Assembly (NCBI GenBank): GCA_947495685.1
Contig: CANLZY010000019.1
Span: 1 to 64,000, forward strand
Length of the DNA stretch: 64,000 nucleotides
Direction of reading: 5' to 3'
DNA from: an uncultured Tropicimonas sp.
GTDB lineage: Bacteria; Pseudomonadota; Alphaproteobacteria; Rhodobacterales; Rhodobacteraceae
Every line of letters starts with the position of its first letter. The stretch's first letter is position 1. Positions 1 through 64,000 of the stretch are shown piece after piece. A program made the translations under genes and the position numbers. The notes beneath the pieces were generated by a model. It was not told the DNA's origin. It did no database searches and was given only the letters and a program-made list of their open reading frames with translations.

Positions 1-624
1 TTTCGACATCTCTGATCTCCTTCGTGTTGAAGATCGGCAGACAACAAATCGTAGCTTGCGTCAGTGTCCGGTTTTCGCGGGGTAGCTCAGTATGCGCCCC
101 TGGTGTGCAAGCCTTCGGCACCGCTCAATGCCGGTTTTCAACCGTATCATTCAGAGGTCCAAGGTCTGGTGGTTGTGGGCTATTCCGAGATCGGTCCAGG
201 TTTGCACCCACCTTGGTTCCCACATAGAGCCAGGGACGATGGAGGGTCCTATCGAGGTCTGGGACATCCTCGGTTTCGCTCCTGCGTTTCCTGACGGCAT
301 TCATTTCATGACGCATGGCCGGAGTGCGCATCCCTGGAATCCGTTTCTTCTTTGGTTCAGTAGCGATCATCTCTTGCGTACCGGAGTATCTCACGCTTCG
401 GGTGGACAGATCCGGGGATCGATTAGGTGACCTGATCTACTGGCCGCGTCGCGGCTTTGCCATTTGATCAAGGCTCGGTCTCGATGATGGTGATCTGACA
501 GGATGGCGCAAACAGCATGAGGACACTGCGAGGGGGGCAAAGACCCTGGCCAGGATTGCCCGGATCAGTGCCAGCCAGAAGGATCCCGGTTCAATACGGC
601 ATGGCGGATCGATAGCGCCAGAGC
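1..624. other. no recognisable gene (decayed DNA)
   Basis: Only short, mutually overlapping open frames occur here and none has a family signature I recognise. Neither strand shows a convincing start with a ribosome-binding site. The stretch directly precedes a transposase fragment, so it may be decayed mobile or once-coding DNA. That is an inference from position. Confidence 0.5.
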
Positions 625-759
625 TTGACAAAACGCGAGCACTTCAATCACTTCAAGAGCAGCCCCGAGAGCCTCCGCCCGGCGGTCATGATGTTCGTTT
701 GCATGCCCCTGTCGCTCAGGAACATCGAAGACCTACCGCACGAGCGCAGCGACGATTTC
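625..759 (+). pseudogene. IS6-family transposase, N-terminal fragment
   Basis: About 45 codons read like the start of IS6-type DDE transposases of alphaproteobacteria. The order is a KREHFNHFKSSPE stretch, an AVMMFVCMPLSLRN stretch and an IEDLPHERSDDF stretch. The match stops just after the helix-turn-helix-like start. The DDE catalytic core is absent and the frame then runs into unrelated sequence, so this is a remnant and not a working gene. I could not find a convincing terminal repeat on either side. It lies a few bases beyond the end of the convergent ABC-transporter ATPase gene. The family call rests on remembered sequence similarity. Confidence 0.6.
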
Positions 760-790
760 AACAGACAACAACCGCCGCAGTCACGCCTCT

Positions 791-2287
791 TCAGATGTTC
801 GCGCCAGCCATATCCGCGAGCATCTTGTCCTTGTCCAGAATCGGATACTCGTAGTGGGAAATGCTCCTGCCCTGATACAATGTGATTACACGATCAGCGA
901 GCATGATGACTTCATCGATTTCGTACGAGAGCAGCAGAACTCCTACACCGCGTCCGGCCATTTCCTCGATGATCCGGTAGATATCCGCCTTGGCATGAAC
1001 GTCGATCCCCCGGGTGGGCTCCAGCAGGATCAGGAGTTCCAGATCCTCGTCCAACCAACGGGAAAAGCAGATCTTCTGCTTGTTGCCGCCTGACAGGAAG
1101 CGGATCTCCTGATCGGGCGAGGATGTCTTGGTCGATGTATCGTGAATTGCCTTGTCCACAACGGCTTCAATCTGACCCTTGTTGAGAACCCCGCCCCGAA
1201 CAGCCTTTTCCAGAAACGGTAGGGCGATATTGTCCCGAACGGACAATGGAGGAAGGATCCCGTTCTTGTCACGGTTCTCGGTGACCAGCCCCATGCCCTC
1301 CCGTACCGAAACCGCCGGGCCGCGGCCTGGAACGAGAGGTCTTCCGCGATAGATGACCTGACCTGAATAATCGCCATCCAGACCGAACACGGCCTTGGCG
1401 AGTTCCGGCGCGCCGCAGCCGCGCAACCCGGTCAGGACCACGATTTCGCCCCGGCGAATATCGAAGGAAACATCGTCGAAACTGCCCGGTTTCGTCAGGC
1501 TCTCGACCTTCAGAACAGGCTCGCCGGAGATTTCCTTGTGGGGTTTCTCGAAGCGGGCAAGTTCGCGTCCGGTCATGGAACGGATGACGGCGGGCTCGCT
1601 GGTGTCCGGGATTCTTTCGGACAGCACGATCTTGCCGTCCCGCATCACGGTGACCCGTTCGGCGATCCCGAAGATCTCCGGCATATGATGCGAGATGTAG
1701 ATAATTGCGATCCCTTCCTGCTTCATCCGTTCGATGAAGCCAAAGAGCCGTTCCTTGTCTTCTTCCGACAAGGCGGACGTCGGTTCATCCATCACGATCA
1801 GCCAACTGTTGGACATCAGGGATCGGATGATTTCGACGATCTGCTTTTCGCCGGAATTCAACTCGCGCACCGGCAAATTCGGGTCGAGCTTCAGGCCGAA
1901 GCGATCCAGCTGGGCCTTCACCCGTGTTGCCATCTCGCGCTTGTCCAGAAACGGCGTCCCGGCGCGTTTCAACTCGCGCCCGAGAAAGATATTCGCGGCA
2001 ACCGTCAACTCGTTGATGAGCGACAACTCCTGGTGGATCATCGAGATCCCGGCAGCCCCGGCATCGGCGGGCGAGGAAATGCTCACCTCTGTACCACTGA
2101 CCTCGATGACGCCTTCATCGGCGTGGTAGATCCCCCCGAGGACCTTCATCAGCGTGGACTTGCCCGCCCCGTTGAGGCCGACCAGCGCGTGGACCTCGCC
2201 CGACAAGCAAGAGAAATCCACGTCGTCCAGGGCACGGGTGGCAAAGAAGCTCTTGGTGATCCCCTTCATGTCGATCCGGTTGCTCAT
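791..2287 (-). CDS. sugar ABC transporter ATP-binding protein (double NBD, RbsA/XylG type)
   Basis: 498 aa, the usual length for RbsA/MglA/XylG-type proteins with two nucleotide-binding domains. It powers import by the two permeases encoded upstream. The N-terminal domain has a good Walker A (GLNGAGKST), a signature variant LNSGE and a Walker B ending in VMDEPTSAL. The C-terminal domain has the degenerate P-loop region GLRGCGAPE common in this family and a proper LSGGNKQK signature. Its Walker B reads LLILLEPTRGID, so the expected Asp before Glu is Leu. I start at the ATG that overlaps the upstream permease stop (ATGA). A longer open frame upstream is an antisense shadow of the permease. It is the last gene of the operon. 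Confidence 0.93.
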   Translation of the reverse strand: MSNRIDMKGITKSFFATRALDDVDFSCLSGEVHALVGLNGAGKSTLMKVLGGIYHADEGVIEVSGTEVSISSPADAGAAGISMIHQELSLINELTVAANIFLGRELKRAGTPFLDKREMATRVKAQLDRFGLKLDPNLPVRELNSGEKQIVEIIRSLMSNSWLIVMDEPTSALSEEDKERLFGFIERMKQEGIAIIYISHHMPEIFGIAERVTVMRDGKIVLSERIPDTSEPAVIRSMTGRELARFEKPHKEISGEPVLKVESLTKPGSFDDVSFDIRRGEIVVLTGLRGCGAPELAKAVFGLDGDYSGQVIYRGRPLVPGRGPAVSVREGMGLVTENRDKNGILPPLSVRDNIALPFLEKAVRGGVLNKGQIEAVVDKAIHDTSTKTSSPDQEIRFLSGGNKQKICFSRWLDEDLELLILLEPTRGIDVHAKADIYRIIEEMAGRGVGVLLLSYEIDEVIMLADRVITLYQGRSISHYEYPILDKDKMLADMAGANI

Positions 2288-3264
2288 GCCGTTTTCCCCC
2301 TTTGCGTCAGCGTGTCGAGGAGAACAACACCCAGCAGAATCAAACCTTTGATGAGGCTCTGCAGATAGGGGTTGGTGCCAGTCAACACGAGCCCGTTGAT
2401 GATGATGCCATAGAGCAGGACGCCCAGAATGGTGCCCAGAAGCCTGCCACGCCCACCAAAGAGCGAGGTGCCGCCAAGGATAACGGCCGTAATGGCATCG
2501 AACTCGAGATAGAGCCCCGCCCAGGGTTGGCCGGAGGAAACACGTCCGACAGTGATGATCGCCGAGAGTCCCGCCAGCGCACCCGACAGCACATAGACCC
2601 AGACGAGCGTACGCTCGGGGCGGCGGCCAAGCACGAAGGCGGTGTTGACGTTGGCGCCAGCGGCGTAGACGTCGCGCCCGAAGGGTGTCTTGTAGAGAAC
2701 GATGGACAGGACGACGAAGACCAGGGCCACAAATGGGATGACGACGGGCATGTTGCCCCAGCTGACCCCGCCGAGCCACAGGAAGGTGATGTTGTCGACA
2801 TTGATCGAGTTGGCGTCAAAGAGCACCAGCGCCAGGCCGCGCGCCAACGCATAGGTGGCGAGGCTGACCATGAACGCCGAAAGCTTTAGCCGACCGATGA
2901 AGAAACCGTTGATCGAGCCGATGAACATGCCGGCGAGGAGTGCTGTTATGAACCCGAGCGTTGCGCTTCCAGTTGTCGTGAGGGTGATCACGCCGACGGC
3001 GCCGGAGAACGCCACGTTCGAGCCGATCGACAGGTCGATACCGCCGGTCAGGATGATAAATGTCATCCCCATCGACACAAGGAACAGCACTGCGATGGAG
3101 CGCAGCAGGATGCCGATATTGACCAGCGAGTAGAAGTTGTCGTTGGCCATGGAGAAGCCGACCGACGCGATCACGATCAGGCCGATCAGGACGAGATAGC
3201 GAAGCATGAGGCCGTCGAGGCTCTTCTTCTTTGTCCCATTGCCGAGACTGGCAGTGCTTGTCAT
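2284..3264 (-). CDS. sugar ABC transporter permease (RbsC/BPD_transp_2 family)
   Basis: 326 aa with about eight to ten hydrophobic segments. It matches the RbsC/AraH/XylH permease family, including the conserved stretch GGIDLSIGSNVAFSGA after the third segment and the late AILGGTSLFGGRGRL loop. It forms half of the membrane channel and pairs with the second permease at 4424-5380. I take the ATG giving MTSTASLGN; a GTG 36 bases upstream is possible but lacks a better ribosome site. The stop overlaps the ATPase start by 4 bp, so the two are probably translationally coupled. Substrate specificity cannot be read from the permease. Confidence 0.92.
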   Translation of the reverse strand: MTSTASLGNGTKKKSLDGLMLRYLVLIGLIVIASVGFSMANDNFYSLVNIGILLRSIAVLFLVSMGMTFIILTGGIDLSIGSNVAFSGAVGVITLTTTGSATLGFITALLAGMFIGSINGFFIGRLKLSAFMVSLATYALARGLALVLFDANSINVDNITFLWLGGVSWGNMPVVIPFVALVFVVLSIVLYKTPFGRDVYAAGANVNTAFVLGRRPERTLVWVYVLSGALAGLSAIITVGRVSSGQPWAGLYLEFDAITAVILGGTSLFGGRGRLLGTILGVLLYGIIINGLVLTGTNPYLQSLIKGLILLGVVLLDTLTQRGKTA

Positions 3265-3287
3265 CTTGCTGTTCCCTGGGAGGTGGG

Positions 3288-3314
3288 CCACCGGCCCCAC
3301 GCAGGGACCGGTGG
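3288..3314 (-). other. intercistronic hairpin downstream of binding-protein gene
   Basis: In the minus-strand RNA an 11-bp stem with one G-U pair and a 5-nt loop forms between the binding-protein stop and the next permease start. The outer arms are CCACCGG and CCGGTGG. No U-run follows, so it is more likely an mRNA 3'-end stabiliser or partial attenuator than a full terminator. This is inferred from structure and position. Confidence 0.6.
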
Positions 3315-3325
3315 TTCGGGTGTCG

Positions 3326-4360
3326 TTACTTCACGGAGTCAGGGCCGAACTCGAGGTAGCCCTTTGCGGCCACTTCGAGCGCCTCCGGCACGTAGTAGAC
3401 CTGCACGTCTTCCGGGAAGCCATGCTCGAGCGCGATCTTGTGGTTCGCTTCGGTCAGCACCAGCGGCGTAAAGAAGTCATAGACCTTGTCCGGCGTCTCG
3501 CCCTTGTGGATGCGATAGGCCATCTGAACAAAGTTCCAGCCTTCGCGGGTGCCCGACAGAAGGATGTCGGCCATGACCTGCCCGTTTTCCATCTGCTGGA
3601 TGATCGGGATGTCACCATCATATCCGTAGAACTGGATGTCCGTTTTTCCGGAGTTGGTGGCAATCGCGATGGAAGGGTACATGTAGCCGTCGGTCACACC
3701 CGAGATCGCGTCCAGATCCGGGTACTGGGTGAACCAGTTCTCGGCGATGGTCTGGGCCTTGACAGTGTCCCAGTCGGCAGGTTGTTCGGCCACGACCTCG
3801 ACGTTGTCACAGGTGGCGATGCCCTTGAGGATGCCTTCGCGACGCGCCTCGCCCGAGGGGTTGCCGGCCTGGCCGAGCATGACGCCAACCTGGAAAGGCT
3901 CGCCCTTGGACAATGCGCACATCGCCATGCCCTGGTTGGTGCCATTGACAACGTCGCCCAGCGTGAAGCTGTAGTCGGCGCTCTCCATCGGGGAGTGAAC
4001 GGCGATCCAGGTGATACCCTCGGCTTGTGCCTTGGCAACCAGCGGTTCGAACGCGTCGACATTGATCGCGTTGACGAACATCACGTCGGGTTTTTCGTTG
4101 ATCGTGACCTCGGTCTGCTGGATCATCTTCTCCAGAGAACCTTCGGCCGACAGCCAGCGCCCGGTAACCTTCACATCAGCGAATGCCTTGTCATAGGCAG
4201 CAATCGCATCCTCGAACCCCGTCAGCCATGCGACGTGATAGGGGGCGACGTGACCGTCATTGATAAAGACGATGTCGAGCGTGTCGTCAGCGGCGAGTGC
4301 GGCACCCACCCCAAATGCTGTGGCAAGCGCGAGGCCAGCCGTCATTGTCTTGAGTCTCAT
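3326..4360 (-). CDS. sugar ABC transporter periplasmic substrate-binding protein (Peripla_BP_4 type)
   Basis: 344 aa. The N-terminus is a clear Sec signal (MRLK, hydrophobic core, cleavage after GAALA before ADDTLD). The mature part resembles RbsB/XylF-like binding proteins, with an early beta-strand LDIVFINDGH and the late YGYDGDIPIIQQMENGQ stretch typical of the hinge and second lobe. It captures the substrate in the periplasm for the flanking permeases. The gene has a strong AGGAGG ribosome site and is bracketed by hairpins, which fits high expression. The ligand is unknown; the co-transcribed GMC oxidoreductase suggests a polyol or other alcohol-bearing compound, which is inference. Confidence 0.92.
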   Translation of the reverse strand: MRLKTMTAGLALATAFGVGAALAADDTLDIVFINDGHVAPYHVAWLTGFEDAIAAYDKAFADVKVTGRWLSAEGSLEKMIQQTEVTINEKPDVMFVNAINVDAFEPLVAKAQAEGITWIAVHSPMESADYSFTLGDVVNGTNQGMAMCALSKGEPFQVGVMLGQAGNPSGEARREGILKGIATCDNVEVVAEQPADWDTVKAQTIAENWFTQYPDLDAISGVTDGYMYPSIAIATNSGKTDIQFYGYDGDIPIIQQMENGQVMADILLSGTREGWNFVQMAYRIHKGETPDKVYDFFTPLVLTEANHKIALEHGFPEDVQVYYVPEALEVAAKGYLEFGPDSVK

Positions 4361-4391
4361 TGCGTTTCTCCTCCTGGTGATGATTTTGATC

Positions 4392-4408
4392 AGTCGGTAG
4401 GTCCGACT
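4392..4408 (-). other. intercistronic hairpin upstream of binding-protein gene
   Basis: The arms AGTCGG and CCGACT flank a 5-nt loop in the 63-bp gap between the first permease stop and the binding-protein start. The stem is short but perfect and sits about 30 nt before the AGGAGG ribosome site. With the hairpin at 3288-3314 it brackets the binding-protein cistron, suggesting processing or differential stability of its mRNA. Confidence 0.45.
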
Positions 4409-4423
4409 TTTCTTGAGTTTGGA

Positions 4424-5380
4424 TCAGTGCGCTTCTACCTGCCGGGATTGCCACAGCACGTAGTTCGCGCCGAGCGCGGCAAGGATCACCGTGCCCTTGA
4501 AGACCTGGTGCCAGACGTCCTCGACGTTCAGCAGATTGAGTGCGTTGTTGATGACGCCGATGAACAGCAGCCCCCAGAAGGCGCCGCCGATGGTGCCGCG
4601 CCCGCCAAGGATCAGCACGCCGCCGATGATGATCGCGGCAATGCCGTCAAGCAGCAGGCCGTTGCCATCCAGCCCCGGCTGAACGAAGCCCATGCGCGAG
4701 GAAAGGATGATGCCGGCAAACCCGGAACAGAGCGCCGAGAACATGAAGATGCCGATCTTGACCCGGTCGACATTGATGCCGGCGAGCTTGGCGTTTTCTT
4801 CGCTGTTGCCAATGGCGATGACATAGGCACCCCAGCGGGTGTGATTGTAGACGACATAGGCCAGCACGTAGAGCGCCACGAGAAACAGAAAGGACCAGTA
4901 GAGCCCCATGAATTTCTCTGCACCGACGAATTTGAAGAAACCGCCCATCAGGAAGATCTGCTGCCCGCGCGGAATGATTAGCCCCGAGAGGCCCTGGGCC
5001 ACGAACAGCATCGAGAGCGTCACGATGAAGGCCGGCAGTTTCAGCTTGGCAACCATCACCCCGTTGAAGAACCCGACCGCCAGCGAGAAGACGATCACGG
5101 CGATGATGCCGACGGCAACTCCGCCGGTTAGGCCGAAGAACACGCCCAGCACAATGGCCCAAAGCACCGACCCCATGCCCAGCGACAGGTCGATATTTCC
5201 GGAAACGACAACAAAGAACTGACCGAGCGCGATCAGGCCGATCGGCACGATCTGACGCGAAATGGCCGACATGTTGTCCAGGCTCAGGAAACGTGGGCTG
5301 ATGAGATAAAAGACAAGGGCCAACGCCAGCGTGACGAAGATGATGTTCTTCTCGCGCAGCAGCCTTCCGAGATCAGGCAT
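4424..5380 (-). CDS. sugar ABC transporter permease (RbsC/BPD_transp_2 family)
   Basis: 318 aa, polytopic. It shows the family hallmark GNIDLSLGMGSV and the late IIIGGVLILGGRGTIGG loop. I chose the ATG giving MPDLGRLL because a GGGAGG ribosome site lies 6-7 nt before it; the longer frame beginning MKERTT lacks one. This is the second permease of the same importer, and the two permeases lie on either side of the binding-protein gene, a common layout for heteromeric sugar ABC channels. The oxidoreductase stop lies about 40 bp upstream, so it is probably in the same transcript. Confidence 0.92.
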   Translation of the reverse strand: MPDLGRLLREKNIIFVTLALALVFYLISPRFLSLDNMSAISRQIVPIGLIALGQFFVVVSGNIDLSLGMGSVLWAIVLGVFFGLTGGVAVGIIAVIVFSLAVGFFNGVMVAKLKLPAFIVTLSMLFVAQGLSGLIIPRGQQIFLMGGFFKFVGAEKFMGLYWSFLFLVALYVLAYVVYNHTRWGAYVIAIGNSEENAKLAGINVDRVKIGIFMFSALCSGFAGIILSSRMGFVQPGLDGNGLLLDGIAAIIIGGVLILGGRGTIGGAFWGLLFIGVINNALNLLNVEDVWHQVFKGTVILAALGANYVLWQSRQVEAH

Positions 5381-5419
5381 GTAGTCCTCCCACGCTGTCG
5401 TTCGTTCTTTCAATCATGT

Positions 5420-7039
5420 TCACAGCCGCCCCATCACAAGGTCCGCGCAGCGGTCGCCCAGCAGCATCGCCGGGGCCATGGTATTGCCGGCCGGGATTTC
5501 CGGCGCGGCGGACATGTCGGCCACCCGAAGCCCCTCGATTCCGCGCACCCGCATGCGGGCGTCGAGCACCGCGATCGGGTCGCCATCAGCCCCCATTTTC
5601 GCGGTGCCGAGCGGGTGGAAATTGGTCTTCACCGTGCGCTTGATATGCGCGGTAAAGGCCGCGTCATCGTCGAAATCGGCCGGGGCGACGATCTCCTTGA
5701 CCTTGTCGCCGAGCGGCTTGGTCAGCATGATGTCCCGGAAATAGCGCAGGCCGGTCTTCATCGCCTCCATATCCTCGGGTTCGCCGAGGAAGTTGGGATT
5801 GACCAGGGGCATGGCCGAAGGATCGGCCGAGGCCAGCCGCACGTCGCCCACCGATTTCGGCTTCAGCAACACGCATTGGATCGACATGCCATAGCCATCG
5901 CCAACCCGCGCCAGGTCGTCATCGTCGAGATAGAGGACCGGGATCATGTAGGCCTCATGCGTCGGCGGGGCCTCGGGGTCGGTCGGATTGACGAAGCAGG
6001 CCGCCTCCAGCCCCGTCGTGGTGATGCGACCACGCCCGAAGGTCTTGAACTCGATGCCGTTGAGCAGCATCCGCACGCCCTTGTCCTGGCCGTAGTAACC
6101 GAACTTGCCATTGGCGCGCGCAACGACCGAACAATCGGGGTGATCCTTGAGGTTCTTGCCCACGCCGGGCATGTCCTGCACGATTTCAATGCCATGCTCG
6201 CGCAGGTGATCCGCCGGGCCGAGACCTGACAGCATCATGAGCTTCGGTGTCATGTAGGCGCCCGCCGTCAGCAGGATCTCGCCATCGGTGCGCACGTCGT
6301 GCTCGCCGTCCTTGTCCTTGTAGACAACGCCGACAGCGCGGCTGTCTTCTATGATGATCCGATGGACTTCGGCCTGAAGCCGGATGGTCAGCTTCGGGTT
6401 GTCCTTGATCGGATCGATGAAGGCATAGGCGGCCGAGTAGCGTTGCCCCTTGTTGTGGATGAACTGGAACAAGCCCACGCCGCGCTGCGTCGCGCCATTG
6501 AAATCATGGTTGTAGGGCTCACCCTTCGCTTGCAGGGATTGCATGAACCAACGCGCGCAATCATCGACATAGCCGGGATAGGAGACGGGCAGCCGGCCCT
6601 CGGTGCCGTGGAACTCGTCGTTCAACTGCTGGTTGGCTTCCATGCGGATGTAGTGCGGAAGGATGTCCTCCCAGGCCCAACTCAAAGAGTCGTTATTGCC
6701 GCGCAGCATCTCGTGCCACTCATCGTAGTCGGAGGGGCGCGCGCGCACATAGGCCTGCCCGTTCACCGATGAACCGCCGCCCAGCACATTGCCCTGCGGG
6801 ATCTCGGTGGTGCGCCCGCCGAGCTGGTCCTGCGGTACGGAGACATGCGTCTTGAAGAACTTGGAGCCGCCCTTCAGCAGCTTGAACACGCCCGGCGGCA
6901 TATCGATGTAGGGGTGACGGTGGTGATGCCCCGCTTCCAGGATCAACACCCGGGCATTGCCGTCCTCCACCAGGCGCGAAGCCGCAACGCACCCGGCCGT
7001 GCCGCCACCGATGACGATGTGATCGAAAGAATCAGCCAT
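5420..7039 (-). CDS. GMC-family FAD-dependent oxidoreductase (choline/alcohol dehydrogenase-like)
   Basis: 539 aa, typical for bacterial GMC dehydrogenases. The N-terminal dinucleotide fold reads HIVIGGGTAGCVAASRL near residues 6-22, followed by the GMC signature region GNVLGGGSSVNGQAYVRA. The C-terminal active-site block has the His of NFHPLGTAKMG and the Asn of AGNTMAPAMLLGDR. The start is set by GGGAGG seven bases before the ATG of MADSFDH. It has no signal peptide and should be cytoplasmic, oxidising an alcohol group to an aldehyde or ketone. As first gene of the ABC-importer operon it probably acts on the imported compound. Choline is only one possibility, since no betaine-aldehyde dehydrogenase or BetI-like regulator is next to it. 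Confidence 0.88.
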   Translation of the reverse strand: MADSFDHIVIGGGTAGCVAASRLVEDGNARVLILEAGHHHRHPYIDMPPGVFKLLKGGSKFFKTHVSVPQDQLGGRTTEIPQGNVLGGGSSVNGQAYVRARPSDYDEWHEMLRGNNDSLSWAWEDILPHYIRMEANQQLNDEFHGTEGRLPVSYPGYVDDCARWFMQSLQAKGEPYNHDFNGATQRGVGLFQFIHNKGQRYSAAYAFIDPIKDNPKLTIRLQAEVHRIIIEDSRAVGVVYKDKDGEHDVRTDGEILLTAGAYMTPKLMMLSGLGPADHLREHGIEIVQDMPGVGKNLKDHPDCSVVARANGKFGYYGQDKGVRMLLNGIEFKTFGRGRITTTGLEAACFVNPTDPEAPPTHEAYMIPVLYLDDDDLARVGDGYGMSIQCVLLKPKSVGDVRLASADPSAMPLVNPNFLGEPEDMEAMKTGLRYFRDIMLTKPLGDKVKEIVAPADFDDDAAFTAHIKRTVKTNFHPLGTAKMGADGDPIAVLDARMRVRGIEGLRVADMSAAPEIPAGNTMAPAMLLGDRCADLVMGRL

Positions 7040-7128
7040 TTTTCCTCCCGTGAAGCGCACCGTCGTCGACGTCTGCCATTTACCTTGCGCCTCCGTGACA
7101 GCGTGGCAGATGTCGCCGACATTTTTCA

Positions 7129-7158
7129 AGTATAAAATTCACTTTCCAATGTGAAAGT
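7129..7158 (-). promoter_or_regulatory. candidate promoter with dyad operator for the GMC-ABC operon
   Basis: On the minus strand a TTTCAC -35-like hexamer and a TATACT -10-like hexamer are separated by 16 bp. The dyad ACTTTC-N6-GAAAGT (7141-7158) covers the -35 element and most of the spacer. About 90 bases separate the -10 from the oxidoreductase start. The geometry fits repression by a dimeric regulator, but no regulator gene is adjacent, only an IS3 remnant. The promoter call is by eye. Confidence 0.5.
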
Positions 7159-7372
7159 CGCAATGATCAAGAAAATACCATCTTCGGGAGGCCCGCCCTC
7201 GCGGAAAGATCTCGAACTCTTTCACGCAACGCCGCGCGACCACCCGGCGCCAAGACAATCGGAGCATGATTCGAGAGACGGTTTCCGCCTTCGGCAACCA
7301 GGTCCAGCCGCAGCCACAACCGACTTCAGGTCGGATCAAGGGCCGAATTCGGTGATGATCTCGTCGCTGGCT
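7159..7372. other. intergenic remnant between operon promoter and IS3 copy
   Basis: A short plus-strand open frame crosses this stretch and runs into the IS left end. It has no recognisable domain. A divergent regulator gene would be expected here for an ABC catabolic operon, so this could be what is left of one after the insertion. That is speculation from position only. Confidence 0.3.
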
Positions 7373-7425
7373 TGAACCGCGCCGTGTTTGCGGGAGGCTC
7401 CGACACCTGAGAAGGATGGAGCATC

Positions 7426-7725
7426 ATGAGTAAGACGACGATCAAGTATTCCCCGGAAGTGCGCGAACGTGCAGTGCGGATGGTTTCGAACAACGAAGGT
7501 CAGCATGAGTGCCGCTGGTCATCGATCCTGTCGATTTCTGCGAAGATCGGCTGCGCTCCACGAACGTTGAACGAGTGGGTCAAGAAAGCCGAGATCGATA
7601 GCGGCCAGCGCGGCAGCCCCACGACGGATATGGCTGATTAGATGAAGGCACTGGAACGCGAGAACCGTGAGATGAAGCAGGCCAATGAGTTTCTGCGCAA
7701 GGCGTCTGCATGTTTTGCCCCTCCT
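7426..7725 (+). pseudogene. IS3 orfA (transposase helix-turn-helix subunit), broken
   Basis: The first 72 codons encode a typical IS3 OrfA: a KYSPEVRERAVRMV start, an ISAKIGCAPRTLNEWVKKAE helix-turn-helix region, then an in-frame TAG. Directly after the stop the same frame resumes with MKALERENREMKQ and NEFLRKASACF, the leucine-zipper tail normally joined to the first part. One nonsense mutation therefore splits the gene, and it runs out of homology near 7725. The ribosome site GATGGAG precedes the ATG. Confidence 0.8.
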
Positions 7726-7893
7726 CTCGGTGATTGCAGGGCAATCACCTGCCGGGTGATAGATGCATTGGAACAATGCCATCCATCAACCCAGGCCAGC
7801 ACATGACACGCTCGTCCACCATTCGGACCGTGGATCGCAAATCTTGTCGATCAAAAACACCGAACGGCTGGTTAAGGCCAAAAGCCCCCGACT

Positions 7894-8136
7894 GTCGGTA
7901 GCGTCGGGGATTCCCATGACACCGCCTTGGCCGAGGCGATAGATGGTCTTTTCAAGGCAGAAATCATCCACCGTCGCGGACCCTGGAAAAGCTTTGAAAC
8001 CGTGACGTATGCCACACTCGAATGGGTCGACTGGTTCAACACTCGCCGATTGCCGGAGTCCATCGGACCCATCCCGCCAGCAACAGCCGAGGGGAACTTC
8101 TTCGCCGTTCTGGAAGGATCAGACATGGCCGCGTAG
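7894..8136 (+). pseudogene. IS3 orfB (transposase catalytic subunit), C-terminal fragment
   Basis: The frame reads SVGDSHDTALAEAIDG, then KAEIIHRRGPWKSFE and TLEWVDWFNTRR, ending EGSDMAA. This is the C-terminal quarter of the IS3 DDE integrase-like OrfB, including the region of the last catalytic Glu (LAEAIDGLFKAE). The first two catalytic Asp regions are missing through an internal deletion. It is not functional. Confidence 0.8.
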
Positions 8137-8175
8137 CCAAGACAGATCAGCCGCCGCCGAATCCAGTGCGGTTCA

Positions 8176-8747
8176 CAACACCGAGAAAGGATCAAGCGAA
8201 AGACGCTCGAAACGCGCCACTTGCATCAACGCCAGCGCGCCGCACACTCAAACCAACCAGAGGAGTCGAACCTTCTCTTGGTCCCGGCCGTCGTTGATGC
8301 CAAAAACTGCGAAGACGGATACTGCAGCACCTTGCCGGCGTGTCGCAACAGGTATGCGCAGAGCTGCAGGACGGGCGCGCCGTAGGTGTCGCCATGCCGG
8401 CCCCAGAGGTCTGTCAGCACGCGACCAAGGTCCACACGATCCAGCAAAGCGGCCTTGTGGACCGTTGCCAGGGGCATGGTCCAGGCCACCGTTCCGAACG
8501 ACGGTCACGTCCCGATCAACGCCCCCCTTCGCTGTCGCATTGCGCAGAACCCGCCCGATCATCCCTACCACTCGAACAGCGAGGTTCTCCGAGGCCGCTC
8601 ACTTGGTTTTTGACGGTCTCAAACCTGGCTCTACTTCTCTCTTTAAACGACTTGCAAAATCGAGGAACCTTGCTTGGGTTCATCGGCCCGGGGCACTTTG
8701 TTGGTACGACCCGGCAAGAACGGCCTGAAAACTGGAAGGATCGACAT
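8176..8747. other. no supported gene; leader of exported amidohydrolase operon
   Basis: Several short frames exist on both strands but none has a ribosome site or a motif I can place. Some may be further mobile-element debris beside the IS3 copy. The last ~100 bases must contain the promoter or leader of the amidohydrolase operon; I see no strong -35/-10 pair. An open frame that runs into the amidohydrolase from 8340 is an upstream extension without coding character. Confidence 0.4.
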
Positions 8748-9557
8748 ATGATACGACTTGGTCTGGCGTTTGCCCTGGGCCTCGGATCTGCACCGTCGAT
8801 GGCGCAGGATCTCCCGATATTCGATGCCCATGTTCACTACAGCCATGATGCGGTGAAAGCCGTCCCTCCGAGACAGGCGGCCAAGATCCTGCGCGATGCC
8901 GGGGTGATCTCGGCGCTGGTGTCCAGCTCGGACGACACTGGAACGCAAAGACTGAAGGCAGCCGCGCCGGACATCGTGGTTCCCGCACTGCGCCCCTACC
9001 GGAAGCGGGGCGAGATCGGGACGTGGATGCATGACCCGACGGTGATCGACTATGTCGAAGGCAGGCTTGCCAGGTTCGAGTACAAGGCCCTCGGCGAATT
9101 TCACGCCTACGGGGACGATATCAAGACCGACGTGCTGCAACGGATGATCGCCTTGGCAAAGGAACACGACCTGCTGCTGCACGCCCATTCGGACGCCGCC
9201 GCGATCGATCTGATCTTCGAATACTATCCGGACGCCCGGGTCCTTTGGGCCCATTCCGGGTTTGACCGCCCGGACGAGGTGCGCGCAACCTTGCGCCGGC
9301 ACAGGGCGCTCTGGTCGGATCTTGCCTATCGATCCGACATGGCATCCGATGGCAAGGTCGACCCGCAATGGCGTGCCGCTTTTGAGGAATTCCCCGATCG
9401 GTTCATGGTTGGCACCGATACCTTCGCACCCGAGCGGTGGTATTACATCGGGCCGCATGCCGACTATTCGCGCGCCTGGTTGTCCGATTTGCCAGAGGGT
9501 CTGGCGCGAAAGATCGCCTATGGCAACGCGCAGGCCATGCTGGGCCTGATCAAGTAG
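8748..9557 (+). CDS. exported amidohydrolase (TIM-barrel, Amidohydro_2-like)
   Basis: 269 aa with a short Sec signal (MIRLGLAFALGLGSAPSMAQ). The metal-site motifs follow in order: FDAHVHYS with the HxH pair, EFHAYGDD, LLHAHSDAA, VLWAHSGFDRP, and MVGTDTF carrying the late catalytic Asp. This fits a periplasmic metal-dependent hydrolase of the amidohydrolase superfamily, though shorter than most. The start is set by AAGGA about 8 bases before the ATG; the longer frame upstream would remove the signal peptide from the N-terminus. The stop codon is followed at once by the next ATG, and the third gene is also coupled, so all three proteins are probably made together. The substrate is unknown. Confidence 0.82.
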   Translation: MIRLGLAFALGLGSAPSMAQDLPIFDAHVHYSHDAVKAVPPRQAAKILRDAGVISALVSSSDDTGTQRLKAAAPDIVVPALRPYRKRGEIGTWMHDPTVIDYVEGRLARFEYKALGEFHAYGDDIKTDVLQRMIALAKEHDLLLHAHSDAAAIDLIFEYYPDARVLWAHSGFDRPDEVRATLRRHRALWSDLAYRSDMASDGKVDPQWRAAFEEFPDRFMVGTDTFAPERWYYIGPHADYSRAWLSDLPEGLARKIAYGNAQAMLGLIK

Positions 9558-9956
9558 ATGCGGATGGGGGCAATCACGCTGGTAACGGGTCTGATGGGGT
9601 CCAGTTGTTCCGCTGCCTGCGCGGTTCCCGATGGGTGGAGCACGATGACGCCGGACACCTCCATGGGCGTTCAGGCGGCAATTCTGATTGCAGATCAACC
9701 GGTGCCGGTCGCGCAGCCCTTTGAGGCACAGGTCTGGATCTGTGACGAGGCCACGCCACGCGGCCTATCGGTGACCGCCCTCATGCCCGCCCACCAACAC
9801 GGCATGAACTATCGCCCGACGATCACGGCAGAGACTGACGGAACCTTCACTGCCGCTGGCATGGTGTTTCACATGCCCGGCCTGTGGCGAGTGGATGTGA
9901 CCGCCGACACCGATCACGGCATCGCCCGCTTTTCGACCGAGTTGATGGCGCGATGA
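9558..9956 (+). CDS. small exported YtkA/FixH-like protein
   Basis: 132 aa. A hydrophobic start (AITLVTGLMGSSCSAACAV) suggests export. Cysteines sit near the cleavage region but do not form a clean lipobox. The mature part, VWICDEATPR, then LMPAHQHGMNYRP and FHMPGLWRVDV, resembles the immunoglobulin-like YtkA fold, in which an MP-x-H-x-HG segment precedes a G-x-W strand. The His/Met-rich MPAHQHGM and FHMPG patches are compatible with copper or other metal binding, which is inference. It starts on the base after the amidohydrolase stop and overlaps the peroxidase start by 4 bp. The function is not established. Confidence 0.6.
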   Translation: MRMGAITLVTGLMGSSCSAACAVPDGWSTMTPDTSMGVQAAILIADQPVPVAQPFEAQVWICDEATPRGLSVTALMPAHQHGMNYRPTITAETDGTFTAAGMVFHMPGLWRVDVTADTDHGIARFSTELMAR

Positions 9957-11095
9957 GGGGGTTGGCAGGAGTGGGCGTGGCCCTTGCCTGTGCGTTGGCA
10001 GGTGCAAGTTCGCTGGCCCAGACCGGCAGCGTGATCCTGACTCCCGCAGAGGTCGATCTGGTCCTTCTGCACGGCCCCTGGCCGGTCGCAACTCCTGACG
10101 ATGCAAGCAACCGCGTGTCCGGAGACCCCGCTGCCATTGCGCTTGGGCGCGATCTGTTCTTCAGCACCGACCTGTCGCGCTCCGGCGAGATGTCCTGCGC
10201 AAGCTGTCACGACCCGGAGATGGCGTTTTCAGATGGCCAGCCGGTCGCAAGTGACGCGCTGACCTTGCCCCGCAACACGCTTGCCCTTGCGAACCTCGGG
10301 TTCCATCGCTGGTTCGGATGGGATGGCAGCACCGACAACCTGTGGGCGCAAAGCCTGCTGCCGATCCTGCATCCGGAAGAGCTGGACCTGACCCCTGAGG
10401 ATGTGAAGCGCATCGCAACCACCGCTCGCTTCCAACCGGCCTATGGCGCCGTTTTCGAAGACGCGGCCAGCCAACCTGCTCTGGAGGTTTCGGTCAACAT
10501 TGCCAAGGCGCTGGCTGCCTATCAGGAAACCCTTGTAACCGGTCAAACCCCCTTCGACCGGTTTCGGGATGCCTTGCAGGCAGGCGACGAGGCCACGGCC
10601 GCAGGCTATCCAGAGGCCGCACAACGTGGCCTTTCGCTGTTCGTCGGACGGGGAAAGTGCAATTTTTGCCATTCCGGCCCGTTGTTCACCAACGGTGAGT
10701 TCCACGATGCCGGCGTCGGGTATTTTCTGAGCAGCGGTGGCGTGGATGAAGGCCGCCACCGCGGGCTGCAACAGTTGAAATCGAGTCCCTTCACCCTGGA
10801 TGGCGACTACAGCGACGATCCCGGCCGGTCAGGTGCCTGGGCCGTGCGTCAGGTCGAGCCGAAACACGCCGACTTTGGCACATTCCGTGTGCCCGGCCTT
10901 CGAAACGTCGCCAACACTGCCCCCTACATGCACGACGGCAGCCTTGCACGCCTGACCGACGTGCTCGAGCACTACTCGACAATCGATCTGGAGCGGCTTC
11001 ACGCGGATGGCGAGGCAATCCTGGAACCGCTGGACCTGACGCCGTCAGAAATGGCGGACCTCGACGCGTTCCTGAACACCTTGACGGCTGACTGA
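9953..11095 (+). CDS. di-heme cytochrome c peroxidase / MauG-superfamily protein
   Basis: 380 aa, exported (signal ending near SSLAQ). Two c-type heme motifs are present: CASCH at residues 82-86 and CNFCH at 236-240. The late block FRVPGLRNVANTAPYMHDG is diagnostic of the bacterial di-heme peroxidase/MauG superfamily. The Met of APYMHDG occupies the position that ligates the high-potential heme in true peroxidases; MauG itself has Tyr there. The protein should act in the periplasm, reducing peroxide or oxidising a partner. It overlaps the YtkA-like gene (ATGA), so its job is probably linked to that protein and the exported amidohydrolase. Confidence 0.88.
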   Translation: MRGLAGVGVALACALAGASSLAQTGSVILTPAEVDLVLLHGPWPVATPDDASNRVSGDPAAIALGRDLFFSTDLSRSGEMSCASCHDPEMAFSDGQPVASDALTLPRNTLALANLGFHRWFGWDGSTDNLWAQSLLPILHPEELDLTPEDVKRIATTARFQPAYGAVFEDAASQPALEVSVNIAKALAAYQETLVTGQTPFDRFRDALQAGDEATAAGYPEAAQRGLSLFVGRGKCNFCHSGPLFTNGEFHDAGVGYFLSSGGVDEGRHRGLQQLKSSPFTLDGDYSDDPGRSGAWAVRQVEPKHADFGTFRVPGLRNVANTAPYMHDGSLARLTDVLEHYSTIDLERLHADGEAILEPLDLTPSEMADLDAFLNTLTAD

Positions 11096-11204
11096 CACCG
11101 CCTGCCGGCCCGTGCCCGTCATCAACGTCGTTGGCCAGCATCCGGGAACAAAGGCTACCTGCCAGCCTCCGAAGCGGCCTGAGACGGGCATCCCCTCCCC
11201 GGGC

Positions 11205-12650
11205 TCACCCGATCCAGAACCGCCGCGTGAACAACACGTACAGCGACAGGATTTCAAGCCGCCCGGCGAGCATTCCAAAAATCATGATCCATTTGGCGGT
11301 GCTCGGAAAATCCTCCATCGACCCCGACACCCCGACCCGTTCGCCAAAGGCCGGGCCGATATTGGCGACAGAGGTCCAGGCGGCGGTGACCGAGGTCTGG
11401 AACGACAGGCCGGTCAGGGCAATGGCCACCGACGTCAACCCGAGTGTCAGAAAGAACAACGTGAAGAACGCCATGACCGAGTTGATGACGTCATCCTCCA
11501 ACCGGCGTTGCGCCAGCCGCGGCACGTCCACCACGCTTGGCGAGTACATCTTGCGGATGTGGTGCTTGATGCTTTCCCACAGAATGAGCCAGCGAAAGAC
11601 CTTGACCGAACAGGCGGTTGACCCGGTGCAACCGCCGATCAGCCCGGCGACCACAATCACGACCATGGCAAAGCTGCCCCATCCGGTGATGTCTTCGCTG
11701 GCGTAGCCCGTGCCCGAAAACAGCGTGACGACATTGAACACGGTTTCGCGCAGGACAACGCTCAACTCCCCCTGGCCGGTGACCCACCGCTGCAACACCA
11801 CCAGCCCGCAGATGACCAGGATCCAACGCAGGTAGGCGCGAACCTGCACATCCCGAAACATCGGGCCAGCATGCCCGGAACACAGTTGCACGAACCGCAC
11901 CAACGGCAGGCTGGCAAGAACCATGAAGGCGGCCGAGACATATTCCAACGGTCCGACAAACCGCGCAAAGGATGCGTCCGAGGTGGAAAATCCGCCGGTG
12001 GAGATGGTGGTCAAGGCATGGACCAATGCATCAAATATCCCCATTCCAAAGGCCAGGTAGGCCACCATGCAGGCCACCGACAGCAGGATGTAGATACCCA
12101 ACAGCGATTTCGCGATATCCATCGCGCGGGGCATGATCTTGCCAAGGGTATCGAACCCCTCTGTCAGAAAGAACTGCATCCCGCCGACCCGCATGGCCGG
12201 CAGAAAGATCATCGCAACGATCACGATCCCGAGGCCGCCCAGCCATTGCAGGATTCCCCGCCAGAGCAGAACGCCCCTGGGCATGTCATCAAGGCCGGGA
12301 AAAACCGTCGATCCCGTCGTGGTCATGCCCGACATCGCCTCGAAATAAGCGTCGACAATCGAGACATGCGGATCGCCCAGGATGAAGGGCACCGCGCCGA
12401 CCGCTGGCAGAACGCTCCAGACCATTGTCGTGAGCAGAAACGCCTGCCGCCGGTCCAGCAGACGTACCCGGGCGTTGGCCGTCGCCAGCACCAGGAATCC
12501 CGACATGAGGATCACGAGAATCCCCGATAGCATGAACACCGACCCTGGCTGCCCGCCGGTAAAGAAATCCAGCACGCCACAGGCCATCATGAGGCACCCC
12601 ATAACGGCGGCAAGGTACCCAACGACGTTGGCAATCGGACGCAGTTCCAT
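11205..12650 (-). CDS. trkH: TrkH-family potassium uptake protein
   Basis: 481 aa, very close to TrkH length. The four P-loop repeats that build the K+ filter are visible: TTTGSTVFPG, TISTGGFSTSD, FSGTGYASEDI and GGCTGSTACSVK. The protein forms the inner-membrane K+ channel of the Trk system. I chose the ATG of MELRPIANVV; the longer frame (MTWRRG) overlaps the upstream CBS gene and lacks support. The ribosome site is weak, which suits coupling to the CBS gene that ends 25 bp before. No trkA (NAD-binding gating subunit) is nearby. It converges with the peroxidase gene. Confidence 0.9.
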   Translation of the reverse strand: MELRPIANVVGYLAAVMGCLMMACGVLDFFTGGQPGSVFMLSGILVILMSGFLVLATANARVRLLDRRQAFLLTTMVWSVLPAVGAVPFILGDPHVSIVDAYFEAMSGMTTTGSTVFPGLDDMPRGVLLWRGILQWLGGLGIVIVAMIFLPAMRVGGMQFFLTEGFDTLGKIMPRAMDIAKSLLGIYILLSVACMVAYLAFGMGIFDALVHALTTISTGGFSTSDASFARFVGPLEYVSAAFMVLASLPLVRFVQLCSGHAGPMFRDVQVRAYLRWILVICGLVVLQRWVTGQGELSVVLRETVFNVVTLFSGTGYASEDITGWGSFAMVVIVVAGLIGGCTGSTACSVKVFRWLILWESIKHHIRKMYSPSVVDVPRLAQRRLEDDVINSVMAFFTLFFLTLGLTSVAIALTGLSFQTSVTAAWTSVANIGPAFGERVGVSGSMEDFPSTAKWIMIFGMLAGRLEILSLYVLFTRRFWIG

Positions 12651-12675
12651 CTGATTTCCCGTGTCTTTCTGGCGG

Positions 12676-13122
12676 TCAGATGTTCGGAGCCAAACGCCCC
12701 GTCGCCAGGTCACGCAGTACCCCGACTTCGAGTTCGTCGTCCTGGTGGATCTGTTCCAGCAGCTCCTTGAGGGTGAACATTCTCACAAACGCACCATCAC
12801 GCACGATGGCCAAATGCCGGATCCGGTGCGTTTGCATCAGCTTGAGCGCAACGGACAAACGCGTGTCGATCTCGCAAGTAATGGCGGGTGTCGTCATGCA
12901 ATCCCCGACGGTTTCGAGATCGAGCTGGTTTCCCGATTTCACCAGTGCCCGAATGATGTCGTGATCAGTCAGGATGCCGAGCACAACACCGTGGCGGTCC
13001 AGAACCGCCAGCGCGTTCACATCCAGTTCGACGATCCTCTCCGCAGCTTTCAGCAGCAGGGTCGGTGCCATGCAGCAGGCCTTGACCCCGGTTTCATAGT
13101 TCCCGATCCGACCTACGGACAT
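12676..13122 (-). CDS. CBS-domain pair protein, likely regulator linked to TrkH
   Basis: 148 aa made almost entirely of two CBS repeats. The first covers about residues 15-65 (ALAVLDRHGVVLGILTDHDIIRAL) and the second about 75-130 (CMTTPAITCEI, then IRHLAIVRDGAFVRMFTLKELLEQ). Such stand-alone pairs bind adenine nucleotides and sense energy state or ionic conditions. No catalytic domain is present. It lies directly upstream of trkH on the same strand, so the natural inference is a cytoplasmic regulator of K+ uptake or a member of the same stress response. Confidence 0.8.
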   Translation of the reverse strand: MSVGRIGNYETGVKACCMAPTLLLKAAERIVELDVNALAVLDRHGVVLGILTDHDIIRALVKSGNQLDLETVGDCMTTPAITCEIDTRLSVALKLMQTHRIRHLAIVRDGAFVRMFTLKELLEQIHQDDELEVGVLRDLATGRLAPNI

Positions 13123-13827
13123 GGCAGTTCCTTTGTTGCAGGGCCTTGTGGCCGGCAGAAATCCAGGGGGGCGCGGGACCCCGCAAACGCCGTACCTTGA
13201 TCGCGGCGCGTTGCACGCGGGTCACGGTGTGAACCAAGACGCGACACTTGCATTTCCGACCCGATCGGCCGGACATGACCAATTCGCCAAACATGTGTAT
13301 CGCCGTGGGGTGTCGCACAGGTCCGGACGCTCCACGACGTGCCGATGGCCGTGGGTCGCGTCTCATCTGGTTGTGGATCAGCACGGTCGCGCGGCGGGCC
13401 AGGCCTGTCCAACAGGGCCCCCGAGATCTCGTCCGCGCCGACGGCCGCACTTTGGCGGCGGTCTCTAACCAGCATGGCCAGCGCAGGAGGCCGCTGCCAC
13501 AGGTGGGCAATGGTGGCTCATCTCATTCCATCCCGGCTTCAGCAAGAAGCAAGAAAACCAAGGCTAAACGGTGAACCAATGTCTCTGCAATCGCAAGGCC
13601 ATTCTGCAGCGCAGCGGTGTGGATTCCGGTCGCACTGCATCCAATGAAACAGCCCTGAAACCTCGCCGCGTCCCTGCCTTGCCAAGTCGACCCGCGCCTG
13701 TACGCGCCTCGACTTGGCCACCACCACAGGTCATCAGAACGCATCGGCCCCCGGTCATGTGCGACAGGGGGCCGACGGGAGGGATCAACGTTTGCAGAGG
13801 ACAGGTTTCAACCCCGCCGATCCGCGA
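13123..13827. other. 705-bp gap without a supported gene
   Basis: The gap lies between the L-idonate-type dehydrogenase stop and the CBS-protein start, both minus strand. Open frames occur on both strands, as expected at this GC content, but none has a recognisable domain, a ribosome site or a sensible length. The clear structural element is the perfect inverted repeat at 13681-13718. The right half must include the promoter of the CBS-trkH operon. A decayed gene is possible but I cannot name it. Confidence 0.4.
13681..13718. repeat. perfect 10-bp inverted repeat with 18-nt loop
   Basis: The arms GCCAAGTCGA and TCGACTTGGC are perfect complements. Inside the loop CGCG occurs twice and can extend the stem after a CC/CC mismatch. 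No T-run follows on either strand. It lies about 110 bp downstream of the dehydrogenase stop, so it may act as a 3' hairpin or Rho-assisted terminator of the sugar-acid operon, or be the trace of an excised element. Confidence 0.55.
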
Positions 13828-14868
13828 TCAGGCGAACGTCAGTTGAACCTTGACTGCCTGGGTCCGGTCTCCGGCCACCTCGAACGCCTTCAGGGCGTCC
13901 TCCAGCGGAAAGGTCTGGGTGATCATCGGGCGCAGGTCGATGGTGCGTGTGTTGATCAAGGCGACCGCCTGCGGGAACTCCGGGTGGAACCGGTGCGAAC
14001 CTTTCAGCACGATCTCCTTGCTGACCAGAAGGTTGATCGGCAGCGGCAGGTCGCCCGTCACCCCGACCTGCACAAGGGTGCCGCGTGGATGCAACGCCTC
14101 GATGGCCGAGCGGATCGCCGGAGCGGCCGCAGTGCATTCGAAACAGACGTCAAAATGCCCCTTGTCGACAGCAAACTCCGCCATCCGGGCGTTGTTGGTC
14201 GCAACGTTGATCGTCTCTGTCGCGCCCATCCGCGCGGCCACCGAAAGCGGCACGTCCTGCAGGTCGGTCACGACGATTTCCGCCGCACCGGCCTCGGCGG
14301 CCAGCGCCGCGCACAGCACGCCAATCGGGCCAGATCCGGTGACCAGCACCGACTTTCCCGCAAGGTCTCCGGCCTGCGCCCGCGCATGCACGCAGACCGA
14401 CAGCGGCTCGGAACAGGCGGCCTCGCCGATGGTGATGTCATCGGAGACCTTCACGCAATGCTCGGCGCGCACCGGCACGCGATCGCGAAACAGCCCCTGT
14501 TCGTGCGGCAGCCGCATCGCGGACCCCCGGAAGCGCATGTTGAGGCAATGGTTGTAGAGCCCCTGGTCGCAATACTTGCAGGACCCGCAAGGGTTGCTGG
14601 GGCTCATCGCGACCCGATCACCAATTGCCAGCCCCTCGACCCCTGCCCCGACGGCGGCGATGGTTCCCGCCGCCTCGTGGCCAAGGATGATCGGCTCGCG
14701 CACCCGGATCGGGCCAAAGCCGCCGTCCTGATAATAGTGCAGGTCCGAGCCGCAGATACCGCCAGCTCCAACGGTGACGATCACCTCGCCCGGGGCCGGG
14801 GCCTCGACGGGAATTTCCTCGATACGGATGTCATGCTGTCCGTGCAGGCGGCAAACGCGAGTGTGCAT
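13828..14868 (-). CDS. zinc-dependent L-idonate 5-dehydrogenase-like polyol dehydrogenase
   Basis: 346 aa, medium-chain dehydrogenase. The catalytic zinc site is seen as Cys39 (GGICGSDLH, with His44) and His64-Glu65 (ILGHEAAG). The structural zinc site is the four-Cys run NPCGSCKYCDQGLYNHC. The Rossmann motif VLVTGSGPIGVLCAALA follows. The SDLHYYQDGGFGPIRVREP stretch is typical of L-idonate 5-dehydrogenases rather than sorbitol or threonine dehydrogenases. It would interconvert L-idonate and 5-ketogluconate, or oxidise a related sugar acid. It is the last gene of the GntR-TRAP operon, 9 bp after dctM, which supports a role in sugar-acid catabolism. The exact substrate is uncertain. Confidence 0.8.
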   Translation of the reverse strand: MHTRVCRLHGQHDIRIEEIPVEAPAPGEVIVTVGAGGICGSDLHYYQDGGFGPIRVREPIILGHEAAGTIAAVGAGVEGLAIGDRVAMSPSNPCGSCKYCDQGLYNHCLNMRFRGSAMRLPHEQGLFRDRVPVRAEHCVKVSDDITIGEAACSEPLSVCVHARAQAGDLAGKSVLVTGSGPIGVLCAALAAEAGAAEIVVTDLQDVPLSVAARMGATETINVATNNARMAEFAVDKGHFDVCFECTAAAPAIRSAIEALHPRGTLVQVGVTGDLPLPINLLVSKEIVLKGSHRFHPEFPQAVALINTRTIDLRPMITQTFPLEDALKAFEVAGDRTQAVKVQLTFA

Positions 14869-14877
14869 GGAACGCTC

Positions 14878-16155
14878 CTATGGCGCGAGAATGGAGGGAA
14901 GCCAGGTGGCCAGCGGCGGGTAGAACGAGACCGCGAGCAACACCAGGATGTTGGTCAGAAGGAAGGGCAGGATCGCCACCACAACCGGGGTCAGCGGCAG
15001 CTTGGCAATGCCGGCGCAGACAAACAGGCAGACACCGACCGGCGGCGTCGTCAGGCCGATCATCAGGTTCAGCACCGCGAAGGTCGCGAAGTGCAGCGGC
15101 TCGATGCCGACCGCCTGCGCCAGCGACAAGAGCGGTACGAACAGGATGATGAGCGCGGCGATGGTCTCCATGAACATGCCCACGAACAGCAACAGCAGGT
15201 TGATGATCAGGATCACCACGATGCGGTTGTCAGTCATCGCCAGCACCCCGTTGGCGATGGCCTGGGGGATCTGCTCCGACACGAGGATCCAGCCAAAGAC
15301 ATTGGCGAACCCGACAAGGGCAAGGATCGCCGCCGAGGAGATGCCGCTTTCGACGATCACGTTCGGCAGGTCCTTGATGGGCAGCTCGCGATAGACGAAG
15401 GCGCCGACGATGAACGCATAGAGCGAGGCGACGACAGCGGTTTCGGTGGGCGTGGCAAGGCCGCTGAGCAGGCCGTAGATGATCAGGCCGGTCATGGCGA
15501 GCGCCCAGAAAGCGGCGGCAAAAGAGCGGCCAACCTCGCCGATGCCCTGCCATTCCTGGCGCGGGTAGTTCCGGCGCACCGAGATGATGTAGCAGGTCAC
15601 CATCATCGCCAGCCCCATCAGGATGCCGGGTATGGCGCCGGCCATGAACATCTTGCCGACCGAGATGCCCGACAGGGCGCCGACGATGATCATCGGTACG
15701 GAGGGCGGAATGATCGGCCCCACGGTCGAGGATGCGGCCGTCACGGCGGCCGAGAAATCAGCCGGGTAGCCGGCCTTCTTCATGCCGGGGATCATGACGC
15801 CACCGATGGAGGCCGCATCGGCCACGGCCGTTCCGGTAATGCCGCCAAACAGCATCGAGGCGGCGATGTTGGTCAGGCCAAGCCCGCCTCGGATCCAGCC
15901 CACGAGCGCATTGGCAAAGCGGATGATGCGGTTGGTGATGCCACCGCGGTTCATCAGGTTGCCGGCGAGGATGAATCCCGGGATCGACAGCAGAACAAAG
16001 ACATCCATGCCAGCATAGATCTTCTGCGGCATCACCACGAGCGGGATGCCGGACATCATCAGATAGACCGCCGACGACAAACCCAGCGTGACTGCGACCG
16101 GCACACCGATGATCAGACCGGAAATGAAAACTGTAAAGAGAACCCAGACTTCCAT
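14878..16155 (-). CDS. TRAP transporter large permease (DctM)
   Basis: 425 aa, the standard DctM size, with about twelve hydrophobic segments. Family stretches include MSGIPLVVMPQKIYAGMD near the N-terminus, the GTAVADAASIGGVMIPGM helix, ASSTVGPIIPPSVPMII, and the late LTTPPVGVCLF. It couples Na+ influx to substrate uptake. The start is the ATG of MEVWVLF, 4 bp after the dctQ stop; the longer frame is an extension across dctQ. It belongs to the sugar-acid operon with dctP and dctQ. Confidence 0.93.
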   Translation of the reverse strand: MEVWVLFTVFISGLIIGVPVAVTLGLSSAVYLMMSGIPLVVMPQKIYAGMDVFVLLSIPGFILAGNLMNRGGITNRIIRFANALVGWIRGGLGLTNIAASMLFGGITGTAVADAASIGGVMIPGMKKAGYPADFSAAVTAASSTVGPIIPPSVPMIIVGALSGISVGKMFMAGAIPGILMGLAMMVTCYIISVRRNYPRQEWQGIGEVGRSFAAAFWALAMTGLIIYGLLSGLATPTETAVVASLYAFIVGAFVYRELPIKDLPNVIVESGISSAAILALVGFANVFGWILVSEQIPQAIANGVLAMTDNRIVVILIINLLLLFVGMFMETIAALIILFVPLLSLAQAVGIEPLHFATFAVLNLMIGLTTPPVGVCLFVCAGIAKLPLTPVVVAILPFLLTNILVLLAVSFYPPLATWLPSILAP

Positions 16156-16159
16156 GCGT

Positions 16160-16663
16160 TCAACCTTCCGTCTGCTTGAGCGGCAGGCCGTTGTTTCGGC
16201 CGAACAGCATGTTGATGACCCGCAGCGCGGCAAACACGAAGAGCAGAACCAGCAGCAACGTGACGGTGAAGTGGACGTAGGTCATCTGCAGACCAAGGGC
16301 CGGAGACGTCTGCATCTTTCCGATGGAGGTAAATTTCCAGGAATGCGAGATCAGCATCAGCGCCAGCCCGCCGGTGAACACCGCCGAGATCAGTCGAAGC
16401 AGCCAGGGCAAGCGCCCAGGCAGGTTTTCGCAGACCACGTCGACGTTGACGAGGTCGCCAGAGCGGAACGACAGGCCGACTCCGAAGGCTGCGAGGTACA
16501 GCAGGGCGAAACGGGTAAGTTCCTCGGTCCAGACCGGCGAAGAGCCGATGGTGCGTCCGACGACTTGTGTGAGAACGACAGCGATCAGCGTGGCAAACGA
16601 AACGCCGACTCCGACCATGCAGATGGCCGCCAAGAACTTGGTCAGCCTGTCCAGAAGTGCCAT
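16160..16663 (-). CDS. TRAP transporter small permease (DctQ)
   Basis: 167 aa with four predicted transmembrane helices, at about 10-32, 45-65, 85-105 and 128-150. The pairing of VWTEELTRFALLYLAAFG and RSGDLVNVDVV is the hallmark of DctQ proteins. It bridges the binding protein and the large permease. It follows the binding-protein gene across a gap that holds a hairpin (16683-16709) and is 4 bp from dctM. Confidence 0.92.
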   Translation of the reverse strand: MALLDRLTKFLAAICMVGVGVSFATLIAVVLTQVVGRTIGSSPVWTEELTRFALLYLAAFGVGLSFRSGDLVNVDVVCENLPGRLPWLLRLISAVFTGGLALMLISHSWKFTSIGKMQTSPALGLQMTYVHFTVTLLLVLLFVFAALRVINMLFGRNNGLPLKQTEG

Positions 16664-16682
16664 GTGTGTGAATGTCCCTGGG

Positions 16683-16709
16683 GCACCGACGCCGCCTGGG
16701 CATCGGTGC
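16683..16709. other. intercistronic hairpin between dctP and dctQ
   Basis: The 7-bp perfect arms GCACCGA and TCGGTGC enclose a GC-rich loop that can pair further. Read on the plus strand it is followed by six Ts, like an intrinsic terminator. On the minus strand, the direction of the operon, it is preceded by six As and would act as a hairpin without a U-tract. It lies between the dctP stop and the dctQ start, where such structures lower downstream expression or protect the dctP message. Confidence 0.6.
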
Positions 16710-16731
16710 GTTTTTTAGGATCGCGCGTGGA

Positions 16732-17709
16732 TTATTCGGCGAACAGCTGTTCGACGATCGGCTTGATCTCGTCACTGACGTTGGCCAGAACGGCATCCTT
16801 GGCCTTGGCGGCATAGGCGGCACCGTCGACCTCGACGAAGGTCATGCCCTTTTCTTCGAGATAGGCACGGTCGGCGGCGAGGCTTTCCTCGAACAGGACG
16901 CGTTCATAGGCCTGGGCCGTGGCGGCTGCCTGCATGACGGCGGCCTGATCTTCGGCCGACAGTTTCTGCCAGGTGGATTCGGCCAGAACCATGTAGATCC
17001 AGGACCGCACGTGCTCGGTCATGTTCACGTGGCTCTGCACTTCGTTGAAGTTGGCCGAGCGGATCAGCGCAAGCGGGTTTTCCTGCGCACCGATCGTGCC
17101 GTTCTGCAGCGAGGTGAACACCTCGGAGAAGGCCATCGGAGTCGGCTGGGCGCCCAGCGATTTCCAGACGTCCACGAACAGCGGAACGTTGGGAACGCGC
17201 ATCTTCAGGCCGTTCAGGTCGTCCGGCGTCACGTAGGGTTCGTTCGAGGTCAGGTTCCGCGGGCCGCGTGCAAAATAGGCGATCGGGCGAACCTGCACCT
17301 TCTCGATGATCTGCGCCTTGATCTGGTCACCGATCTCGCCGCCCGCCGTTGCATCCATGTGCTCAAGCGATTTGTAGGCGTAGGGAACGGCCAGGAGTGC
17401 AGCCATCGGTGCCCAGTTCTGCAGGCTTTCGCCGGAAATCGTCATGTCGACGGTGCCAAGCTGCATGCCGTTGATCAGGTCGATCTCTTTCCCGAGGGAT
17501 TCATTCGGGAAAACCTGGACTTCGATGCGGCCATCGGTCAGGGCGGCAAGCTCTTCGCCGAACTTCACGGCGGCCAGGTGCCAGGGGTTCTGCTCGTTGG
17601 CCAGGTGGCCAAGCTTGAGCGTCATGTCAGCTGCAATCGCAGTGCCCGACAGCATCGTCGAAGCGATGCCGGCGGCCAGCAGGCTTCCAAGCGTTTGTTT
17701 CAGAGTCAT
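16732..17709 (-). CDS. TRAP transporter substrate-binding protein (DctP), sugar-acid type
   Basis: 325 aa. The Sec signal (MTLKQTLGSLLAAG...TAIAA) is followed by the DctP fold: KLGHLANEQNPWHLAAVKFGEEL, then FPNESLGKEIDLINGMQLGTVDM. Next comes the conserved block MRVPNVPLFVDVWKSLGAQPTPMAFSEVF in pieces, containing the Arg that binds the substrate carboxylate, then QNGTIGAQENPL. This subgroup includes hexuronate- and sugar-acid-binding TRAP proteins. Its start overlaps the GntR stop by 4 bp. With the uxu genes across the divergent promoter, the likely ligand is a hexuronate or aldonate; the ligand is inferred. Confidence 0.9.
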   Translation of the reverse strand: MTLKQTLGSLLAAGIASTMLSGTAIAADMTLKLGHLANEQNPWHLAAVKFGEELAALTDGRIEVQVFPNESLGKEIDLINGMQLGTVDMTISGESLQNWAPMAALLAVPYAYKSLEHMDATAGGEIGDQIKAQIIEKVQVRPIAYFARGPRNLTSNEPYVTPDDLNGLKMRVPNVPLFVDVWKSLGAQPTPMAFSEVFTSLQNGTIGAQENPLALIRSANFNEVQSHVNMTEHVRSWIYMVLAESTWQKLSAEDQAAVMQAAATAQAYERVLFEESLAADRAYLEEKGMTFVEVDGAAYAAKAKDAVLANVSDEIKPIVEQLFAE

Positions 17710-18431
17710 GGGGTCCTCCTCAAGGTGTTGTGGGTTGGTTCGGTGGGACTCACGTCATCCGGGTTTGGCGTCGTGAAGACATCCGGATTGGCGCGAATGA
17801 TGTCGGGCAGATCCGACAGGACCGCCCTCAGGTGGTGACGCGTGGCGGTCTCGGCGCCGGCAACGTCGCCCTGCTCGATACGATCAACGATATCGCGGTG
17901 CTGCTGCATCAGGCGATCCAGCGAGAACAGGCCGAAGCTGAGGAACCGCACGCGGTCCATCTGCGATTTCAGGCCCTGGATGATGTGCCAGACATTGCCC
18001 TTGCCCGCGCCATCGGCCAGCGTGAAGTGAAACTTCTCGTCGGCGCGAATGAATTCGTCGGGGGCCTCTTTGGCGATCCGGTCCTGATCCGCAAGCTGGG
18101 CACGCAACTCCGCGACCAGCCTGGGGTCGGGGGACTGAGCAAGCAGCCGCACGATATCGGCCTCAACGGCCTCTCGCACGAAACGGGCATCAAGCACGGT
18201 GGACGGGTCGATCTTGCGAATGACGGTGCTGCGTTGAGGGCGGATGTCGATCAGCCCTTCCTCGGACAGCTTGATGAAGGTTTCACGGACCGGCTGGCGG
18301 CTGATGGAAAACTGCCGCGCGACCTCGGTTTCAGAGATCCGGCTGCCGGGTGCGAGCCTGTTGCGGACGATCCTGTCACGCAGGATCGCATGCAGTTGCG
18401 GGCCGATCGGTGCTGTTGGATCCAGTGCCAA
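17706..18431 (-). CDS. GntR-family (FCD) transcriptional regulator of the sugar-acid cluster
   Basis: 241 aa. The N-terminal winged helix covers about residues 8-72 (RISETEVARQFSISRQPVRETF is in pieces the recognition region, with PQRSTVI as the wing). The C-terminal FCD effector domain includes the metal-site-like FIRADEKFHFTLAD. FCD regulators usually respond to sugar acids or other carboxylates. The start is a TTG, 32 bases downstream of the predicted transcription start, with GGGTGA before it; the gene could start slightly elsewhere. It leads its own operon with dctPQM and the dehydrogenase and is divergent from uxuA, so it probably controls both directions, like UxuR/ExuR-type repressors. 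Confidence 0.87.
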   Translation of the reverse strand: MALDPTAPIGPQLHAILRDRIVRNRLAPGSRISETEVARQFSISRQPVRETFIKLSEEGLIDIRPQRSTVIRKIDPSTVLDARFVREAVEADIVRLLAQSPDPRLVAELRAQLADQDRIAKEAPDEFIRADEKFHFTLADGAGKGNVWHIIQGLKSQMDRVRFLSFGLFSLDRLMQQHRDIVDRIEQGDVAGAETATRHHLRAVLSDLPDIIRANPDVFTTPNPDDVSPTEPTHNTLRRTP

Positions 18432-18469
18432 GTCTGTTCACCCGATTGCGTGAAAGTGCGTGGCGAGAC

Positions 18470-18498
18470 TCTATTCAACAAACTTCCATACTAGTCAA
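18470..18498 (-). promoter_or_regulatory. predicted promoter of the GntR-TRAP operon
   Basis: On the minus strand TTGACT (18498-18493) and AATAGA (18475-18470) are 17 bp apart. The perfect hexamer palindrome ACTAGT overlaps the -35 and could be part of a GntR operator. A transcription start near 18463 leaves a short leader to the TTG start at 18431. The divergent uxuA gene starts at 18574 with a GAGGAG ribosome site. Confidence 0.5.
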
Positions 18499-18573
18499 CG
18501 TTTTTTGTCCGTGCTATTTCGCCGGTGTCCAGGGCACGCAATGACCCGGCGGGCGCGTTTCGAGGAGATTTGA

Positions 18574-19785
18574 ATGAGACAGACGTGGCGGTGGTTCGGC
18601 CCCAAGGACCTGGTATCGATTGATGACATTCGGCAAGCGGGCGTAGAGGGAATCGTCTCGGCGCTGCACCATGTGCCGACCGGCAACGTCTGGACCCTGA
18701 AAGAGATCGAGCAGCGAAAGGCCGAAATTGCCGCCATGTCGGATGGCGCACCCTCGACGCTGACCTGGGACGTGGTCGAAAGCCTGCCGGTGTCGGAAGA
18801 CATCAAGAAGCAGGCGGGGAACTGGCGCGCGCATCTGGAAACCTACCGCGACAGCATGCGCAACCTCGCGACGGCCGGGGTGAACACGATCTGCTACAAT
18901 TTCATGCCGGTGCTCGACTGGACCCGCACCGATCTGGCGTACCGGCTGCCGACCGGCGCGACCTGCATGCGATTTGACCTGACGGATTTTGCTGCCTTCG
19001 ACCTGCACATTCTGGAACGCGTCGGGGCGGAAGAAGACTTCTCGGACGCGTTGCGCGAGGCTGCCAGCCGCCGTTTTGCCGAGATGTCCGACGATAGAAA
19101 GACCCAGTTGGCCCGAAACGTGGTCTTTGGCCTGCCCGGCGCTGCCGAGAATTTTTCGCTGGAGGATGTCCGCCAACACCTGGACGAATACCGCACCGTC
19201 GACGCACACCGCTTGCGCACCCATATGGCCGCCTTCCTCGAAGAGGTCGCGCCACTGGCACAGGAGCTTGGCCTGCGGCTGTGCTGCCACCCGGACGATC
19301 CGCCGATCCCGCTGCTTGGCCTGCCTCGCATCATGTCGGTCGAGACGGATTTCACATGGCTGGTCAACGCTGTCGATCTGCCGGCCAACGGCATCACGCT
19401 GTGCTCCGGGTCACTGGGCGCCCGTCCCGACAACGACCTGCCCGGCATGATGGACCGCCTGGGAGACCGGGTGCATTTCCTTCACCTGCGCAACGTCAAG
19501 CGCGAGACCGACCAGATTCGTGGCGACTTCCACGAAGCGGAACACCTGGCCGGCGACACCGACATGGTGGCGCTGGTGCGGGCGGCCTTGGCCGAGGAAG
19601 CCAGACGGCGGGCTGCCGGGCGGGCGGATGCAAACATCCCGTTCCGGCCCGACCATGGCCAGGACATCCTGGACGACCAGAAACGGCAGGCCCAACCCGG
19701 CTATCCGGCGATCGGTCGTCTCAAGGGCCTGGCCGAACTGCGGGGCGTCATCGCCGCGAGTTCGCATGCAGGCGAGGCAGCATGA
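18574..19785 (+). CDS. uxuA: mannonate dehydratase
   Basis: 403 aa against 394 for E. coli UxuA. It begins MRQTWRWFGPKDLVSIDDIRQAG with the family stretch GIVSALHHVPTGNVW. Metal-ligand and active-site segments are visible: NTICYNFMPVLDWTRTDL, LCCHPDDPP, DRVHFLHLRNV and the late PFRPDHGQDILDD. It dehydrates D-mannonate to 2-keto-3-deoxygluconate in the cytoplasm. The ribosome site GAGGAG lies about 6 bases before the ATG. It overlaps the next gene by 4 bp (ATGA). No KDG kinase or aldolase is in the window, so the lower pathway must be encoded elsewhere. Confidence 0.95.
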   Translation: MRQTWRWFGPKDLVSIDDIRQAGVEGIVSALHHVPTGNVWTLKEIEQRKAEIAAMSDGAPSTLTWDVVESLPVSEDIKKQAGNWRAHLETYRDSMRNLATAGVNTICYNFMPVLDWTRTDLAYRLPTGATCMRFDLTDFAAFDLHILERVGAEEDFSDALREAASRRFAEMSDDRKTQLARNVVFGLPGAAENFSLEDVRQHLDEYRTVDAHRLRTHMAAFLEEVAPLAQELGLRLCCHPDDPPIPLLGLPRIMSVETDFTWLVNAVDLPANGITLCSGSLGARPDNDLPGMMDRLGDRVHFLHLRNVKRETDQIRGDFHEAEHLAGDTDMVALVRAALAEEARRRAAGRADANIPFRPDHGQDILDDQKRQAQPGYPAIGRLKGLAELRGVIAASSHAGEAA

Positions 19786-21260
19786 TGGATCGTCTTGACG
19801 CCTCCCACGCCCTGCCCGCCTCGCTTCAGACACCCAGCTACACCCCGGCCGACCACGGCACCGGGATTTTCCACCTCGGCCTGGGCGCCTTTCACCGCGC
19901 CCACCAGGCCGTCTATACCGACACGGCGCTGGCCACGTCCGGCGGCGACTGGCGCATCGTGGGCGCCAGCCTGCGCAGCGCCGCCCCGGTGGAGGAACTT
20001 GCCCCCCAGGATGGGCTCTACACACTGATCGAACGTGGCTCGGATGGCACGCGGGCAAGGGTCATCGGATCCATCTCAACCGCGCTGTCCGGCGCGACCC
20101 AGGGGGCGGAGATCCTTGCCGCGCTGGTCGACCCGGCAACCCGGATCGTCAGCCTGACCGTGACCGAAAAGGGCTACGGGATAGACCGCGCAACTGGTGG
20201 TGCGAACCCCGCCGACCCCACCGTTGCCGCCGACCTGCTGACGCCGGAGCACCCTCGCGGCGTGCTCGGTTTCCTCGTGCGCGCCCTCGCCGTGCGGCGC
20301 GCGGCCGGGGCACCGCCGTTCACGGTGCTCTGTTGTGACAACCTGCCGGACAATGGTGCGATGCTGCGGGCCGGCGTGGTGGATTTTGCCACGCGCCTTG
20401 ATCCCGAACTGGCGACATGGATCGCCCAGACCGTTGCCTTTCCCGGCACGATGGTCGACCGCATCACCCCGGCCCGCACCGAGCAGACCCTTGCCGATGC
20501 CGCATCGCTGATCGGCCTGACCGACCTTGCGGCGATCGAGACCGAGCCCTTCACCCAATGGGTGATCGAAGACCACTTTCCGACCGGACGCCCAGCGTGG
20601 GAAACCGCCGGGGCGATCTTTGTCGAGGATGTCGCGCCCTACGAAGCCATGAAGCTGCGGATGCTGAACGGGGCCCATTCGATGCTGGCCTATACCGGAT
20701 ACCTGTCCGGGCACCGCTACGTGCGCGACACGATGACCGACCCAGCCATGCGCCGGCTGATCAAGCGACACCTGCTTGCGGCGGCTGCCACGCTGGCGCC
20801 CCTGCCGGGAATCGACTTTACGGCCTATGCCGAAGCCCTGTGCCACCGGTTTGCCAATCCGGCTATTGCACACGAGACCTACCAGATCGCGATGGACGGC
20901 ACCCAGAAATTGCCCCAGCGGATCCTGCATCCGGCGATGGATGCAGCGGCCGCTGGCCAGTCGCTGCGCCCGTTTGCCTTCGCCACCGCGGGTTGGATGC
21001 GCTACTGCGTCGGACAGCTGGACAATGGCCAGGCCTATGCCCTGCGCGACCCGCGCGAGCAGGAAATCGCGCGCGCGCTCGACGGTCGGACGGATGCCAG
21101 CGGCATTGTCGCCGCGCTTGGTGGCTTGCCCGGGCTTTGGCCGGACGGCCTGCAAACCTTGCCGGGATGGTCCGACATGGTGACCGAGATCCTGTCTGAC
21201 ATGATGACCCATGGCGTCACACAGACGCTTCAGGCAGAGGCCACATCACTGGCCGACTAA
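19782..21260 (+). CDS. uxuB: mannitol-dehydrogenase-family mannonate/fructuronate oxidoreductase (UxuB-like)
   Basis: 492 aa, close to E. coli UxuB (486). It has the N-terminal Rossmann variant GIFHLGLGAFHRAHQAVYTD, the VTEKGYG segment, VLCCDNLPDNG and the catalytic Lys-Asn block MKLRMLNGAHSMLAY. It would reduce D-fructuronate to D-mannonate with NADH, or do the reverse, feeding UxuA. The start is the first of two adjacent ATGs and overlaps the uxuA stop. The long frame reaching back to 19281 is an antisense-free shadow inside uxuA and is not used. Some relatives act on mannitol or arabinitol; the uxuA partner favours the hexuronate role. Confidence 0.9.
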   Translation: MMDRLDASHALPASLQTPSYTPADHGTGIFHLGLGAFHRAHQAVYTDTALATSGGDWRIVGASLRSAAPVEELAPQDGLYTLIERGSDGTRARVIGSISTALSGATQGAEILAALVDPATRIVSLTVTEKGYGIDRATGGANPADPTVAADLLTPEHPRGVLGFLVRALAVRRAAGAPPFTVLCCDNLPDNGAMLRAGVVDFATRLDPELATWIAQTVAFPGTMVDRITPARTEQTLADAASLIGLTDLAAIETEPFTQWVIEDHFPTGRPAWETAGAIFVEDVAPYEAMKLRMLNGAHSMLAYTGYLSGHRYVRDTMTDPAMRRLIKRHLLAAAATLAPLPGIDFTAYAEALCHRFANPAIAHETYQIAMDGTQKLPQRILHPAMDAAAAGQSLRPFAFATAGWMRYCVGQLDNGQAYALRDPREQEIARALDGRTDASGIVAALGGLPGLWPDGLQTLPGWSDMVTEILSDMMTHGVTQTLQAEATSLAD

Positions 21261-21302
21261 CCAGTCCCACAGACTCAAACGCCGACGGCAGAAGAGCGCC
21301 CC

Positions 21303-22448
21303 ATGTCCATCGAAGACCGCTATCCATCGCTTCCCTATCTTGCCGAAAAGGCCCGTCGGCGGGTGCCATTCTTTGCCTGGGAGTATCTGGCGAGCGGGAC
21401 CGGCCATGAATCGCTGCTGCCCCACAATCGTCGCGCTCTTGATGCCGTCCGGCTCACCCCGCGCGTGCTCAAGGGCCGTTTCACACCCGACCTGAGCACC
21501 GAGATCTTCGGACGTACCTATACGGTGCCATTTGGCGCGGCACCCGTCGGGCTGTCGGGGCTGATGTGGCCGGGAACCGAACGGTTCCTGGCCGACACGG
21601 CCGCTCGCAAGGGCATGCCCTATACCCTGAGCACGGTGGCAAACGAGACGCCCGAAACCATTGGCCCGATGGCAGGCGGCAATGGCTGGTTCCAGCTCTA
21701 CACGCCGATTGATCCCGACATTCGCGCCGATGTGATGAGGCGCGCGCACGACAGCGGCTTTGGCACCCTGCTGGTCACGGTGGACGTGCCGGTCGGAAGT
21801 CGGCGCGAACGCCAGCTGGTCGCCGGTGTCTCGGTGCCACCGAAATTCACCCCATCGACGATCTTCCGCGCCGCGATCCGGCCACAGTGGACAATCGCCA
21901 CACTGCTGAACGGAATCCCCAAGTTCCGCACGCTCGAAACCTATTTTGACACCAAGACCTTCGCCGGCGCGGCCCGCGAGGTTGGCAAGGTCGTGGACGG
22001 TCGCCCCGACTGGGAGATGATCCGGCAGATGCGGGACGCCTGGCCCGGCGCCTTTGTCGTCAAGGGCATCCTGTCGCCGGAGGACGCCGCCCTTGCTGTT
22101 GAAATCGGCGCAGACGGAATCGTCGTGTCCAACCATGGTGGCCGACAGTTCGACGCCGCCCCCGCGGCCATTGATGCGCTTCCGGCAATCGCATCCGAGG
22201 TTGGCGGCAAGCTGAAAATCGTGTTCGACAGCGGGATCGAAGGTGGCCTCGACATCATGCGCGCCCTGTCCCGCGGGGCCGACTTCTGCCTGCTTGGACG
22301 CGGGTTCCTCTATGCCACGGCGGCCCTGGGCAGAAAGGGCGCGGACCATGCCTATGAAATTCTCAAGGCTGACCTTGAGGCCAACATGGTCCAACTGGGC
22401 ACCAGGAACATCGCAGACCTGCGCGCCCTTTCAAACCCGCCTGCCTAG
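21303..22448 (+). CDS. FMN-dependent alpha-hydroxyacid dehydrogenase (LldD-like)
   Basis: 381 aa. The FMN-dependent 2-hydroxyacid dehydrogenase fold is clear, with FGAAPVGLSGLMWP, GNGWFQLY, LLVTVDVPVGSRRER, the lysine of FVVKGILSPEDA and the catalytic His in VSNHGGRQFD. The late block is FDSGIEGGLDIMRAL followed by GRGFLYA. It oxidises L-lactate or another 2-hydroxyacid to the 2-oxoacid, passing electrons to the respiratory chain or to oxygen. It lies 42 bp after uxuB on the same strand, so a sugar-acid or hydroxyacid substrate from the same pathway is plausible. Its stop overlaps that of the convergent membrane-protein gene. Confidence 0.88.
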   Translation: MSIEDRYPSLPYLAEKARRRVPFFAWEYLASGTGHESLLPHNRRALDAVRLTPRVLKGRFTPDLSTEIFGRTYTVPFGAAPVGLSGLMWPGTERFLADTAARKGMPYTLSTVANETPETIGPMAGGNGWFQLYTPIDPDIRADVMRRAHDSGFGTLLVTVDVPVGSRRERQLVAGVSVPPKFTPSTIFRAAIRPQWTIATLLNGIPKFRTLETYFDTKTFAGAAREVGKVVDGRPDWEMIRQMRDAWPGAFVVKGILSPEDAALAVEIGADGIVVSNHGGRQFDAAPAAIDALPAIASEVGGKLKIVFDSGIEGGLDIMRALSRGADFCLLGRGFLYATAALGRKGADHAYEILKADLEANMVQLGTRNIADLRALSNPPA

Positions 22449-24076
22449 CGGCCTGCGACCAGATAGAGCGAGAATCGCCCGACCTGTTTGACCAGATCGA
22501 CGTTCCGATCCTCGGGCAAACCGTCGTGTCTGTCGTCCAGCAGCAGGATATGGGTGAACTTCCGCGTCCAATCCTGAACAAAAACGGGCGCGGTGCTGAT
22601 CCGCGCCGGATCAAAGGCATCCAGAACCGACGGCGCGGCCAACGCCGGGTGCGCATGGCTGGCCCAGGCCTGCTTCAGGGTGATCGAGTGCACACCCTGA
22701 AACAGCGTCGGGACGAACACATCCCGTTCCGCGACCATCAACCCCTGGACATGATAAAGACGGCGATCATACCGCCGGCCCTCGGCCCGTAGCGGCAGGA
22801 CCCGGTCTCCGGCAACCAGCGACCTCGTGGCGGCATGCATGTCCTTCACATCCGCGTCATAGACAGCGGCAAACCTCTCGAAGGCGACCCCACGCGCCAG
22901 AATCAGACTGCCGAACGCCAGCACCAGCAGCAGCACCCATTGGCGCGTCAGGCCGACCCAAGAGGTGCTGGCAATGACAACGGCACAGACAAGGATCGGG
23001 GCACGGATCTGAACGTAGGCGACTCCGTTGAGCGTCGCGGGCGCCAGCACGCTGACCACGATCAGGGCCAGCAGGATGCCCTTCATCTCCGGGGCAACAA
23101 CCAGCCGCCTGCCCTGTCGTTTGAACACATGCCATCCACAGAACGCGATCAGGGACAACCCCAGATACCCCAGAACATTCAGCGCTGGCGCATCGTCTGC
23201 GTTTGGCGCGATCGCCAGTGACAGCAGCACTTGCAACCGTGCGGACAGGGTCCCGAATTCGGTGTTGCTGCCAGCGGGCGATGGCGGGTTGGATCCGAGC
23301 GCCACCAGAAGCCAGACCATCGGGATGGCAAAGGGGATCATTTGCACCAGCACATGGAGGACACGCTGTCCCGGAGGCGCGTCGCCCTGGATCGCCACTT
23401 GGACTTCGCGGCCCAGAATGGCGGCCGCCAGAAAGCCGAAGGCGAAAAAGTGCATCAGGTACAGCACCGCCGCATAGGGAACAAACAGGGCGAACCTGTA
23501 ACGGGCGCGCCCTGCCCTGCGTCCAAGTGCAAGCCAGAGCGCAATACCATAGAGCACAAACGGCAGCGACCAGACGAAATTCTGGAACCCCCAGTAAAAC
23601 GGCGCGCTGAACACCAGTAACCCGGCAGAGGCTGACCAGAGCGACCAGCGGCCTTGGACGACGCGCCCAAGCACCATCACCGACGCGATCAGATTCGCCG
23701 CATAGGATGCCATGATCAGGTTGCTGAACCGGACCAGGTCCCCGGGCATGCCAAGACCCAGCCAGATCAGATCGACGGCTGAATTCGGAACAAGGCCGGT
23801 CTTGTAGTTGTAATACTGCGACAGCGCGTTTTCGGGCCGTATCCCGGCAATATGCAGCCGCGCGATATGGTTTGGCAGGTCGACCAACGGCAGGTTCAAA
23901 TGAGCCAGGATCGGCCCGGCCGTGAAGGCCACCGCATAGAGGAAGCCCCAAAGGGCAAGCACACCGCCGAGCACAAGGGGTTGGCCATGGGCGCGATCAA
24001 CCTGTATCGCCAGCCGTTCCTGACGATCATGGCGCGCGCTCTGTTGGCGTAGGCTCGGCACAGGCGGCGCGCTCAC
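22445..24076 (-). CDS. polytopic membrane protein, GT-C-like, function unknown
   Basis: 543 aa with about ten to twelve hydrophobic helices and a C-terminal non-membrane region of roughly 120 residues. An early loop reads LPLVDLPNHIARLHI, resembling the acidic first loop of GT-C glycosyltransferase-like proteins, followed by ALSQYYNYKTGLVPNS. I place the start at a GTG overlapping the upstream methyltransferase stop (GTGA). The longer frame back to 24274 lies inside the methyltransferase gene. Coupling to a SAM methyltransferase suggests surface-polysaccharide or lipid modification. I cannot name a substrate, and it could equally be a transporter-like protein. Confidence 0.6.
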   Translation of the reverse strand: MSAPPVPSLRQQSARHDRQERLAIQVDRAHGQPLVLGGVLALWGFLYAVAFTAGPILAHLNLPLVDLPNHIARLHIAGIRPENALSQYYNYKTGLVPNSAVDLIWLGLGMPGDLVRFSNLIMASYAANLIASVMVLGRVVQGRWSLWSASAGLLVFSAPFYWGFQNFVWSLPFVLYGIALWLALGRRAGRARYRFALFVPYAAVLYLMHFFAFGFLAAAILGREVQVAIQGDAPPGQRVLHVLVQMIPFAIPMVWLLVALGSNPPSPAGSNTEFGTLSARLQVLLSLAIAPNADDAPALNVLGYLGLSLIAFCGWHVFKRQGRRLVVAPEMKGILLALIVVSVLAPATLNGVAYVQIRAPILVCAVVIASTSWVGLTRQWVLLLVLAFGSLILARGVAFERFAAVYDADVKDMHAATRSLVAGDRVLPLRAEGRRYDRRLYHVQGLMVAERDVFVPTLFQGVHSITLKQAWASHAHPALAAPSVLDAFDPARISTAPVFVQDWTRKFTHILLLDDRHDGLPEDRNVDLVKQVGRFSLYLVAGR

Positions 24077-24771
24077 GGCATGGCCGTTGCGTGGCAGGAG
24101 TATTGTCCACCGATCGCGCACCACCGCAACCCGCGCTCTAACGGGCGCAGCTTCGACAACGCGCGCGGAAAGAACAGATGGTAGTTCGTGCGTGGCGTCG
24201 ACCATCCGGCCAGCGACAACCTCTTGCGAAAGGCACCGGCGCGGATCAGCACCGCGTTCACGTCGAACGGGCATCGGTTGACCGCATTCAGCGTCAGGGG
24301 ATTGAGAGGGTTGTGTTCGAAGACCACGATCCGGCCGCCAGGGCGCGTGACGCGGCGCAACTCCTGCAACCAGGCGACGTGCTCGGACTCCGGAATGTGG
24401 TGAAACACGCAGGCCGTGAACACCACATCAAAGCTGGCCGCCTCGGCTGGTATGCGATTGCCTTCTATCAACAATTGGGGCTCGTTGCCCCCATGCAACT
24501 GGCGCGCAGCCGCAAGGCTGTCGGCCGAGACATCGGCCGCAACCACCGGCGTCTGAGCGAAATAATAGCGGAATGCCGGGATCGAATTGCCAATGCCGCT
24601 GCCAAAATCAAGGATCCTTGGCGCAGACATCCCCCAACGGTCAGACAGCCGTCTGAGCTCCTTGATCTTGTAGTCAGCAAAAAATTCGGAATCCTCGCCG
24701 GTCAAGCGGATGCTGTCCCGATGCTGCTGCTCGTAAGCGTCGACAAAAGCGTCAAATTCCGCACGCGCCAT
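24073..24771 (-). CDS. class I SAM-dependent methyltransferase
   Basis: 232 aa. The Methyltransf_11/25 fold shows motif I as ILDFGSGIGNSI (about residues 53-64), an acidic residue at the end of strand 2 (VVAADVS), motif IV FDVVFTACVFHHIPE, and the post-motif block ELRRVTRPGGRIVVFEHNPLNP. The class is certain but the substrate is not. It overlaps the start of the GT-C-like membrane gene by 4 bp. A glycolipid, polyprenyl-sugar or polysaccharide substrate would fit the neighbour; this is inference. Confidence 0.85.
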   Translation of the reverse strand: MARAEFDAFVDAYEQQHRDSIRLTGEDSEFFADYKIKELRRLSDRWGMSAPRILDFGSGIGNSIPAFRYYFAQTPVVAADVSADSLAAARQLHGGNEPQLLIEGNRIPAEAASFDVVFTACVFHHIPESEHVAWLQELRRVTRPGGRIVVFEHNPLNPLTLNAVNRCPFDVNAVLIRAGAFRKRLSLAGWSTPRTNYHLFFPRALSKLRPLERGLRWCAIGGQYSCHATAMP

Positions 24772-25110
24772 ATCCGATTGCCTCAGCCGGGTCGCTGAAG
24801 GATCTGGGGCGGCGCGCAGGGGTGTTGAGCAAAGGGAATACGCATTCTCAACCGTTAACGTTTTTGGCCGTAGAGGTTAACCCGGCTTTTCCGACAGTGC
24901 ACATCTTCCGTTGCTTGCCGCGATCCTTGACGAAACAGCCACTTGGCCCACCTGCCCGTGGAGGATCACGCGAAGCAACGAAATGCCCCTACCCGCCCCC
25001 ACCAGAGCAAGGCCCCACCCGGAACGCTTGGCTCCGAAAGGTGCCGTCGAAATGAAAACCGCCGCCCGGAAGAATCGGGCGACGGTGTCGTCTCTTGATA
25101 TGGTGCAGCG
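24772..25110. other. intergenic region between two minus-strand operons
   Basis: No gene is seen. The right end carries the terminator of the redox operon (25055-25081). The left half should hold the promoter of the methyltransferase operon. Two GTTAAC palindromes (24854-24859 and 24876-24881) lie 22 bp apart, two helical turns, about 90 bp upstream of the methyltransferase start; they could be regulator sites. Confidence 0.45.
25055..25081 (-). terminator. intrinsic terminator of the PFOR-Nfn operon
   Basis: On the minus strand CGCCCG and CGGGCG pair across a 7-nt loop, followed by GCGG and then a TTTT run. It begins about 30 bp after the stop codon of the Nfn-like gene. The stem is short but GC-rich and in the right place and orientation. 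Confidence 0.65.
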
Positions 25111-27870
25111 TTACAGAAGCCCGTGACGCTCCAGGCTCCGCACTTCCTGCGCCTTGAACTGGGCGAACCGTGGCATGAACTTGTCCCATTCCACGGTATG
25201 AGCGTCAAATTCCGGACCGTCGATGCAGGCGTGGCGACGGACCTGTTTGCCACCCTCGATGACCGGCACCATGCAGGCGCCGCACATGCCCGTCGCATCC
25301 ACCATGATGGAGTTCAGGCTGACCACCGTTGGCACCCCGTACGGCTGCGTCAGGTCGCTGACCGCCCGCATCATCATCGGCGGCCCAACCGAGATGACCT
25401 CGGCGATCTTGCGACCCTTGCTGACGTTGCCGGCCTTGAGCATCTCTTCGAGCGGCGTGGTGACAAAGCCCTTGATCCCGAACGTGCCGTCGTTCGACGC
25501 ATAGATCACGTCCAGCTTGTCGCCGTATTTGGCTTTCAGCAGGCCCATGCGTTCGTCGTCTCCGGTCCAGAACAAGTGCTCGGCGGACCGGAACCCGATG
25601 ATCATCGTCACATGGTTCCCGGCTCGCAGATGGGCCTTGGCGATCGGGTAGATGGCCGGCAGACCGACGCCGCCGGCGGTGAACACCACCGTCTGCTCGT
25701 CCGGATACTGATGCACATCGCTCGGGCGACCGAGCGGTCCGGCGATGCCGGCAAAGGCATCCCCGACGGCCATCTGGTTCATCATCTTGGTCGATGTGCC
25801 CATGCCCTGGATCACCAGGTCGATGGTCCCGGCCTCGACATCCCAATCGGCCAGCGTCAGCGGGATAAGCTCGCCATCCTGATCAGCCAGAACCCGAACG
25901 AACTGTCCGGCCCGAGCTGCCTTGGCCACCACCGGCGCCTTGACCGTCATCTCGACAATGCCGTTGGCAAGGGTCGTGTGCGCGACGATTGCCTGCCGCG
26001 CCTGCCCCATGTCGGTATAAACGGCCGCCTTCTCGACCATTTCCTTGATCTCGTCGGCCTTGAAGGGAATGTCGCCGACGATCTGACGCGCAGCGGCCTG
26101 TCCGTCGCCTGCGGCAAGGATTGCCGTGGAACCGCCCCGGGCCGCATCACCACCCGTGTACACGTCCTTGATCGAGGTCTCCTGCCCGTCCTCGACCTCG
26201 ATCGTGCCCCATTTACTGAGCTTGAGGTCAGGTTCGGCGGACGGGATGATCGGGTTGGACTTGTTGCCAAGTGCCATGATCACGAGGTCGGCCGGCATGC
26301 GGATCGACTCGCCGGTCGGCATCGGTCGGCGGCGACCGGAGGCATCGGGCTCGCCCAACTCGTTGACGTCGACCATCGCGTGGGTGACGAAATGGGTGTG
26401 GCTGTCGCCGATGAACTCGGTCGGGCCCCGCAGTTCGGCAACCTCGATCCCCTCTTCGAGCGCGTGGTGCAGCTCTTCGACCCGGGCGGGCATCTCGGCC
26501 TTGGTCCGGCGATAGACGATGGTCACGTTGCCGCCAAGCCGCTTGGCCGTACGCGCGGCGTCCATCGCCGTGTTGCCACCGCCGATGATCAGCACATGCT
26601 TGCCTTCGACATCCGGAAGAGGCGTTTCAACCTCGGGGTTCCGTCCGCGCATCAGGTTGACACGGGTCAGGAACTCGTTGGCCGACATCACGCCGTTCAG
26701 ATGTTCCCCCGGCACGTTCATGAAGGTCGGAAGACCTGCGCCAGAGCCGATGAAGATCTTCCAGAACCCCGCCGCCTTGAGGTCATCCAGCGTGGCCGAC
26801 TTGCCGACAACGAAGTTCCGGACGAACTTGCCGCCCAGCAGGTCGATCTTGGTGACGACATCGTCGATCAGCGAGTTCGGCAGCCGGAATTCCGGGATAC
26901 CGTACCGCAACACGCCGCCAAGTTCGTGGAAGGCTTCGAACACGGTCACCGGGAACCCCTCGACCGCCAGAAGATAGGCGTTGATCAGGCCCGAGGGACC
27001 GGATCCGACAATCGCGACCGGCGGTTTTTCGGCCCGATCCCAGGGGCTGACAACGCCCTTGAAACGGGCGAACCGATCCCCTTCCTCAAGCTTTTCATGC
27101 TCGGGCAGGTACCACTCCAGCTGACCGATCTCAATCGGGCGCTTGGTATGTTTGCACACCCCCTGGCACTGGTGCTCCTGCGGGCAGACGCGGCCGGTGA
27201 CGTTGGGCAGCGGGTTGGCGGATTCAATCAGTTCCAGCGCTTCGCGGATCTTGCCCTTGCCGACGAGGTCCAGCATCTCCGGGATGTGGATCTTGACCGG
27301 GCACCCGCCGACGGTCGTCGCCTCCTTCTCGCGGATCCGCTCTTTCAGCACGCCCAACTCGCAAGGACGGTCCTCGCATTGCTTGTCGCGCAGCACTTCC
27401 AGCCAGACGAACAGATCGACCTCGCGCAGGCTGTAGCCGAGCGCGCGGTATCCAAGATAGCCGGTATTCACCAGTTCGAAGTCATGGTTCCGCTCTTCGG
27501 GGGGGCGGACATAGGGCGGAATGTAGTTTTCCGCGGGCCACCCCTCGGACAGACCCTTGAACATCGGATAGCGCCCCGAAAGATGGGTATCGAGCGCCCG
27601 GATGAACTTGCGTTTGAACTTGAGCGGCAGGTCCCAGATGAACCGCTGGATCACCGTGCTCATGTCGTCTTCGCGCAGAAGCAGGTTCCACAGGACGCCG
27701 GTGAACCGTTCACCGATCTCCGGCTGGCGGAATTCCCAGGCCAGGGCCTGGGTTCCGTCGGCGACGAACACGTTTCGCAGCGACCGCGGATCGGCGGCCA
27801 GGTGCTTCTTCAGGACTTCGATCTGAGCCTGGAACAGCTCGTCCTGAGTGTCGGGTACCTCGACGTTCAT
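25111..27870 (-). CDS. single-chain NfnB-NfnA-like FAD/NAD(P):ferredoxin oxidoreductase
   Basis: 919 aa in three parts. Residues 1 to about 190 have no motif I recognise. About 190-630 is a GltD/NfnB-like module with Fe-S cysteines (GGCPVKIHIP, then VCPQEHQCQGVC), the FAD motif GSGPSGLINAYLL, the NAD(P) motif IIGGGNTAMDAARTAKRLGG and VYTGGDAARGG. About 630-919 is an NfnA/PyrK-like ferredoxin-NADP reductase module ending in the [2Fe-2S] site MCGACMVP...RRHACIDGPEFDAH. Nfn normally has separate subunits and couples NADH, ferredoxin and NADPH by electron bifurcation; here both are one chain. It overlaps the PFOR-like gene by 4 bp, so it most likely takes or gives that enzyme's electrons. Cytoplasmic. 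Confidence 0.85.
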   Translation of the reverse strand: MNVEVPDTQDELFQAQIEVLKKHLAADPRSLRNVFVADGTQALAWEFRQPEIGERFTGVLWNLLLREDDMSTVIQRFIWDLPLKFKRKFIRALDTHLSGRYPMFKGLSEGWPAENYIPPYVRPPEERNHDFELVNTGYLGYRALGYSLREVDLFVWLEVLRDKQCEDRPCELGVLKERIREKEATTVGGCPVKIHIPEMLDLVGKGKIREALELIESANPLPNVTGRVCPQEHQCQGVCKHTKRPIEIGQLEWYLPEHEKLEEGDRFARFKGVVSPWDRAEKPPVAIVGSGPSGLINAYLLAVEGFPVTVFEAFHELGGVLRYGIPEFRLPNSLIDDVVTKIDLLGGKFVRNFVVGKSATLDDLKAAGFWKIFIGSGAGLPTFMNVPGEHLNGVMSANEFLTRVNLMRGRNPEVETPLPDVEGKHVLIIGGGNTAMDAARTAKRLGGNVTIVYRRTKAEMPARVEELHHALEEGIEVAELRGPTEFIGDSHTHFVTHAMVDVNELGEPDASGRRRPMPTGESIRMPADLVIMALGNKSNPIIPSAEPDLKLSKWGTIEVEDGQETSIKDVYTGGDAARGGSTAILAAGDGQAAARQIVGDIPFKADEIKEMVEKAAVYTDMGQARQAIVAHTTLANGIVEMTVKAPVVAKAARAGQFVRVLADQDGELIPLTLADWDVEAGTIDLVIQGMGTSTKMMNQMAVGDAFAGIAGPLGRPSDVHQYPDEQTVVFTAGGVGLPAIYPIAKAHLRAGNHVTMIIGFRSAEHLFWTGDDERMGLLKAKYGDKLDVIYASNDGTFGIKGFVTTPLEEMLKAGNVSKGRKIAEVISVGPPMMMRAVSDLTQPYGVPTVVSLNSIMVDATGMCGACMVPVIEGGKQVRRHACIDGPEFDAHTVEWDKFMPRFAQFKAQEVRSLERHGLL

Positions 27871-30800
27871 TTGATGATCTCCGAGTCGCAGTTTGCGGCC
27901 ACCTTCGCGAGCCGCGCCTTGAGTTGCGGCGTCATCTTCACCTTTTCCAACGCGCCGGGGATCGTGTGCGCTACCGATTTCACCTGCCCGTCCACGACGA
28001 TCTTCGTCAGTTCGAACAGTTCCGGGATCTCCTGGTAGCAGGTCTTGCAGTCGCTGCAGAGCGGCACATCCTCTTCGTGGATATGGGGGATGTCCGATCC
28101 GCCGTCCGACGACGGTGCTGCGGCGTCCGTGGCCGCCGAAGCAGCTGCGGCGACGGGCGACAGTGCCCCGCCAAGACCGATTGCGGCAGGGGCACCGGAT
28201 GCGGCGGCAAGCTCGCTCATCCCCGAGGCAATGCTGTCCATCGACGCTTCGCGTTCGGCGATCGCCTCGTCGTAGCGTTGCTGCAGGGCGGCCAGTTCGG
28301 CGTGGTGCGCCGTATCGAGCCGTTCAACATCCATCCCGGCCAGGTGTTGGAGCGTGCGCCAGTTCCGGCGCCGTTCCTCGACCAGGTGAACCACCGTCGT
28401 GCCGACCTCAAGCCGCACAAGCCGGCGCTCCCCGTCGGTCGCATAGACAAACGCGGCCTTTCCGAAACGCTCGGCGGGTGGCAGGTCGATGTATTCGTGG
28501 ACCGGCACACCGTCGGCGCCCTCGGCGAGCGGGCGGAACTGCTTCTTGAAGCGCGTCTCCTCGAAGGCAAAGTCCGCCGGTGTCAGCGGTACATCCATCA
28601 ACTTGACCGCACCGTCCTCGACATATTCGATCGTCGTCGTCGACCAGTCTTTTTCTACCGCCGGGTTGCCGTCGAGCAAGAACCGGTCTTCCAGCGTCGC
28701 ACCCGCCTTTGGATCGTGCACGAACACCGGGCTGACGCGCGCCTCGACCGCCAGTTTGGAGCGGTTGTGCGCCGCGGCATCGGCGATGCCGTGTTCCGCC
28801 TGACAGGGTGTGTAGACGTCCATGACCGCCGGCGAGGAATTGTGCTCCAGATAGGCCATGAGGTTCTTCAGGAAGTGGCCGGGCATCGACGTGGCGCTTT
28901 GCACCACAAAGACATCCGGGTGGAACGCGGCGATCAGGCCCAGCTCCTTTCGGTCTTCCTGTTTGCCGGACAGCGCCGGGCCAAAGCGGCTGAGGTCGCT
29001 GTCCTGCCCCGAGAGGCTGGCGGTGGAGGTCTGGCCACCGGTGTTGGAATAGACGCCGGAGTTCAGCACCATAACCTTGACCGGCGTATTGCTGGCCAGC
29101 AGCCGCGACAGGGCGCCAAAGCCGATGTCATAGGCCGCGCCGTCACCGCTGATGTTGATGACCGTGGGCAGCAGGCTGCGTTCCTTGGACGAGAACTCGT
29201 GCCATTCAAAGTTCCGCAGGAAGGCATCGTCGGTGGCCGAGTCGTAAGCGTCGGCAAGTTCGAGCCGCGCAACCCGCAGCGCCTTGAAGTCGACAGCCGC
29301 CGTGGCCGTCAGCCCTTCGAAGATGCCCTTGGACAGCGCCGGACCGTCCTGGAACAGGCTATTGACCCAGGGATCGTTGTAGGGGTTGTAGGGGAACGTC
29401 GAGGCATAAACCGAGCTGCAGCCGGTGGCATTGGCAACCACCATCGCCGCCGGGCCGTTGCCGGTCGGGCCGCCCTCCATCAGGAACAGGCGTTTTTCCA
29501 GCACCTTCAGTGCGTTCGAAATCCGCGCCGCCCGAACTGCGTCACCAGCAACCTCGGGCAGTTTGGCCTCCAGATCGGTGACCAGGCTTTCCAGTTCCCG
29601 GATATGCCCCTTCAGGCGCCGGTCGTGGATCGCGTGGCTGGCCGAAACGACCTGCCGGATTGCCGTCACCTCGCCACAGCCCCGGCAGGCGCCATGCCCG
29701 CCCGTGGTCGCGTAATAGGTGTCGCGGTCGAGCATCATGCGCTTGATGTCGCCATCCGTCGCAAAGGCATCCTCGATGTAGCGCGCAGGCGTGTTCGGGG
29801 TCTTGGACAGGAAGGCGAATTCGGACTGCAGTTTTTCCAGCAGCGGCGTGTCTTGTTCGACCTCGGTCAGCGCGCCGGGGCCGCAGACATCGATGCATTC
29901 CAGACAGCCAGAGCACTTCCACGGATCGACGACCACGGTGAACAACCCGCCAGACCCGGAGCGATCTGCCTCCATCGAGTCAAAGAACGGGCGCGTCCGC
30001 GAAACCGGCAGGGTCGCCGCAACCTCGCCCACACGGGTCAGGTTGCGTTTCAGAACCGCGCTGTCCACATCGAGCGCCGCGACGGCGTCGGCCACCAGCA
30101 GTCCGAAAGAGCGGGACTCCTTTGTGTCGTTGTAGGCCGCGCGCACCGTTTCACCGATGGACCGGATATGATCGCGCACCAGTTCGCGTTGCGCGGTCGG
30201 CATGTCGACTTCCTTGAGGGCCGTCAGCAGCAGATCGTTGATGTCGAACACCGTTGCCGGAATGGCGGCATCGGGGCAAACCATCGTGCATTCCAGACAG
30301 CCGGTGCACAGGTCCACATCCAGAACCGGCACCTGGCGACGGAACAGACCCTTGTCGCGGGCGGCCGCAGTGCCTGCGGGCATGAACATGCCGCTGCCGG
30401 GCAGAACCGGCGCTTCGCCGATGGTCCCGTCGCGGAAGGGCGCGCCCACGGTTTCCTCGTAATAGTCGTGGTCGAACAGGCCTGCCGGAGAGGCATCCTG
30501 GGCGATCCGACACATCGAGGTCGAAATCGACGACGCGAAGGGCTCGGCCGACTTGGCCTGCGCCGCAACCTCGACGAATTCCGGCTGGGTATAGTCGATC
30601 GCCGCAGTGGCCTTCAGGCCGTCTGCGATCACCGCCATGTTGCCATCGACAATCGCCGCGCCCTTGGAGCGGAATTTCTTGGCGATCTGGCTGCGGACCT
30701 TTTCCAGCACCGCCGTCGCGTCGGACCCTTCGGTGATGCGCTCGACATGACCGCAGACCGCGCCGATGAAGGCGATGCCCATCATCCGGGTTTCCAGTTC

Positions 30801-32858
30801 AGGCGACGGCGCATGCTTCTTGGCAATCGCAAAACCGTCCAGCACGAACAGATGGATGTTCTTGCGAACAATGAACTCGCGCATCGACGCAGGAAGCTCT
30901 TGCCAGACCTCCAGCGGCGACAGGCTCGACTGCAGGATGAAGGTGCCGCCGTCAATCAGCCCGCGCAGCGGGTTGCTGTGCTCGAAGACCTTGTGGTCGG
31001 GCGAGACAACAACCTCGACATCCTCGAGGTCAGCGTTGGTGATCTTTACCGGCTCGGGGCTGAGGGTGATGTAGTAGTTGGTCGGGGCGCCGCTTTTTTC
31101 GGAGCCGTATTTCGGGGCCGCCTTTGAGTGCAGGCCAAGTGCATTGGCCAGGATATCCGTCAGCAGCTTGCCGGTGGCGATGGTGCCGTAGCCCCCCACC
31201 GAATGGAACCGGATACGCAGCGCGCCGTCCGGCAGCATCCGCGGGTTGGGCTTGGTCTCAAGCGCCATCAACTCGGTTTCGGGATAGGCTGCCCGCAGCC
31301 GGTCCTGAAGCTCCGCCATGTGCGGCGTCGGGTTCTTGGAGAAGAACTGGCTGCCCAGGTAGACAAACGGCGCGTTGCGTTCGTCCATGTTGTCATAGGC
31401 GGCGATCAGGTGACGCGGTTGCAGGTCATGTGCGCCCAGCCCGAAGATGGCCGTGGTCAGTTTCGGCAACCGGCTGAGGGCCGGAATGCCCGGATAGCGG
31501 TCGCCTTCGGCATTCTCGACCGCCTTCACCAGCGCCTGGTTCACCAGCCCGGTAAGGGCGGTCACGTCGGAGCGTTCCAGCACGGTCACGGCCCGCTTGC
31601 CCTTCAGGGCAGCGACCAGATCGGCCTCGGGGAAGGGTTGCAGCAACTTGACCGACACCACGCCAACCTTACGGCCAAGGCGGCGCAGATGGGCGGCCAC
31701 GGCTTCGGCGTCGTCGGTCACCGAGCCCAGACCGACCAACACGGTTTCGGCGTCGTCGCATTCGAATGTCTTGACCGGCGAGTACTCACGCCCGGTCAGG
31801 GCCGAATACTCGTCCATCGCCTCGCGGACAAACCGCGGCACGTCGCGGACGAAGTGGGTGCGGTGGTCGACGCTGCCGGCCTGGAAATCGGGCTGGTTCT
31901 GCACACCGCCGGTCAGGCCGGGGTTGTGAACATCGACCTGCGCCGGAACGCGCTGGCGGGTGCCCTTTTGATAGGCGTTGACCCATTGGCGGCGCCATTG
32001 GGAATGCAGTTCCTCGGGCAGTCGGGACAGTGTCTCGTCGACACGGGCGCCAGCATTGTCGGCCTCCACCGCGTCGGCATTGGCGTCAAGGAAGTCGATC
32101 AGCGAAACATAGTCGTCCTGCGCCAGGTCGGAACTGTGCCGGCCAAGATAGCGCTTCAGTTGAAACACCCGGCCCTTGGCGCCAAACAGCATTTCCTGTG
32201 CGACGGTCGGGCACGGAATCCGCGATCCGGGATCGCCAACGAACAGGCGCAGCAGGTCGTCTTCCGGCATCATGACTTCGCTCATCATGTGGCTGGTGAC
32301 AAAGCCGTCCATGGAGTTGGCGACCGGGATCATCGACATCGCGCTGACCTTGTAGGAGATCGCGGCGAGGTCGGCAGCTTCCTGCGGGTTGGAACCGAAC
32401 AGGATCGTGTAGCCGGACGGCAGCAGCGCATAGACATCGTCATGCCCGGCCATCACGTTGAGCGAGTGGCGCGAGACGGAGCGCGCGGCAACCTGCATGA
32501 CAAAGCCGCCAACCTTCTTGCCGACGGTCACATAGTGCGACTCGATCCCGTAGAGGATGCCCTGGCTCGACGAGGCATTGGAGACGTACTGGTCGCCGGT
32601 CAGGGCCGCGCCAAGCGCGCCGGACTGGGCCGAATGCTCGCCCTCGGGTTCGAAGAAGAACGGATGCCGTCCCCAGATGTTGACACCGCCGCTGGCGCGG
32701 AAGGCCTCGTAGAGTTCGGCGATCTCGGTAGATGGCGTGATCGGGTATCCGATCACCCCGCCGCAGACCTGCCCCATCACCTGCGCGATGGCGCCATTAC
32801 CGTGAATAACAGTGGATACTCCCGGAAACTCAGGAGCCTTCTGAAGCGTATCTTTCAT
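27867..32858 (-). CDS. giant pyruvate:ferredoxin oxidoreductase-like 2-oxoacid oxidoreductase with C-terminal ferredoxin domain
   Basis: 1663 aa; NifJ-type enzymes are about 1170-1200. The N-terminal domain (VIGYPITPSTEIAELYEAF, then EPEGEHSAQSGALGAA) is followed by the gamma-like domain (RFHSVGGYGTIATGKLL, ~560). Two [4Fe-4S] motifs follow, CTGCLECTMVCP at ~850 and CSGCLECIDVCG at ~980. The TPP domain has GHGACRGCGEV (~1056), ISGDGAAYDIGFG (~1238) and NSGVYSNTGGQTS. The extra C-terminal part has a charged helical stretch, an Ala-rich linker and a ferredoxin-like site CSDCKTCYQEIPELFEL (~1600) with a late Cys. It should cleave a 2-oxoacid and CoA to acyl-CoA and CO2, or run in reverse. The true substrate is unproven. 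Confidence 0.87.
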   Translation of the reverse strand: MKDTLQKAPEFPGVSTVIHGNGAIAQVMGQVCGGVIGYPITPSTEIAELYEAFRASGGVNIWGRHPFFFEPEGEHSAQSGALGAALTGDQYVSNASSSQGILYGIESHYVTVGKKVGGFVMQVAARSVSRHSLNVMAGHDDVYALLPSGYTILFGSNPQEAADLAAISYKVSAMSMIPVANSMDGFVTSHMMSEVMMPEDDLLRLFVGDPGSRIPCPTVAQEMLFGAKGRVFQLKRYLGRHSSDLAQDDYVSLIDFLDANADAVEADNAGARVDETLSRLPEELHSQWRRQWVNAYQKGTRQRVPAQVDVHNPGLTGGVQNQPDFQAGSVDHRTHFVRDVPRFVREAMDEYSALTGREYSPVKTFECDDAETVLVGLGSVTDDAEAVAAHLRRLGRKVGVVSVKLLQPFPEADLVAALKGKRAVTVLERSDVTALTGLVNQALVKAVENAEGDRYPGIPALSRLPKLTTAIFGLGAHDLQPRHLIAAYDNMDERNAPFVYLGSQFFSKNPTPHMAELQDRLRAAYPETELMALETKPNPRMLPDGALRIRFHSVGGYGTIATGKLLTDILANALGLHSKAAPKYGSEKSGAPTNYYITLSPEPVKITNADLEDVEVVVSPDHKVFEHSNPLRGLIDGGTFILQSSLSPLEVWQELPASMREFIVRKNIHLFVLDGFAIAKKHAPSPELETRMMGIAFIGAVCGHVERITEGSDATAVLEKVRSQIAKKFRSKGAAIVDGNMAVIADGLKATAAIDYTQPEFVEVAAQAKSAEPFASSISTSMCRIAQDASPAGLFDHDYYEETVGAPFRDGTIGEAPVLPGSGMFMPAGTAAARDKGLFRRQVPVLDVDLCTGCLECTMVCPDAAIPATVFDINDLLLTALKEVDMPTAQRELVRDHIRSIGETVRAAYNDTKESRSFGLLVADAVAALDVDSAVLKRNLTRVGEVAATLPVSRTRPFFDSMEADRSGSGGLFTVVVDPWKCSGCLECIDVCGPGALTEVEQDTPLLEKLQSEFAFLSKTPNTPARYIEDAFATDGDIKRMMLDRDTYYATTGGHGACRGCGEVTAIRQVVSASHAIHDRRLKGHIRELESLVTDLEAKLPEVAGDAVRAARISNALKVLEKRLFLMEGGPTGNGPAAMVVANATGCSSVYASTFPYNPYNDPWVNSLFQDGPALSKGIFEGLTATAAVDFKALRVARLELADAYDSATDDAFLRNFEWHEFSSKERSLLPTVINISGDGAAYDIGFGALSRLLASNTPVKVMVLNSGVYSNTGGQTSTASLSGQDSDLSRFGPALSGKQEDRKELGLIAAFHPDVFVVQSATSMPGHFLKNLMAYLEHNSSPAVMDVYTPCQAEHGIADAAAHNRSKLAVEARVSPVFVHDPKAGATLEDRFLLDGNPAVEKDWSTTTIEYVEDGAVKLMDVPLTPADFAFEETRFKKQFRPLAEGADGVPVHEYIDLPPAERFGKAAFVYATDGERRLVRLEVGTTVVHLVEERRRNWRTLQHLAGMDVERLDTAHHAELAALQQRYDEAIAEREASMDSIASGMSELAAASGAPAAIGLGGALSPVAAAASAATDAAAPSSDGGSDIPHIHEEDVPLCSDCKTCYQEIPELFELTKIVVDGQVKSVAHTIPGALEKVKMTPQLKARLAKVAANCDSEIIK

Positions 32859-33161
32859 CTTTTTCTACCCGATTTCATTTGCGCGCCTCTTAACGGTTTT
32901 TGGTCAGACGAAACATGCAACCTTTGCGCGCACTCTCCCCTGGGGCCTTTGTAGCAAGGGGTTTGCGGCCACCAAACTAATCGTCGCAGGTCCGCGATAC
33001 CGACCGTCCGACTCACCGACCAACGCCAGATCACCCCCCGCTGCCGCCGACATGGGCAGGCCGAAATCCCGGCCGTGTTTTCCCTGTTCCAGGTGTTGTT
33101 CTGCGCTACGTCCCGTCGTGGCGGCATGCCGTCACCCAGACAACAGGAGATCGCGGCGACC

Positions 33162-34529
33162 ATGGCACACAGGCAAGGATCCAGGGCGCGACGCATTCCC
33201 ACCGGTCGCGTGTCGCGCCTGTTGCAGCTTGGTTCGCTTGCAACCGGGATTGCCGGAAACATGACCGCGCAAGGACTTGGCCAGATATCTCGCGGCACCC
33301 GCCCTGCCCTGCGCGACCTGCTGCTGACACCTCGAAATGCGCGACGCCTCGCCGATGATCTGTCCCGGATGCGGGGCGCGGCGATGAAGGTCGGGCAACT
33401 TCTGTCGATGGAGGCTGGCGATTTCCTGCCCCCCGATCTGGCCGAGATTCTTGCCCGTCTTCAGGCCGCCGCCGACCCGATGCCACCACGGCAACTGAAT
33501 GCGGTTCTGACGGACAACTGGGGGGCGGACTGGCGATATCATTTCGACAGTTTCGATGTTCGCCCCGTTGCGACGGCATCCATCGGTCAGGTGCACCGGG
33601 CCCGCCTGCGCGATGGCCGGTCGCTGGCGGTAAAGGTGCAATATCCCGGTGTGGCGCAAAGCGTTGACAGCGATGTCGCCAACCTCGGCGCTCTGGTCAA
33701 GCTGTCGGGGCTGCTGCCGGAGGGATTTGACCTGGCCCCCTATCTTGCCGAAGCGCGGCAGCAACTTCGGCTGGAGACGGATTATCACCACGAAGCCCGG
33801 GCAATGGCCGAGTATGGAACGCTGGTGTCCGGGATGGACCCATTCGAGGTGCCTGTTCCGATTGCCGACTGGTCCACCGGGCAGGTGTTGGCGATGTCAT
33901 TTCTGGATTCCCGCCCCATCGCCTGGCTGGAGCAGGCTCCGCAAGCCGAGCGAGACCGCGTCGCCCATCACCTGATCGACCTGACCTTGCGGGAAATCTT
34001 CGGTTTCGGTGTCGTGCAGACCGACCCGAACTTTGCCAACTTTCGCTACAACGCCACTACCGGGCGGATCGTCCTGCTGGATTTTGGCGCCACACGAACC
34101 ATCGACCCGGCGATCGTCGCGACATGCCGCGACCTGCTTTCTGCCGGGTTGCGCGCGGATGACTTGGCCGTGCGGGATGCGGCAACCGCACTTGGCCTGC
34201 TGTCGGCAGACATGCCCGACTGGCAGAGCCAGAAAATCCTGTCGATACTGGACCTCGCCTGGGCCGAAATCCGTCGCGATGTCTTCGATGCCGGGCAAAG
34301 CCCGTTGCTGGCCCGCCTGCGCGTCGAGGCGGCGGAGCTTTCGCAGGCCCGGGTGCCGCCACCGGTGATGCCGATGGACGCCCTGTATCTGCAACGAAAG
34401 GTCGGTGGGATGCTGCTCTTGATCATCCGGCTGCGGGCCAGGGTCGGGCTGCGGGACCTCGTTGAACGTCATACGGCGCACCCGCCTGCCACTCAGACAC
34501 CGGGTGGCGCCATGGGTCAATCTCCGTAG
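33162..34529 (+). CDS. ABC1/UbiB-family atypical kinase-like protein
   Basis: 455 aa. Hallmarks of the UbiB/COQ8/ABC1 family are RGAAMKVGQLLSM (the KxGQ motif, about 75-87), the Ala-rich nucleotide loop VATASIGQVHRARL, the Lys of LAVKVQYPGV, the catalytic-loop QTDPNFANFRY and the metal-binding DFGATR. Such ATPases support ubiquinone biosynthesis or lipid homeostasis at the membrane. The start is the ATG of MAHRQGSR, about 12 bases after AGGAG; an earlier ATG at 33126 lacks a ribosome site. It is divergent from the PFOR-like gene and overlaps the convergent baeR-like gene by 13 bp. Confidence 0.87.
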   Translation: MAHRQGSRARRIPTGRVSRLLQLGSLATGIAGNMTAQGLGQISRGTRPALRDLLLTPRNARRLADDLSRMRGAAMKVGQLLSMEAGDFLPPDLAEILARLQAAADPMPPRQLNAVLTDNWGADWRYHFDSFDVRPVATASIGQVHRARLRDGRSLAVKVQYPGVAQSVDSDVANLGALVKLSGLLPEGFDLAPYLAEARQQLRLETDYHHEARAMAEYGTLVSGMDPFEVPVPIADWSTGQVLAMSFLDSRPIAWLEQAPQAERDRVAHHLIDLTLREIFGFGVVQTDPNFANFRYNATTGRIVLLDFGATRTIDPAIVATCRDLLSAGLRADDLAVRDAATALGLLSADMPDWQSQKILSILDLAWAEIRRDVFDAGQSPLLARLRVEAAELSQARVPPPVMPMDALYLQRKVGGMLLLIIRLRARVGLRDLVERHTAHPPATQTPGGAMGQSP

Positions 34530-35200
34530 GCGTAACCGACCCCATAGACCGACCGGATCGGATCCCAATCGTCAGTGACGGCCTTCACCTTGTGGCGTAT
34601 GTTCTTGATGTGGCTGTCGACCGTGCGGTCGATGACAGCAGCGTCATCCGGAAAGACGAGGTCCAGCAGCTGAGATCGGGAAAAGACCCGTCCGGGGCGG
34701 CGATGCAGGACCTGCAACAGCTGGAATTCTCGCCGGGTCAGATCCAGCGGCCGGGTACCAACCCGTGCCTTCCACGTTTCCGCGTCCAGTACGATGGTGT
34801 GCTGATCGGGCGTATCCCCTGCCGCCTTGGGCTGCGACCGGCGCAGGATCGCACGGACGCGGGCGACCAGTTCACGGGGCGAAAACGGCTTGCACAGGTA
34901 GTCGTCCGCCCCCAACTCCAGCCCCAGCAGGCGGTCGATCTCTTCGACCTTGGCGGTCTCCATGATGATCGGCACCTCGCTTTTCATCCGCACCTCGCGG
35001 CAGATCGTCAGCCCGTCCTTTCCCGGCAGCATCAGGTCCAGAACCACAAGATCCGGATCGCCGGACAAGATCCGTTCGACCGCATCGGTGCCCTCCCTCA
35101 GGGTCTCCACGTCGAACCCGGACTGCTCCAGATATTGCGTCAGGATGTCGGCCAGCGCCGGTTCGTCCTCGATGATCATGATACGTTTATTGGGGGTCAC
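34517..35200 (-). CDS. baeR: OmpR-family response regulator, BaeR-like
   Basis: 227 aa. The receiver domain has the acidic pair E11-D12, phospho-acceptor Asp55 (VVLDLMLPGKDG), Thr82 and Lys104 (DDYLCKPFSPREL). The stretch TAKVEEIDRLLGLELGADDY matches BaeR closely. The C-terminal winged helix has LTRREFQLL, DRTVDSHIKNIRHK and VYGVGYAYGD. In enterobacteria BaeR activates envelope-stress and efflux genes. I use the GTG giving VTPNKRIMIIEDE, overlapping the kinase stop by 14 bp; a longer frame is an extension inside the kinase gene. Its target genes here are unknown; a direct repeat at 37601-37618 is a candidate site. Confidence 0.87.
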   Translation of the reverse strand: MTPNKRIMIIEDEPALADILTQYLEQSGFDVETLREGTDAVERILSGDPDLVVLDLMLPGKDGLTICREVRMKSEVPIIMETAKVEEIDRLLGLELGADDYLCKPFSPRELVARVRAILRRSQPKAAGDTPDQHTIVLDAETWKARVGTRPLDLTRREFQLLQVLHRRPGRVFSRSQLLDLVFPDDAAVIDRTVDSHIKNIRHKVKAVTDDWDPIRSVYGVGYAYGD

Positions 35201-36626
35201 TTGGTCGTCCTTCGGTTGGCAGAACGATGCGAACGCGCAGCCCGCCCAGTGGCGATGTCTCGGCCGAAATCGTGCCACCGTGGGTCGCCACGATGGCCGC
35301 ACAGATGGCGAGGCCAAGGCCCGATCCGCCAAGGTTGCGCGACCGCGAGGCATCGGCCCGGAAAAATCGTTCGAAAAGATGCGGAATGGCCTCTGCTGGC
35401 GGGGTGGGCGGCGAGTCGTCGAAGGTCGCGACGACGGTCTCCCCGTCCTTCCGGGCGCTGACGTGAATTTCGCCCGGCGCGATGGTATAGCGCAAGGCAT
35501 TTTCCAACAGGTTGTCGATCAGTTGCGCCAGCCGATCTGGATCACAGGTGATGTCGAGCGACGTGTCTATGGAGCGGGTCAGCGTCAACCCGGCCTGCGT
35601 CAGTCGCCCGTCGGCCAGATCCAGTCGGTCCTGCAGCAAGTGGCCCAGATCCGCCCGACGTTGCGCAACCGCTTCACGACCTTCGCGGGTGAACGACAGC
35701 AACTTCAGGTCGGCCACCAGCCGGGACAGCCGCATGACGGAATCGTGCATTTCGGTCAGGGTTCTCTCGTCAGCCTTGCGAATGCCATCCTGCATCGCCT
35801 CGATCTCCGCCCGCAGCACCGCCAGCGGCGTCTGCAATTCGTGCGAGGTGTCCGAAATCCACTGACGCTCGGCATCGCGCGATGCCTGAAGGCTCTCCGC
35901 AAGGGCGTTGGTATGGTCGATCAACTGGCCAAGCTCGTCCTTGCGGTCATTGGGAATGCGGGCATCGAAATCTCCATTGGCCAATGCCCGGGCACCGCTT
36001 TCAAGTGCCTTGATCGGGCGCAGTTGATGACGCGCCAACAACGTGGCGGCCGCGGCCGACAACGCCAGCGCAAACAAGGACGCCAGTGCAAGGTTCCGGT
36101 ACTGACCGCGCAGGAAGAACTGATCGCTCTGGCTTCGACCGCTGCGCGGCGCGGTCAGGCCGACATGGCCGACCGGTGGGTCACCGACGGAGGCGCCCGG
36201 CGCCAGGATCGGCCGTTGGGCCGACAGGGATTCACGCAACCCCGGCGGGATCAACTCGGCACCAGCGGGGTCAAGCAGGAACACTCGCATGCTGATCTGG
36301 AACGGGTCGCCCCCGGGGGGGGGCGGTGGGATGTGACCACGGATCGGTTCCGGCCGCTCCGGGCGAAAGTGGTGCTTGAGGAAATCGTTCCAGACCTGGG
36401 AGTTCGAAACCAGTTCCGGCCACCCCGGCGATGCGGGATCGTACGCCTCGGACAGCGCCGCCACGAACGCATCCATTCCCACAAGTTCGCCCTCCAGCAG
36501 GTAGCGCGAGAATCCGTCGCGCATCGAGTAGGCAAACAGCCCACCAAGCGTCGCGATCACAAGGACAGCGACGACAGCAAATGCGCGAAAGAACTGTGCC
36601 GCAAGGGAATGACGAATGGCTGCCAT
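35187..36626 (-). CDS. baeS: sensor histidine kinase, BaeS-like
   Basis: 479 aa. TM1 is at about 12-34 and a periplasmic sensor region spans about 35-177, containing a proline-rich stretch (HIPPPPPGGDP). TM2 is at about 178-198, followed by a HAMP domain (LRPIKALESGARALANGDFDARI). The phospho-acceptor is His262 in SDTSHELQTPLAVLRAEIEAM. The ATPase core has DNLLENALRY, a divergent D-box (TFDDSPPTP), FERFFRADASRSRNLGGSG and GLGLAICAAIV. Overall layout and motifs resemble E. coli BaeS (467 aa). The start is the ATG of MAAIRHS; the longer frame lacks a ribosome site. It is the first gene of the two-component operon and senses envelope stress in relatives. Confidence 0.87.
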   Translation of the reverse strand: MAAIRHSLAAQFFRAFAVVAVLVIATLGGLFAYSMRDGFSRYLLEGELVGMDAFVAALSEAYDPASPGWPELVSNSQVWNDFLKHHFRPERPEPIRGHIPPPPPGGDPFQISMRVFLLDPAGAELIPPGLRESLSAQRPILAPGASVGDPPVGHVGLTAPRSGRSQSDQFFLRGQYRNLALASLFALALSAAAATLLARHQLRPIKALESGARALANGDFDARIPNDRKDELGQLIDHTNALAESLQASRDAERQWISDTSHELQTPLAVLRAEIEAMQDGIRKADERTLTEMHDSVMRLSRLVADLKLLSFTREGREAVAQRRADLGHLLQDRLDLADGRLTQAGLTLTRSIDTSLDITCDPDRLAQLIDNLLENALRYTIAPGEIHVSARKDGETVVATFDDSPPTPPAEAIPHLFERFFRADASRSRNLGGSGLGLAICAAIVATHGGTISAETSPLGGLRVRIVLPTEGRPSDPQ

Positions 36627-36954
36627 GATCGCCACTCTATTCAGGATTGTGCAGCGAATATGAAGGCCCGGGCATGGCCCGTCGCGTACCAGAACGGGTT
36701 TCGGGACTTCCAGAACCAGAACGCAGCATGAAGACACCCATGCAATACATTGATAAAAAACAACTTATCGAAACAGCGCCCCCATCGGCGGGAAATGGCG
36801 GGATTTTCCTGCGGTCTTCCTTTTCGCTCCATGATCGTCCGTCAAGTTCAGGCTCAAAGCAGATGACGTCCCGCGTCACTGGCATGGCCGAGGCCCCGAT
36901 GCGCTGTCTCCAACCCGGACGCGTGCGCCCCGGTCTTCACCGAAAGGACCCAAG
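36627..36954. other. divergent intergenic region baeS / DUF1566 gene
   Basis: 328 bp with no supported gene. It must hold the promoters of the kinase-regulator operon (minus) and of the DUF1566-like gene (plus, ribosome site GAAAGGA just before 36955). I see no strong repeat or intrinsic terminator in it. Confidence 0.4.
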
Positions 36955-37539
36955 ATGTTGTTGCGTGACCGATACCTGCATGATCGCCACCAACCTTGGT
37001 ACGCTCTGTTGGACACGCAGATGCGGGACGACGACATTGTCGCGTGCCCGACCACGTTGACCGATCCGGACACCGGTCTGATGTGGTCCGTCGAGACCAG
37101 CGCCTCATCGCTGGACTGGTACGCCGCCCTTGCCTGGCAGGATGCGCAGAACACGCGTGCTTTGCTTGGCCATGACGATTGGCGCCTTCCCAATGCCTGC
37201 GAGCTGGCCGGGTTCAAGGCGCATTTCCCAACTCAGCCCGCCGCGACCACGGCAGCGATCCGCACGATCCAGTCTTGCGGCACGCCTTCCGGCACCCAGC
37301 CAGATACTGTTTCGCTCCGATCCACCACTCACGAAACGTTCTTCGATTCCCCACTCAACAGCGGCATTGAGGCCGCACGGGGAACAACGGAACTTCGTCG
37401 GGGCGCAGTCCGGGGCGATGACGTCCGCCTCATCGGTCCAACCATCGACTCCGGACAATTCTCCCTCCCGGCGCAGTGCACTGCACAGGCCATGCGCGTC
37501 TATGATCGCATCCCGCTCGTCCGGGATGAAAACGGTTGA
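36955..37539 (+). CDS. DUF1566 (Lcl C-terminal)-like protein
   Basis: 194 aa. The stretch DPDTGLMWSVETSASSLDW, then WQDAQNTRALLGHDDWRLPNACELAGF, is the signature of the DUF1566/Lcl_C fold, in which a D-x-x-T-G-L-M-W strand precedes a W-R-L-P-x-x-x-E-L turn. The C-terminal half is weakly conserved. No signal peptide is evident, unusual because many DUF1566 proteins are exported or lipid-anchored; an unannotated upstream start is possible. GAAAGGA stands before the ATG. It lies between the BaeSR-like genes and a small secreted-protein gene. The function is unknown. Confidence 0.65.
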   Translation: MLLRDRYLHDRHQPWYALLDTQMRDDDIVACPTTLTDPDTGLMWSVETSASSLDWYAALAWQDAQNTRALLGHDDWRLPNACELAGFKAHFPTQPAATTAAIRTIQSCGTPSGTQPDTVSLRSTTHETFFDSPLNSGIEAARGTTELRRGAVRGDDVRLIGPTIDSGQFSLPAQCTAQAMRVYDRIPLVRDENG

Positions 37540-37600
37540 ACATCGCCACACAAAGCACTGATAACAAAATAAATTCGAAAAATATCGAACCTCCACAATC

Positions 37601-37618
37601 GCTTCATTCTGGCTTCAT
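37601..37618 (+). promoter_or_regulatory. 11-bp-phased direct repeat (candidate OmpR-family binding site)
   Basis: GCTTCAT occurs twice, at 37601-37607 and 37612-37618, exactly 11 bp apart, about 58 bp before the start of the 97-aa secreted protein. OmpR/PhoB-family regulators typically bind tandem half-sites spaced 11 bp. The BaeR-like gene lies 2.4 kb away, so it is the obvious candidate; binding is inferred. Confidence 0.5.
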
Positions 37619-37675
37619 GCGGGACCGCCATCGTGAGCCACGATACACCAACCGCTCTGACAGGAGACAGAACCC

Positions 37676-37969
37676 ATGCCCCGAGACACACGCAACATGA
37701 TGCAGGCCCGTCTTGTCGCCATCGCCATTTTCACCTTCACCGTCTGCGTGATTGCCGAGGTCTCCGACGCCCAGCAAAGCCGTCAGGGCGGCCCACAGGG
37801 TGGCCCCCCGCCCGAGGCCATTTCCGCCTGTGAAAGCAAATCCGTGGGCGATGCCTGCTCCATGACCCTGCCCGGCAAGGGCGAGACCGTCTCGGGCGAA
37901 TGCATTTCCACGCCTGATCAGAAAGTTGCCTGCATGCCGGAAGGGGCACCGCGCCCTCCGAAGTCCTGA
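37676..37969 (+). CDS. small exported cysteine-containing protein of unknown function
   Basis: 97 aa. The N-terminal signal (MQARLVAIAIFTFTVCVIAEVSDAQ in pieces) is followed by a Gly/Pro/Gln-rich stretch (QSRQGGPQGGPPPEAI) and a compact domain with four cysteines (ISACESK, GDACSMTLPGKG, GECISTP, VACMPEG). The even number of cysteines suggests two disulfides in the periplasm. CAGGAGACAG precedes the ATG. Upstream is a phased direct repeat and downstream a strong terminator, so it is a monocistronic, probably regulated gene. No known family is recognised beyond resemblance to small secreted proteobacterial proteins. Confidence 0.75.
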   Translation: MPRDTRNMMQARLVAIAIFTFTVCVIAEVSDAQQSRQGGPQGGPPPEAISACESKSVGDACSMTLPGKGETVSGECISTPDQKVACMPEGAPRPPKS

Positions 37970-38009
37970 CCCGTCCCACCAAACAGGATTGCCGGACCCC
38001 GGCACACTT

Positions 38010-38046
38010 GCCGGCCCGTCTTCCCCCCTCGACGGGCCGGCCTTTT
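38010..38046 (+). terminator. strong intrinsic terminator
   Basis: An 11-bp perfect stem (GCCGGCCCGTC / GACGGGCCGGC) with a 10-nt loop is followed by a C and TTTT. It begins 40 bp after the small secreted-protein stop. It could also slow read-through from the convergent matB side. Confidence 0.85.
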
Positions 38047-38132
38047 CATGCGCTATCCGGGGTCCTCTTTGGGGGGCCACGGTCAATCCGGCGGACCCAT
38101 GTGGTCACGCCCTTGACGGTAGGGGCTGGCTG

Positions 38133-39644
38133 CTAGCCCAGGCAGGTCGCGAATTGTGCTCTGAGGGCATTTTTCTGGACTTTTCCCATGGCGTTGCGCG
38201 GCAGGTCCTCGACAATCAACACTCTTCGCGGATGCTTGAACCGGGCAAGTTTTGGTGCCAGGGCAGCGGCCAGATCGTGCGGGTCCGGCGAAGCACCGTC
38301 GTCGCTGACGACTAGTGCGACAACCGCCTCGCCCATATCGGGATGCGGCACCCCGATCACCGCGCTCTCGCGGACACCCGGCATGTCGTCGAGCAGGATC
38401 TCGATCTCCTTGGGATAGATGTTGTAACCACCAGAGATAATCAGGTCTTTCTGCCGCCCGACGATATGCACATAACCCTGCGCGTCGATCATCCCGAGAT
38501 CGCCGGTGATGAAAAAGCCATCCGGTCGTAGCTCCTCGGCGGTCTTTTCCGGCATCTTCCAGTAGCCCTTGAACACGTTCGGCCCACGAACCTCGATCAT
38601 GCCGGTTTCGCCCTGCGGCAGCGCGACATCGGAGTTGGGGTCCGTGATGCGCAGATCCACGCCCGGCAACGGATGGCCCACGGTCCCGGCAATGCGGTCA
38701 CCGTCGTACGGGTTCGAGGTATTCATGTTGGTTTCGGTCATCCCGTAGCGTTCGAGAATCCGGTGCCCGGTGCGTTGTTCGAACGCCTCGTGGGTGGCGG
38801 CCAGCAAGGGCGCGCTGCCGGACACGAACAACCGCATGTTGGCGACCAGATCCCGGTTCAACCGGTCGTCGGCCAGCAGACGGGTATAGAAGGTCGGCAC
38901 GCCCATCAACGTGGTCGACTGCGGCATGGCTTCGACAACCGTGTCGGCGTCGAACCTTGCAAAGAACCGCACGGCGGCACGTGACAGCAGGCTGACATTC
39001 ACCGCCACGAACAGGCCGTGGGTGTGGAAGATCGGCAGCGCATGGATCAGCGTGTCATCCTCGGTGAACCGCCACAGATCGGCCAGTGTCCGCGCATTCG
39101 ACAACAAGTTGTCATGGCTCAACATCGCTCCCTTGGACCGCCCCGTCGTGCCGGAGGTATACAGGATCGCCGCCAGGTCCTCCGGGCCGCAGGTCGCAAC
39201 GCCCTCGTGCGGCGCGACCGCGTCGGCGCGCTCCATCAGGCTGCCACCCCCGACCGGATCAAGGGTGAGGATCGTGGCATTGTTGCGCGTCGCGATGGGT
39301 TGCAGGGCATCAAGAGCCACCGGGTCGCAGATCAGCACCCGCGGTTCTGCATCGGAGATGAAATAGGCCAGTTCTTCGGGCGTATAGGCCGTGTTCAACG
39401 GCAACAGAACCGCGCCAAGCCTGATGCATGCTGCGTAGACGGCCAACGCCTGCGGGCTCTTGGCGGCCTGAAGCGCAACGCGATCGCCCTTTTTGACCCC
39501 GCAGGATGCCAGCACAGCGGCCAGCCGCGCCCCAAGCACGCCGAATTCGGCACGCGACAGCGTTCCGCCATCCTCCAGGTACAGGAAGGTCCCGGGGGTT
39601 GCGGCATGCGGCGCGAACATCGCGTCGAACAGATGATTGGACAT
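38133..39644 (-). CDS. matB: malonyl-CoA synthetase (acyl-adenylate ligase)
   Basis: 503 aa. The adenylate-forming ligase motifs are clear: YTSGTTGRSKGAMLSH (P-loop), LPIFHTHGLFVAVNV, ERYGMTETNMNTSNP, GFFITGDLGMID and the late Lys in PRNAMGKVQKNAL. The ERYGMTETNMNTSNPY variant and the IFHTHGL stretch are characteristic of malonyl-CoA synthetases. It makes malonyl-CoA from malonate, CoA and ATP. Two in-frame ATGs compete; I take the second (MSNHLFDAM) because AAGG stands 9 bases before it, but a start 6 bases earlier is possible. It follows matA by 6 bp. Confidence 0.9.
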   Translation of the reverse strand: MSNHLFDAMFAPHAATPGTFLYLEDGGTLSRAEFGVLGARLAAVLASCGVKKGDRVALQAAKSPQALAVYAACIRLGAVLLPLNTAYTPEELAYFISDAEPRVLICDPVALDALQPIATRNNATILTLDPVGGGSLMERADAVAPHEGVATCGPEDLAAILYTSGTTGRSKGAMLSHDNLLSNARTLADLWRFTEDDTLIHALPIFHTHGLFVAVNVSLLSRAAVRFFARFDADTVVEAMPQSTTLMGVPTFYTRLLADDRLNRDLVANMRLFVSGSAPLLAATHEAFEQRTGHRILERYGMTETNMNTSNPYDGDRIAGTVGHPLPGVDLRITDPNSDVALPQGETGMIEVRGPNVFKGYWKMPEKTAEELRPDGFFITGDLGMIDAQGYVHIVGRQKDLIISGGYNIYPKEIEILLDDMPGVRESAVIGVPHPDMGEAVVALVVSDDGASPDPHDLAAALAPKLARFKHPRRVLIVEDLPRNAMGKVQKNALRAQFATCLG

Positions 39645-39650
39645 GTGCAT

Positions 39651-40952
39651 CTACCTTGCTGGAGGTTGGGCGGCGCGACCGGCCTTGGCCAACGTCTGCA
39701 CCTGCCGGGAGAGGCTGATCGTGCCGTCGGTTGCAAAGCTTTCGCTGCGCGCTTCTACGTGCCGGGTGTCGTATCGGTAATTCACCATGGTTCCGCACGA
39801 TTGCCGCAAACCGTTCCCGGACAGGTCGGCATCGGCCAGGACGTTCTCGATCCGGGCGCCGTTGGACAGGTGGAACCGGGCAACGCTGTCGCGTGGCAAA
39901 CCGTTGGGCCGCCGGGCATCGGCCAGATATGTCGCGGCCAGTTCCCGCAAGGTCGCGGCCCGCGCCGGATCGGACGAGGTGGTTTCGGCAAGCACCTGTT
40001 CGGCCCGCGCGTTCCCATCGGATGCCTGTTCCTCCAGCCAGCGGTTCAAGCCGGGGATCGGGGACAGGGTGACGAAGGTCTGCAAGTTGGGCAGTTCGTC
40101 CGACAGATCCGATACGACGTGTTTGATCAGCGAATTGCCAAATGACACGCCCTTGAGCCCGGTCTGGCAATTCGAGATCGAATAGAACACCGCCGTGTCC
40201 GCCTGCGTCGCGGCGATCGGGGTGCGACCCTCGGTCAGAACCTCCTGGATCGAGGCCGGAATACCGCGCGTCAGCGCGACCTCGACAAAGATCAGCGGAT
40301 CCTCCGGCATCCGGGGATGAAAATAGGCATAGCAGCGACGATCACCGGGCTGAGTGCGGCGCCGCAGATCGTCCCAGTCGTTGATCTCGTGCACCGCTTC
40401 GTAGGCGATGATCTTTTCAAGCAGCGCTGCCGGCGTGTTCCAGTTGATCCGGTGCAACATCAGGAAGCCGCGATTGAACCATGATGTGAACAGGTGGTCA
40501 AAATCGAGGTCGATCCGTCCCAGATCCGGATTGTCCTTCATCGCCTGCAACAGGTCCTGACGCATCGCAACCAGATGCGCGGTGGCCCCCTCGGCCTGGT
40601 TCAGTTTGCGAAACAACTCCTGCCGGGTCGGCTCGGCCACTTCCAGAAACGCCGACAACGTTGCCGGCGCCGGTGTCTCGGCGTAGGCATCCGCACAGGC
40701 CCGGACGCGGTCGGTGTCGATGTCCAGCTCGTCGGCAAGGTAGTTGAAGAACCCGACCCTGCCCTCGAGCGACAGCGCGCGATAGGTGGCCAGCACCGAG
40801 ACCGCCTGCCGCAAGGTCGACGATTCTCCGCGGGACGACATCAGGCTGCGGCACTGCTCGATGATGGACCGTCCGTCCTTGGCCGGTTTCATCTCTGGCC
40901 GCGGGTCGAAGAACCCCGTCAGGAAGCTTGTCAGGGAACCTGCACCACGCAT
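39651..40952 (-). CDS. matA: malonyl-CoA decarboxylase
   Basis: 433 aa. An N-terminal helical region (about 1-150) is followed by the GNAT-like catalytic domain with HRINWNTPAALLEKIIAYEAVH, CYAYFHPRMPEDPLIFVEVALT, TAVFYSISNCQTGLKGVSFGN and FVTLSPIPGLNRWL. The His and Ser/Tyr-bearing segments match malonyl-CoA decarboxylases. It converts malonyl-CoA to acetyl-CoA and CO2, completing malonate use with MatB. The ATG of MRGAGSL is preferred over the upstream TTG because AGGGG lies about 7 bases before it. No malonate transporter is directly adjacent. Confidence 0.9.
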   Translation of the reverse strand: MRGAGSLTSFLTGFFDPRPEMKPAKDGRSIIEQCRSLMSSRGESSTLRQAVSVLATYRALSLEGRVGFFNYLADELDIDTDRVRACADAYAETPAPATLSAFLEVAEPTRQELFRKLNQAEGATAHLVAMRQDLLQAMKDNPDLGRIDLDFDHLFTSWFNRGFLMLHRINWNTPAALLEKIIAYEAVHEINDWDDLRRRTQPGDRRCYAYFHPRMPEDPLIFVEVALTRGIPASIQEVLTEGRTPIAATQADTAVFYSISNCQTGLKGVSFGNSLIKHVVSDLSDELPNLQTFVTLSPIPGLNRWLEEQASDGNARAEQVLAETTSSDPARAATLRELAATYLADARRPNGLPRDSVARFHLSNGARIENVLADADLSGNGLRQSCGTMVNYRYDTRHVEARSESFATDGTISLSRQVQTLAKAGRAAQPPAR

Positions 40953-40980
40953 CACGCCACCCCTAGCCAAATGAGACCTG

Positions 40981-41367
40981 TCACGTCAGCGACACGCGTT
41001 GGCCGGACAGTCCGACCTCAAGCGTCAGGCTGCCCTCGTTCACCAGCCAGCGCCGCAGATCGTATTCGCGCACGCCAGCGACGTGCATCGGGTCGCCGTC
41101 GGCAATATGTCGGGCCTCTTCGATGGAAGCCGCACGGTAGACGATCAGCCCCTCGCCCTGCATCAGCTCTCCACTTGCGTCAGAGACCGGACCGGCAAAC
41201 GCGAGCTTTCCGGCAGCTTCCTGCTTCGCCTGATAGGCGAGGTGGTCCGGCAGAGTCGCCCGAAGCTCTTCCGGCGACTTGACCGGCACCGTGCGCACGA
41301 CAAAAAGTTCCAGTGCCAAGGAGCCGCGCTCCTTGGCTTCACGCTTGTAGTCCGACCATGCAGGCAT
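40981..41367 (-). CDS. YCII-related domain protein
   Basis: 128 aa. The centre (LPDHLAYQAKQEAAGKLAFAGPVSDASGE, then GLIVYRAASIEEARHIADGDPMHVAG) is the YciI ferredoxin-like fold with its conserved His (LPDHLAY) and the DGDPMHV-type Asp-Pro. Many members are small hydrolase- or dehydrochlorinase-like enzymes. The promoter with a dyad (41394-41421) lies upstream and is shared with the divergent FAH operon. It ends 28 bp before matA on the same strand and may be transcribed with the malonate genes. The true function is unknown; it may belong to the catabolic island. Confidence 0.75.
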   Translation of the reverse strand: MPAWSDYKREAKERGSLALELFVVRTVPVKSPEELRATLPDHLAYQAKQEAAGKLAFAGPVSDASGELMQGEGLIVYRAASIEEARHIADGDPMHVAGVREYDLRRWLVNEGSLTLEVGLSGQRVSLT

Positions 41368-41393
41368 GATTTTTCCCCTCCAGATTTCACCCC

Positions 41394-41421
41394 ATCATAA
41401 AATATCGATTTTATTTGACAA
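41394..41421. promoter_or_regulatory. divergent promoter with palindromic operator (YCII gene / FAH operon)
   Basis: A perfect 7-bp inverted repeat, ATAAAAT-ATCG-ATTTTAT (41397-41414), lies between a minus-strand TTGTCA -35 and TATGAT -10, 16 bp apart. It is also just upstream of the FAH operon start. A related sequence sharing AATATCGA-N-TTTAT is found before the GntR gene at 48087-48102, so both may be sites of that regulator. Confidence 0.5.
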
Positions 41422-41473
41422 CCGTAAATATAATCACCAAAAATGGGGAACAAAGCAGCGAAGAGGAACAGAC

Positions 41474-42355
41474 ATGCGGTTCAGAGTCGGCAACAGCAGC
41501 GCCGGATACGGGGTTCACCTCCTGGAGGGCGATACAGCCGTGAACATCTCGGCCTTGGACGCCAATGTCGGCACTGACCTGATGGGTTTGATCCGTGGGG
41601 ATGTCGACATCTCCAGCCTTGCCGACGCGATCGCTGCGGCCCCGAAAGTGGACGCGACCAGTGTCGTCCCTGCCCTCCCGGTTGCCAATCCCGGCAAGGT
41701 GATCTGTCTCGGCCTCAACTATGTCGACCACATCAAGGAGGGCGGCTACGAAATCCCCGACTATCCCGCTCTTTTCATGCGCAGCCGCAATTCGCTGATG
41801 GCGGCGGGCGAGCCGATGGTTCGGCCGACCTGCTCGGAAAAGCTCGATTACGAAGCCGAACTGATGTTGATCATCGGCAAGGGCGGCAAGCACATCAGCG
41901 AGGCCGACGCGCTGGAGCATGTCTTTGGCTACACCCTGTTCAATGACGGGTCGGTGCGCGATTACCAGCGCAAGACCCACCAGTGGACGCCGGGCAAGAA
42001 CTTTGATGCCACCGGCCCGGTCGGCCCCGATGTCGTGACGCCGGACGAATTGCCCGCGGGGGCCGTTGGTCTCAAGATCGAATCCCGTGTCGGCGACGAA
42101 ATCCTGCAGAGCGCCACCACATCCGACATGTTGTGGTCCGTGGCCAAGACAATCGCGACGATCTCGGAGTATTCGACGCTGGAGCCGGGCGACCTGATTG
42201 CCATGGGCACACCTCCGGGGGTCGGCCACGCCAAGAAGCCTCCACGCTGGCTCCGCCCCGGCGAGACCGTCGAGGTCGAGATCGAGGGCATCGGCATCTG
42301 TGCCAGCCCGATTGTCGCCGAGGAATCGCTTACCACGAACGAGGCCGCAGAGTGA
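41474..42355 (+). CDS. fumarylacetoacetate hydrolase (FAH) family protein
   Basis: 293 aa. The FAH C-terminal domain is obvious: VICLGLNYVDHIKEGG, MRSRNSL, LDYEAELMLIIGKGG with the metal-binding Glu pair, GYTLFNDGSVRDYQ (metal Asp) and MGTPPGVGHAKKPP. Relatives hydrolyse or decarboxylate acylpyruvates and ring-fission products such as oxohept-ene-dioates. It opens the catabolic operon and overlaps the nitroreductase-like gene by 4 bp (GTGA). With an intradiol dioxygenase at the end of the same cluster, it probably handles a downstream ring-cleavage product. An upstream extension of the frame to 41366 is not supported. Confidence 0.9.
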   Translation: MRFRVGNSSAGYGVHLLEGDTAVNISALDANVGTDLMGLIRGDVDISSLADAIAAAPKVDATSVVPALPVANPGKVICLGLNYVDHIKEGGYEIPDYPALFMRSRNSLMAAGEPMVRPTCSEKLDYEAELMLIIGKGGKHISEADALEHVFGYTLFNDGSVRDYQRKTHQWTPGKNFDATGPVGPDVVTPDELPAGAVGLKIESRVGDEILQSATTSDMLWSVAKTIATISEYSTLEPGDLIAMGTPPGVGHAKKPPRWLRPGETVEVEIEGIGICASPIVAEESLTTNEAAE

Positions 42356-43017
42356 CCGCCCTGACCGGAGACGCCCTTGCCGAAGCGCGCGCATATGCCC
42401 AGCAAGCCGTTCGCGATGTCCGCGCCGCGTGTCCGCGTCTGGACGATGCCGCCATTGACCTGATCCTGCGGGATGCGCGCTCGCACTACGCCTGGACGGA
42501 CCGTCCCGTTCCGCGTGACTTGCTGGAAACCATCTACGACATTACCGCCGCTGGCCCGACCAGTATGAACTGTTGCCCGGCACGGTTCATCTTTGTCGAG
42601 TCGCCAGAGGCCAAGACGCGGCTGGCGAAATCGTTGAAAGCAAAGAACATCGACAAGATGATGTCGGCGCCGGTGACAGTGATCATCGCCCACGACCTGG
42701 AATTCTGGAAGGACCTGACCTTCCTCTTTCCACACGAGGATCGGCGGCCCCATTTCGAGGGCAAGCCGGAGCATTCCGAGATCACGGCCTTTCGCAACGG
42801 CACCCTGCAGGCGGCCTATTTCATGATCGCGGCCCGCGCCGTGGGTCTGGACACGGGCGCGATGTCCGGGTTCTCCAACGAGATCGTCGACGCCGAATTC
42901 TTCGAAGGCACCACATTGCGATCGAATTTCCTGTGCAACCTTGGCTACGCGGACGAGACGGCGCTGTTCCAGAAACTGCCCCGCTTCCCGTTCGACACGG
43001 CCTGCAAATTCGTCTGA
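42352..43017 (+). CDS. nitroreductase-family protein, RutE/malonic-semialdehyde-reductase-like
   Basis: 221 aa. The FMN-dependent nitroreductase fold closely resembles RutE, with ITAAGPTSMNCCPARFIFV, APVTVIIAHDLEFW, TAFRNGTLQAAYFMIAARAVGLDTGAMSGF in pieces, and LRSNFLCNLGYAD. RutE reduces malonic semialdehyde to 3-hydroxypropionate. Here no other rut genes are present; a different aldehyde, enone or nitro group in the ring-degradation pathway is also possible. The start is a GTG overlapping the FAH stop. The earlier frame from 42133 is a shadow of the FAH gene. Confidence 0.83.
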   Translation: MTALTGDALAEARAYAQQAVRDVRAACPRLDDAAIDLILRDARSHYAWTDRPVPRDLLETIYDITAAGPTSMNCCPARFIFVESPEAKTRLAKSLKAKNIDKMMSAPVTVIIAHDLEFWKDLTFLFPHEDRRPHFEGKPEHSEITAFRNGTLQAAYFMIAARAVGLDTGAMSGFSNEIVDAEFFEGTTLRSNFLCNLGYADETALFQKLPRFPFDTACKFV

Positions 43018-43024
43018 GGTTTCC

Positions 43025-43480
43025 GTGGCTATCCGACAGAAAAGCACGATCACGGTCAAGATGGCCGGCACAGCCACGAGCCATGCAAGGGTGGAGGTCG
43101 CCGTGCGCGACCTGACCTCGCAGATCGATGAACCCGTGGAACGTGGTGGCACCAATACCGGCCTTTCGCCAACCGAGACCGCCTATGCGGCACTGATCGG
43201 CTGCACCAACACCATCGGCAACAAATGCGCGAACAAGCTCGGGATCGACATCGGGCAGCTTGGCTTTGAAATGGAAGTTGATTTCGACCGCCGCGGCGTG
43301 CTGCTGTTGGCAGAGGTGGATGTGCCGTTCACCGCCATTCGCCTGACTGTGTCCTGCGACGGCCCAGCCAACCAGCAAGAGCTGGACCGGGTTGCCGCGG
43401 AAACCGCAAAGTACTGTGCGGTATCAAAACTCTACGAAAGAGCCGGGACAAACCTGGACATCAACTGGCGCAAGATCTGA
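43025..43480 (+). CDS. OsmC-family protein
   Basis: 151 aa. The OsmC/Ohr fold has its two redox cysteines: one in ETAYAALIGCTNTIGN and one in ETAKYCAVSKLYERAG. Family members reduce organic peroxides or are stand-alone stress proteins. The GTG start 7 bases after the nitroreductase stop has a GAGG-like ribosome site (TGAGG). Inside a catabolic operon it could remove peroxides from oxygenase chemistry, or act on a pathway intermediate; both ideas are inference. Confidence 0.8.
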   Translation: MAIRQKSTITVKMAGTATSHARVEVAVRDLTSQIDEPVERGGTNTGLSPTETAYAALIGCTNTIGNKCANKLGIDIGQLGFEMEVDFDRRGVLLLAEVDVPFTAIRLTVSCDGPANQQELDRVAAETAKYCAVSKLYERAGTNLDINWRKI

Positions 43481-43510
43481 CGCCGGACCACGACTTCAAG
43501 GGAGGAAAAC

Positions 43511-44599
43511 ATGATCAATACCTGGACGAAGCGCTCTGCTGCAGCCTTGCTGATGGCAACCGCTCTCACCGCTCCGGCGCTGGCCGCCGAAAAGATCACC
43601 GCGGTGGTCATCGACGGCTACCCCGCCAAGGCCCTGTGGGTGAAGGAATTCTCTGGATTCTTCATCCCCGAGGTGGACAAGCGGCTTGCCGCGACCGGCA
43701 ACTACGAGATGGACTGGCAGGAAAGCTATGGCGGCTCCATCGTCAAGCCCAAGGGTGTTCTCGAGGGCGTAAAGCTCGGCCTTGGCGATATCGGCATCGT
43801 CACCACGATCTTCCACAATTCCAAGCTTCCGAGCCAGGCGATTTCCGCCGTCACGCCCTTCGTGGCGTCCGATGCGCGCGCGGTCGCCAAGGCCGTGGAC
43901 GAGATCGCCAAGGAATTCCCGACCATGCAGAAGGAATTCGAGGCGCAGAACCAGGTGTACCTGGCCACCGGCGTTGTGCTCGACACCTACCAGCTGTTCT
44001 CCAGCAAGGAGATCGGCTCGATCAAGGATATCGAGGGCACCAAGGTTGCCGGTGCCGGCATGAACCTGCGCTACCTTGAAGGGATCGAGGGAGCTGCCGG
44101 CGTGCGCGGCGGCCTGACGGACTTCTACAACATGGTGCAGACCGGCCTGACGGATTCCGCCATGCTCTGGCCGGAAGCCGCCAAGACCTTCAAGATGGCC
44201 GAGGTCGCGCCCTACATGCTGGAAACGAACTTCGGCGCGGTGAACACCAAAACGGTCACCGTGAACAAGGACTACTGGGACAAGCTGCCAGACGAGGTGA
44301 AGGGCGTTCTTCAGGACGTCGCCGTGCTCTACCGCGACCATGTCGCCGGCATTGCCATGGACCGTGCCGGCGAAAGCCGCGAGGCCTATGTCACCGGTGG
44401 TGGCACGATCGTCGAGATGTCCGCCGAGGACCGCAAGGCCTGGGCCGATGCGATGCCGAATATCGCGGCGGAATGGGCCAAGGGGATCGACGAGGCCGGC
44501 GAGCCGGGCACCGCGATGCTCGAAGCCTATATCGGCAAGCTCAAGGACGCCGGCTTCGAGCCCGTGCGTGACTGGGCCGCCGAAGCCAGCATGAACTGA
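43511..44599 (+). CDS. TRAP-type substrate-binding protein (first island importer)
   Basis: 362 aa with a clean Sec signal ending APALAA. The mature protein begins EKITAVVIDGYPAKALWVKEF, unusual for classical DctP, and retains the TRAP pattern of a GSIVKPKGVLEGVKLGLGDIG segment followed by IKDIEGTKVAGAGMNLRYLEGIEGA. GGAGG precedes the ATG. It should bind a carboxylate for the dctQ/dctM genes that follow. Its place between OsmC and the dioxygenase genes suggests an aromatic acid or ring-fission product as ligand. It is longer and more divergent than the other two binding proteins in the window. Confidence 0.87.
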   Translation: MINTWTKRSAAALLMATALTAPALAAEKITAVVIDGYPAKALWVKEFSGFFIPEVDKRLAATGNYEMDWQESYGGSIVKPKGVLEGVKLGLGDIGIVTTIFHNSKLPSQAISAVTPFVASDARAVAKAVDEIAKEFPTMQKEFEAQNQVYLATGVVLDTYQLFSSKEIGSIKDIEGTKVAGAGMNLRYLEGIEGAAGVRGGLTDFYNMVQTGLTDSAMLWPEAAKTFKMAEVAPYMLETNFGAVNTKTVTVNKDYWDKLPDEVKGVLQDVAVLYRDHVAGIAMDRAGESREAYVTGGGTIVEMSAEDRKAWADAMPNIAAEWAKGIDEAGEPGTAMLEAYIGKLKDAGFEPVRDWAAEASMN

Positions 44600-44625
44600 T
44601 CCCAATCAGGGCCGGAGCCATTCGA

Positions 44626-45189
44626 ATGAAAAACGGTGCTTTCAAGACCGCCGCGACCGGCCTGACGAAACTGACCAACGGCATCGCCACCATGGCGAAT
44701 GCCGTTGGCACCCTCGTCGTGCTCGCGCTCGTGCTTGTCGTGAACTACGACGTGATCGCGCGGGGCATTTTCAACAAGCCCTTCCTGGGGGCGGTGGAAG
44801 TCGTTCAGTTCTCCATGGTGCTGATCGTCTTCCTGCAATTGCCGGACGTGGTGCGGGTGAACCGTCTGACCCGGTCCGACGGCTTCCTGCTGGTGCTCGG
44901 CGAGCGATATCCGCGCACCCACAACATCTTCCGCCAGATCATCAACACCGTCTCGGCCGTGTTCATGACGCTGATCGCGATCGCGATCTGGCCGGAATTC
45001 ACCGACATGTTCGAGACGAAAGACTTCTTCGGTATCCCCGGGGTCTTCACCGCGCCCTGGTGGCCGATCAAGCTGGTGATCTTTCTCTCTGCCGCCCTGT
45101 GCGCCCTGATCCTCGTGCTGAAAGTTGCCCGTCGGGAGGACAATTTCGAACTGGTGCGCGTACCTGAACACGAAGAGGATCCGTCGTGA
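44626..45189 (+). CDS. TRAP transporter small permease (DctQ)
   Basis: 187 aa with four membrane helices (about 20-40, 55-75, 95-120 and 140-165). The loop IARGIFNKPFLGAVEVVQFSMVLIVFLQLPDVV is, in pieces, the family hallmark (N-x-P-x-x-G-x-x-E). It is 26 bp downstream of the binding-protein gene and overlaps dctM by 4 bp (GTGA). It joins the binding protein to the Na+-coupled large permease of the first island importer. Confidence 0.9.
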   Translation: MKNGAFKTAATGLTKLTNGIATMANAVGTLVVLALVLVVNYDVIARGIFNKPFLGAVEVVQFSMVLIVFLQLPDVVRVNRLTRSDGFLLVLGERYPRTHNIFRQIINTVSAVFMTLIAIAIWPEFTDMFETKDFFGIPGVFTAPWWPIKLVIFLSAALCALILVLKVARREDNFELVRVPEHEEDPS

Positions 45190-46493
45190 GCCCCATCGAA
45201 ATCGGCCTCACATCGGTCGCCGCAATCGTCATCCTCGTCTATATCGGGGTCTATATTCCCATCGCCCTCGGCGTCGTTTCCTTCATCTCCATCTGGCTGA
45301 TGCGGGACAATTTCGACCTCGCGATGAACCTGCTGAAGATCGCCGTCGGCGACAGCGTGATGGAGTACACCTTTGCCACGGTGCCGCTGTTCACCTTCAT
45401 GGGATTGATCGTTTCGAGGGCCGGTCTCGGCTCCGATATCTACGAGGTGATGAACTCGGGCTTTCGCAAGGTGAAGGGTGGCATCGGCATGGCCACCGTC
45501 GGCGCCAACGCCGTGTTTGCCGCCGTCACCGGATCCTCCATCGCCTCGGCGTCTGTCTTTGCCAAGGTTTCTGTGCCGCAGATGCTGGCCTATGATTACA
45601 ACCCGCGGTTCGCCGTGGGCGTGGTCGCGGGTTCATCGGTGCTGGGCATGATCATCCCGCCCTCGGCGATGCTGATCATCTATTCCTTTGTCGCCGAGCA
45701 ATCGGTGGGCGAGATGTTCCAGGCCGGCATCGTGCCGGGACTGATGCTTGCCGTGGCCTATGTCGGCCTGATCTGGGCCGCGGGCCGGTTTGCCCCGTCC
45801 TGGATCGGCGGCAGGTCGTTCGACGCGACAGAGTGGATGTCGGTGCGCGAAATCGCGAGCAAGACACTCCCGATCACCGGCCTGATCGTCGTCGTGATGG
45901 GCGGCATCTACACCGGCTGGCTGACCCCGGTGGAGGCCGGCGCGACAGGCTCGCTGCTGGCGCTGATCATCGCCGTGGTCCGTCGCAAGATGTCGCTGCA
46001 CGGCTTCTGGCACGCGCTGCTGGAGACCGGGCACATCACCGCCGCGATCCTGTTCCTGATCACCGCCGCATCGATCTACAGCCGGATGTTGGGAATTGCC
46101 GGCGTTCCCAACGAGTTGGGAGAGATCCTGTCCACCTCGCAGCTCAGCTTCTTCTGGATCATGTTCTTCTATGTCGCGCTGATCATCTTTCTCGGGACGC
46201 TGCTGGACACCGCCTCGATCATCCTGATCGTCGTGCCGCTGTTCCTGCCGCTCATCGAGCCGATGGGGCTCAGCCTCGTCTGGTTCGGCATCGTCACCGT
46301 GGTCGGCGCCGAGATCGGTTTGCTGACCCCGCCCCTCGGCATTTCCTGTTTCGTCATCAAGGCCACGCTGAACGACCCCCGCATATCGTTGAAGGACGTC
46401 TTTGTCGGTGCCTTCCCCTTTGCGGTCGTGATGCTGATCGTGTTGATCCTGCTGATCCGCTTCCCGTCGCTCAGCCTTGCCATACTGAACTGA
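45186..46493 (+). CDS. TRAP transporter large permease (DctM)
   Basis: 435 aa with about twelve to thirteen helices. The family stretches include FTFMGLIVSRAGLGSDIYEVM, GGIGMATVGANAVFAAVTGSSIASA, GSSVLGMIIPPSAMLIIYSF, SGWLTPVEAG-like TGWLTPVEAGATGS, and LTPPLGISCFVIK near the end. It starts with GTG overlapping dctQ. It is followed after 9 bp by the intradiol dioxygenase gene, so uptake and ring cleavage are likely on one transcript. Confidence 0.92.
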   Translation: MSPIEIGLTSVAAIVILVYIGVYIPIALGVVSFISIWLMRDNFDLAMNLLKIAVGDSVMEYTFATVPLFTFMGLIVSRAGLGSDIYEVMNSGFRKVKGGIGMATVGANAVFAAVTGSSIASASVFAKVSVPQMLAYDYNPRFAVGVVAGSSVLGMIIPPSAMLIIYSFVAEQSVGEMFQAGIVPGLMLAVAYVGLIWAAGRFAPSWIGGRSFDATEWMSVREIASKTLPITGLIVVVMGGIYTGWLTPVEAGATGSLLALIIAVVRRKMSLHGFWHALLETGHITAAILFLITAASIYSRMLGIAGVPNELGEILSTSQLSFFWIMFFYVALIIFLGTLLDTASIILIVVPLFLPLIEPMGLSLVWFGIVTVVGAEIGLLTPPLGISCFVIKATLNDPRISLKDVFVGAFPFAVVMLIVLILLIRFPSLSLAILN

Positions 46494-46502
46494 GGTACTC
46501 CA

Positions 46503-47378
46503 ATGCGCACTGTCACACCCGACAACATCACCGATGTCTTCGCCGCCTATTTCGGAGACGATACCGACCCGCGCACCCGCGAGGTGCTCATCGCGCTGGC
46601 GCGTCACATCCATGACTTTGCCCGCGAAACCAGCCTGACCCATGACGAATGGCGCAAGGGCATCGAGTTCCTGGAATGGGCCGGGCGGATCACCACGCCG
46701 GAGCGCAACGAATTCGTGCTGCTGTCCGACGTGATGGGCCTGTCGTCCCTGGTTGACATGCTGCATTCCACCCCGGAAGCAACCTCATCTTCGGTGCTCG
46801 GGCCGTTCCATGTCTCCAACCCGCCGCCGATCGAGATTGGCGGGGACATGAAGCGCGACTTCGAGGGCGAAGTGCTTCTGGTCGAGGGAACCGTGCGCGA
46901 TACCGATGGGCATCCGATCCCCCGCGCCCAGATTGACATCTGGCAGACCGCGCCCAACGGCATGTATTCCAGCCAGGACCCGGATCAGGACATCCATTCC
47001 TTCCACGGCCTGATGACCTGCGACTGGGAGGGTCGCTACGCCTTCACGACGGTTCGCCCGGTCAGCTACACGGTGCCGGACGACGGTCCGGTGGGCGAGA
47101 TCCTGCGCGCAGCCGGCCGCCACCCTTGGCGCCCGTCGCACCTGCACTACATCGTTTCAGCCGAAGGCCACCGCACACTTGTGACCGAGATCTTTCCGGA
47201 CGATGATCCCTACCTGGATGAGGACACCGTCTTTGGCGTTCGTGATGATCTGGTCATGAGCTACGTCCCGCAACCGGCCGGCAGTTTCCCCGAGGGGTTC
47301 GCGCTCTCCGGGACCGTCGACGGGGCCTACAGCCGTGCCGACTTCGACCTGATCCTTGCACCGGCCAAAGGCGCCTGA
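46503..47378 (+). CDS. intradiol ring-cleavage dioxygenase (hydroxyquinol/catechol 1,2-dioxygenase-like)
   Basis: 291 aa. The N-terminal helical domain (LTHDEWRKGIEFLEWAGRIT, EFVLLSDVMGLSSLVD) is that of catechol_N, followed by the catalytic beta-sandwich: SSVLGPFHV, then GEVLLVEGTVRD. The four non-heme Fe(III) ligands can be placed as Tyr in NGMYSSQ, Tyr in VSYTVPDDG, and the two His of RPSHLHYIV. ILRAAGRHPWRPSHLHY resembles hydroxyquinol 1,2-dioxygenases more than catechol enzymes. It cleaves a catechol or hydroxyquinol between the two hydroxyls. No maleylacetate reductase, muconate cycloisomerase or monooxygenase is beside it. It converges with GntR, with 3 bp between stops. Confidence 0.87.
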   Translation: MRTVTPDNITDVFAAYFGDDTDPRTREVLIALARHIHDFARETSLTHDEWRKGIEFLEWAGRITTPERNEFVLLSDVMGLSSLVDMLHSTPEATSSSVLGPFHVSNPPPIEIGGDMKRDFEGEVLLVEGTVRDTDGHPIPRAQIDIWQTAPNGMYSSQDPDQDIHSFHGLMTCDWEGRYAFTTVRPVSYTVPDDGPVGEILRAAGRHPWRPSHLHYIVSAEGHRTLVTEIFPDDDPYLDEDTVFGVRDDLVMSYVPQPAGSFPEGFALSGTVDGAYSRADFDLILAPAKGA

Positions 47379-47381
47379 GGA

Positions 47382-48080
47382 TCAAACGTCCTGCGACCCG
47401 GGGTTGCTGAACAATCCGTTCAGGAACGCCCCGGTCTGCCGGTAATGGTTCAGGAGCCGCTCCGAGGCCAGATCCGCATCGTGGTCAACCGCGGCCTCAA
47501 GAATGGCCGCATGTTCGGTGCTGACATCGCGTTTCTGATAATCCAGTGCCTTGCCCGCCAGGTACCGGTAGCGGATGTTCAGGTCATACAACTGGCTGCA
47601 GAACTTCATCAGGATCGGTGAGTGGCAGTTCGACAACAACGCCATGTGAAAAGCCTTGTGCCGTTCTTCAAAGGCTTCAAGGTCGCCGCGCCCCTCGCGC
47701 ACCATCTTGTGGTGCGACAGGACCAGCGCGTCTTCCCATGCCTCGTCCGCATTGGCGATGCTCTGGCGCAGGGCCATTTCTTCCAGTTCGCAGCGCAGGG
47801 TCAGGATCTCGACAAAGTTTTCCCGGCTGGTCTCGGCGGCCCGAAAGCCGCGCTGGTCCAGGCGTTCGACCAGCAGGTCCGACGTCAACAGGCTCAGCGC
47901 CTCGCGAACCGGCGATGCCCCGGTATCCAGCAGGGTCCGCAACCGGTCGATCTTGAGCTTTTCGCCCGGCTGCAACTCGCCAACGACAATCATCCGCCGA
48001 AGTGCCAGATAGGCCCTATGGGTTGCAGAGGATTCCTGCCCGACCGCGTCGGAGGCTGTTCGCATTATTCCGATGTCCAT
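47382..48080 (-). CDS. GntR-family (FCD) transcriptional regulator of the catabolic island
   Basis: 232 aa. The winged helix spans about 20-85 (LDTGASPVREALSLLTSDLLVERLDQRGF in pieces), and the C-terminal FCD domain has ILTLRCELEEMAL, FEERHKAFHMALLSN and AILEAAVDHDADLA. The overall sequence resembles CsiR-type regulators. It lies between the dioxygenase operon (convergent) and the second TRAP operon (divergent). A palindrome just before its start (48087-48102) overlaps the ribosome-site region, suggesting autorepression. It likely controls both TRAP operons; its effector is probably an aromatic acid or ring-fission product. Confidence 0.87.
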   Translation of the reverse strand: MDIGIMRTASDAVGQESSATHRAYLALRRMIVVGELQPGEKLKIDRLRTLLDTGASPVREALSLLTSDLLVERLDQRGFRAAETSRENFVEILTLRCELEEMALRQSIANADEAWEDALVLSHHKMVREGRGDLEAFEERHKAFHMALLSNCHSPILMKFCSQLYDLNIRYRYLAGKALDYQKRDVSTEHAAILEAAVDHDADLASERLLNHYRQTGAFLNGLFSNPGSQDV

Positions 48081-48086
48081 GATGCC

Positions 48087-48102
48087 ATAATATCGAGTTT
48101 AT
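48087..48102. promoter_or_regulatory. candidate GntR operator, autoregulatory
   Basis: ATAATATCGAGTTTAT matches its own reverse complement at 12 of 16 positions and lies 7 bp before the GntR start codon. It shares AATATCGA-N-TTTAT with the perfect dyad at 41397-41414 before the FAH operon. Shared operator function is inferred. Confidence 0.45.
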
Positions 48103-48240
48103 CGACCATATCAATCACCGAGTCTTTGCCGGTGCAGCGCTCCTTTGCCTCGATCCGCCCGGTTTTTCCATGCAACTTCTGCGATTTGCGCTGTTTTGAC
48201 GCCCATGCGCGGAGACGCCCACCGAAACCAGACATAAAAA

Positions 48241-48289
48241 TTGGACTAAAAATCATTTTTTTGGACAAAAAATCGACAAACTGATATTC
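48241..48289 (+). promoter_or_regulatory. direct repeats and promoter of second TRAP operon
   Basis: TTGGACTAAAAATC (48241-48254) and TTGGACAAAAAATC (48261-48274) are 13/14 identical and 20 bp apart. The second TTGGAC can serve as -35, with GATATT (48283-48288) as -10 at 16-bp spacing. The binding-protein gene starts 53 bp downstream. The repeats are candidates for activator or repressor binding. Confidence 0.5.
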
Positions 48290-48341
48290 GTGGTCGTGCG
48301 GCACGCTCCAAGACGTGCCCGGGCAAGTCTGGGAGGACACC

Positions 48342-49376
48342 ATGAAACTGCGTTCAATGATCGCCAGCGCCTTGACGCTGAGCACCATTCTGTCGGCCAG
48401 CGGCGTGATGGCTGCAAACATCGAGGGCCCCAAGGTCTTCTGGAAGATCTCGATGTGGGGCAACCCGCGCGCCCTGTCGGAAGGCATGGAAGCGATGGCC
48501 AAGAAGGCCGCCGAGGAAACCGACGGCAACTTCGAGATCAAGATCTTTTACGGTGGGCAGTTGTCCCAGGCGCGTGAAAACCTCGACGGGCTGAAGCTGA
48601 ACGCATTCGAAGGCGCCGCGATCTGCAACTTCTATCATCCCGGCAAGAACCCGGCCTGGATGGTGTTTTCGCTGCCGTTCCTGCCGCTGGGCGATCCGGC
48701 GGTCGACAAGGCGGTCCGCACAAGGATGTTCGAACATCCCGCCATCGTGGCCGACATGGCGAAATGGAACGCAATCCCCTATGTCTCCGGACTGCTGCCG
48801 CAATACGAGATCCTCGGCAAGGGCACACCGCCGACGGAACTGTCCGGCTGGGACGGGCTGCGGGTTCGGGCCGGCGGTGGTCTTGGCACCGCCATGGAGA
48901 AGCTCGGCTCGGTCAAGCAGACCCTGCCCGCCGGCGAAACCTCGACCGCCTTCCAGCGCGGCGCGCTCGATGCAGCGGCATTCCCCTACACATACGCCCA
49001 TGTGTCGTTCAAGATTCACGAAGAGGCCGAATGGTTCACCTCGAACCTCGCGCCCGGCACATCGGAATGCGGTTGGGTTTTCAACAAGACGGCCTACGAG
49101 GCCCTGCCGCCGCAGTATCAGGAGTTCCTGATGAGCCAGCGTGACATGATCATGGATGTCGAGCAGGCCGCCTATGCCGAGCAAGACACCAAGAACCTGC
49201 CGATGTTCGAGGAAACCCTGACCAAGATAACCTACACCGACGCACAGCTGGAAGAGTTCCGAAAGGTTGCCGGCCAGCCGGTCTGGGATGAATGGATCGC
49301 CGCGAACAAGGACGCGTTCGACGCGCAGGACGTGTTCGATTCCATCTGGCAGTACGCTGCAGACGCCGCAAAGTAA
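48342..49376 (+). CDS. TRAP-type substrate-binding protein (second island importer)
   Basis: 344 aa. The Sec signal ends near SGVMAAN. The DctP fold is seen in FWKISMWGNPRALSEGMEAM, FEIKIFYGGQLSQARENLDGLKLNAFEGA in pieces, SGWDGLRVRAGGGLGTAMEKLG and STAFQRGALDAAAFPYTY. GGGAGG is 7 bases before the ATG, which sets the start; a longer frame begins 27 bases earlier without support. It is divergent from GntR and followed by a hairpin. The ligand is a carboxylate by family rule, identity unknown. Confidence 0.9.
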   Translation: MKLRSMIASALTLSTILSASGVMAANIEGPKVFWKISMWGNPRALSEGMEAMAKKAAEETDGNFEIKIFYGGQLSQARENLDGLKLNAFEGAAICNFYHPGKNPAWMVFSLPFLPLGDPAVDKAVRTRMFEHPAIVADMAKWNAIPYVSGLLPQYEILGKGTPPTELSGWDGLRVRAGGGLGTAMEKLGSVKQTLPAGETSTAFQRGALDAAAFPYTYAHVSFKIHEEAEWFTSNLAPGTSECGWVFNKTAYEALPPQYQEFLMSQRDMIMDVEQAAYAEQDTKNLPMFEETLTKITYTDAQLEEFRKVAGQPVWDEWIAANKDAFDAQDVFDSIWQYAADAAK

Positions 49377-49386
49377 GCCTTGATCA

Positions 49387-49415
49387 GGGCCGCCGCCGAC
49401 ACCCGGTGGCGGCCC
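49387..49415 (+). other. intercistronic hairpin between dctP and dctQ
   Basis: The perfect 8-bp arms GGGCCGCC and GGCGGCCC enclose a 13-nt loop, starting 10 bp after the binding-protein stop. Only a short GTTTCC follows. It is a likely 3'-stabiliser or attenuator that lets binding protein outnumber permease, as with the hairpins at 3288-3314 and 16683-16709. Confidence 0.65.
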
Positions 49416-49434
49416 GTTTCCGGACAGGGACACA

Positions 49435-50064
49435 ATGTCGGATCAAACAGCCTCGAATACCCCGCTCGAAACCGCCAGCCGTGCGCTGGAGCCAGTGGAA
49501 AACGCCGCCAACATGATTGCCGCAACGGCGATCTTCGCGTTGATGGTACTGGGCGTTCTGCAGATCGGGCTGCGCACGATCTTCAACGCACCAATCACCG
49601 GCTACATCGACCTAGTCGAGCTGTCGATGGCCAGCATGGCATTCCTTGGCGCCGCCTATTGCCAGCGGCTCGGCGCCCACATCCGAATGGAATTGCTGGT
49701 CGGGCGTTTGCGCGGGCGCACCCTTTGGGGGGTCGAGGTATTCGGTACCCTGGTGGCGATGTTCATCATCGGCGTGCTGGTCTGGTACAGCGCCGGCCAT
49801 TTCCTGCGCTCCTACACGCTGGGCGACACCAGCATCGATGCCCAGTTCCCTGTCTGGCCCTCCAAGCTGATTGTACCGATCGCCTTTTCGATCTGGTTCC
49901 TGCGACTGACGATCCAGTTGTTCGGCTACCTGCGCCTATTCATTGACCCGAGCCTGGCCAAGGTGGCCATCGTCAAGGTCAAGGACGTGGCAGAGCAGGC
50001 ACAGGACGAAATCGTCGAGGTGACGGGCCAGACCCCCGCCGCGCAGCGGGAGGACGCCCAATGA
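49435..50064 (+). CDS. TRAP transporter small permease (DctQ)
   Basis: 209 aa with four helices (about 25-45, 58-78, 98-120 and 140-165). The family loop FNAPITGYIDLVELSMASMAFLGAAYCQRLGAHIRME, in pieces, matches DctQ. The C-terminal tail is longer than usual and charged (VKVKDVAEQAQDEIVEVTGQ). It overlaps dctM by 4 bp (ATGA). Confidence 0.9.
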   Translation: MSDQTASNTPLETASRALEPVENAANMIAATAIFALMVLGVLQIGLRTIFNAPITGYIDLVELSMASMAFLGAAYCQRLGAHIRMELLVGRLRGRTLWGVEVFGTLVAMFIIGVLVWYSAGHFLRSYTLGDTSIDAQFPVWPSKLIVPIAFSIWFLRLTIQLFGYLRLFIDPSLAKVAIVKVKDVAEQAQDEIVEVTGQTPAAQREDAQ

Positions 50065-51383
50065 TCCTTGGTATCGGTTTTTCCGACCCCTTCCTGGTCG
50101 GGCTGCTTGCCCTTGGCCTGTTGATGACGCTGATCTTTTTCGGGGTGCGGGTGGTGTTTGCCGCCGCGCTTGTCGGATTGTTCGGCTTGGTGGAGCTGTT
50201 GGGCTGGGGCCCGGCGGCGGGCATCATCGGCACGATTCCGCATTCGAAATCGTCGACTTATGCGCTCAGCGTGCTGCCGATGTTCATCTTCATCGGCTTC
50301 CTCGCCTTTCACGCCGGCATGACCCAGCAATTGTTCGACGCCGCCCGCAAGTGGGTCGGCTGGGTGCCGGGCGGGTTGGCCGTGGCCACGGTGTTCGCCA
50401 CCGCCGGATTCGCTGCAGTATCTGGCGCCTCCACCGCCACGGCGGCGGTGTTTTCGCGCGTGGCCATCCCCGAGATGCTGAAATACGGCTATGACCGCAA
50501 GATGGCCGCAGGGGTCGTCGCGGCTGGCGGCACGCTGGCAACGCTGATCCCGCCGTCGGCGATCATCGTCATCTACGCCATCATCGTCGAGGAATCGGTT
50601 GGCCGCCTGTTGCTGGCCGGGTTCCTGCCGGGCGTCGTCTCGGCGTTGATCTATGCCGGGATCATCATCGTCTGGGCGATGATCCGACCCGAGCATGCAC
50701 CCGCCGTCACCGGCTACACCTGGGGCGACCGGTTTGCGTCGCTTCCCGGAATCTCTCCGATCTTCCTCGTCGTGGCGATCATCATCTCGGCCATCTATGC
50801 CGGCTGGGCCACCCCGACCGAGGCCGGCGCGCTCGGCGCCGCGGTTGTCTTTGTCATGGCCGTTCTCCGGGGCACCAGCTTCAAGGCGATCCGAGGCTCG
50901 CTGATGGAATCAGCCAAGCTGACGGTGATGATCTTTTCACTGATCTGGGGCGTGCTGATCTTTGTCCGGTTCCTCGGCTTCTCGGGCCTGCCCGAGGCAT
51001 TCACCAACTGGATCGTCACGCTGGACGCGCCACCGATGGTCATCATGATCTGCATCCTGCTCGCTTATGCGGTGCTCGGCATGTTCATGGACGCGATCGG
51101 GATGCTTTTGTTGACCCTGCCGGTCGTGTATCCGGCGGTGATGGCGCTCGGGTTCGACTCCATCTGGTTCGGCATCATCGTGGTGAAGATGGCCGAGGTC
51201 TGCCTGATCACGCCGCCCATCGGGCTGAACTGTTTCGTGGTCAACGGCGTGCGGCCCGACATCGCCCTGACCGATGTCTTCAAGGGCATCACCTTGTTCT
51301 TCGTGGCCGACGTCATCACCATTGCAGCCCTGCTGGCCTTCCCCGAGATTGTCACCTGGCTGCCCGACCTGATGAACAACTGA
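50061..51383 (+). CDS. TRAP transporter large permease (DctM)
   Basis: 440 aa, about twelve helices. Family stretches: MFIFIGFLAFHAGMTQQLFDAARKWVG in pieces, FAAVSGASTATAAVFSRVAIPEM, GTLATLIPPSAIIVIYAI, AGWATPTEAGALGA and LITPPIGLNCFVVNG. It begins with an ATGA overlap with dctQ and is followed 10 bp later by the GlcG/HbpS-like gene. It is the Na+-driven channel of the second island importer. Confidence 0.92.
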   Translation: MILGIGFSDPFLVGLLALGLLMTLIFFGVRVVFAAALVGLFGLVELLGWGPAAGIIGTIPHSKSSTYALSVLPMFIFIGFLAFHAGMTQQLFDAARKWVGWVPGGLAVATVFATAGFAAVSGASTATAAVFSRVAIPEMLKYGYDRKMAAGVVAAGGTLATLIPPSAIIVIYAIIVEESVGRLLLAGFLPGVVSALIYAGIIIVWAMIRPEHAPAVTGYTWGDRFASLPGISPIFLVVAIIISAIYAGWATPTEAGALGAAVVFVMAVLRGTSFKAIRGSLMESAKLTVMIFSLIWGVLIFVRFLGFSGLPEAFTNWIVTLDAPPMVIMICILLAYAVLGMFMDAIGMLLLTLPVVYPAVMALGFDSIWFGIIVVKMAEVCLITPPIGLNCFVVNGVRPDIALTDVFKGITLFFVADVITIAALLAFPEIVTWLPDLMNN

Positions 51384-51393
51384 GGAGCCCCCC

Positions 51394-51882
51394 ATGCGCC
51401 TGCCCGTCAGCCTGCCGCTTGAAACCGCGAGCCGTATCGTGGACGAAGCCCTTCGCCTGGGCCGCGCCGAGGAGTTGTTACCGTTGACCGTCGCGGTGCT
51501 GGATGGCGGTGGCCGAATGGTGGCAATGAAGGGCGAGGACGGATCCGGGATCCTGCGGTTCGAAATCGCGTTCGGCAAAGCCTGGGGCGCGCTTGGAATG
51601 GGCATCTCCAGCCGGCTGATCCGGGATCGGCTGTCCAGCCGTCCCACCTTTCAGTCAGCGCTCGCCACAGCCGCTGATGGGCGGTTGATCCCGGTTCCGG
51701 GCGGTGTCCTGATCCGGGATGACGCCGGGACGACAATCGGTGCGGTGGGGATCAGCGGCGATACCTCGGACAAGGACGAATACTGCGCCATATTGGCGAT
51801 CCATTCCGCCGGTCTGGCCTCCGAACCCGCGGGGCCTGCCCCGGATTGGCGCGACTCGTCGCTGTCGGACCACTACCCTTGA
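51394..51882 (+). CDS. GlcG/HbpS-family (heme-degrading domain) protein
   Basis: 162 aa. The GlcG/HbpS/Cob(I)alamin-adenosyltransferase-like domain is recognisable from LPLTVAVLDGGGRMVAMKGEDG, the AFGKAWGALGMG helix, IPVPGGVLIRDDAGTTIGAVGISG and DEYCAILAI. In other bacteria such genes accompany glycolate, diol or aromatic catabolic operons and their biochemical role is still unclear. The GAGG ribosome site lies just before the ATG. Its 3' end overlaps the convergent cupin gene by 10 bp. It is probably co-transcribed with the second TRAP importer. Confidence 0.82.
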   Translation: MRLPVSLPLETASRIVDEALRLGRAEELLPLTVAVLDGGGRMVAMKGEDGSGILRFEIAFGKAWGALGMGISSRLIRDRLSSRPTFQSALATAADGRLIPVPGGVLIRDDAGTTIGAVGISGDTSDKDEYCAILAIHSAGLASEPAGPAPDWRDSSLSDHYP

Positions 51883-52502
51883 GGCAGGTGGATGATCTGG
51901 TCCAGGTGCCGTTCGGTGACCTGGAGCCGGGGCTTTTCGGCATCTGCGTCATCGAGAAACCGGATGGTCGGTGTGGCGGCATAGGCCGTCGGCAGTATCA
52001 TGCAGCGGACAAACCCCGTTCTGGGGTGATCGAGGCTCGCCATCGCCCGGACCGGCGTGGCAGCCGGTTCGAACCAGCTGTCGCCCGCACGCACATGCAT
52101 CTCGTGGTCATCCGAGGTCACGCGCAACGCCCCGTCCAGCAAGTGACGAATGCCGGCCCCCGCATGCACATGCCGCCAGGCGCATGCCCCGGGCGGAAAG
52201 GTGACCGTGTCCAGACGCAACAACGCCTGTTCCCCGTCGACCTCGACTTCCGCCGTCTTCAGCAGTCCGGCGGTGTCGACCGGAGCGGCGGTGAGCGCGA
52301 ACCTGAGCCAACGCGCAGGTGTCCCTCGCGCCTCGACACGGGACGCCCGGTCAAGGAACACACCGGTTCGCAGGTCCTGTTTCGCACCATTCACACTGAT
52401 GATGCCACGCATGGGCCACAGGGCGCCAAACAGGGCGTCAAATTCGTACGGTTCCCCGGGGTGTGCGTCTTCGCGCAGCAGCGACAGATGATAGGTCGGC
52501 AC
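51873..52502 (-). CDS. cupin-domain protein
   Basis: 209 aa. The C-terminal half shows a cupin core: FPPGACAWRHVHAGAGIRHLLDGALRV in pieces, with His-x-His at the metal site, then VRAGDSWFEPAATPVRA. The N-terminal half is poorly conserved. The start is a GTG 7 bases after GAGGAG; a TTG 24 bases upstream has no ribosome site. Metal-binding cupins are often dioxygenases, isomerases or regulators of ring-degradation pathways. Its position at the end of the catabolic island suggests a related role, but no substrate can be named. Confidence 0.7.
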   Translation of the reverse strand: MPTYHLSLLREDAHPGEPYEFDALFGALWPMRGIISVNGAKQDLRTGVFLDRASRVEARGTPARWLRFALTAAPVDTAGLLKTAEVEVDGEQALLRLDTVTFPPGACAWRHVHAGAGIRHLLDGALRVTSDDHEMHVRAGDSWFEPAATPVRAMASLDHPRTGFVRCMILPTAYAATPTIRFLDDADAEKPRLQVTERHLDQIIHLPQG

Positions 52503-52567
52503 GACGTCACTCCTCGAATGGGACAATCAACGAAAATTTACACGATGAAATCGATTGATCAACGATA

Positions 52568-53980
52568 ATGTCGATGTTTCTCAATTCTGACATTCGTTCA
52601 CGCCTGTTCTCCGGACTTCGGCCAAACGCCGCCCTGTTCGTAACCGCCTCCGCTGTCCTTTTGCACATGGTCTTCGGCTGGGATCTGGCTCTGATGATCG
52701 CCCGGGTCGGGTTCTGCTGGATGTGCCTGGCCGCGATGCCTCGGTTCGAGCTCCGGGAATGGGCCCTTGCGGTACTGTCTCTGGGCCTCGCACTCACGCT
52801 CGTTGTGCAGCCGGGCGGCATGGCGCGGCTGTTCTCGGCGCTTGATCTGGCGGCGTTCTTTGCAACATTCATCGTCTTGTTGACGCTGATCAAGGAAGCC
52901 GCCGAGCGCTCGCCGTCGGTCAAGGCGGTCGGGCATTTCCTGACCTCCCAACCTGCCGGGCGCCGGTTCTTCGCCACTGCGCTCGGCGGGCATACGCTGG
53001 GGGTCTTTCTGAACTTCGGGGCGGTCAGCCTGATCGCGCCACTGATCCAGAAGGGTGCCGAGGACAGCAGTGGACGGGTCGATCCGGATACCGAACGTCG
53101 CCAGCTCTCGGCGCTGTTGCGCGGGTTCTCGTGGTTCCTGCTCTGGGCGCCAACGTCGCTTGCCCAGGCTGTCTTGCTGATCCTGTTTCCGGGGGTCGAC
53201 TACGTGTATCTGGTGTCGATGGGGCTGCTGACCGCCGCCGTGATGATCGTGCTGGGCCGGGCGATGGACCGCTTCGAGTGGCGACATGCACCGCCGCTTC
53301 CGGTTGCGCCCGCCCCGGTTGTGCCAAAGCGGGCGTTCGCGGTCGTCGCCTCGGTCTGCGGATTGCTGATTGCCCTGACATTTTCGCTCAGCCTGACGGC
53401 CGGCTTCACCATCGCGCAATCGCTGATGATCGTCGCGCCAACCATCACCTGCGCCTGGTTCATCGCCGAGGGCGCGCCATTCAACGGATTGGGCGCGATT
53501 TCCCGGCGCACAAAGGCGTTCGGCGCGGTGCTGACGCTGGCCGCGCCGGCCCTGATCCGCACGGGTGTGACGCTCGGGTTGTCAGGATTCATTGGTCGGG
53601 CGGCGGCCTCGGTCCTGCCCACCGACCAGATCGCCCAGTGGCTCGATCTGTCCAGCGTGCCCACATGGCTGTTTCTGGCCGCGTTGCCGGTGATCATCAC
53701 CGCCGGCGGCCAGATCGCGCTCAGCCCGATCCTGATGGTCGTCTTCTTCGGAGAGCTTCTGGGGCAAATGCCTGCGCTGCCGGCCGACCCGACACTGATT
53801 GTCTATTCGTTGGCCTTTGGCTGGGCGCTCAGCATGTCAGCCTCGCCCAACGCGACGGCCACGTTGCTGATCTCGGCGACCTGCCGGATCCCGCCCCAGA
53901 CGCTGACGTGGAAATGGAACGGGGCCTATGCAGTGCTGTGCTACGCTGCCTTCCTCGGGATTATCGGCATCCTCGCATAG
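52568..53980 (+). CDS. polytopic membrane protein, ion-transporter-superfamily-like, function unknown
   Basis: 470 aa with about twelve hydrophobic segments arranged as two similar halves. The first half contains ALGGHTLGVFLNFGAVSLIAP and WFLLWAPTSLAQAVLL. The second contains AALPVIITAGGQIALSPILM and SMSASPNATATLLISA. Paired re-entrant-like hairpins of this kind occur in the ArsB/NhaD/DASS ion-transporter superfamily, so a secondary transporter is likely. It starts 65 bp past the cupin gene's divergent start. It may export or import a pathway metabolite; I do not recognise a named family. Confidence 0.6.
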   Translation: MSMFLNSDIRSRLFSGLRPNAALFVTASAVLLHMVFGWDLALMIARVGFCWMCLAAMPRFELREWALAVLSLGLALTLVVQPGGMARLFSALDLAAFFATFIVLLTLIKEAAERSPSVKAVGHFLTSQPAGRRFFATALGGHTLGVFLNFGAVSLIAPLIQKGAEDSSGRVDPDTERRQLSALLRGFSWFLLWAPTSLAQAVLLILFPGVDYVYLVSMGLLTAAVMIVLGRAMDRFEWRHAPPLPVAPAPVVPKRAFAVVASVCGLLIALTFSLSLTAGFTIAQSLMIVAPTITCAWFIAEGAPFNGLGAISRRTKAFGAVLTLAAPALIRTGVTLGLSGFIGRAAASVLPTDQIAQWLDLSSVPTWLFLAALPVIITAGGQIALSPILMVVFFGELLGQMPALPADPTLIVYSLAFGWALSMSASPNATATLLISATCRIPPQTLTWKWNGAYAVLCYAAFLGIIGILA

Positions 53981-54018
53981 CGCCTCAGGGCCGGTTCCGA
54001 GACAAGCTCCGGCCGGCG

Positions 54019-54330
54019 CTAACCCGTGGTCACGACTTCCTGAACGACGCCGTCGTTGCTCGAAATGCATCTCCACGGCGACGCTGCCCCGGGCACATCC
54101 ACCATGACAACGGTCCCGGCCTCGGACGGCGACACCGACAGCATCGAGACATCGCCAGTCCCGGCCTTGTTGGCCACCGCCTGCAGGCAGTTGGCTTCGG
54201 CGGCGCTGGCCGGACGGTCCGGGTCGGTCGGCACCGTGAACTGTGGGGCCTCTGTTGTGCCCATGCAGCCCGACAGGGTCGCGGCGGACAGCAGCGTTGC
54301 CGTGGCAAGGAAAAAGTGTCTTGAAATCAT
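54019..54330 (-). CDS. small lipoprotein of unknown function
   Basis: 103 aa. The signal peptide ends in the lipobox LSGC (residues about 18-21, Cys as lipidated residue), so the protein is membrane-anchored. The mature part starts MGTTEAPQFTVPTDP and contains two further Cys (ANCLQAV and WRCISS), likely a disulfide. GAGGAG lies 8 bases before the ATG of MISRHFF, which fixes the start; the longer open frame is not used. It stands alone between the ion-transporter-like gene (convergent) and ctlX. The compact domain resembles small periplasmic lipoproteins common in Rhodobacteraceae, without a known role. Confidence 0.8.
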   Translation of the reverse strand: MISRHFFLATATLLSAATLSGCMGTTEAPQFTVPTDPDRPASAAEANCLQAVANKAGTGDVSMLSVSPSEAGTVVMVDVPGAASPWRCISSNDGVVQEVVTTG

Positions 54331-54476
54331 TTTGGGTCTCCTCGTGCAGTACTCTGCCACCCTGCGCGATCCGCCGCGACAGAGCAAAAGAAAACCGAAG
54401 GTACGGCGTTCCCACAGCCATATCGCGGATGACGCATCTGCGCCGATCACCGCGACAGGGCAAGGTCAGCTCGCCA

Positions 54477-55427
54477 TCAACGCCGCGACAGGTGCACGCC
54501 CGCCAGCATGCAGCGCACCGACCCGCCCGCCATCTCGATCGTCGGCACGTCGAGCGGAAGCGGCATCGCGCTGTGATTGATGCTGGCGATCTGTTCGGCG
54601 CTCAGAGCCGCCAACGCCCGTGACGAGAGCGCCAGGACACGCCCCGCCCCGCCCTGCAACTCGATGGCATTGCCGGCGAACTCGGCGATCTGCGCGTTGC
54701 TCAACGCAATGACATCGCGCCCGGATTCCTCGAACCGCCGCACGATATGCGCACGCCGCGCGGTGTCGGCGATCATGTCCAGCCCGATCAGCACGAAATC
54801 GGTGGCGATGCACATCAACACGTTGGTGTGATAGACCGGCGTCCCGTTGGCGTCGTGGGCGTCAAAGACCATCGGCTCATAGTGGAACTGCGCACAGAAC
54901 CGCTCCAGCGCGATCGGATCGGCCCGGTTGGAGCGCACGACATAGGCAACCCGGTCGATGTGATCGAGCACCATGGCGCCCGTTCCCTCCAGGAACAGCC
55001 CGTCGGGCTCCAAGCCTGAATAATCCACCACATCCTGCACCCGGTACTCGGCCTTCAGCATCTCGATCACATCGTTTCGGCGTTCCGCCCGGCGCGAGGG
55101 CGCAAACATCGGATAGAGCGCGACGTGGCCGCCGGGATGGGTCGAAAACCAGTTGTTGGGAAACACCGAATCCGGCGTCAGGGTGCTGGTGTCGTCAAAG
55201 ATATGGGTCCGGACTCCGACGCCGCTCAGGACCTCCGCCGCACGGCTCACCTCGGCGTGAGCGGCCCGGGCCACCTCCGTTCGGTCCAGATGCCCGGCAT
55301 CCCGTTGAAAAGCGTTGTCCTCGGCGGTCTCGCTGTTCGAGGTGAAATGCTGCGGCCGGATCATGATCACGCCCGCCGGTGCCTGCACGCTGCGCCGGGC
55401 CAGCGGTTTGGCGATCAGCAGCGTCAT
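54477..55427 (-). CDS. ctlX: CtlX-type amidinotransferase/deiminase-superfamily hydrolase
   Basis: 316 aa. The pentein (arginine-deiminase-like) fold has VIMIRPQHFTSN, the FPNNWFSTHPGG substrate loop, LFLEGTGAMVLDH with the catalytic Glu/Asp region, the His of GTPVYHTNVLMCI and the terminal nucleophile Cys in GGSVRCMLAGVHL. This pattern fits the citrulline-utilisation hydrolase CtlX, which releases ornithine from citrulline. It overlaps the ornithine cyclodeaminase gene by 4 bp (ATGA), so citrulline to ornithine to proline is a coherent two-step route. The longer frame upstream is an artefact inside ocd. Confidence 0.85.
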   Translation of the reverse strand: MTLLIAKPLARRSVQAPAGVIMIRPQHFTSNSETAEDNAFQRDAGHLDRTEVARAAHAEVSRAAEVLSGVGVRTHIFDDTSTLTPDSVFPNNWFSTHPGGHVALYPMFAPSRRAERRNDVIEMLKAEYRVQDVVDYSGLEPDGLFLEGTGAMVLDHIDRVAYVVRSNRADPIALERFCAQFHYEPMVFDAHDANGTPVYHTNVLMCIATDFVLIGLDMIADTARRAHIVRRFEESGRDVIALSNAQIAEFAGNAIELQGGAGRVLALSSRALAALSAEQIASINHSAMPLPLDVPTIEMAGGSVRCMLAGVHLSRR

Positions 55428-56482
55428 CGCTCTGCGCCAGCCCGCAGTATCATGCCGAACAGGTCGCGCGGCTCGTCCGGATCGGCGATCATGTCGAGGG
55501 TCTGGAACCGGCCGGTGCGTTCCAACTGGTCGCGCAGATAGCGCAGCGCCGAGAAATCCTCGATGGCAAAGCCGACGGAGTCGAACAGCGTCACCTGCCG
55601 GGCCGAGGTCCGGCCGGACGCACTCCCGGTGATGACCTCCCACAGCTCCGTGACAGGGTGATCGGGGTCCAGCTGCTGGATTTCGCCCTCGATGCGGGTC
55701 TGGGGCGGAAACTCCACGAAGATGTCGGAGCGCAACAGGATATCGCGGTGCAACTCGGTCTTGCCCGGGCAGTCGCCGCCGATCGCGTTGATGTGCACAC
55801 CGCTGCCGACCATGTTGTCGGTCAGGATCGTCGCGCATTGCTTGTCCGCCGTGACGGTCGTGATGATATCGGCGCCCTCGACGGCCTCCTCCGCCGACGC
55901 GCATTGCACGATCTCGAACCCGCGCCCGGCCAGATTGGTTGCACATTTGCGGGTGGCGACCGGATCGATGTCGTACAGGCGCAATGTCCTGATACCCAGG
56001 ATCGTCCCGAAGGCAAGCGCCTGGAACTCCGACTGGGCACCATTGCCGATGATCGCCATCGTCTGTGATCCGGCGGGGGCCAGATGCCGCGCGGCCACGG
56101 CCGACATCGCCGCCGTGCGAAGGGCCGTCAGGATCGTCATTTCGGAAATCAGCACCGGATAGCCCGAATTCACATCCGCCAGCACCCCAAAGGCAGTGAC
56201 CGTCTGCAGACCCTCCTTCATGTTCTTGGGGTGGCCGTTGACGTATTTGAACGCATATTCCGTGCCATCAGATGTCGGCATCAGTTCGATCACCCCGTCC
56301 GGCGAATGCGCGGCGATACGCGGCGTCTTGTCGAACAGCTCCCAGCGGGCGAAATCCGTTTCGATATACCCTGCGATCCCGGCCAGGACGGTCTCCACCC
56401 CGATATCGAGCACGATATTCATCATGTCGTCGACCGAGACAAACGGGACAAGGTTGAGGGTCTGCGCGGAATCGAAGGACAT
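55424..56482 (-). CDS. ocd: ornithine cyclodeaminase
   Basis: 352 aa, normal for the family. It shows FVSVDDMMNIVLDIG, the substrate-binding KYVNGHPKNMKEGLQTVTAFG in pieces, the NAD fold MAIIGNGAQSEFQALAF, and the catalytic Asp in NAIGGDCPGKTELHRDI. It converts ornithine to proline and ammonia in an NAD-dependent internal redox reaction. The ATG of MSFDSAQT is preferred, with GAAAGG before it. It diverges from the Lrp-type gene across an operator array and is upstream of ctlX. Confidence 0.92.
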   Translation of the reverse strand: MSFDSAQTLNLVPFVSVDDMMNIVLDIGVETVLAGIAGYIETDFARWELFDKTPRIAAHSPDGVIELMPTSDGTEYAFKYVNGHPKNMKEGLQTVTAFGVLADVNSGYPVLISEMTILTALRTAAMSAVAARHLAPAGSQTMAIIGNGAQSEFQALAFGTILGIRTLRLYDIDPVATRKCATNLAGRGFEIVQCASAEEAVEGADIITTVTADKQCATILTDNMVGSGVHINAIGGDCPGKTELHRDILLRSDIFVEFPPQTRIEGEIQQLDPDHPVTELWEVITGSASGRTSARQVTLFDSVGFAIEDFSALRYLRDQLERTGRFQTLDMIADPDEPRDLFGMILRAGAER

Positions 56483-56555
56483 GCACGGGGCCTTTCGCTG
56501 GAGGTCAGAGCCGCTCAAGGGACGGCGAAGCCTCAATCTACCCCGCAAGGCGTCT

Positions 56556-56629
56556 TGCCAAAATGGCAGAACCATATAAAATCTGGTACCAATATTGACA
56601 ATATGTCAGATCAAATTGACAATATGGCA
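56556..56629. promoter_or_regulatory. three-palindrome operator array for the Lrp-type regulator
   Basis: Three 13-bp palindromes share the plan TG-N-CA-N3-TG-N-CA: TGCCAAAATGGCA (56556-56568), TGACAATATGTCA (56596-56608) and TGACAATATGGCA (56617-56629). Their centres lie 40 and 21 bp apart. The last two are within repeats of ATTGACAATATG exactly 21 bp apart. The array fills the gap between ocd and the Lrp-type gene and ends 7 bp before that gene's ATG, so it probably controls both and represses the regulator itself. Confidence 0.7.
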
Positions 56630-56636
56630 GGTTCAG

Positions 56637-57083
56637 ATGGCAAACCCGATCGACACCAAACACATTCTGGACCCGTTGGACCGCGAACTGGTCGGGATCT
56701 TGCGTAAGGACGGTCGGGCGCCGCTGTCGAAACTGGCCGAGATCCTAGGCGTGTCGCGGGGCACGGTGCAGAACCGGCTCGACCGGATGCTGGCCTCGGG
56801 CGCATTGCTGGGGTTCACGGTGCGGGTTCGGGAAGATTACGACACCGACAGCATTCGCGCCGTGATGATGATCGAGGTTGTCGGCAAGTCCACCTCCGAG
56901 GTCGTCCGTCGCCTGCGTGGCTTTCCAGAATTGCAGAAACTGCACACGACAAACGGCAACTGGGACCTCGTGGCCGAGATCCAGACCGCATCCCTGGCGG
57001 ATTTCGACCGCATCCTGCGCGAGGTCCGGGCCACCGACGGCGTGTTGAACAGCGAAACCAGCCTGCTGTTGACCAGCGTCTGA
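56637..57083 (+). CDS. Lrp/AsnC-family transcriptional regulator
   Basis: 148 aa. The N-terminal helix-turn-helix (LDRELVGILRKDGRAPLSKLAEILGVSRGTVQNRLDRM in pieces) is followed by an RAM ligand domain (IRAVMMIEVVGKSTSEVVRRL, LHTTNGNWDLVAEI, VLNSETSLLL). Such regulators form octamers and bind arrays of short palindromes. The ATG of MANPIDTKH is chosen because AGG stands before it and the upstream part of the frame lies in the operator array. Divergent from ocd-ctlX, it is the likely local regulator of citrulline/ornithine use, with an amino acid as effector. Confidence 0.9.
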   Translation: MANPIDTKHILDPLDRELVGILRKDGRAPLSKLAEILGVSRGTVQNRLDRMLASGALLGFTVRVREDYDTDSIRAVMMIEVVGKSTSEVVRRLRGFPELQKLHTTNGNWDLVAEIQTASLADFDRILREVRATDGVLNSETSLLLTSV

Positions 57084-57193
57084 CCTGCGGGACTGCAACA
57101 ATCGCCTGTCGCGGCATTTCCCTCTCCCTGCCGCTTTCTGTCCGCATTACGCAGAGACAGTGGTGTTAACCAACACCTCGAACAGGCGACCCC

Positions 57194-58045
57194 ATGCCCC
57201 TGCCCCGTCAAATCACTGCGTCCCTGCTGTATGAACGCCCCGCGCCGCTGGAAGCGGAGGCGCTGCGCCTTGCGCTCAACGGGTCACTCGAACACACCGG
57301 AATGCGGTTCGAGCTCGGCGAGTATCGGCTCAACCCGATGTTGCGGGCCGAGGGGATACACATCGTGCTGCGTCAGCGCGCCCTGCCAATGCCGACCACC
57401 CGGCTGGCACCGGCGCTCAGGTCCGGGTTGTCGGCGATGTTGGGGGACGACATCGAGGGGCTGGTCGCCCGCCACCGTGCCGCCGTGACATTGACCATCG
57501 GTCTGGGCGATGATCCCGACAGCGCGGCGCCGGCGCTGGATCGACGCGCCCACCATGACTTCATCGACCGGCTGCTTCTGGCGGGCCATCTGGCGACGAC
57601 CCATCTGGCGCGCACCACCGATCCGCTTGCGATCCACTGGGGCCAGTCCGACCAGTTGTTCCCGCGTGACCGGTTCTGCGCGATGGGCGAGATGCGGTTC
57701 CCCTTGCCGCTGTACCTGCACCCGATGCCCGGGCTCCGGCAGGATGGCGACGCGCGCCTGCTGGAACTGGACATCAAGGGGGCCGAGCACCTTATCGATT
57801 GCCCGCTGCGAACCGAGGCCGCGCCGGTCGCCTTCGACTGGATGATGGCGCGGGTCTATGCCTTTGTGGCCCATATTCGCAGCCGGCCCGGCCTGCCCGC
57901 CCACGGCAGCGCCTTCAGCCTGACCGGGGAGGAACGTATCGTCGTGACCCTCGACCCGGACGGGGCGCTGGTACTGCGCGTGGACGGTCCTCGCAGGCAG
58001 TCCCCAGCCCCCACGCGGGGGCGCATGTTCGGCAAGGCCGCCTGA
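57194..58045 (+). CDS. conserved-type hypothetical protein
   Basis: 283 aa, soluble, no signal peptide and no transmembrane segment. It begins MPLPRQITASLLYERPAPLEAEAL and has short ordered blocks (RRAHHDFIDRLLLAGHLATTHLA, AIHWGQSDQLFPRDRF). I do not recognise a domain. A 16-base dyad GGTGTT-AACC-AACACC (57162-57177) lies just upstream and could be an operator. It converges with the DUF3445 gene, 1 bp from stop to stop. The full-length frame, normal codon use and start position support it as a real gene. Confidence 0.6.
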   Translation: MPLPRQITASLLYERPAPLEAEALRLALNGSLEHTGMRFELGEYRLNPMLRAEGIHIVLRQRALPMPTTRLAPALRSGLSAMLGDDIEGLVARHRAAVTLTIGLGDDPDSAAPALDRRAHHDFIDRLLLAGHLATTHLARTTDPLAIHWGQSDQLFPRDRFCAMGEMRFPLPLYLHPMPGLRQDGDARLLELDIKGAEHLIDCPLRTEAAPVAFDWMMARVYAFVAHIRSRPGLPAHGSAFSLTGEERIVVTLDPDGALVLRVDGPRRQSPAPTRGRMFGKAA

Positions 58046-58046
58046 C

Positions 58047-58841
58047 CTAAGCCACCAGCGCCGCGACGTCGTCGGCGCTCAGATCCTGCCGCCGCATCAG
58101 TATCGTGTGGATCGAGAACGCCACCGCGCCGGTCCCGGGCAGCCGCACCAGGCACTGCCGTTCTGACCTGAAGTAGGGCGCATCAGGCCCGCCCACTGGG
58201 CGTGGGTCATGCTCCGGGCGCGGTTGGAACAACGCCGGTGCATCGTAAAACAGCGCGTTGCACCGTTGCAGCGGCCGCCCCGGCTGAATGCCATCCAGCA
58301 GGCGCTGGACCCGACGGGCCAGATCCCCCGCATAGACATCGACCGGAACATGGATCGCCAGCATCGGCCGACCGATCTTTTCCGCCAGCGTCCAGCTTGC
58401 CGGAAAGCACAGCAGTGCCGCGGCCAACAGATGTTCGTCGCCGCCGTCCGGTTTCTGCAGCAGGCACAGATCCTCCTGTACCAGCCGTCCGAGCGTCATC
58501 AACGGGTTGCCTCGGTCCAGATCGACGAACCGCCCGTCGGGGCACAGCATACGATCCCCCTGTCGCTTGAACCCGTCGGCGTCGCGCAACTGGTCGAGCA
58601 CCAGGTCGAACAATTCTTGCGCCGAGGCCTCCGCCCCGGGCGGCAGCGCGTGAACCCGGTCCGGGCACGTACCCAGCAGGCGCTCCTTTTCGGCCATTTG
58701 AGCCGCGTAGCTGTCCAGTTGCCATAGCCAGTCAGCCATCTCGATCGGCGCGATGCCCGGCAATCTGTGTGCGCGCGGCAGCCGCCAGGGCGGATTGGGC
58801 ACGTGACGAGTCAGGATCGGGGTATGGACAGCTTCGGGCAT
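58047..58841 (-). CDS. DUF3445 / heme-dependent oxidative N-demethylase alpha-subunit-like protein
   Basis: 264 aa. The stretch PPWRLPRAHRLPGIAPIEMADWL, the QEDLCLLQKPDG segment, ALLCFPASWTLAEKIGRPMLAIHVPV in pieces and CNALFYDAPALFQPRP correspond to the DUF3445 family, whose characterised relative is the heme subunit of an oxidative dimethylamine demethylase. The start is uncertain: I use the ATG of MPEAVHTP, while an ATG 84 bases earlier has GAGGG directly before it. None of the other demethylase subunits is adjacent. Confidence 0.7.
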   Translation of the reverse strand: MPEAVHTPILTRHVPNPPWRLPRAHRLPGIAPIEMADWLWQLDSYAAQMAEKERLLGTCPDRVHALPPGAEASAQELFDLVLDQLRDADGFKRQGDRMLCPDGRFVDLDRGNPLMTLGRLVQEDLCLLQKPDGGDEHLLAAALLCFPASWTLAEKIGRPMLAIHVPVDVYAGDLARRVQRLLDGIQPGRPLQRCNALFYDAPALFQPRPEHDPRPVGGPDAPYFRSERQCLVRLPGTGAVAFSIHTILMRRQDLSADDVAALVA

Positions 58842-59058
58842 GGGCGCATGCTGCGCCGAAATACGGGAACGAAACAGGGCGGCATGACGCCGCCCCCGGT
58901 GGTTGGATTCCGGTCGCAGGAACATCCCTCGGACCTTTCCGACATCCGTGATTGGGGTGACGGCCTGTCACCTTGGCGTGACCGGACTGACATAGGGGTT
59001 GGTCCCGGGCGTCGGCGGCTCCACTCTTGGACGAGCACACGATTCCAAAGGGACCGTC

Positions 59059-60267
59059 ATGGAACGCATAACATTCGCCGGCGCGGACGGCCACATGCTG
59101 GCCGCCCGTCTGGACGCGCCCGAGGGCCCGCACCTTGCCACTGCAATCTTCGCGCATTGCTTTTCCTGCTCCAAGGATATCGCGGCCGCCCGCAGGATCG
59201 CCCAACGGCTGGCGAGCATGGGGATCGCCGTTCTGCGGTTCGATTTCACCGGGCTGGGTCACTCGCAGGGAGAGTTCGAGAACACCACCTTTTCCTCCAA
59301 CGTCGGCGACCTGACGGCAGCGGCGGCCTATCTGACCGAACGCGGCATGCCGCCAGGGCTGATGATCGGGCATTCGTTGGGCGGGGCTGCCGTATTGCGC
59401 GCCGCGGGCGAGATCGACAGCCTGAAGGCGGTGGTCACCATCGGTGCCCCGTTCGAGCCGGGTCATGTGACCCATGCCTTTGCCGATGCCCTGCCCCGGA
59501 TCGAGGCGGACGGTGCGGCGGCCGTGGATCTCGGCGGGCGACCGTTCCGGATCGGGCAGGACTTCGTGAAGGATGTCCTGCAGGCGGACCTTGCGCCCTA
59601 TGTTGCCAATCTGCGCAAGGCGCTGCTGGTGCTGCATGCACCGCAAGACACCGTCGTCGGGATCGAGAATGCGACCCGGATCTTCCTTGCCGCGCGCCAT
59701 CCCAAGAGCTTTGTCACGTTGGACGATGCCGATCACCTGATCTCGCGCGCGGTCGATGCCGAATACACCGCCGAGGTCATCGCGGCATGGGCGGGCAAAT
59801 ACCTGGTTCTGCGTCCCCCCGCGCCCCCGCCAGGCGCCCCCGAGGGCGTGGTGCGCAGTTCGGAGGCCGATGCGGACGGGTTTCTGCAGGACATCAATGC
59901 CGGTCCGTATCATCACACCCTGGCGGACGAACCGCTTGCCTATGGCGGCACCGATCGAGGCATGTCGCCCTACGGTTTCCTGGCCGCCGCGCTCGCGGCC
60001 TGCACCTCGATGACAATCCGGATGTACGCGCGGCGCAAGGGCTGGCCGCTGGTCCATGTTCAGGTGGACGTGACACACAACAAGGTGCACGCACAAGACA
60101 GCGATCTGACCGGCCCCAACCGCATCGACCAGTTTCACCGGATCGTGCACCTGGAGGGTGCGCTTGACGACAGCCAACGCACCCGATTGCTGGAAATCGC
60201 TGACCGTTGCCCGGTGCACAAGACACTGGAAGCAAGCGCGCAGGTAAAGACCGAACTGGCGACCTGA
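59059..60267 (+). CDS. alpha/beta-hydrolase and OsmC-domain fusion protein
   Basis: 402 aa. Residues 1 to about 255 form an alpha/beta hydrolase with TAIFAHCFSCSKDIAAARRIA, FDFTGLGHSQGEF, the nucleophile elbow MIGHSLGGAAVL and the late His in DDADHLISR. Residues about 265-402 form an OsmC-like domain (LADEPLAYGGTDRGMSPYGFLAAALAACTSMTIRMYA in pieces) with Cys in ALAACTSM and in IADRCPVHKTLE. This fusion is a known architecture. The second domain may detoxify peroxides and the first cleave esters; the substrate is unknown. The start fits an AAAGGGACC site before ATG. Confidence 0.83.
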   Translation: MERITFAGADGHMLAARLDAPEGPHLATAIFAHCFSCSKDIAAARRIAQRLASMGIAVLRFDFTGLGHSQGEFENTTFSSNVGDLTAAAAYLTERGMPPGLMIGHSLGGAAVLRAAGEIDSLKAVVTIGAPFEPGHVTHAFADALPRIEADGAAAVDLGGRPFRIGQDFVKDVLQADLAPYVANLRKALLVLHAPQDTVVGIENATRIFLAARHPKSFVTLDDADHLISRAVDAEYTAEVIAAWAGKYLVLRPPAPPPGAPEGVVRSSEADADGFLQDINAGPYHHTLADEPLAYGGTDRGMSPYGFLAAALAACTSMTIRMYARRKGWPLVHVQVDVTHNKVHAQDSDLTGPNRIDQFHRIVHLEGALDDSQRTRLLEIADRCPVHKTLEASAQVKTELAT

Positions 60268-60408
60268 CCACGGCGAACCCTGCATCTCCGACCGGCCCGG
60301 CACACCTGCGACGGCGTAGCCATGCCGAGCCGCCCCGGGCCCGGTTGCATCGGCTGGACATCCCGGTCAAGCAGCGCCAGTGTTCGCCAAACCAGTCAGG
60401 AGACCCCG

Positions 60409-61350
60409 ATGGCCCCGCAAAAGATCATCATTGACACCGATCCCGGACAGGATGACGCCATTGCGATCCTTCTGGCGCTTGCCAGCCCCGAGGAGCTGGA
60501 GGTTCTGGCCATAACCACGGTTGCAGGCAACGTGCCGCTGGACAAGACCTCGCGCAATGCCCGGGTGATCTGTGAACTGGCCGGCAAGACCGACATCCCC
60601 GTGCACGAAGGCTGCGACCGGCCGATGCAGCGCACGCTGGTCACGGCGGAATACGTGCACGGCAAGACCGGACTCGACGGCGCCGACCTGCCCGAGCCAA
60701 AGATGCCGGTGGCCAGCCTGTCGGCGGTCGAGGCGATCATCCACCACATCCGCCGCGAACCGCCGGGCAGCGTGACCCTGTGTCCGCTGGGTCCGCTGAC
60801 CAACATCGCCACCGCATTCTCACAGGCCCCCGACATCGTCGAACGGCTGGCGGGAATCGTGTTGATGGGGGGCGCCTATTTCGAGGTTGGCAACACCACG
60901 CCCGCCGCCGAATTCAACATCTACGTCGACCCAGAAGCCGCTGAAATCGTGATTAAATCTGGCATCGACATTACCATCCTTTCGCTGGATGTCACTCACA
61001 AGGCGCTGATCACCCAGCCCTGGCTCGATCGGATCGTCGCGCTGGACACGCCGGTGACACGGGTGGCAACAGGGTGGTTGAACTTCTACGAACGCTACGA
61101 TGTCGAGAAATACGGTGGCGCGGGTGGACCGTTGCACGACCCTTGCGTGATCGCCTACCTGCTGCGGCCTGACCTGTTCTCGGGGCGCCGGATCAACGTG
61201 GAAATCGAGACCCAAAGCGATCTGACCCGGGGCATGACAGTGGCCGACTGGTGGGGCGTGACCGACCGTCCCCCCAACGCTCTGTTCATCGGCGACGTCG
61301 ATTCCGACGGGTTCTTTGACCTTCTGGCCGAACGGCTGGCGCGGCTGTGA
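60409..61350 (+). CDS. inosine-uridine nucleoside hydrolase family protein
   Basis: 313 aa. The Ca2+-binding start IIIDTDPGQDDAIAIL is diagnostic, followed by LAITTVAGNVPLDKTSRNA, LVTAEYVHGKTGLDGADLP, FNIYVDPEAAEIV and the late LHDPCVIAYLL with catalytic His and metal Asp. It splits nucleosides to ribose and base. CAGGAG is 7 bases before the ATG. It is coupled by overlap (GTGA) to the GrpB-type gene downstream. Confidence 0.9.
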   Translation: MAPQKIIIDTDPGQDDAIAILLALASPEELEVLAITTVAGNVPLDKTSRNARVICELAGKTDIPVHEGCDRPMQRTLVTAEYVHGKTGLDGADLPEPKMPVASLSAVEAIIHHIRREPPGSVTLCPLGPLTNIATAFSQAPDIVERLAGIVLMGGAYFEVGNTTPAAEFNIYVDPEAAEIVIKSGIDITILSLDVTHKALITQPWLDRIVALDTPVTRVATGWLNFYERYDVEKYGGAGGPLHDPCVIAYLLRPDLFSGRRINVEIETQSDLTRGMTVADWWGVTDRPPNALFIGDVDSDGFFDLLAERLARL

Positions 61351-61862
61351 AAATCGACATCGCTTCCTACGACCCGACCTGGGCCGTGCTGGCCGAAGCC
61401 GAGGGCGCCCGCTGGCTCGACGCGCTTGGCGACGCCTTGGTGACGGTACATCACATCGGATCCACGGCGGTGCCGGGATTGTCTGCCAAGCCGGTTCTGG
61501 ACCTGATGCCGGAGATCCGGGCCGGTCTGGATTTCGACAGCCAGCGGCACCTGGTCGAGGGTCTTGGCTACGAATGGATGGGCGAATTCGGCCTGCCCCG
61601 CCGACGCTACTGCCGGCTGTCCGACCCCGAAACCGGCACCCGGCTGGTGCAGGCGCATTGTTATACGGCAGGCGACAGCGAGATCACCCGGCATCTGGCG
61701 TTTCGCGACGCGCTGAGGGGAGATCCGATGCTGGCCGGGGCCTATGAAAATCGCAAACGCCACTGCGCTTCGGTGCATTTCAACGATCTGAAAGCCTATG
61801 GGCGCTGCAAATCCGACTGGATCGACACGGTGGAAGCCCGCGCCCTGAAGGGAATTCGATGA
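61347..61862 (+). CDS. GrpB/UPF0157 family protein
   Basis: 171 aa. The nucleotidyltransferase-like UPF0157 core shows VTVHHIGSTAVPGLSAKPVLDLM near residues 32-54, RRRYCRLSDPETGTRLVQAHCY in pieces and the EITRHLAFRDALR helix. Start is GTG overlapping the hydrolase stop; the next gene also overlaps by 4 bp. Family members carry a GrpB domain of unresolved role, possibly dephospho-CoA-kinase-like or nucleotidyl transfer. Confidence 0.85.
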   Translation: MKIDIASYDPTWAVLAEAEGARWLDALGDALVTVHHIGSTAVPGLSAKPVLDLMPEIRAGLDFDSQRHLVEGLGYEWMGEFGLPRRRYCRLSDPETGTRLVQAHCYTAGDSEITRHLAFRDALRGDPMLAGAYENRKRHCASVHFNDLKAYGRCKSDWIDTVEARALKGIR

Positions 61863-62308
61863 AGACCAAGCTGCATATGGCGAAACCGGACGACCTGCAG
61901 AAACTGCTTGGCATGGTCGCATCGTTTCACGCCGAAACCGGCATCGTTCAGGACGATGAAGCCCGGCGGGCGGCTGTTCTGCCGCTGTTGGAGGGCAACC
62001 CGCTGGGCGTTGTCTATATCATCGGGCCGCGCAACGCGCCGGTTGGCTACATCGCCATCAGCTTTGGCTGGGCGATCGAACTGGGCGGAATTGACGGTTT
62101 CATCGACGAATTCTGGATTCGCCCGGCAGTGCGCAACAAGGGTATGGGCGGCGAAGCGCTCGCCGCGTTGATGCCGGCGCTGCGTGATGCCGGGGTGAAG
62201 GCGCTGCACCTGGAGGCAGATCGAAACAGCCCGGTCAGCGCGCTCTATGGCCGGCTCGGGTTCCAGCCCCGGGAGCGCTATTGCCTGATGACAGCCGACC
62301 TCGGCTGA
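61859..62308 (+). CDS. GNAT-family N-acetyltransferase
   Basis: 149 aa. The acetyl-CoA fold is clear: KPDDLQKLLGMVASFH, VGYIAISFGWAIELGGI and DEFWIRPAVRNKGMGGEAL with the R-x-x-G-x-G pyrophosphate loop, then LHLEADRNSPVSALYGRLGF. Overlaps the upstream gene by ATGA. The substrate is unknown. Confidence 0.88.
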   Translation: MKTKLHMAKPDDLQKLLGMVASFHAETGIVQDDEARRAAVLPLLEGNPLGVVYIIGPRNAPVGYIAISFGWAIELGGIDGFIDEFWIRPAVRNKGMGGEALAALMPALRDAGVKALHLEADRNSPVSALYGRLGFQPRERYCLMTADLG

Positions 62309-62362
62309 CCCACCGCTGGGCATGGCCCGAAACCGCCCTATCTCTTGATGTCAGGAACCCCG

Positions 62363-63805
62363 ATGACGTTGCATATCCCGTTCGACAACAGCTATTCCCG
62401 CCTGCCCGACCGGTTCTTTGCCCGTCAGGCCCCGGTGCCCGTTGCGCGGCCCGAACTGCTGTTGCTGAACCGCCCGCTGGCCCGTGACCTGGGGATCGAT
62501 CCGGATGCGTTGCAATCGCCCGAAGGCGTGGCCGTGCTGGCAGGCAACGCCGTGGCGGAGGGTTCCGAGCCGCTGGCCCAAGCCTATTCCGGCCACCAGT
62601 TCGGCGGGTTTTCCCCGGTTCTGGGCGACGGACGCGCGGTGTTGCTGGGCGAGGTGATCGACACCCACGGCAACCGGCGCGACCTGCAACTCAAGGGGTC
62701 GGGCCAGACCGCGTTCAGTCGCCCCGGCAGCGACGGGCGGTCGCCGCTGGGTCCGGTGATCCGCGAATTCATTGTCAGCGAGGCGATGTACGCGCTTGGC
62801 ATCCCGACCACACGGTCGCTGGCGGCGGTCGCCACCGGTGAACGTGTTCGGCGCGAAGACCTGCTGCCGGGGGGCGTGCTGACCCGCGTTGCCTCCAGCC
62901 ACATCCGCATCGGCACCTTTCAGTATTTCGCCGCCCGGCGCGACACCGAAGGTCTGCAGATCCTGACCGATCACGTCATCGCGCGGCACTACCCCGAGGC
63001 ATCCGGCGCGCTCGACCTGCTGAAGAATGTCATGGCGCGTCAAGCCCGGTTGGTCACCCGCTGGATGGGCGTCGGCTTTATCCACGGAGTGATGAACACC
63101 GACAACAGCACCATCTCGGGAGAAACCATCGACTATGGCCCTTGTGCGTTCATGGACACGTTTGACCCCGGCACGGTCTATTCCTCGATCGACCGGCTCG
63201 GGCGCTATGCCTTTGACAAGCAGCCGGAAATCCTCGGCTGGAATCTTGCGCAACTGGCCTCGGCGTTGTTGCCGCTGATCGATCCGGACGAAGATGCCGC
63301 CGTCGAGGCTGCGCAGGATGCGATGAACGGTTACGGCGACCTGCTGCACGCGGCCTGGATGGAGGTGTTCCGCGCCAAGATCGGTCTTGTGACCGAACAA
63401 CCCGATGACGTCGGGCTGATCTCCGACCTTCTGTCCGCCATGGCCCGGGGGCAGGCCGATTTCACCAACACCTTCCGGGCGCTGGCGAATGGAACCGCCC
63501 GGGACCAGTTCCTTGAGCCGGACGAATTTGACCAGTGGGACAGTCGCTGGCGCGCACGCCTGAACGACGAGCCCGAGGCCGCGCCCCTATCCGAGCGCCT
63601 GACCGCCGTGAACCCCGCCATCATCCCGCGCAACCACCGCGTGGAACAGGCGATCGTGGCCGCGATGGAGGGGGACCTGTCACCTGCGACGCGGCTGTTC
63701 GAGGCGTTGTCGCGCCCCTATGCCGACCCGACGGACGAGGTCCGCGACCTGATCCGCCCGCCGACCGCCCCCGAGCGCGTTCAGCGGACCTTTTGCGGAA
63801 CCTGA
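62363..63805 (+). CDS. selO: SelO/YdiU protein adenylyltransferase (pseudokinase AMPylator)
   Basis: 480 aa, as in E. coli. SelO motifs in order: [43 protein letters not shown] in pieces, [19 protein letters not shown] and the active-site [22 protein letters not shown]. The extreme C-terminus TFCGT carries the Cys that aligns with the selenocysteine of eukaryotic SelO and pairs in a disulfide in E. coli. The enzyme AMPylates proteins in redox stress. The start is the ATG of MTLHIPF with AGGA before it. Its 3' end overlaps the convergent EamA gene. Confidence 0.95.
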
Positions 63806-64000
63806 CGTGGCGCGCGATTGACCAGCATCAGCCCGCCGATCACCAACACCAGAGAGCCGATCAAGGCCGGGCTGATCGGTTCGTCCAGGATCAGCCAACC
63901 CAGCGAGACACCAAAGATCGGCGTGAGGAAACTGAACGCAGCGACCGATGCAGGCGGGTAGACCGACAGCAACCAAAGCCAGATCGAGAACCCCACCGAC
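63781..64000 (-). CDS. EamA/DMT-family permease, C-terminal part (cut by window edge)
   Basis: The visible 73 codons are the last two hydrophobic helices of a drug/metabolite transporter. The first reads [32 protein letters not shown] in pieces, with the family signature of a helix preceding LDEP. The second reads [17 protein letters not shown], followed by a basic tail [11 protein letters not shown]. The gene begins beyond 64000. It overlaps the selO 3' end by 25 bp, tail to tail. Confidence 0.88.

Follow-up and report, generated by a model that had tools for sequence, protein, structure and literature searches.

A giant PFOR with a putative tethered ferredoxin is paired with a one-chain Nfn protein in a marine bacterium near Tropicimonas

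In a marine bacterium near Tropicimonas, a giant PFOR and a fused NfnB-NfnA protein (Nfn) are encoded in one operon, and we consider it probable that the two proteins together make up a self-contained 2-oxoacid:NAD(P) oxidoreductase, with pyruvate as the most likely substrate. We infer the electron transfer, bifurcation, direction and substrate of this pair from the complete set of PFOR cluster and TPP residues, a ferredoxin at the C-terminus of the PFOR (the tail), the flavin, nucleotide and cluster motifs of Nfn, the near-strict pairing of the two genes and the fact that tail and Nfn are missing together where they are lost. The fused Nfn belongs to a catalogued family, and the new element is the PFOR-Nfn pairing; neither the tail nor the pair nor the exchange of Nfn for Rnf in a sister clade is described in the titles or abstract openings that searches of open-access PMC papers brought up, and we also found no laboratory test of the pair.

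The window, i.e. the whole stretch of 64,000 nucleotides that was analysed, contains both open reading frames and their overlap as given in a preliminary description of this DNA (Table 1). The common terminator proposed there has a candidate in a hairpin directly past the second gene; the hairpin scan returned seven terminator-like sites in comparison with a mean of 6.4 in shuffled sequences, and the operon hairpin has the longest stem. Counting against our reading, the host also encodes pyruvate dehydrogenase and other 2-oxoacid oxidoreductases. NifH and rnfC over cut-off and a photosynthetic reaction centre are absent from its genome.

Table 1 Features of the PFOR-Nfn locus (positions in the window)
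Feature	Position	Strand	Basis or remark
Giant PFOR gene	27867..32858	-	1663 aa
POR_N, TPP-binding half, residues 35-202	32253..32756	-	Pfam match
POR (gamma) domain, residues 555-748	30615..31196	-	Pfam match
First CxxCxxCxxxC cluster site, C851/854/857/861	30276..30308	-	Invariant in 69/69 aligned proteins
Second CxxCxxCxxxC cluster site, C982/985/988/992	29883..29915	-	Invariant in 69/69 aligned proteins
Proximal-cluster CxxC, C1058/C1061 (with C1147, C1352)	29676..29687	-	Invariant in 69/69
TPP_enzyme_C match, residues 1232-1283, GDG at 1238-1240	29010..29165	-	Pfam match
Predicted helical stalk and disordered linker, residues 1487-1588	28095..28400	-	AlphaFold2 model
Putative C-terminal single-cluster ferredoxin, C1601/1604/1607/1657	27870..28082	-	Cysteines, model, profile matches
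PFOR/Nfn gene overlap	27867..27870	-	4 bp
One-chain NfnB-NfnA gene	25111..27870	-	919 aa; NF009415 match
N-terminal, mainly helical Nfn domain, ~residues 1-164	27379..27870	-	Predicted model
Variant distal-cluster motif R-D-K-x-C-x4-C, residues 161-170, Asp162 for Cys	27361..27390	-	Alignment
NfnB/GltD-like part, residues 182-600	26071..27327	-	Profile matches
NfnA-like part, ~residues 625-915, D858/C863/C866/C882 [2Fe-2S] site	25126..25998	-	Profile matches, alignment
Terminator-like hairpin, directly 3' of Nfn gene	25058..25086	-	11-pair stem

The giant PFOR contains the POR_N, PFOR_II, POR (gamma) and TPP_enzyme_C domains in this order, all four above the Pfam cut-offs, together with Fer4-type matches. 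The 12 cysteines of three [4Fe-4S] clusters, the TPP motif GDG and the motif YSNTGGQ are kept in all 69 aligned PFORs; with both CxxCxxCxxxC sites, the CxxC motif and the tail cysteines also found, the PFOR parts listed in the preliminary description are all present, and conservation of GDG, suggested there as a check, extends to every aligned protein. Domain order, the three cluster sites and the TPP site are those of one-chain PFOR (1b0p, 6cin), but the protein is about 430 to 490 residues longer and carries the tethered ferredoxin. Earlier, ~460 extra residues had been described as ending in a ferredoxin; the C-terminal ferredoxin stands, but compared with the 1171-aa Moorella PFOR the extra residues are spread, as judged from aligned pieces, over about four places, i.e. 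residues 206-311, the interval between the two Fer4 motifs, that from the proximal CxxC to its third Cys, and the region after about residue 1400. Because the score against TIGR02176 (the pyruvate equivalog) was 385 bits and did not reach the cut-off of 911, the giant PFOR is a divergent branch outside this equivalog. Its best solved relatives are pyruvate enzymes, and YPITPS and R126, which we take to be pyruvate-binding positions, line up with their counterparts in Moorella PFOR; R126 is kept in 69/69 aligned PFORs and T41 in 67/69, with gaps in the other two. NAD(P)-linked oxidation of 2-oxoacids within one complex is known from the phenylglyoxylate:NAD and 2-oxoglutarate:NADP oxidoreductases of Azoarcus and the pyruvate:NADP oxidoreductase of Euglena. 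The coupling of 2-oxoacid oxidation to NAD(P) would be common to these enzymes and the window pair, but their subunits and flavoproteins differ from it, and the PadG and PadI models scored only 111 and 54 bits against the window proteins, far under the cut-off of 700.

The tail has four conserved cysteines in the pattern CxxCxxC...C and, by these cysteines and profile similarity, would be a single-cluster [4Fe-4S] ferredoxin. PFOR and Nfn were modelled as single chains, the former with AlphaFold2 as residues 800-1663; in this fragment model, the predicted order of helices and strands in the tail fits a ferredoxin by eye, and it is preceded by helices at 688-707 and 710-754 and by a stretch with pLDDT < 50 at 753-789 (fragment numbering). 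Among related loci, we distinguish clade A (69 named loci) and its sister clade B (13 loci). The tail cysteines are kept in 50 of the 55 scorable clade-A loci (51/56 in the alignment; the scoring excludes 13 loci whose PFOR is cut and L078, whose PFOR frame is broken) and in 13/13 clade-B loci. The window's single tail scored below the Pfam cut-offs; with E values up to 0.1 allowed, 21/21 A tails gave a Fer4_15 match, the A-tail profile matched the PDB ferredoxin 7m1o (8e-6) and the B-tail profile matched ferredoxin I 1dax (2e-10). Because the hhalign comparison of A and B tails is weak (27.7% probability, E 6e-4), a common origin of the two rests on their position and cysteine pattern.

The 919-aa protein scored 1707.6 bits against the NF009415 cut-off of 1519 and is a member of Nfn Pattern C/NF009415 (PRK12779). 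The GltD/NfnB and NfnA parts were found in one chain as described before, but the point was overstated, one-chain Nfn proteins being already known as Patterns B and C (PMC6405883) and covered by NF009415. In that review, the fused patterns are described as uncharacterised in their properties, the Pattern C protein of Mobiluncus curtisii takes a basal position in the Nfn tree (Poudel et al., as told in PMC6405883), and PFOR is among the nfn neighbours in the Figure 2 legend, species unnamed; the portions of the review consulted for Pattern C mention neither a pairing with a tailed PFOR nor an Asp motif. The N-terminal domain of Nfn has no Pfam match and no PDB sequence match. Instead of the canonical NfnB motif RCx2Cx4Cx3CPV (PMC6405883), all 45 aligned fused Nfn proteins have RDx2Cx4Cx(13-20)CPV, in which the R, the D and both C of the distal motif are kept and Asp replaces one Cys throughout. 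The second NfnB motif, GRVCPQExQCx3C, is present in the window Nfn, with its cysteines in 45/45; likewise in 45/45, the expected Gx2ER reads G-Q-x-E-W, the NfnA FAD motif ERxPxT reads E-L-x-P-x-T (Leu for Arg) and the D-x-TGMCGxC [2Fe-2S] site of NfnA is found. In the model, pLDDT falls below 50 at residues 165-189 and 228-241, around the altered first NfnB cluster motif, and this alteration could mean impaired or changed bifurcation.

Co-occurrence of the two fusions, proposed earlier as a check, was borne out: among 398 genomes of a phylum sample, PFOR (E up to 1e-150) and NF009415 (E up to 1e-200) were found in the same nine, and the two genes adjoin in 9/9; these nine belong to two genera, and eight are of one genus. 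Within the window's own genus, eight of nine genomes have both genes and the ninth has neither. In clade A, Nfn lies directly downstream of PFOR in 50 of the 69 loci; contig ends truncate 13 others, a further one stops 302 bp downstream and five are without Nfn. Four of these five have lost the tail (4/55 scorable loci), and in their genomes we found neither NF009415 over cut-off nor an adjacent Nfn (4/4). Homologues without tail cysteines, which the preliminary description would have held against its reading, thus exist, but their genomes are also without an NF009415 match and the coupling is therefore supported; that tail and Nfn are lost together speaks for joint action of the two. The fifth, L093 from a Sulfuritalea MAG, is a counterexample in which the tail is kept and Nfn was undetected in the MAG. 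The MAG of L048 (G471) also had no NF009415 match at E 1e-100, its PFOR being cut by a contig end before the tail. Fisher's test of joint loss gave p = 1.6e-5 with relatedness ignored, whereas on the tree there are two independent tail losses, too small a number for tree-based statistics, and the paired test gave p = 0.5 (L041, with broken frames, and L037, at a contig end, were left out). PFOR and Nfn patristic distances correlate with r = 0.86 over 44 rows (0/2000 permutations as high), a value that owes part to shared descent. No third fixed partner was seen in clade A among the 40 largest clusters of ORFs of at least 110 aa: the large clusters fall within the Nfn gene or on its opposite strand, a 15-locus cluster varies in both position and strand, and the others comprise few loci. 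The carriers include, by name, Actinomycetota and purple bacteria, some of which ferment or live without oxygen, and the contrast with anaerobes drawn in the preliminary description is a loose one.

In clade B, where the C-terminal ferredoxin is kept, PFOR adjoins rnf genes, which stand in the place that Nfn has at the window locus. RnfC and RnfD follow PFOR in 12/13 loci, in L105 the contig end leaves only part of RnfC, and in the one operon scanned further (L097) RnfG-, E/A- and B-type proteins come next. In this clade, electrons from the tethered ferredoxin would go to Rnf, an ion pump.

Our working hypothesis for the window pair is that PFOR would split pyruvate with CoA and send the electrons along its three clusters into the ferredoxin; this domain, on its helical stalk and flexible linker, would swing over to NfnB and reach the altered distal cluster there. 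The fused Nfn would very probably be the electron acceptor making NADPH, joining the ferredoxin electrons with electrons from NADH in the overall reaction pyruvate + CoA + NADH + 2 NADP+ -> acetyl-CoA + CO2 + NAD+ + 2 NADPH, which may also run backwards. As to the tethered-domain route from 2-oxoacid to NAD(P)H suggested earlier, the fusions do co-occur and their joint loss argues for joint action, but transfer, bifurcation, substrate and direction are steps that we infer.

If PFOR and Nfn merely shared a pathway via free ferredoxin, with the tail as an accessory exchange site, this would agree with PFOR elsewhere reducing ferredoxin and Nfn using it (PMC6405883) and with L093; we regard it as rather unlikely given the joint loss, the adjoining genes and the rnf genes that take the place of Nfn beside tailed clade-B PFORs. 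The same machine might instead work mainly backwards, NADPH driving the conversion of acetyl-CoA and CO2 to pyruvate, for acetate assimilation, or supplying low-potential electrons for other uses: several carriers are purple bacteria by name, PFOR-based pyruvate synthesis is reported in R. palustris strains, with the enzyme not specified in the consulted portion of PMC8307300, and PMC6405883 describes Nfn catalysis as reversible. However, Actinomycetota also carry the pair, and the window's genome lacks the nifH and reaction-centre genes considered above, and we think a mainly backward reaction unlikely. Some of the Actinomycetota carriers are fermenters. Perfect FNR-type boxes within 300 bp upstream of 11/66 clade-A PFORs (five of them in Rhodopseudomonas and two in tail-less Pleomorphomonas), compared with 1/1320 mononucleotide shuffles, point to anaerobic use in the box-carrying lineages; the window locus has no perfect box, the best having three mismatches. 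Two more specific roles were rejected. For nitrogenase supply, nifH was over cut-off in three of nine genus genomes (G002, G006 and G007), the window's not among them; two of these three have the pair, the third is without it, and 6/8 carriers lack nifH. For photosynthesis, reaction-centre genes occur in one of nine genus genomes, G006, itself without the pair.

Some PFORs have a C-terminal extension that protects the enzyme, e.g. that of Desulfovibrio africanus. This precedent, together with the sub-threshold Pfam result for the window's tail, would suit a structural or oxygen-protective, redox-inactive tail, but we consider such a tail very improbable because its four cysteines are conserved in two deep clades, the tail profiles match solved ferredoxins and all 21 A tails match Fer4_15 within the E limit given above. 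The low TIGR02176 score would likewise be expected if the substrate were another 2-oxoacid and not pyruvate; we judge this improbable in view of the pyruvate enzymes that are the best solved relatives and of the kept R126 and T41, presumably pyruvate-binding.

Returning to the self-contained pair, we suggest, tentatively but as a serious possibility, that it belongs to a class of modular pyruvate enzymes whose covalently tethered ferredoxin would never be released but would plug into one of two partners. With a one-chain Nfn that has Asp at its distal cluster, it would serve pyruvate-driven confurcation to NADPH or, in the other direction, pyruvate synthesis driven by NADPH; with Rnf, it would give a pyruvate-driven ion pump. 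Facultative and oxygen-exposed bacteria could in this way run PFOR with insulated low-potential electrons. For the uncharacterised Nfn Pattern C, the pairing would define a partner, suggest a likely substrate and supply a mechanism open to test. With tail and Nfn missing together and Rnf replacing Nfn, these lineages would offer a natural experiment on the routing of low-potential electrons without free ferredoxin.

The preliminary description of this DNA had proposed a redox operon in which a giant pyruvate:ferredoxin oxidoreductase (PFOR)-like protein with a C-terminal ferredoxin domain (the tail) is paired with a one-chain NfnB-NfnA protein (the fused Nfn). We recovered both ORFs with the coordinates, lengths and 4-bp overlap that it had reported, confirming the two-gene operon; genes, domains and pairing stood, while the additional length of the PFOR is distributed across about four places and not one. 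The genome containing the window is 5.6 Mb, and by locus identity, tree and lineage its closest named relatives at the operon locus, among the best 80 of 395 relatives, are Tropicimonas (Roseobacteraceae), with identities of 83% for Tropicimonas marinistellae (L026) and 82% and 80% for loci L101 and L068. Flanking genes with a Pfam match encode an ABC1-type protein, a two-component system, a methyltransferase and an FMN-dependent dehydrogenase and look unrelated to the operon. The ABC1-type kinase-like gene is divergent and adjoins the operon, and a response regulator and a histidine kinase follow it. Elsewhere, the genome has two more 2-oxoacid oxidoreductase loci (contigs C18:105914-108457 and C12:147526-153845), with a GltD-like match at C12:147526-148800, close to the latter.

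Positions of the operon components and other features in the window
Feature	Position	Strand	Remark
Giant PFOR	27867-32858	-	1663 aa
Fused Nfn	25111-27870	-	919 aa
11-pair hairpin	25086-25058		after the two ORFs
Nfn N-terminal domain	27379-27870		first 164 residues
NfnB distal-cluster motif with Asp162	27361-27390		
ABC1-type kinase-like gene	33075-34529		divergent
Response regulator and histidine kinase	34517-36737		
Sole perfect FNR-type box	52880-52893		

The giant PFOR has Pfam matches to POR_N, PFOR_II, POR, Fer4-type and TPP_enzyme_C in the order found in PFOR, and its best solved relatives are one-chain PFORs. It is a divergent PFOR branch, scoring 385 bits on TIGR02176 against a cut-off of 911. 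In 69/69 aligned PFORs there is no change in GDG, in YSNTGGQ or in the 12 cysteines that make up the proximal cluster and the two Fer4 sites, so that the TPP GDG motif is nowhere lost in this alignment. An AlphaFold2 model of residues 800-1663 (35 sequences; mean pLDDT 78.7) matched PFOR structures in Foldseek; it contains two long helices (1487-1506 and 1509-1553), a stretch with pLDDT <50 (1552-1588) and, at ~1593-1663, a small domain (pLDDT about 72-83) whose predicted helix and strand order fits a ferredoxin.

For comparison, we used 80 named loci on genome contigs (the best 80 of 395 relatives), 69 of which belong to clade A, the Nfn-paired branch that includes the window's PFOR, and 11 to its sister branch beside rnf genes, clade B, which comprises 13 loci once two plasmid loci are added. 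The tail cysteines C1601, C1604, C1607 and C1657 are present in 51/56 clade-A PFORs (best 80 of 395 relatives) and 13/13 clade-B PFORs. In four of the five exceptions (L044, L050, L075 and L082) a stop cuts the frame short ahead of the tail, and the 3 kb that follow contain no tail-like motif; in the fifth, L041, the frame is broken. A profile of 21 clade-A tails matched the PDB ferredoxins 7m1o (E 8e-6) and 7m1n (E 1.4e-5), its remaining seven PDB matches lying at E 0.15 or worse, and all 21 tails matched Fer4_15 at E up to 0.1; the tail of the window's PFOR falls under Pfam cut-offs. The clade-B profile (11/13 sequences) matched ferredoxin I 1dax (E 2e-10), which is from Desulfovibrio africanus and a partner of that organism's PFOR, and four further ferredoxins (E 0.0052 or better). 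The two profiles are only weakly similar to each other; from tail position and cysteines we infer that the tail would be ancestral to both clades.

The 919-aa protein belongs to NCBIfam NF009415 and matches the fused Nfn that Liang et al. 2019 (PMC6405883) call "Pattern C"; they state that the properties of the other Nfn patterns are still not clear. Compared with the canonical motifs quoted there (PMC6405883), it keeps the [2Fe-2S] site and GRVCPQExQCx3C. In 45/45 aligned fused Nfn proteins, canonical RCx2Cx4Cx3CPV is replaced by RDx2Cx4Cx(13-20)CPV, with Asp162 standing where the NfnB distal-cluster motif has its first cysteine, and with 13-20 residues rather than three ahead of the CPV cysteine, and Gx2ER by GQxEW. 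On the cluster layout of dihydropyrimidine dehydrogenase, the distal cluster would lie at Asp162, C165, C170 and C239; the Nfn model has pLDDT <50 at 165-189 and 228-241 and is uninformative on this site. In Nfn, ferredoxin is docked near the distal cluster (PMC6405883). The N-terminal domain is mainly helical in the model, has no Pfam or PDB sequence match, and could be a docking site for the PFOR; the remainder matched Pyrococcus furiosus Nfn in Foldseek (5jca_L, 1.1e-36; 5jca_S, 2.9e-25). The proposed mechanism, in which electrons would run from PFOR through the tail to Nfn, is plausible.

The expected co-occurrence was borne out: in one phylum sample of 398 genomes, drawn identically for both searches, the PFOR (E up to 1e-150) and NF009415 (E up to 1e-200) were found in the same nine genomes, and their coordinates adjoin in all nine. 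Because eight of these come from one genus, the carriers represent two genera. Both genes are present in 8/9 genomes of the window's own genus and missing from the ninth, G006. That genome is the only one of the nine with photosynthetic reaction-centre genes and also has nifH and rnfC over cut-off. None of 51 family genomes of other genera has a full-length PFOR of the giant kind; in one genome of the class, G060, the end of a contig holds a 41% fragment. Because NF009415 (E up to 1e-300) was found solely in the own genome among 385 of the class, the pair is rare and patchy.

Among the 69 clade-A loci (best 80 of 395 relatives), 50 have a same-strand Nfn match downstream, 13 have a PFOR truncated by the contig end, and five (L044, L050, L075, L082 and L093) are without a downstream Nfn; in L037 the contig ends 302 bp past the PFOR, and a different contig of that genome carries an NF009415 gene over cut-off. 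The four tail-less loci lack both tail and adjacent Nfn, and their genomes have no NF009415 match over cut-off, one (G445) giving a 387-bit GltD-like match in that search. L093, from a Sulfuritalea MAG, keeps all four tail cysteines in a genome with no NF009415 match at E 1e-100, and is the single counterexample to tail-Nfn coupling. The MAG of L048 (G471) has no NF009415 match either; there the contig end truncates the PFOR ahead of the tail, so that the locus is left out of the tail score. On a FastTree PFOR tree built with the tail excluded, two changes are needed for the tail and three for Nfn; Mobiluncus curtisii, with both, is sister to M. mulieris, with neither. Both independent pairs agree, two being too few for significance.

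The 13 clade-B loci, 35-38% identical, come from Bacteroidota, Myxococcota, Gemmatimonadota and others. In 12 of them the PFOR is followed by RnfC and RnfD matches; in L105, which a contig end cuts, the RnfC match is partial. Of the further genes at L097, one matches FMN_bind (RnfG), two match Rnf-Nqr (RnfE/A), one matches a NAD-binding reductase domain and one an RnfB-like Fe-S protein, and by eye, from first residues, RnfB-like proteins lie directly upstream of the PFOR in L094, L099 and L103. The L097 reductase-domain protein (285 aa; 19404-20258) lies between the Rnf-Nqr and RnfB-like genes, and its cluster is represented in seven clade-B loci. In Gemmatirosa kalamazoonensis and Persicobacter psychrovividus, the Rnf-linked giant PFOR (L024 and L025) lies on a ~1.1 Mb replicon that is recorded as a plasmid. 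No NF009415 match at E 1e-100 was found in the 11 clade-B genomes searched. This swap of neighbour from Nfn to Rnf beside a ferredoxin-tailed PFOR is the most telling comparative fact.

A perfect FNR-type box lies within 300 bp upstream of 11/66 clade-A PFORs (best 80 of 395 relatives) versus 1/1320 mononucleotide shuffles; allowing up to one mismatch, the counts are 19/66 versus 17/1320. All 11 are in Proteobacteria, including five Rhodopseudomonas and two tail-less Pleomorphomonas; the 300 bp upstream of the window's PFOR contain no perfect box. Across the whole window, 11 boxes with up to one mismatch compare with 4.3 expected and a 100-shuffle maximum of 9. In the own genome, pyruvate dehydrogenase E1 exceeds its cut-off; searches for nifH, a photosynthetic reaction centre and rnfC gave nothing above theirs. 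Here a known PFOR core and a member of a known but unstudied Nfn family form one unit, with its ferredoxin tethered. The operon is probably a second, low-oxygen route from pyruvate to acetyl-CoA in which electrons are stored as NADPH, a route that would in principle be reversible.
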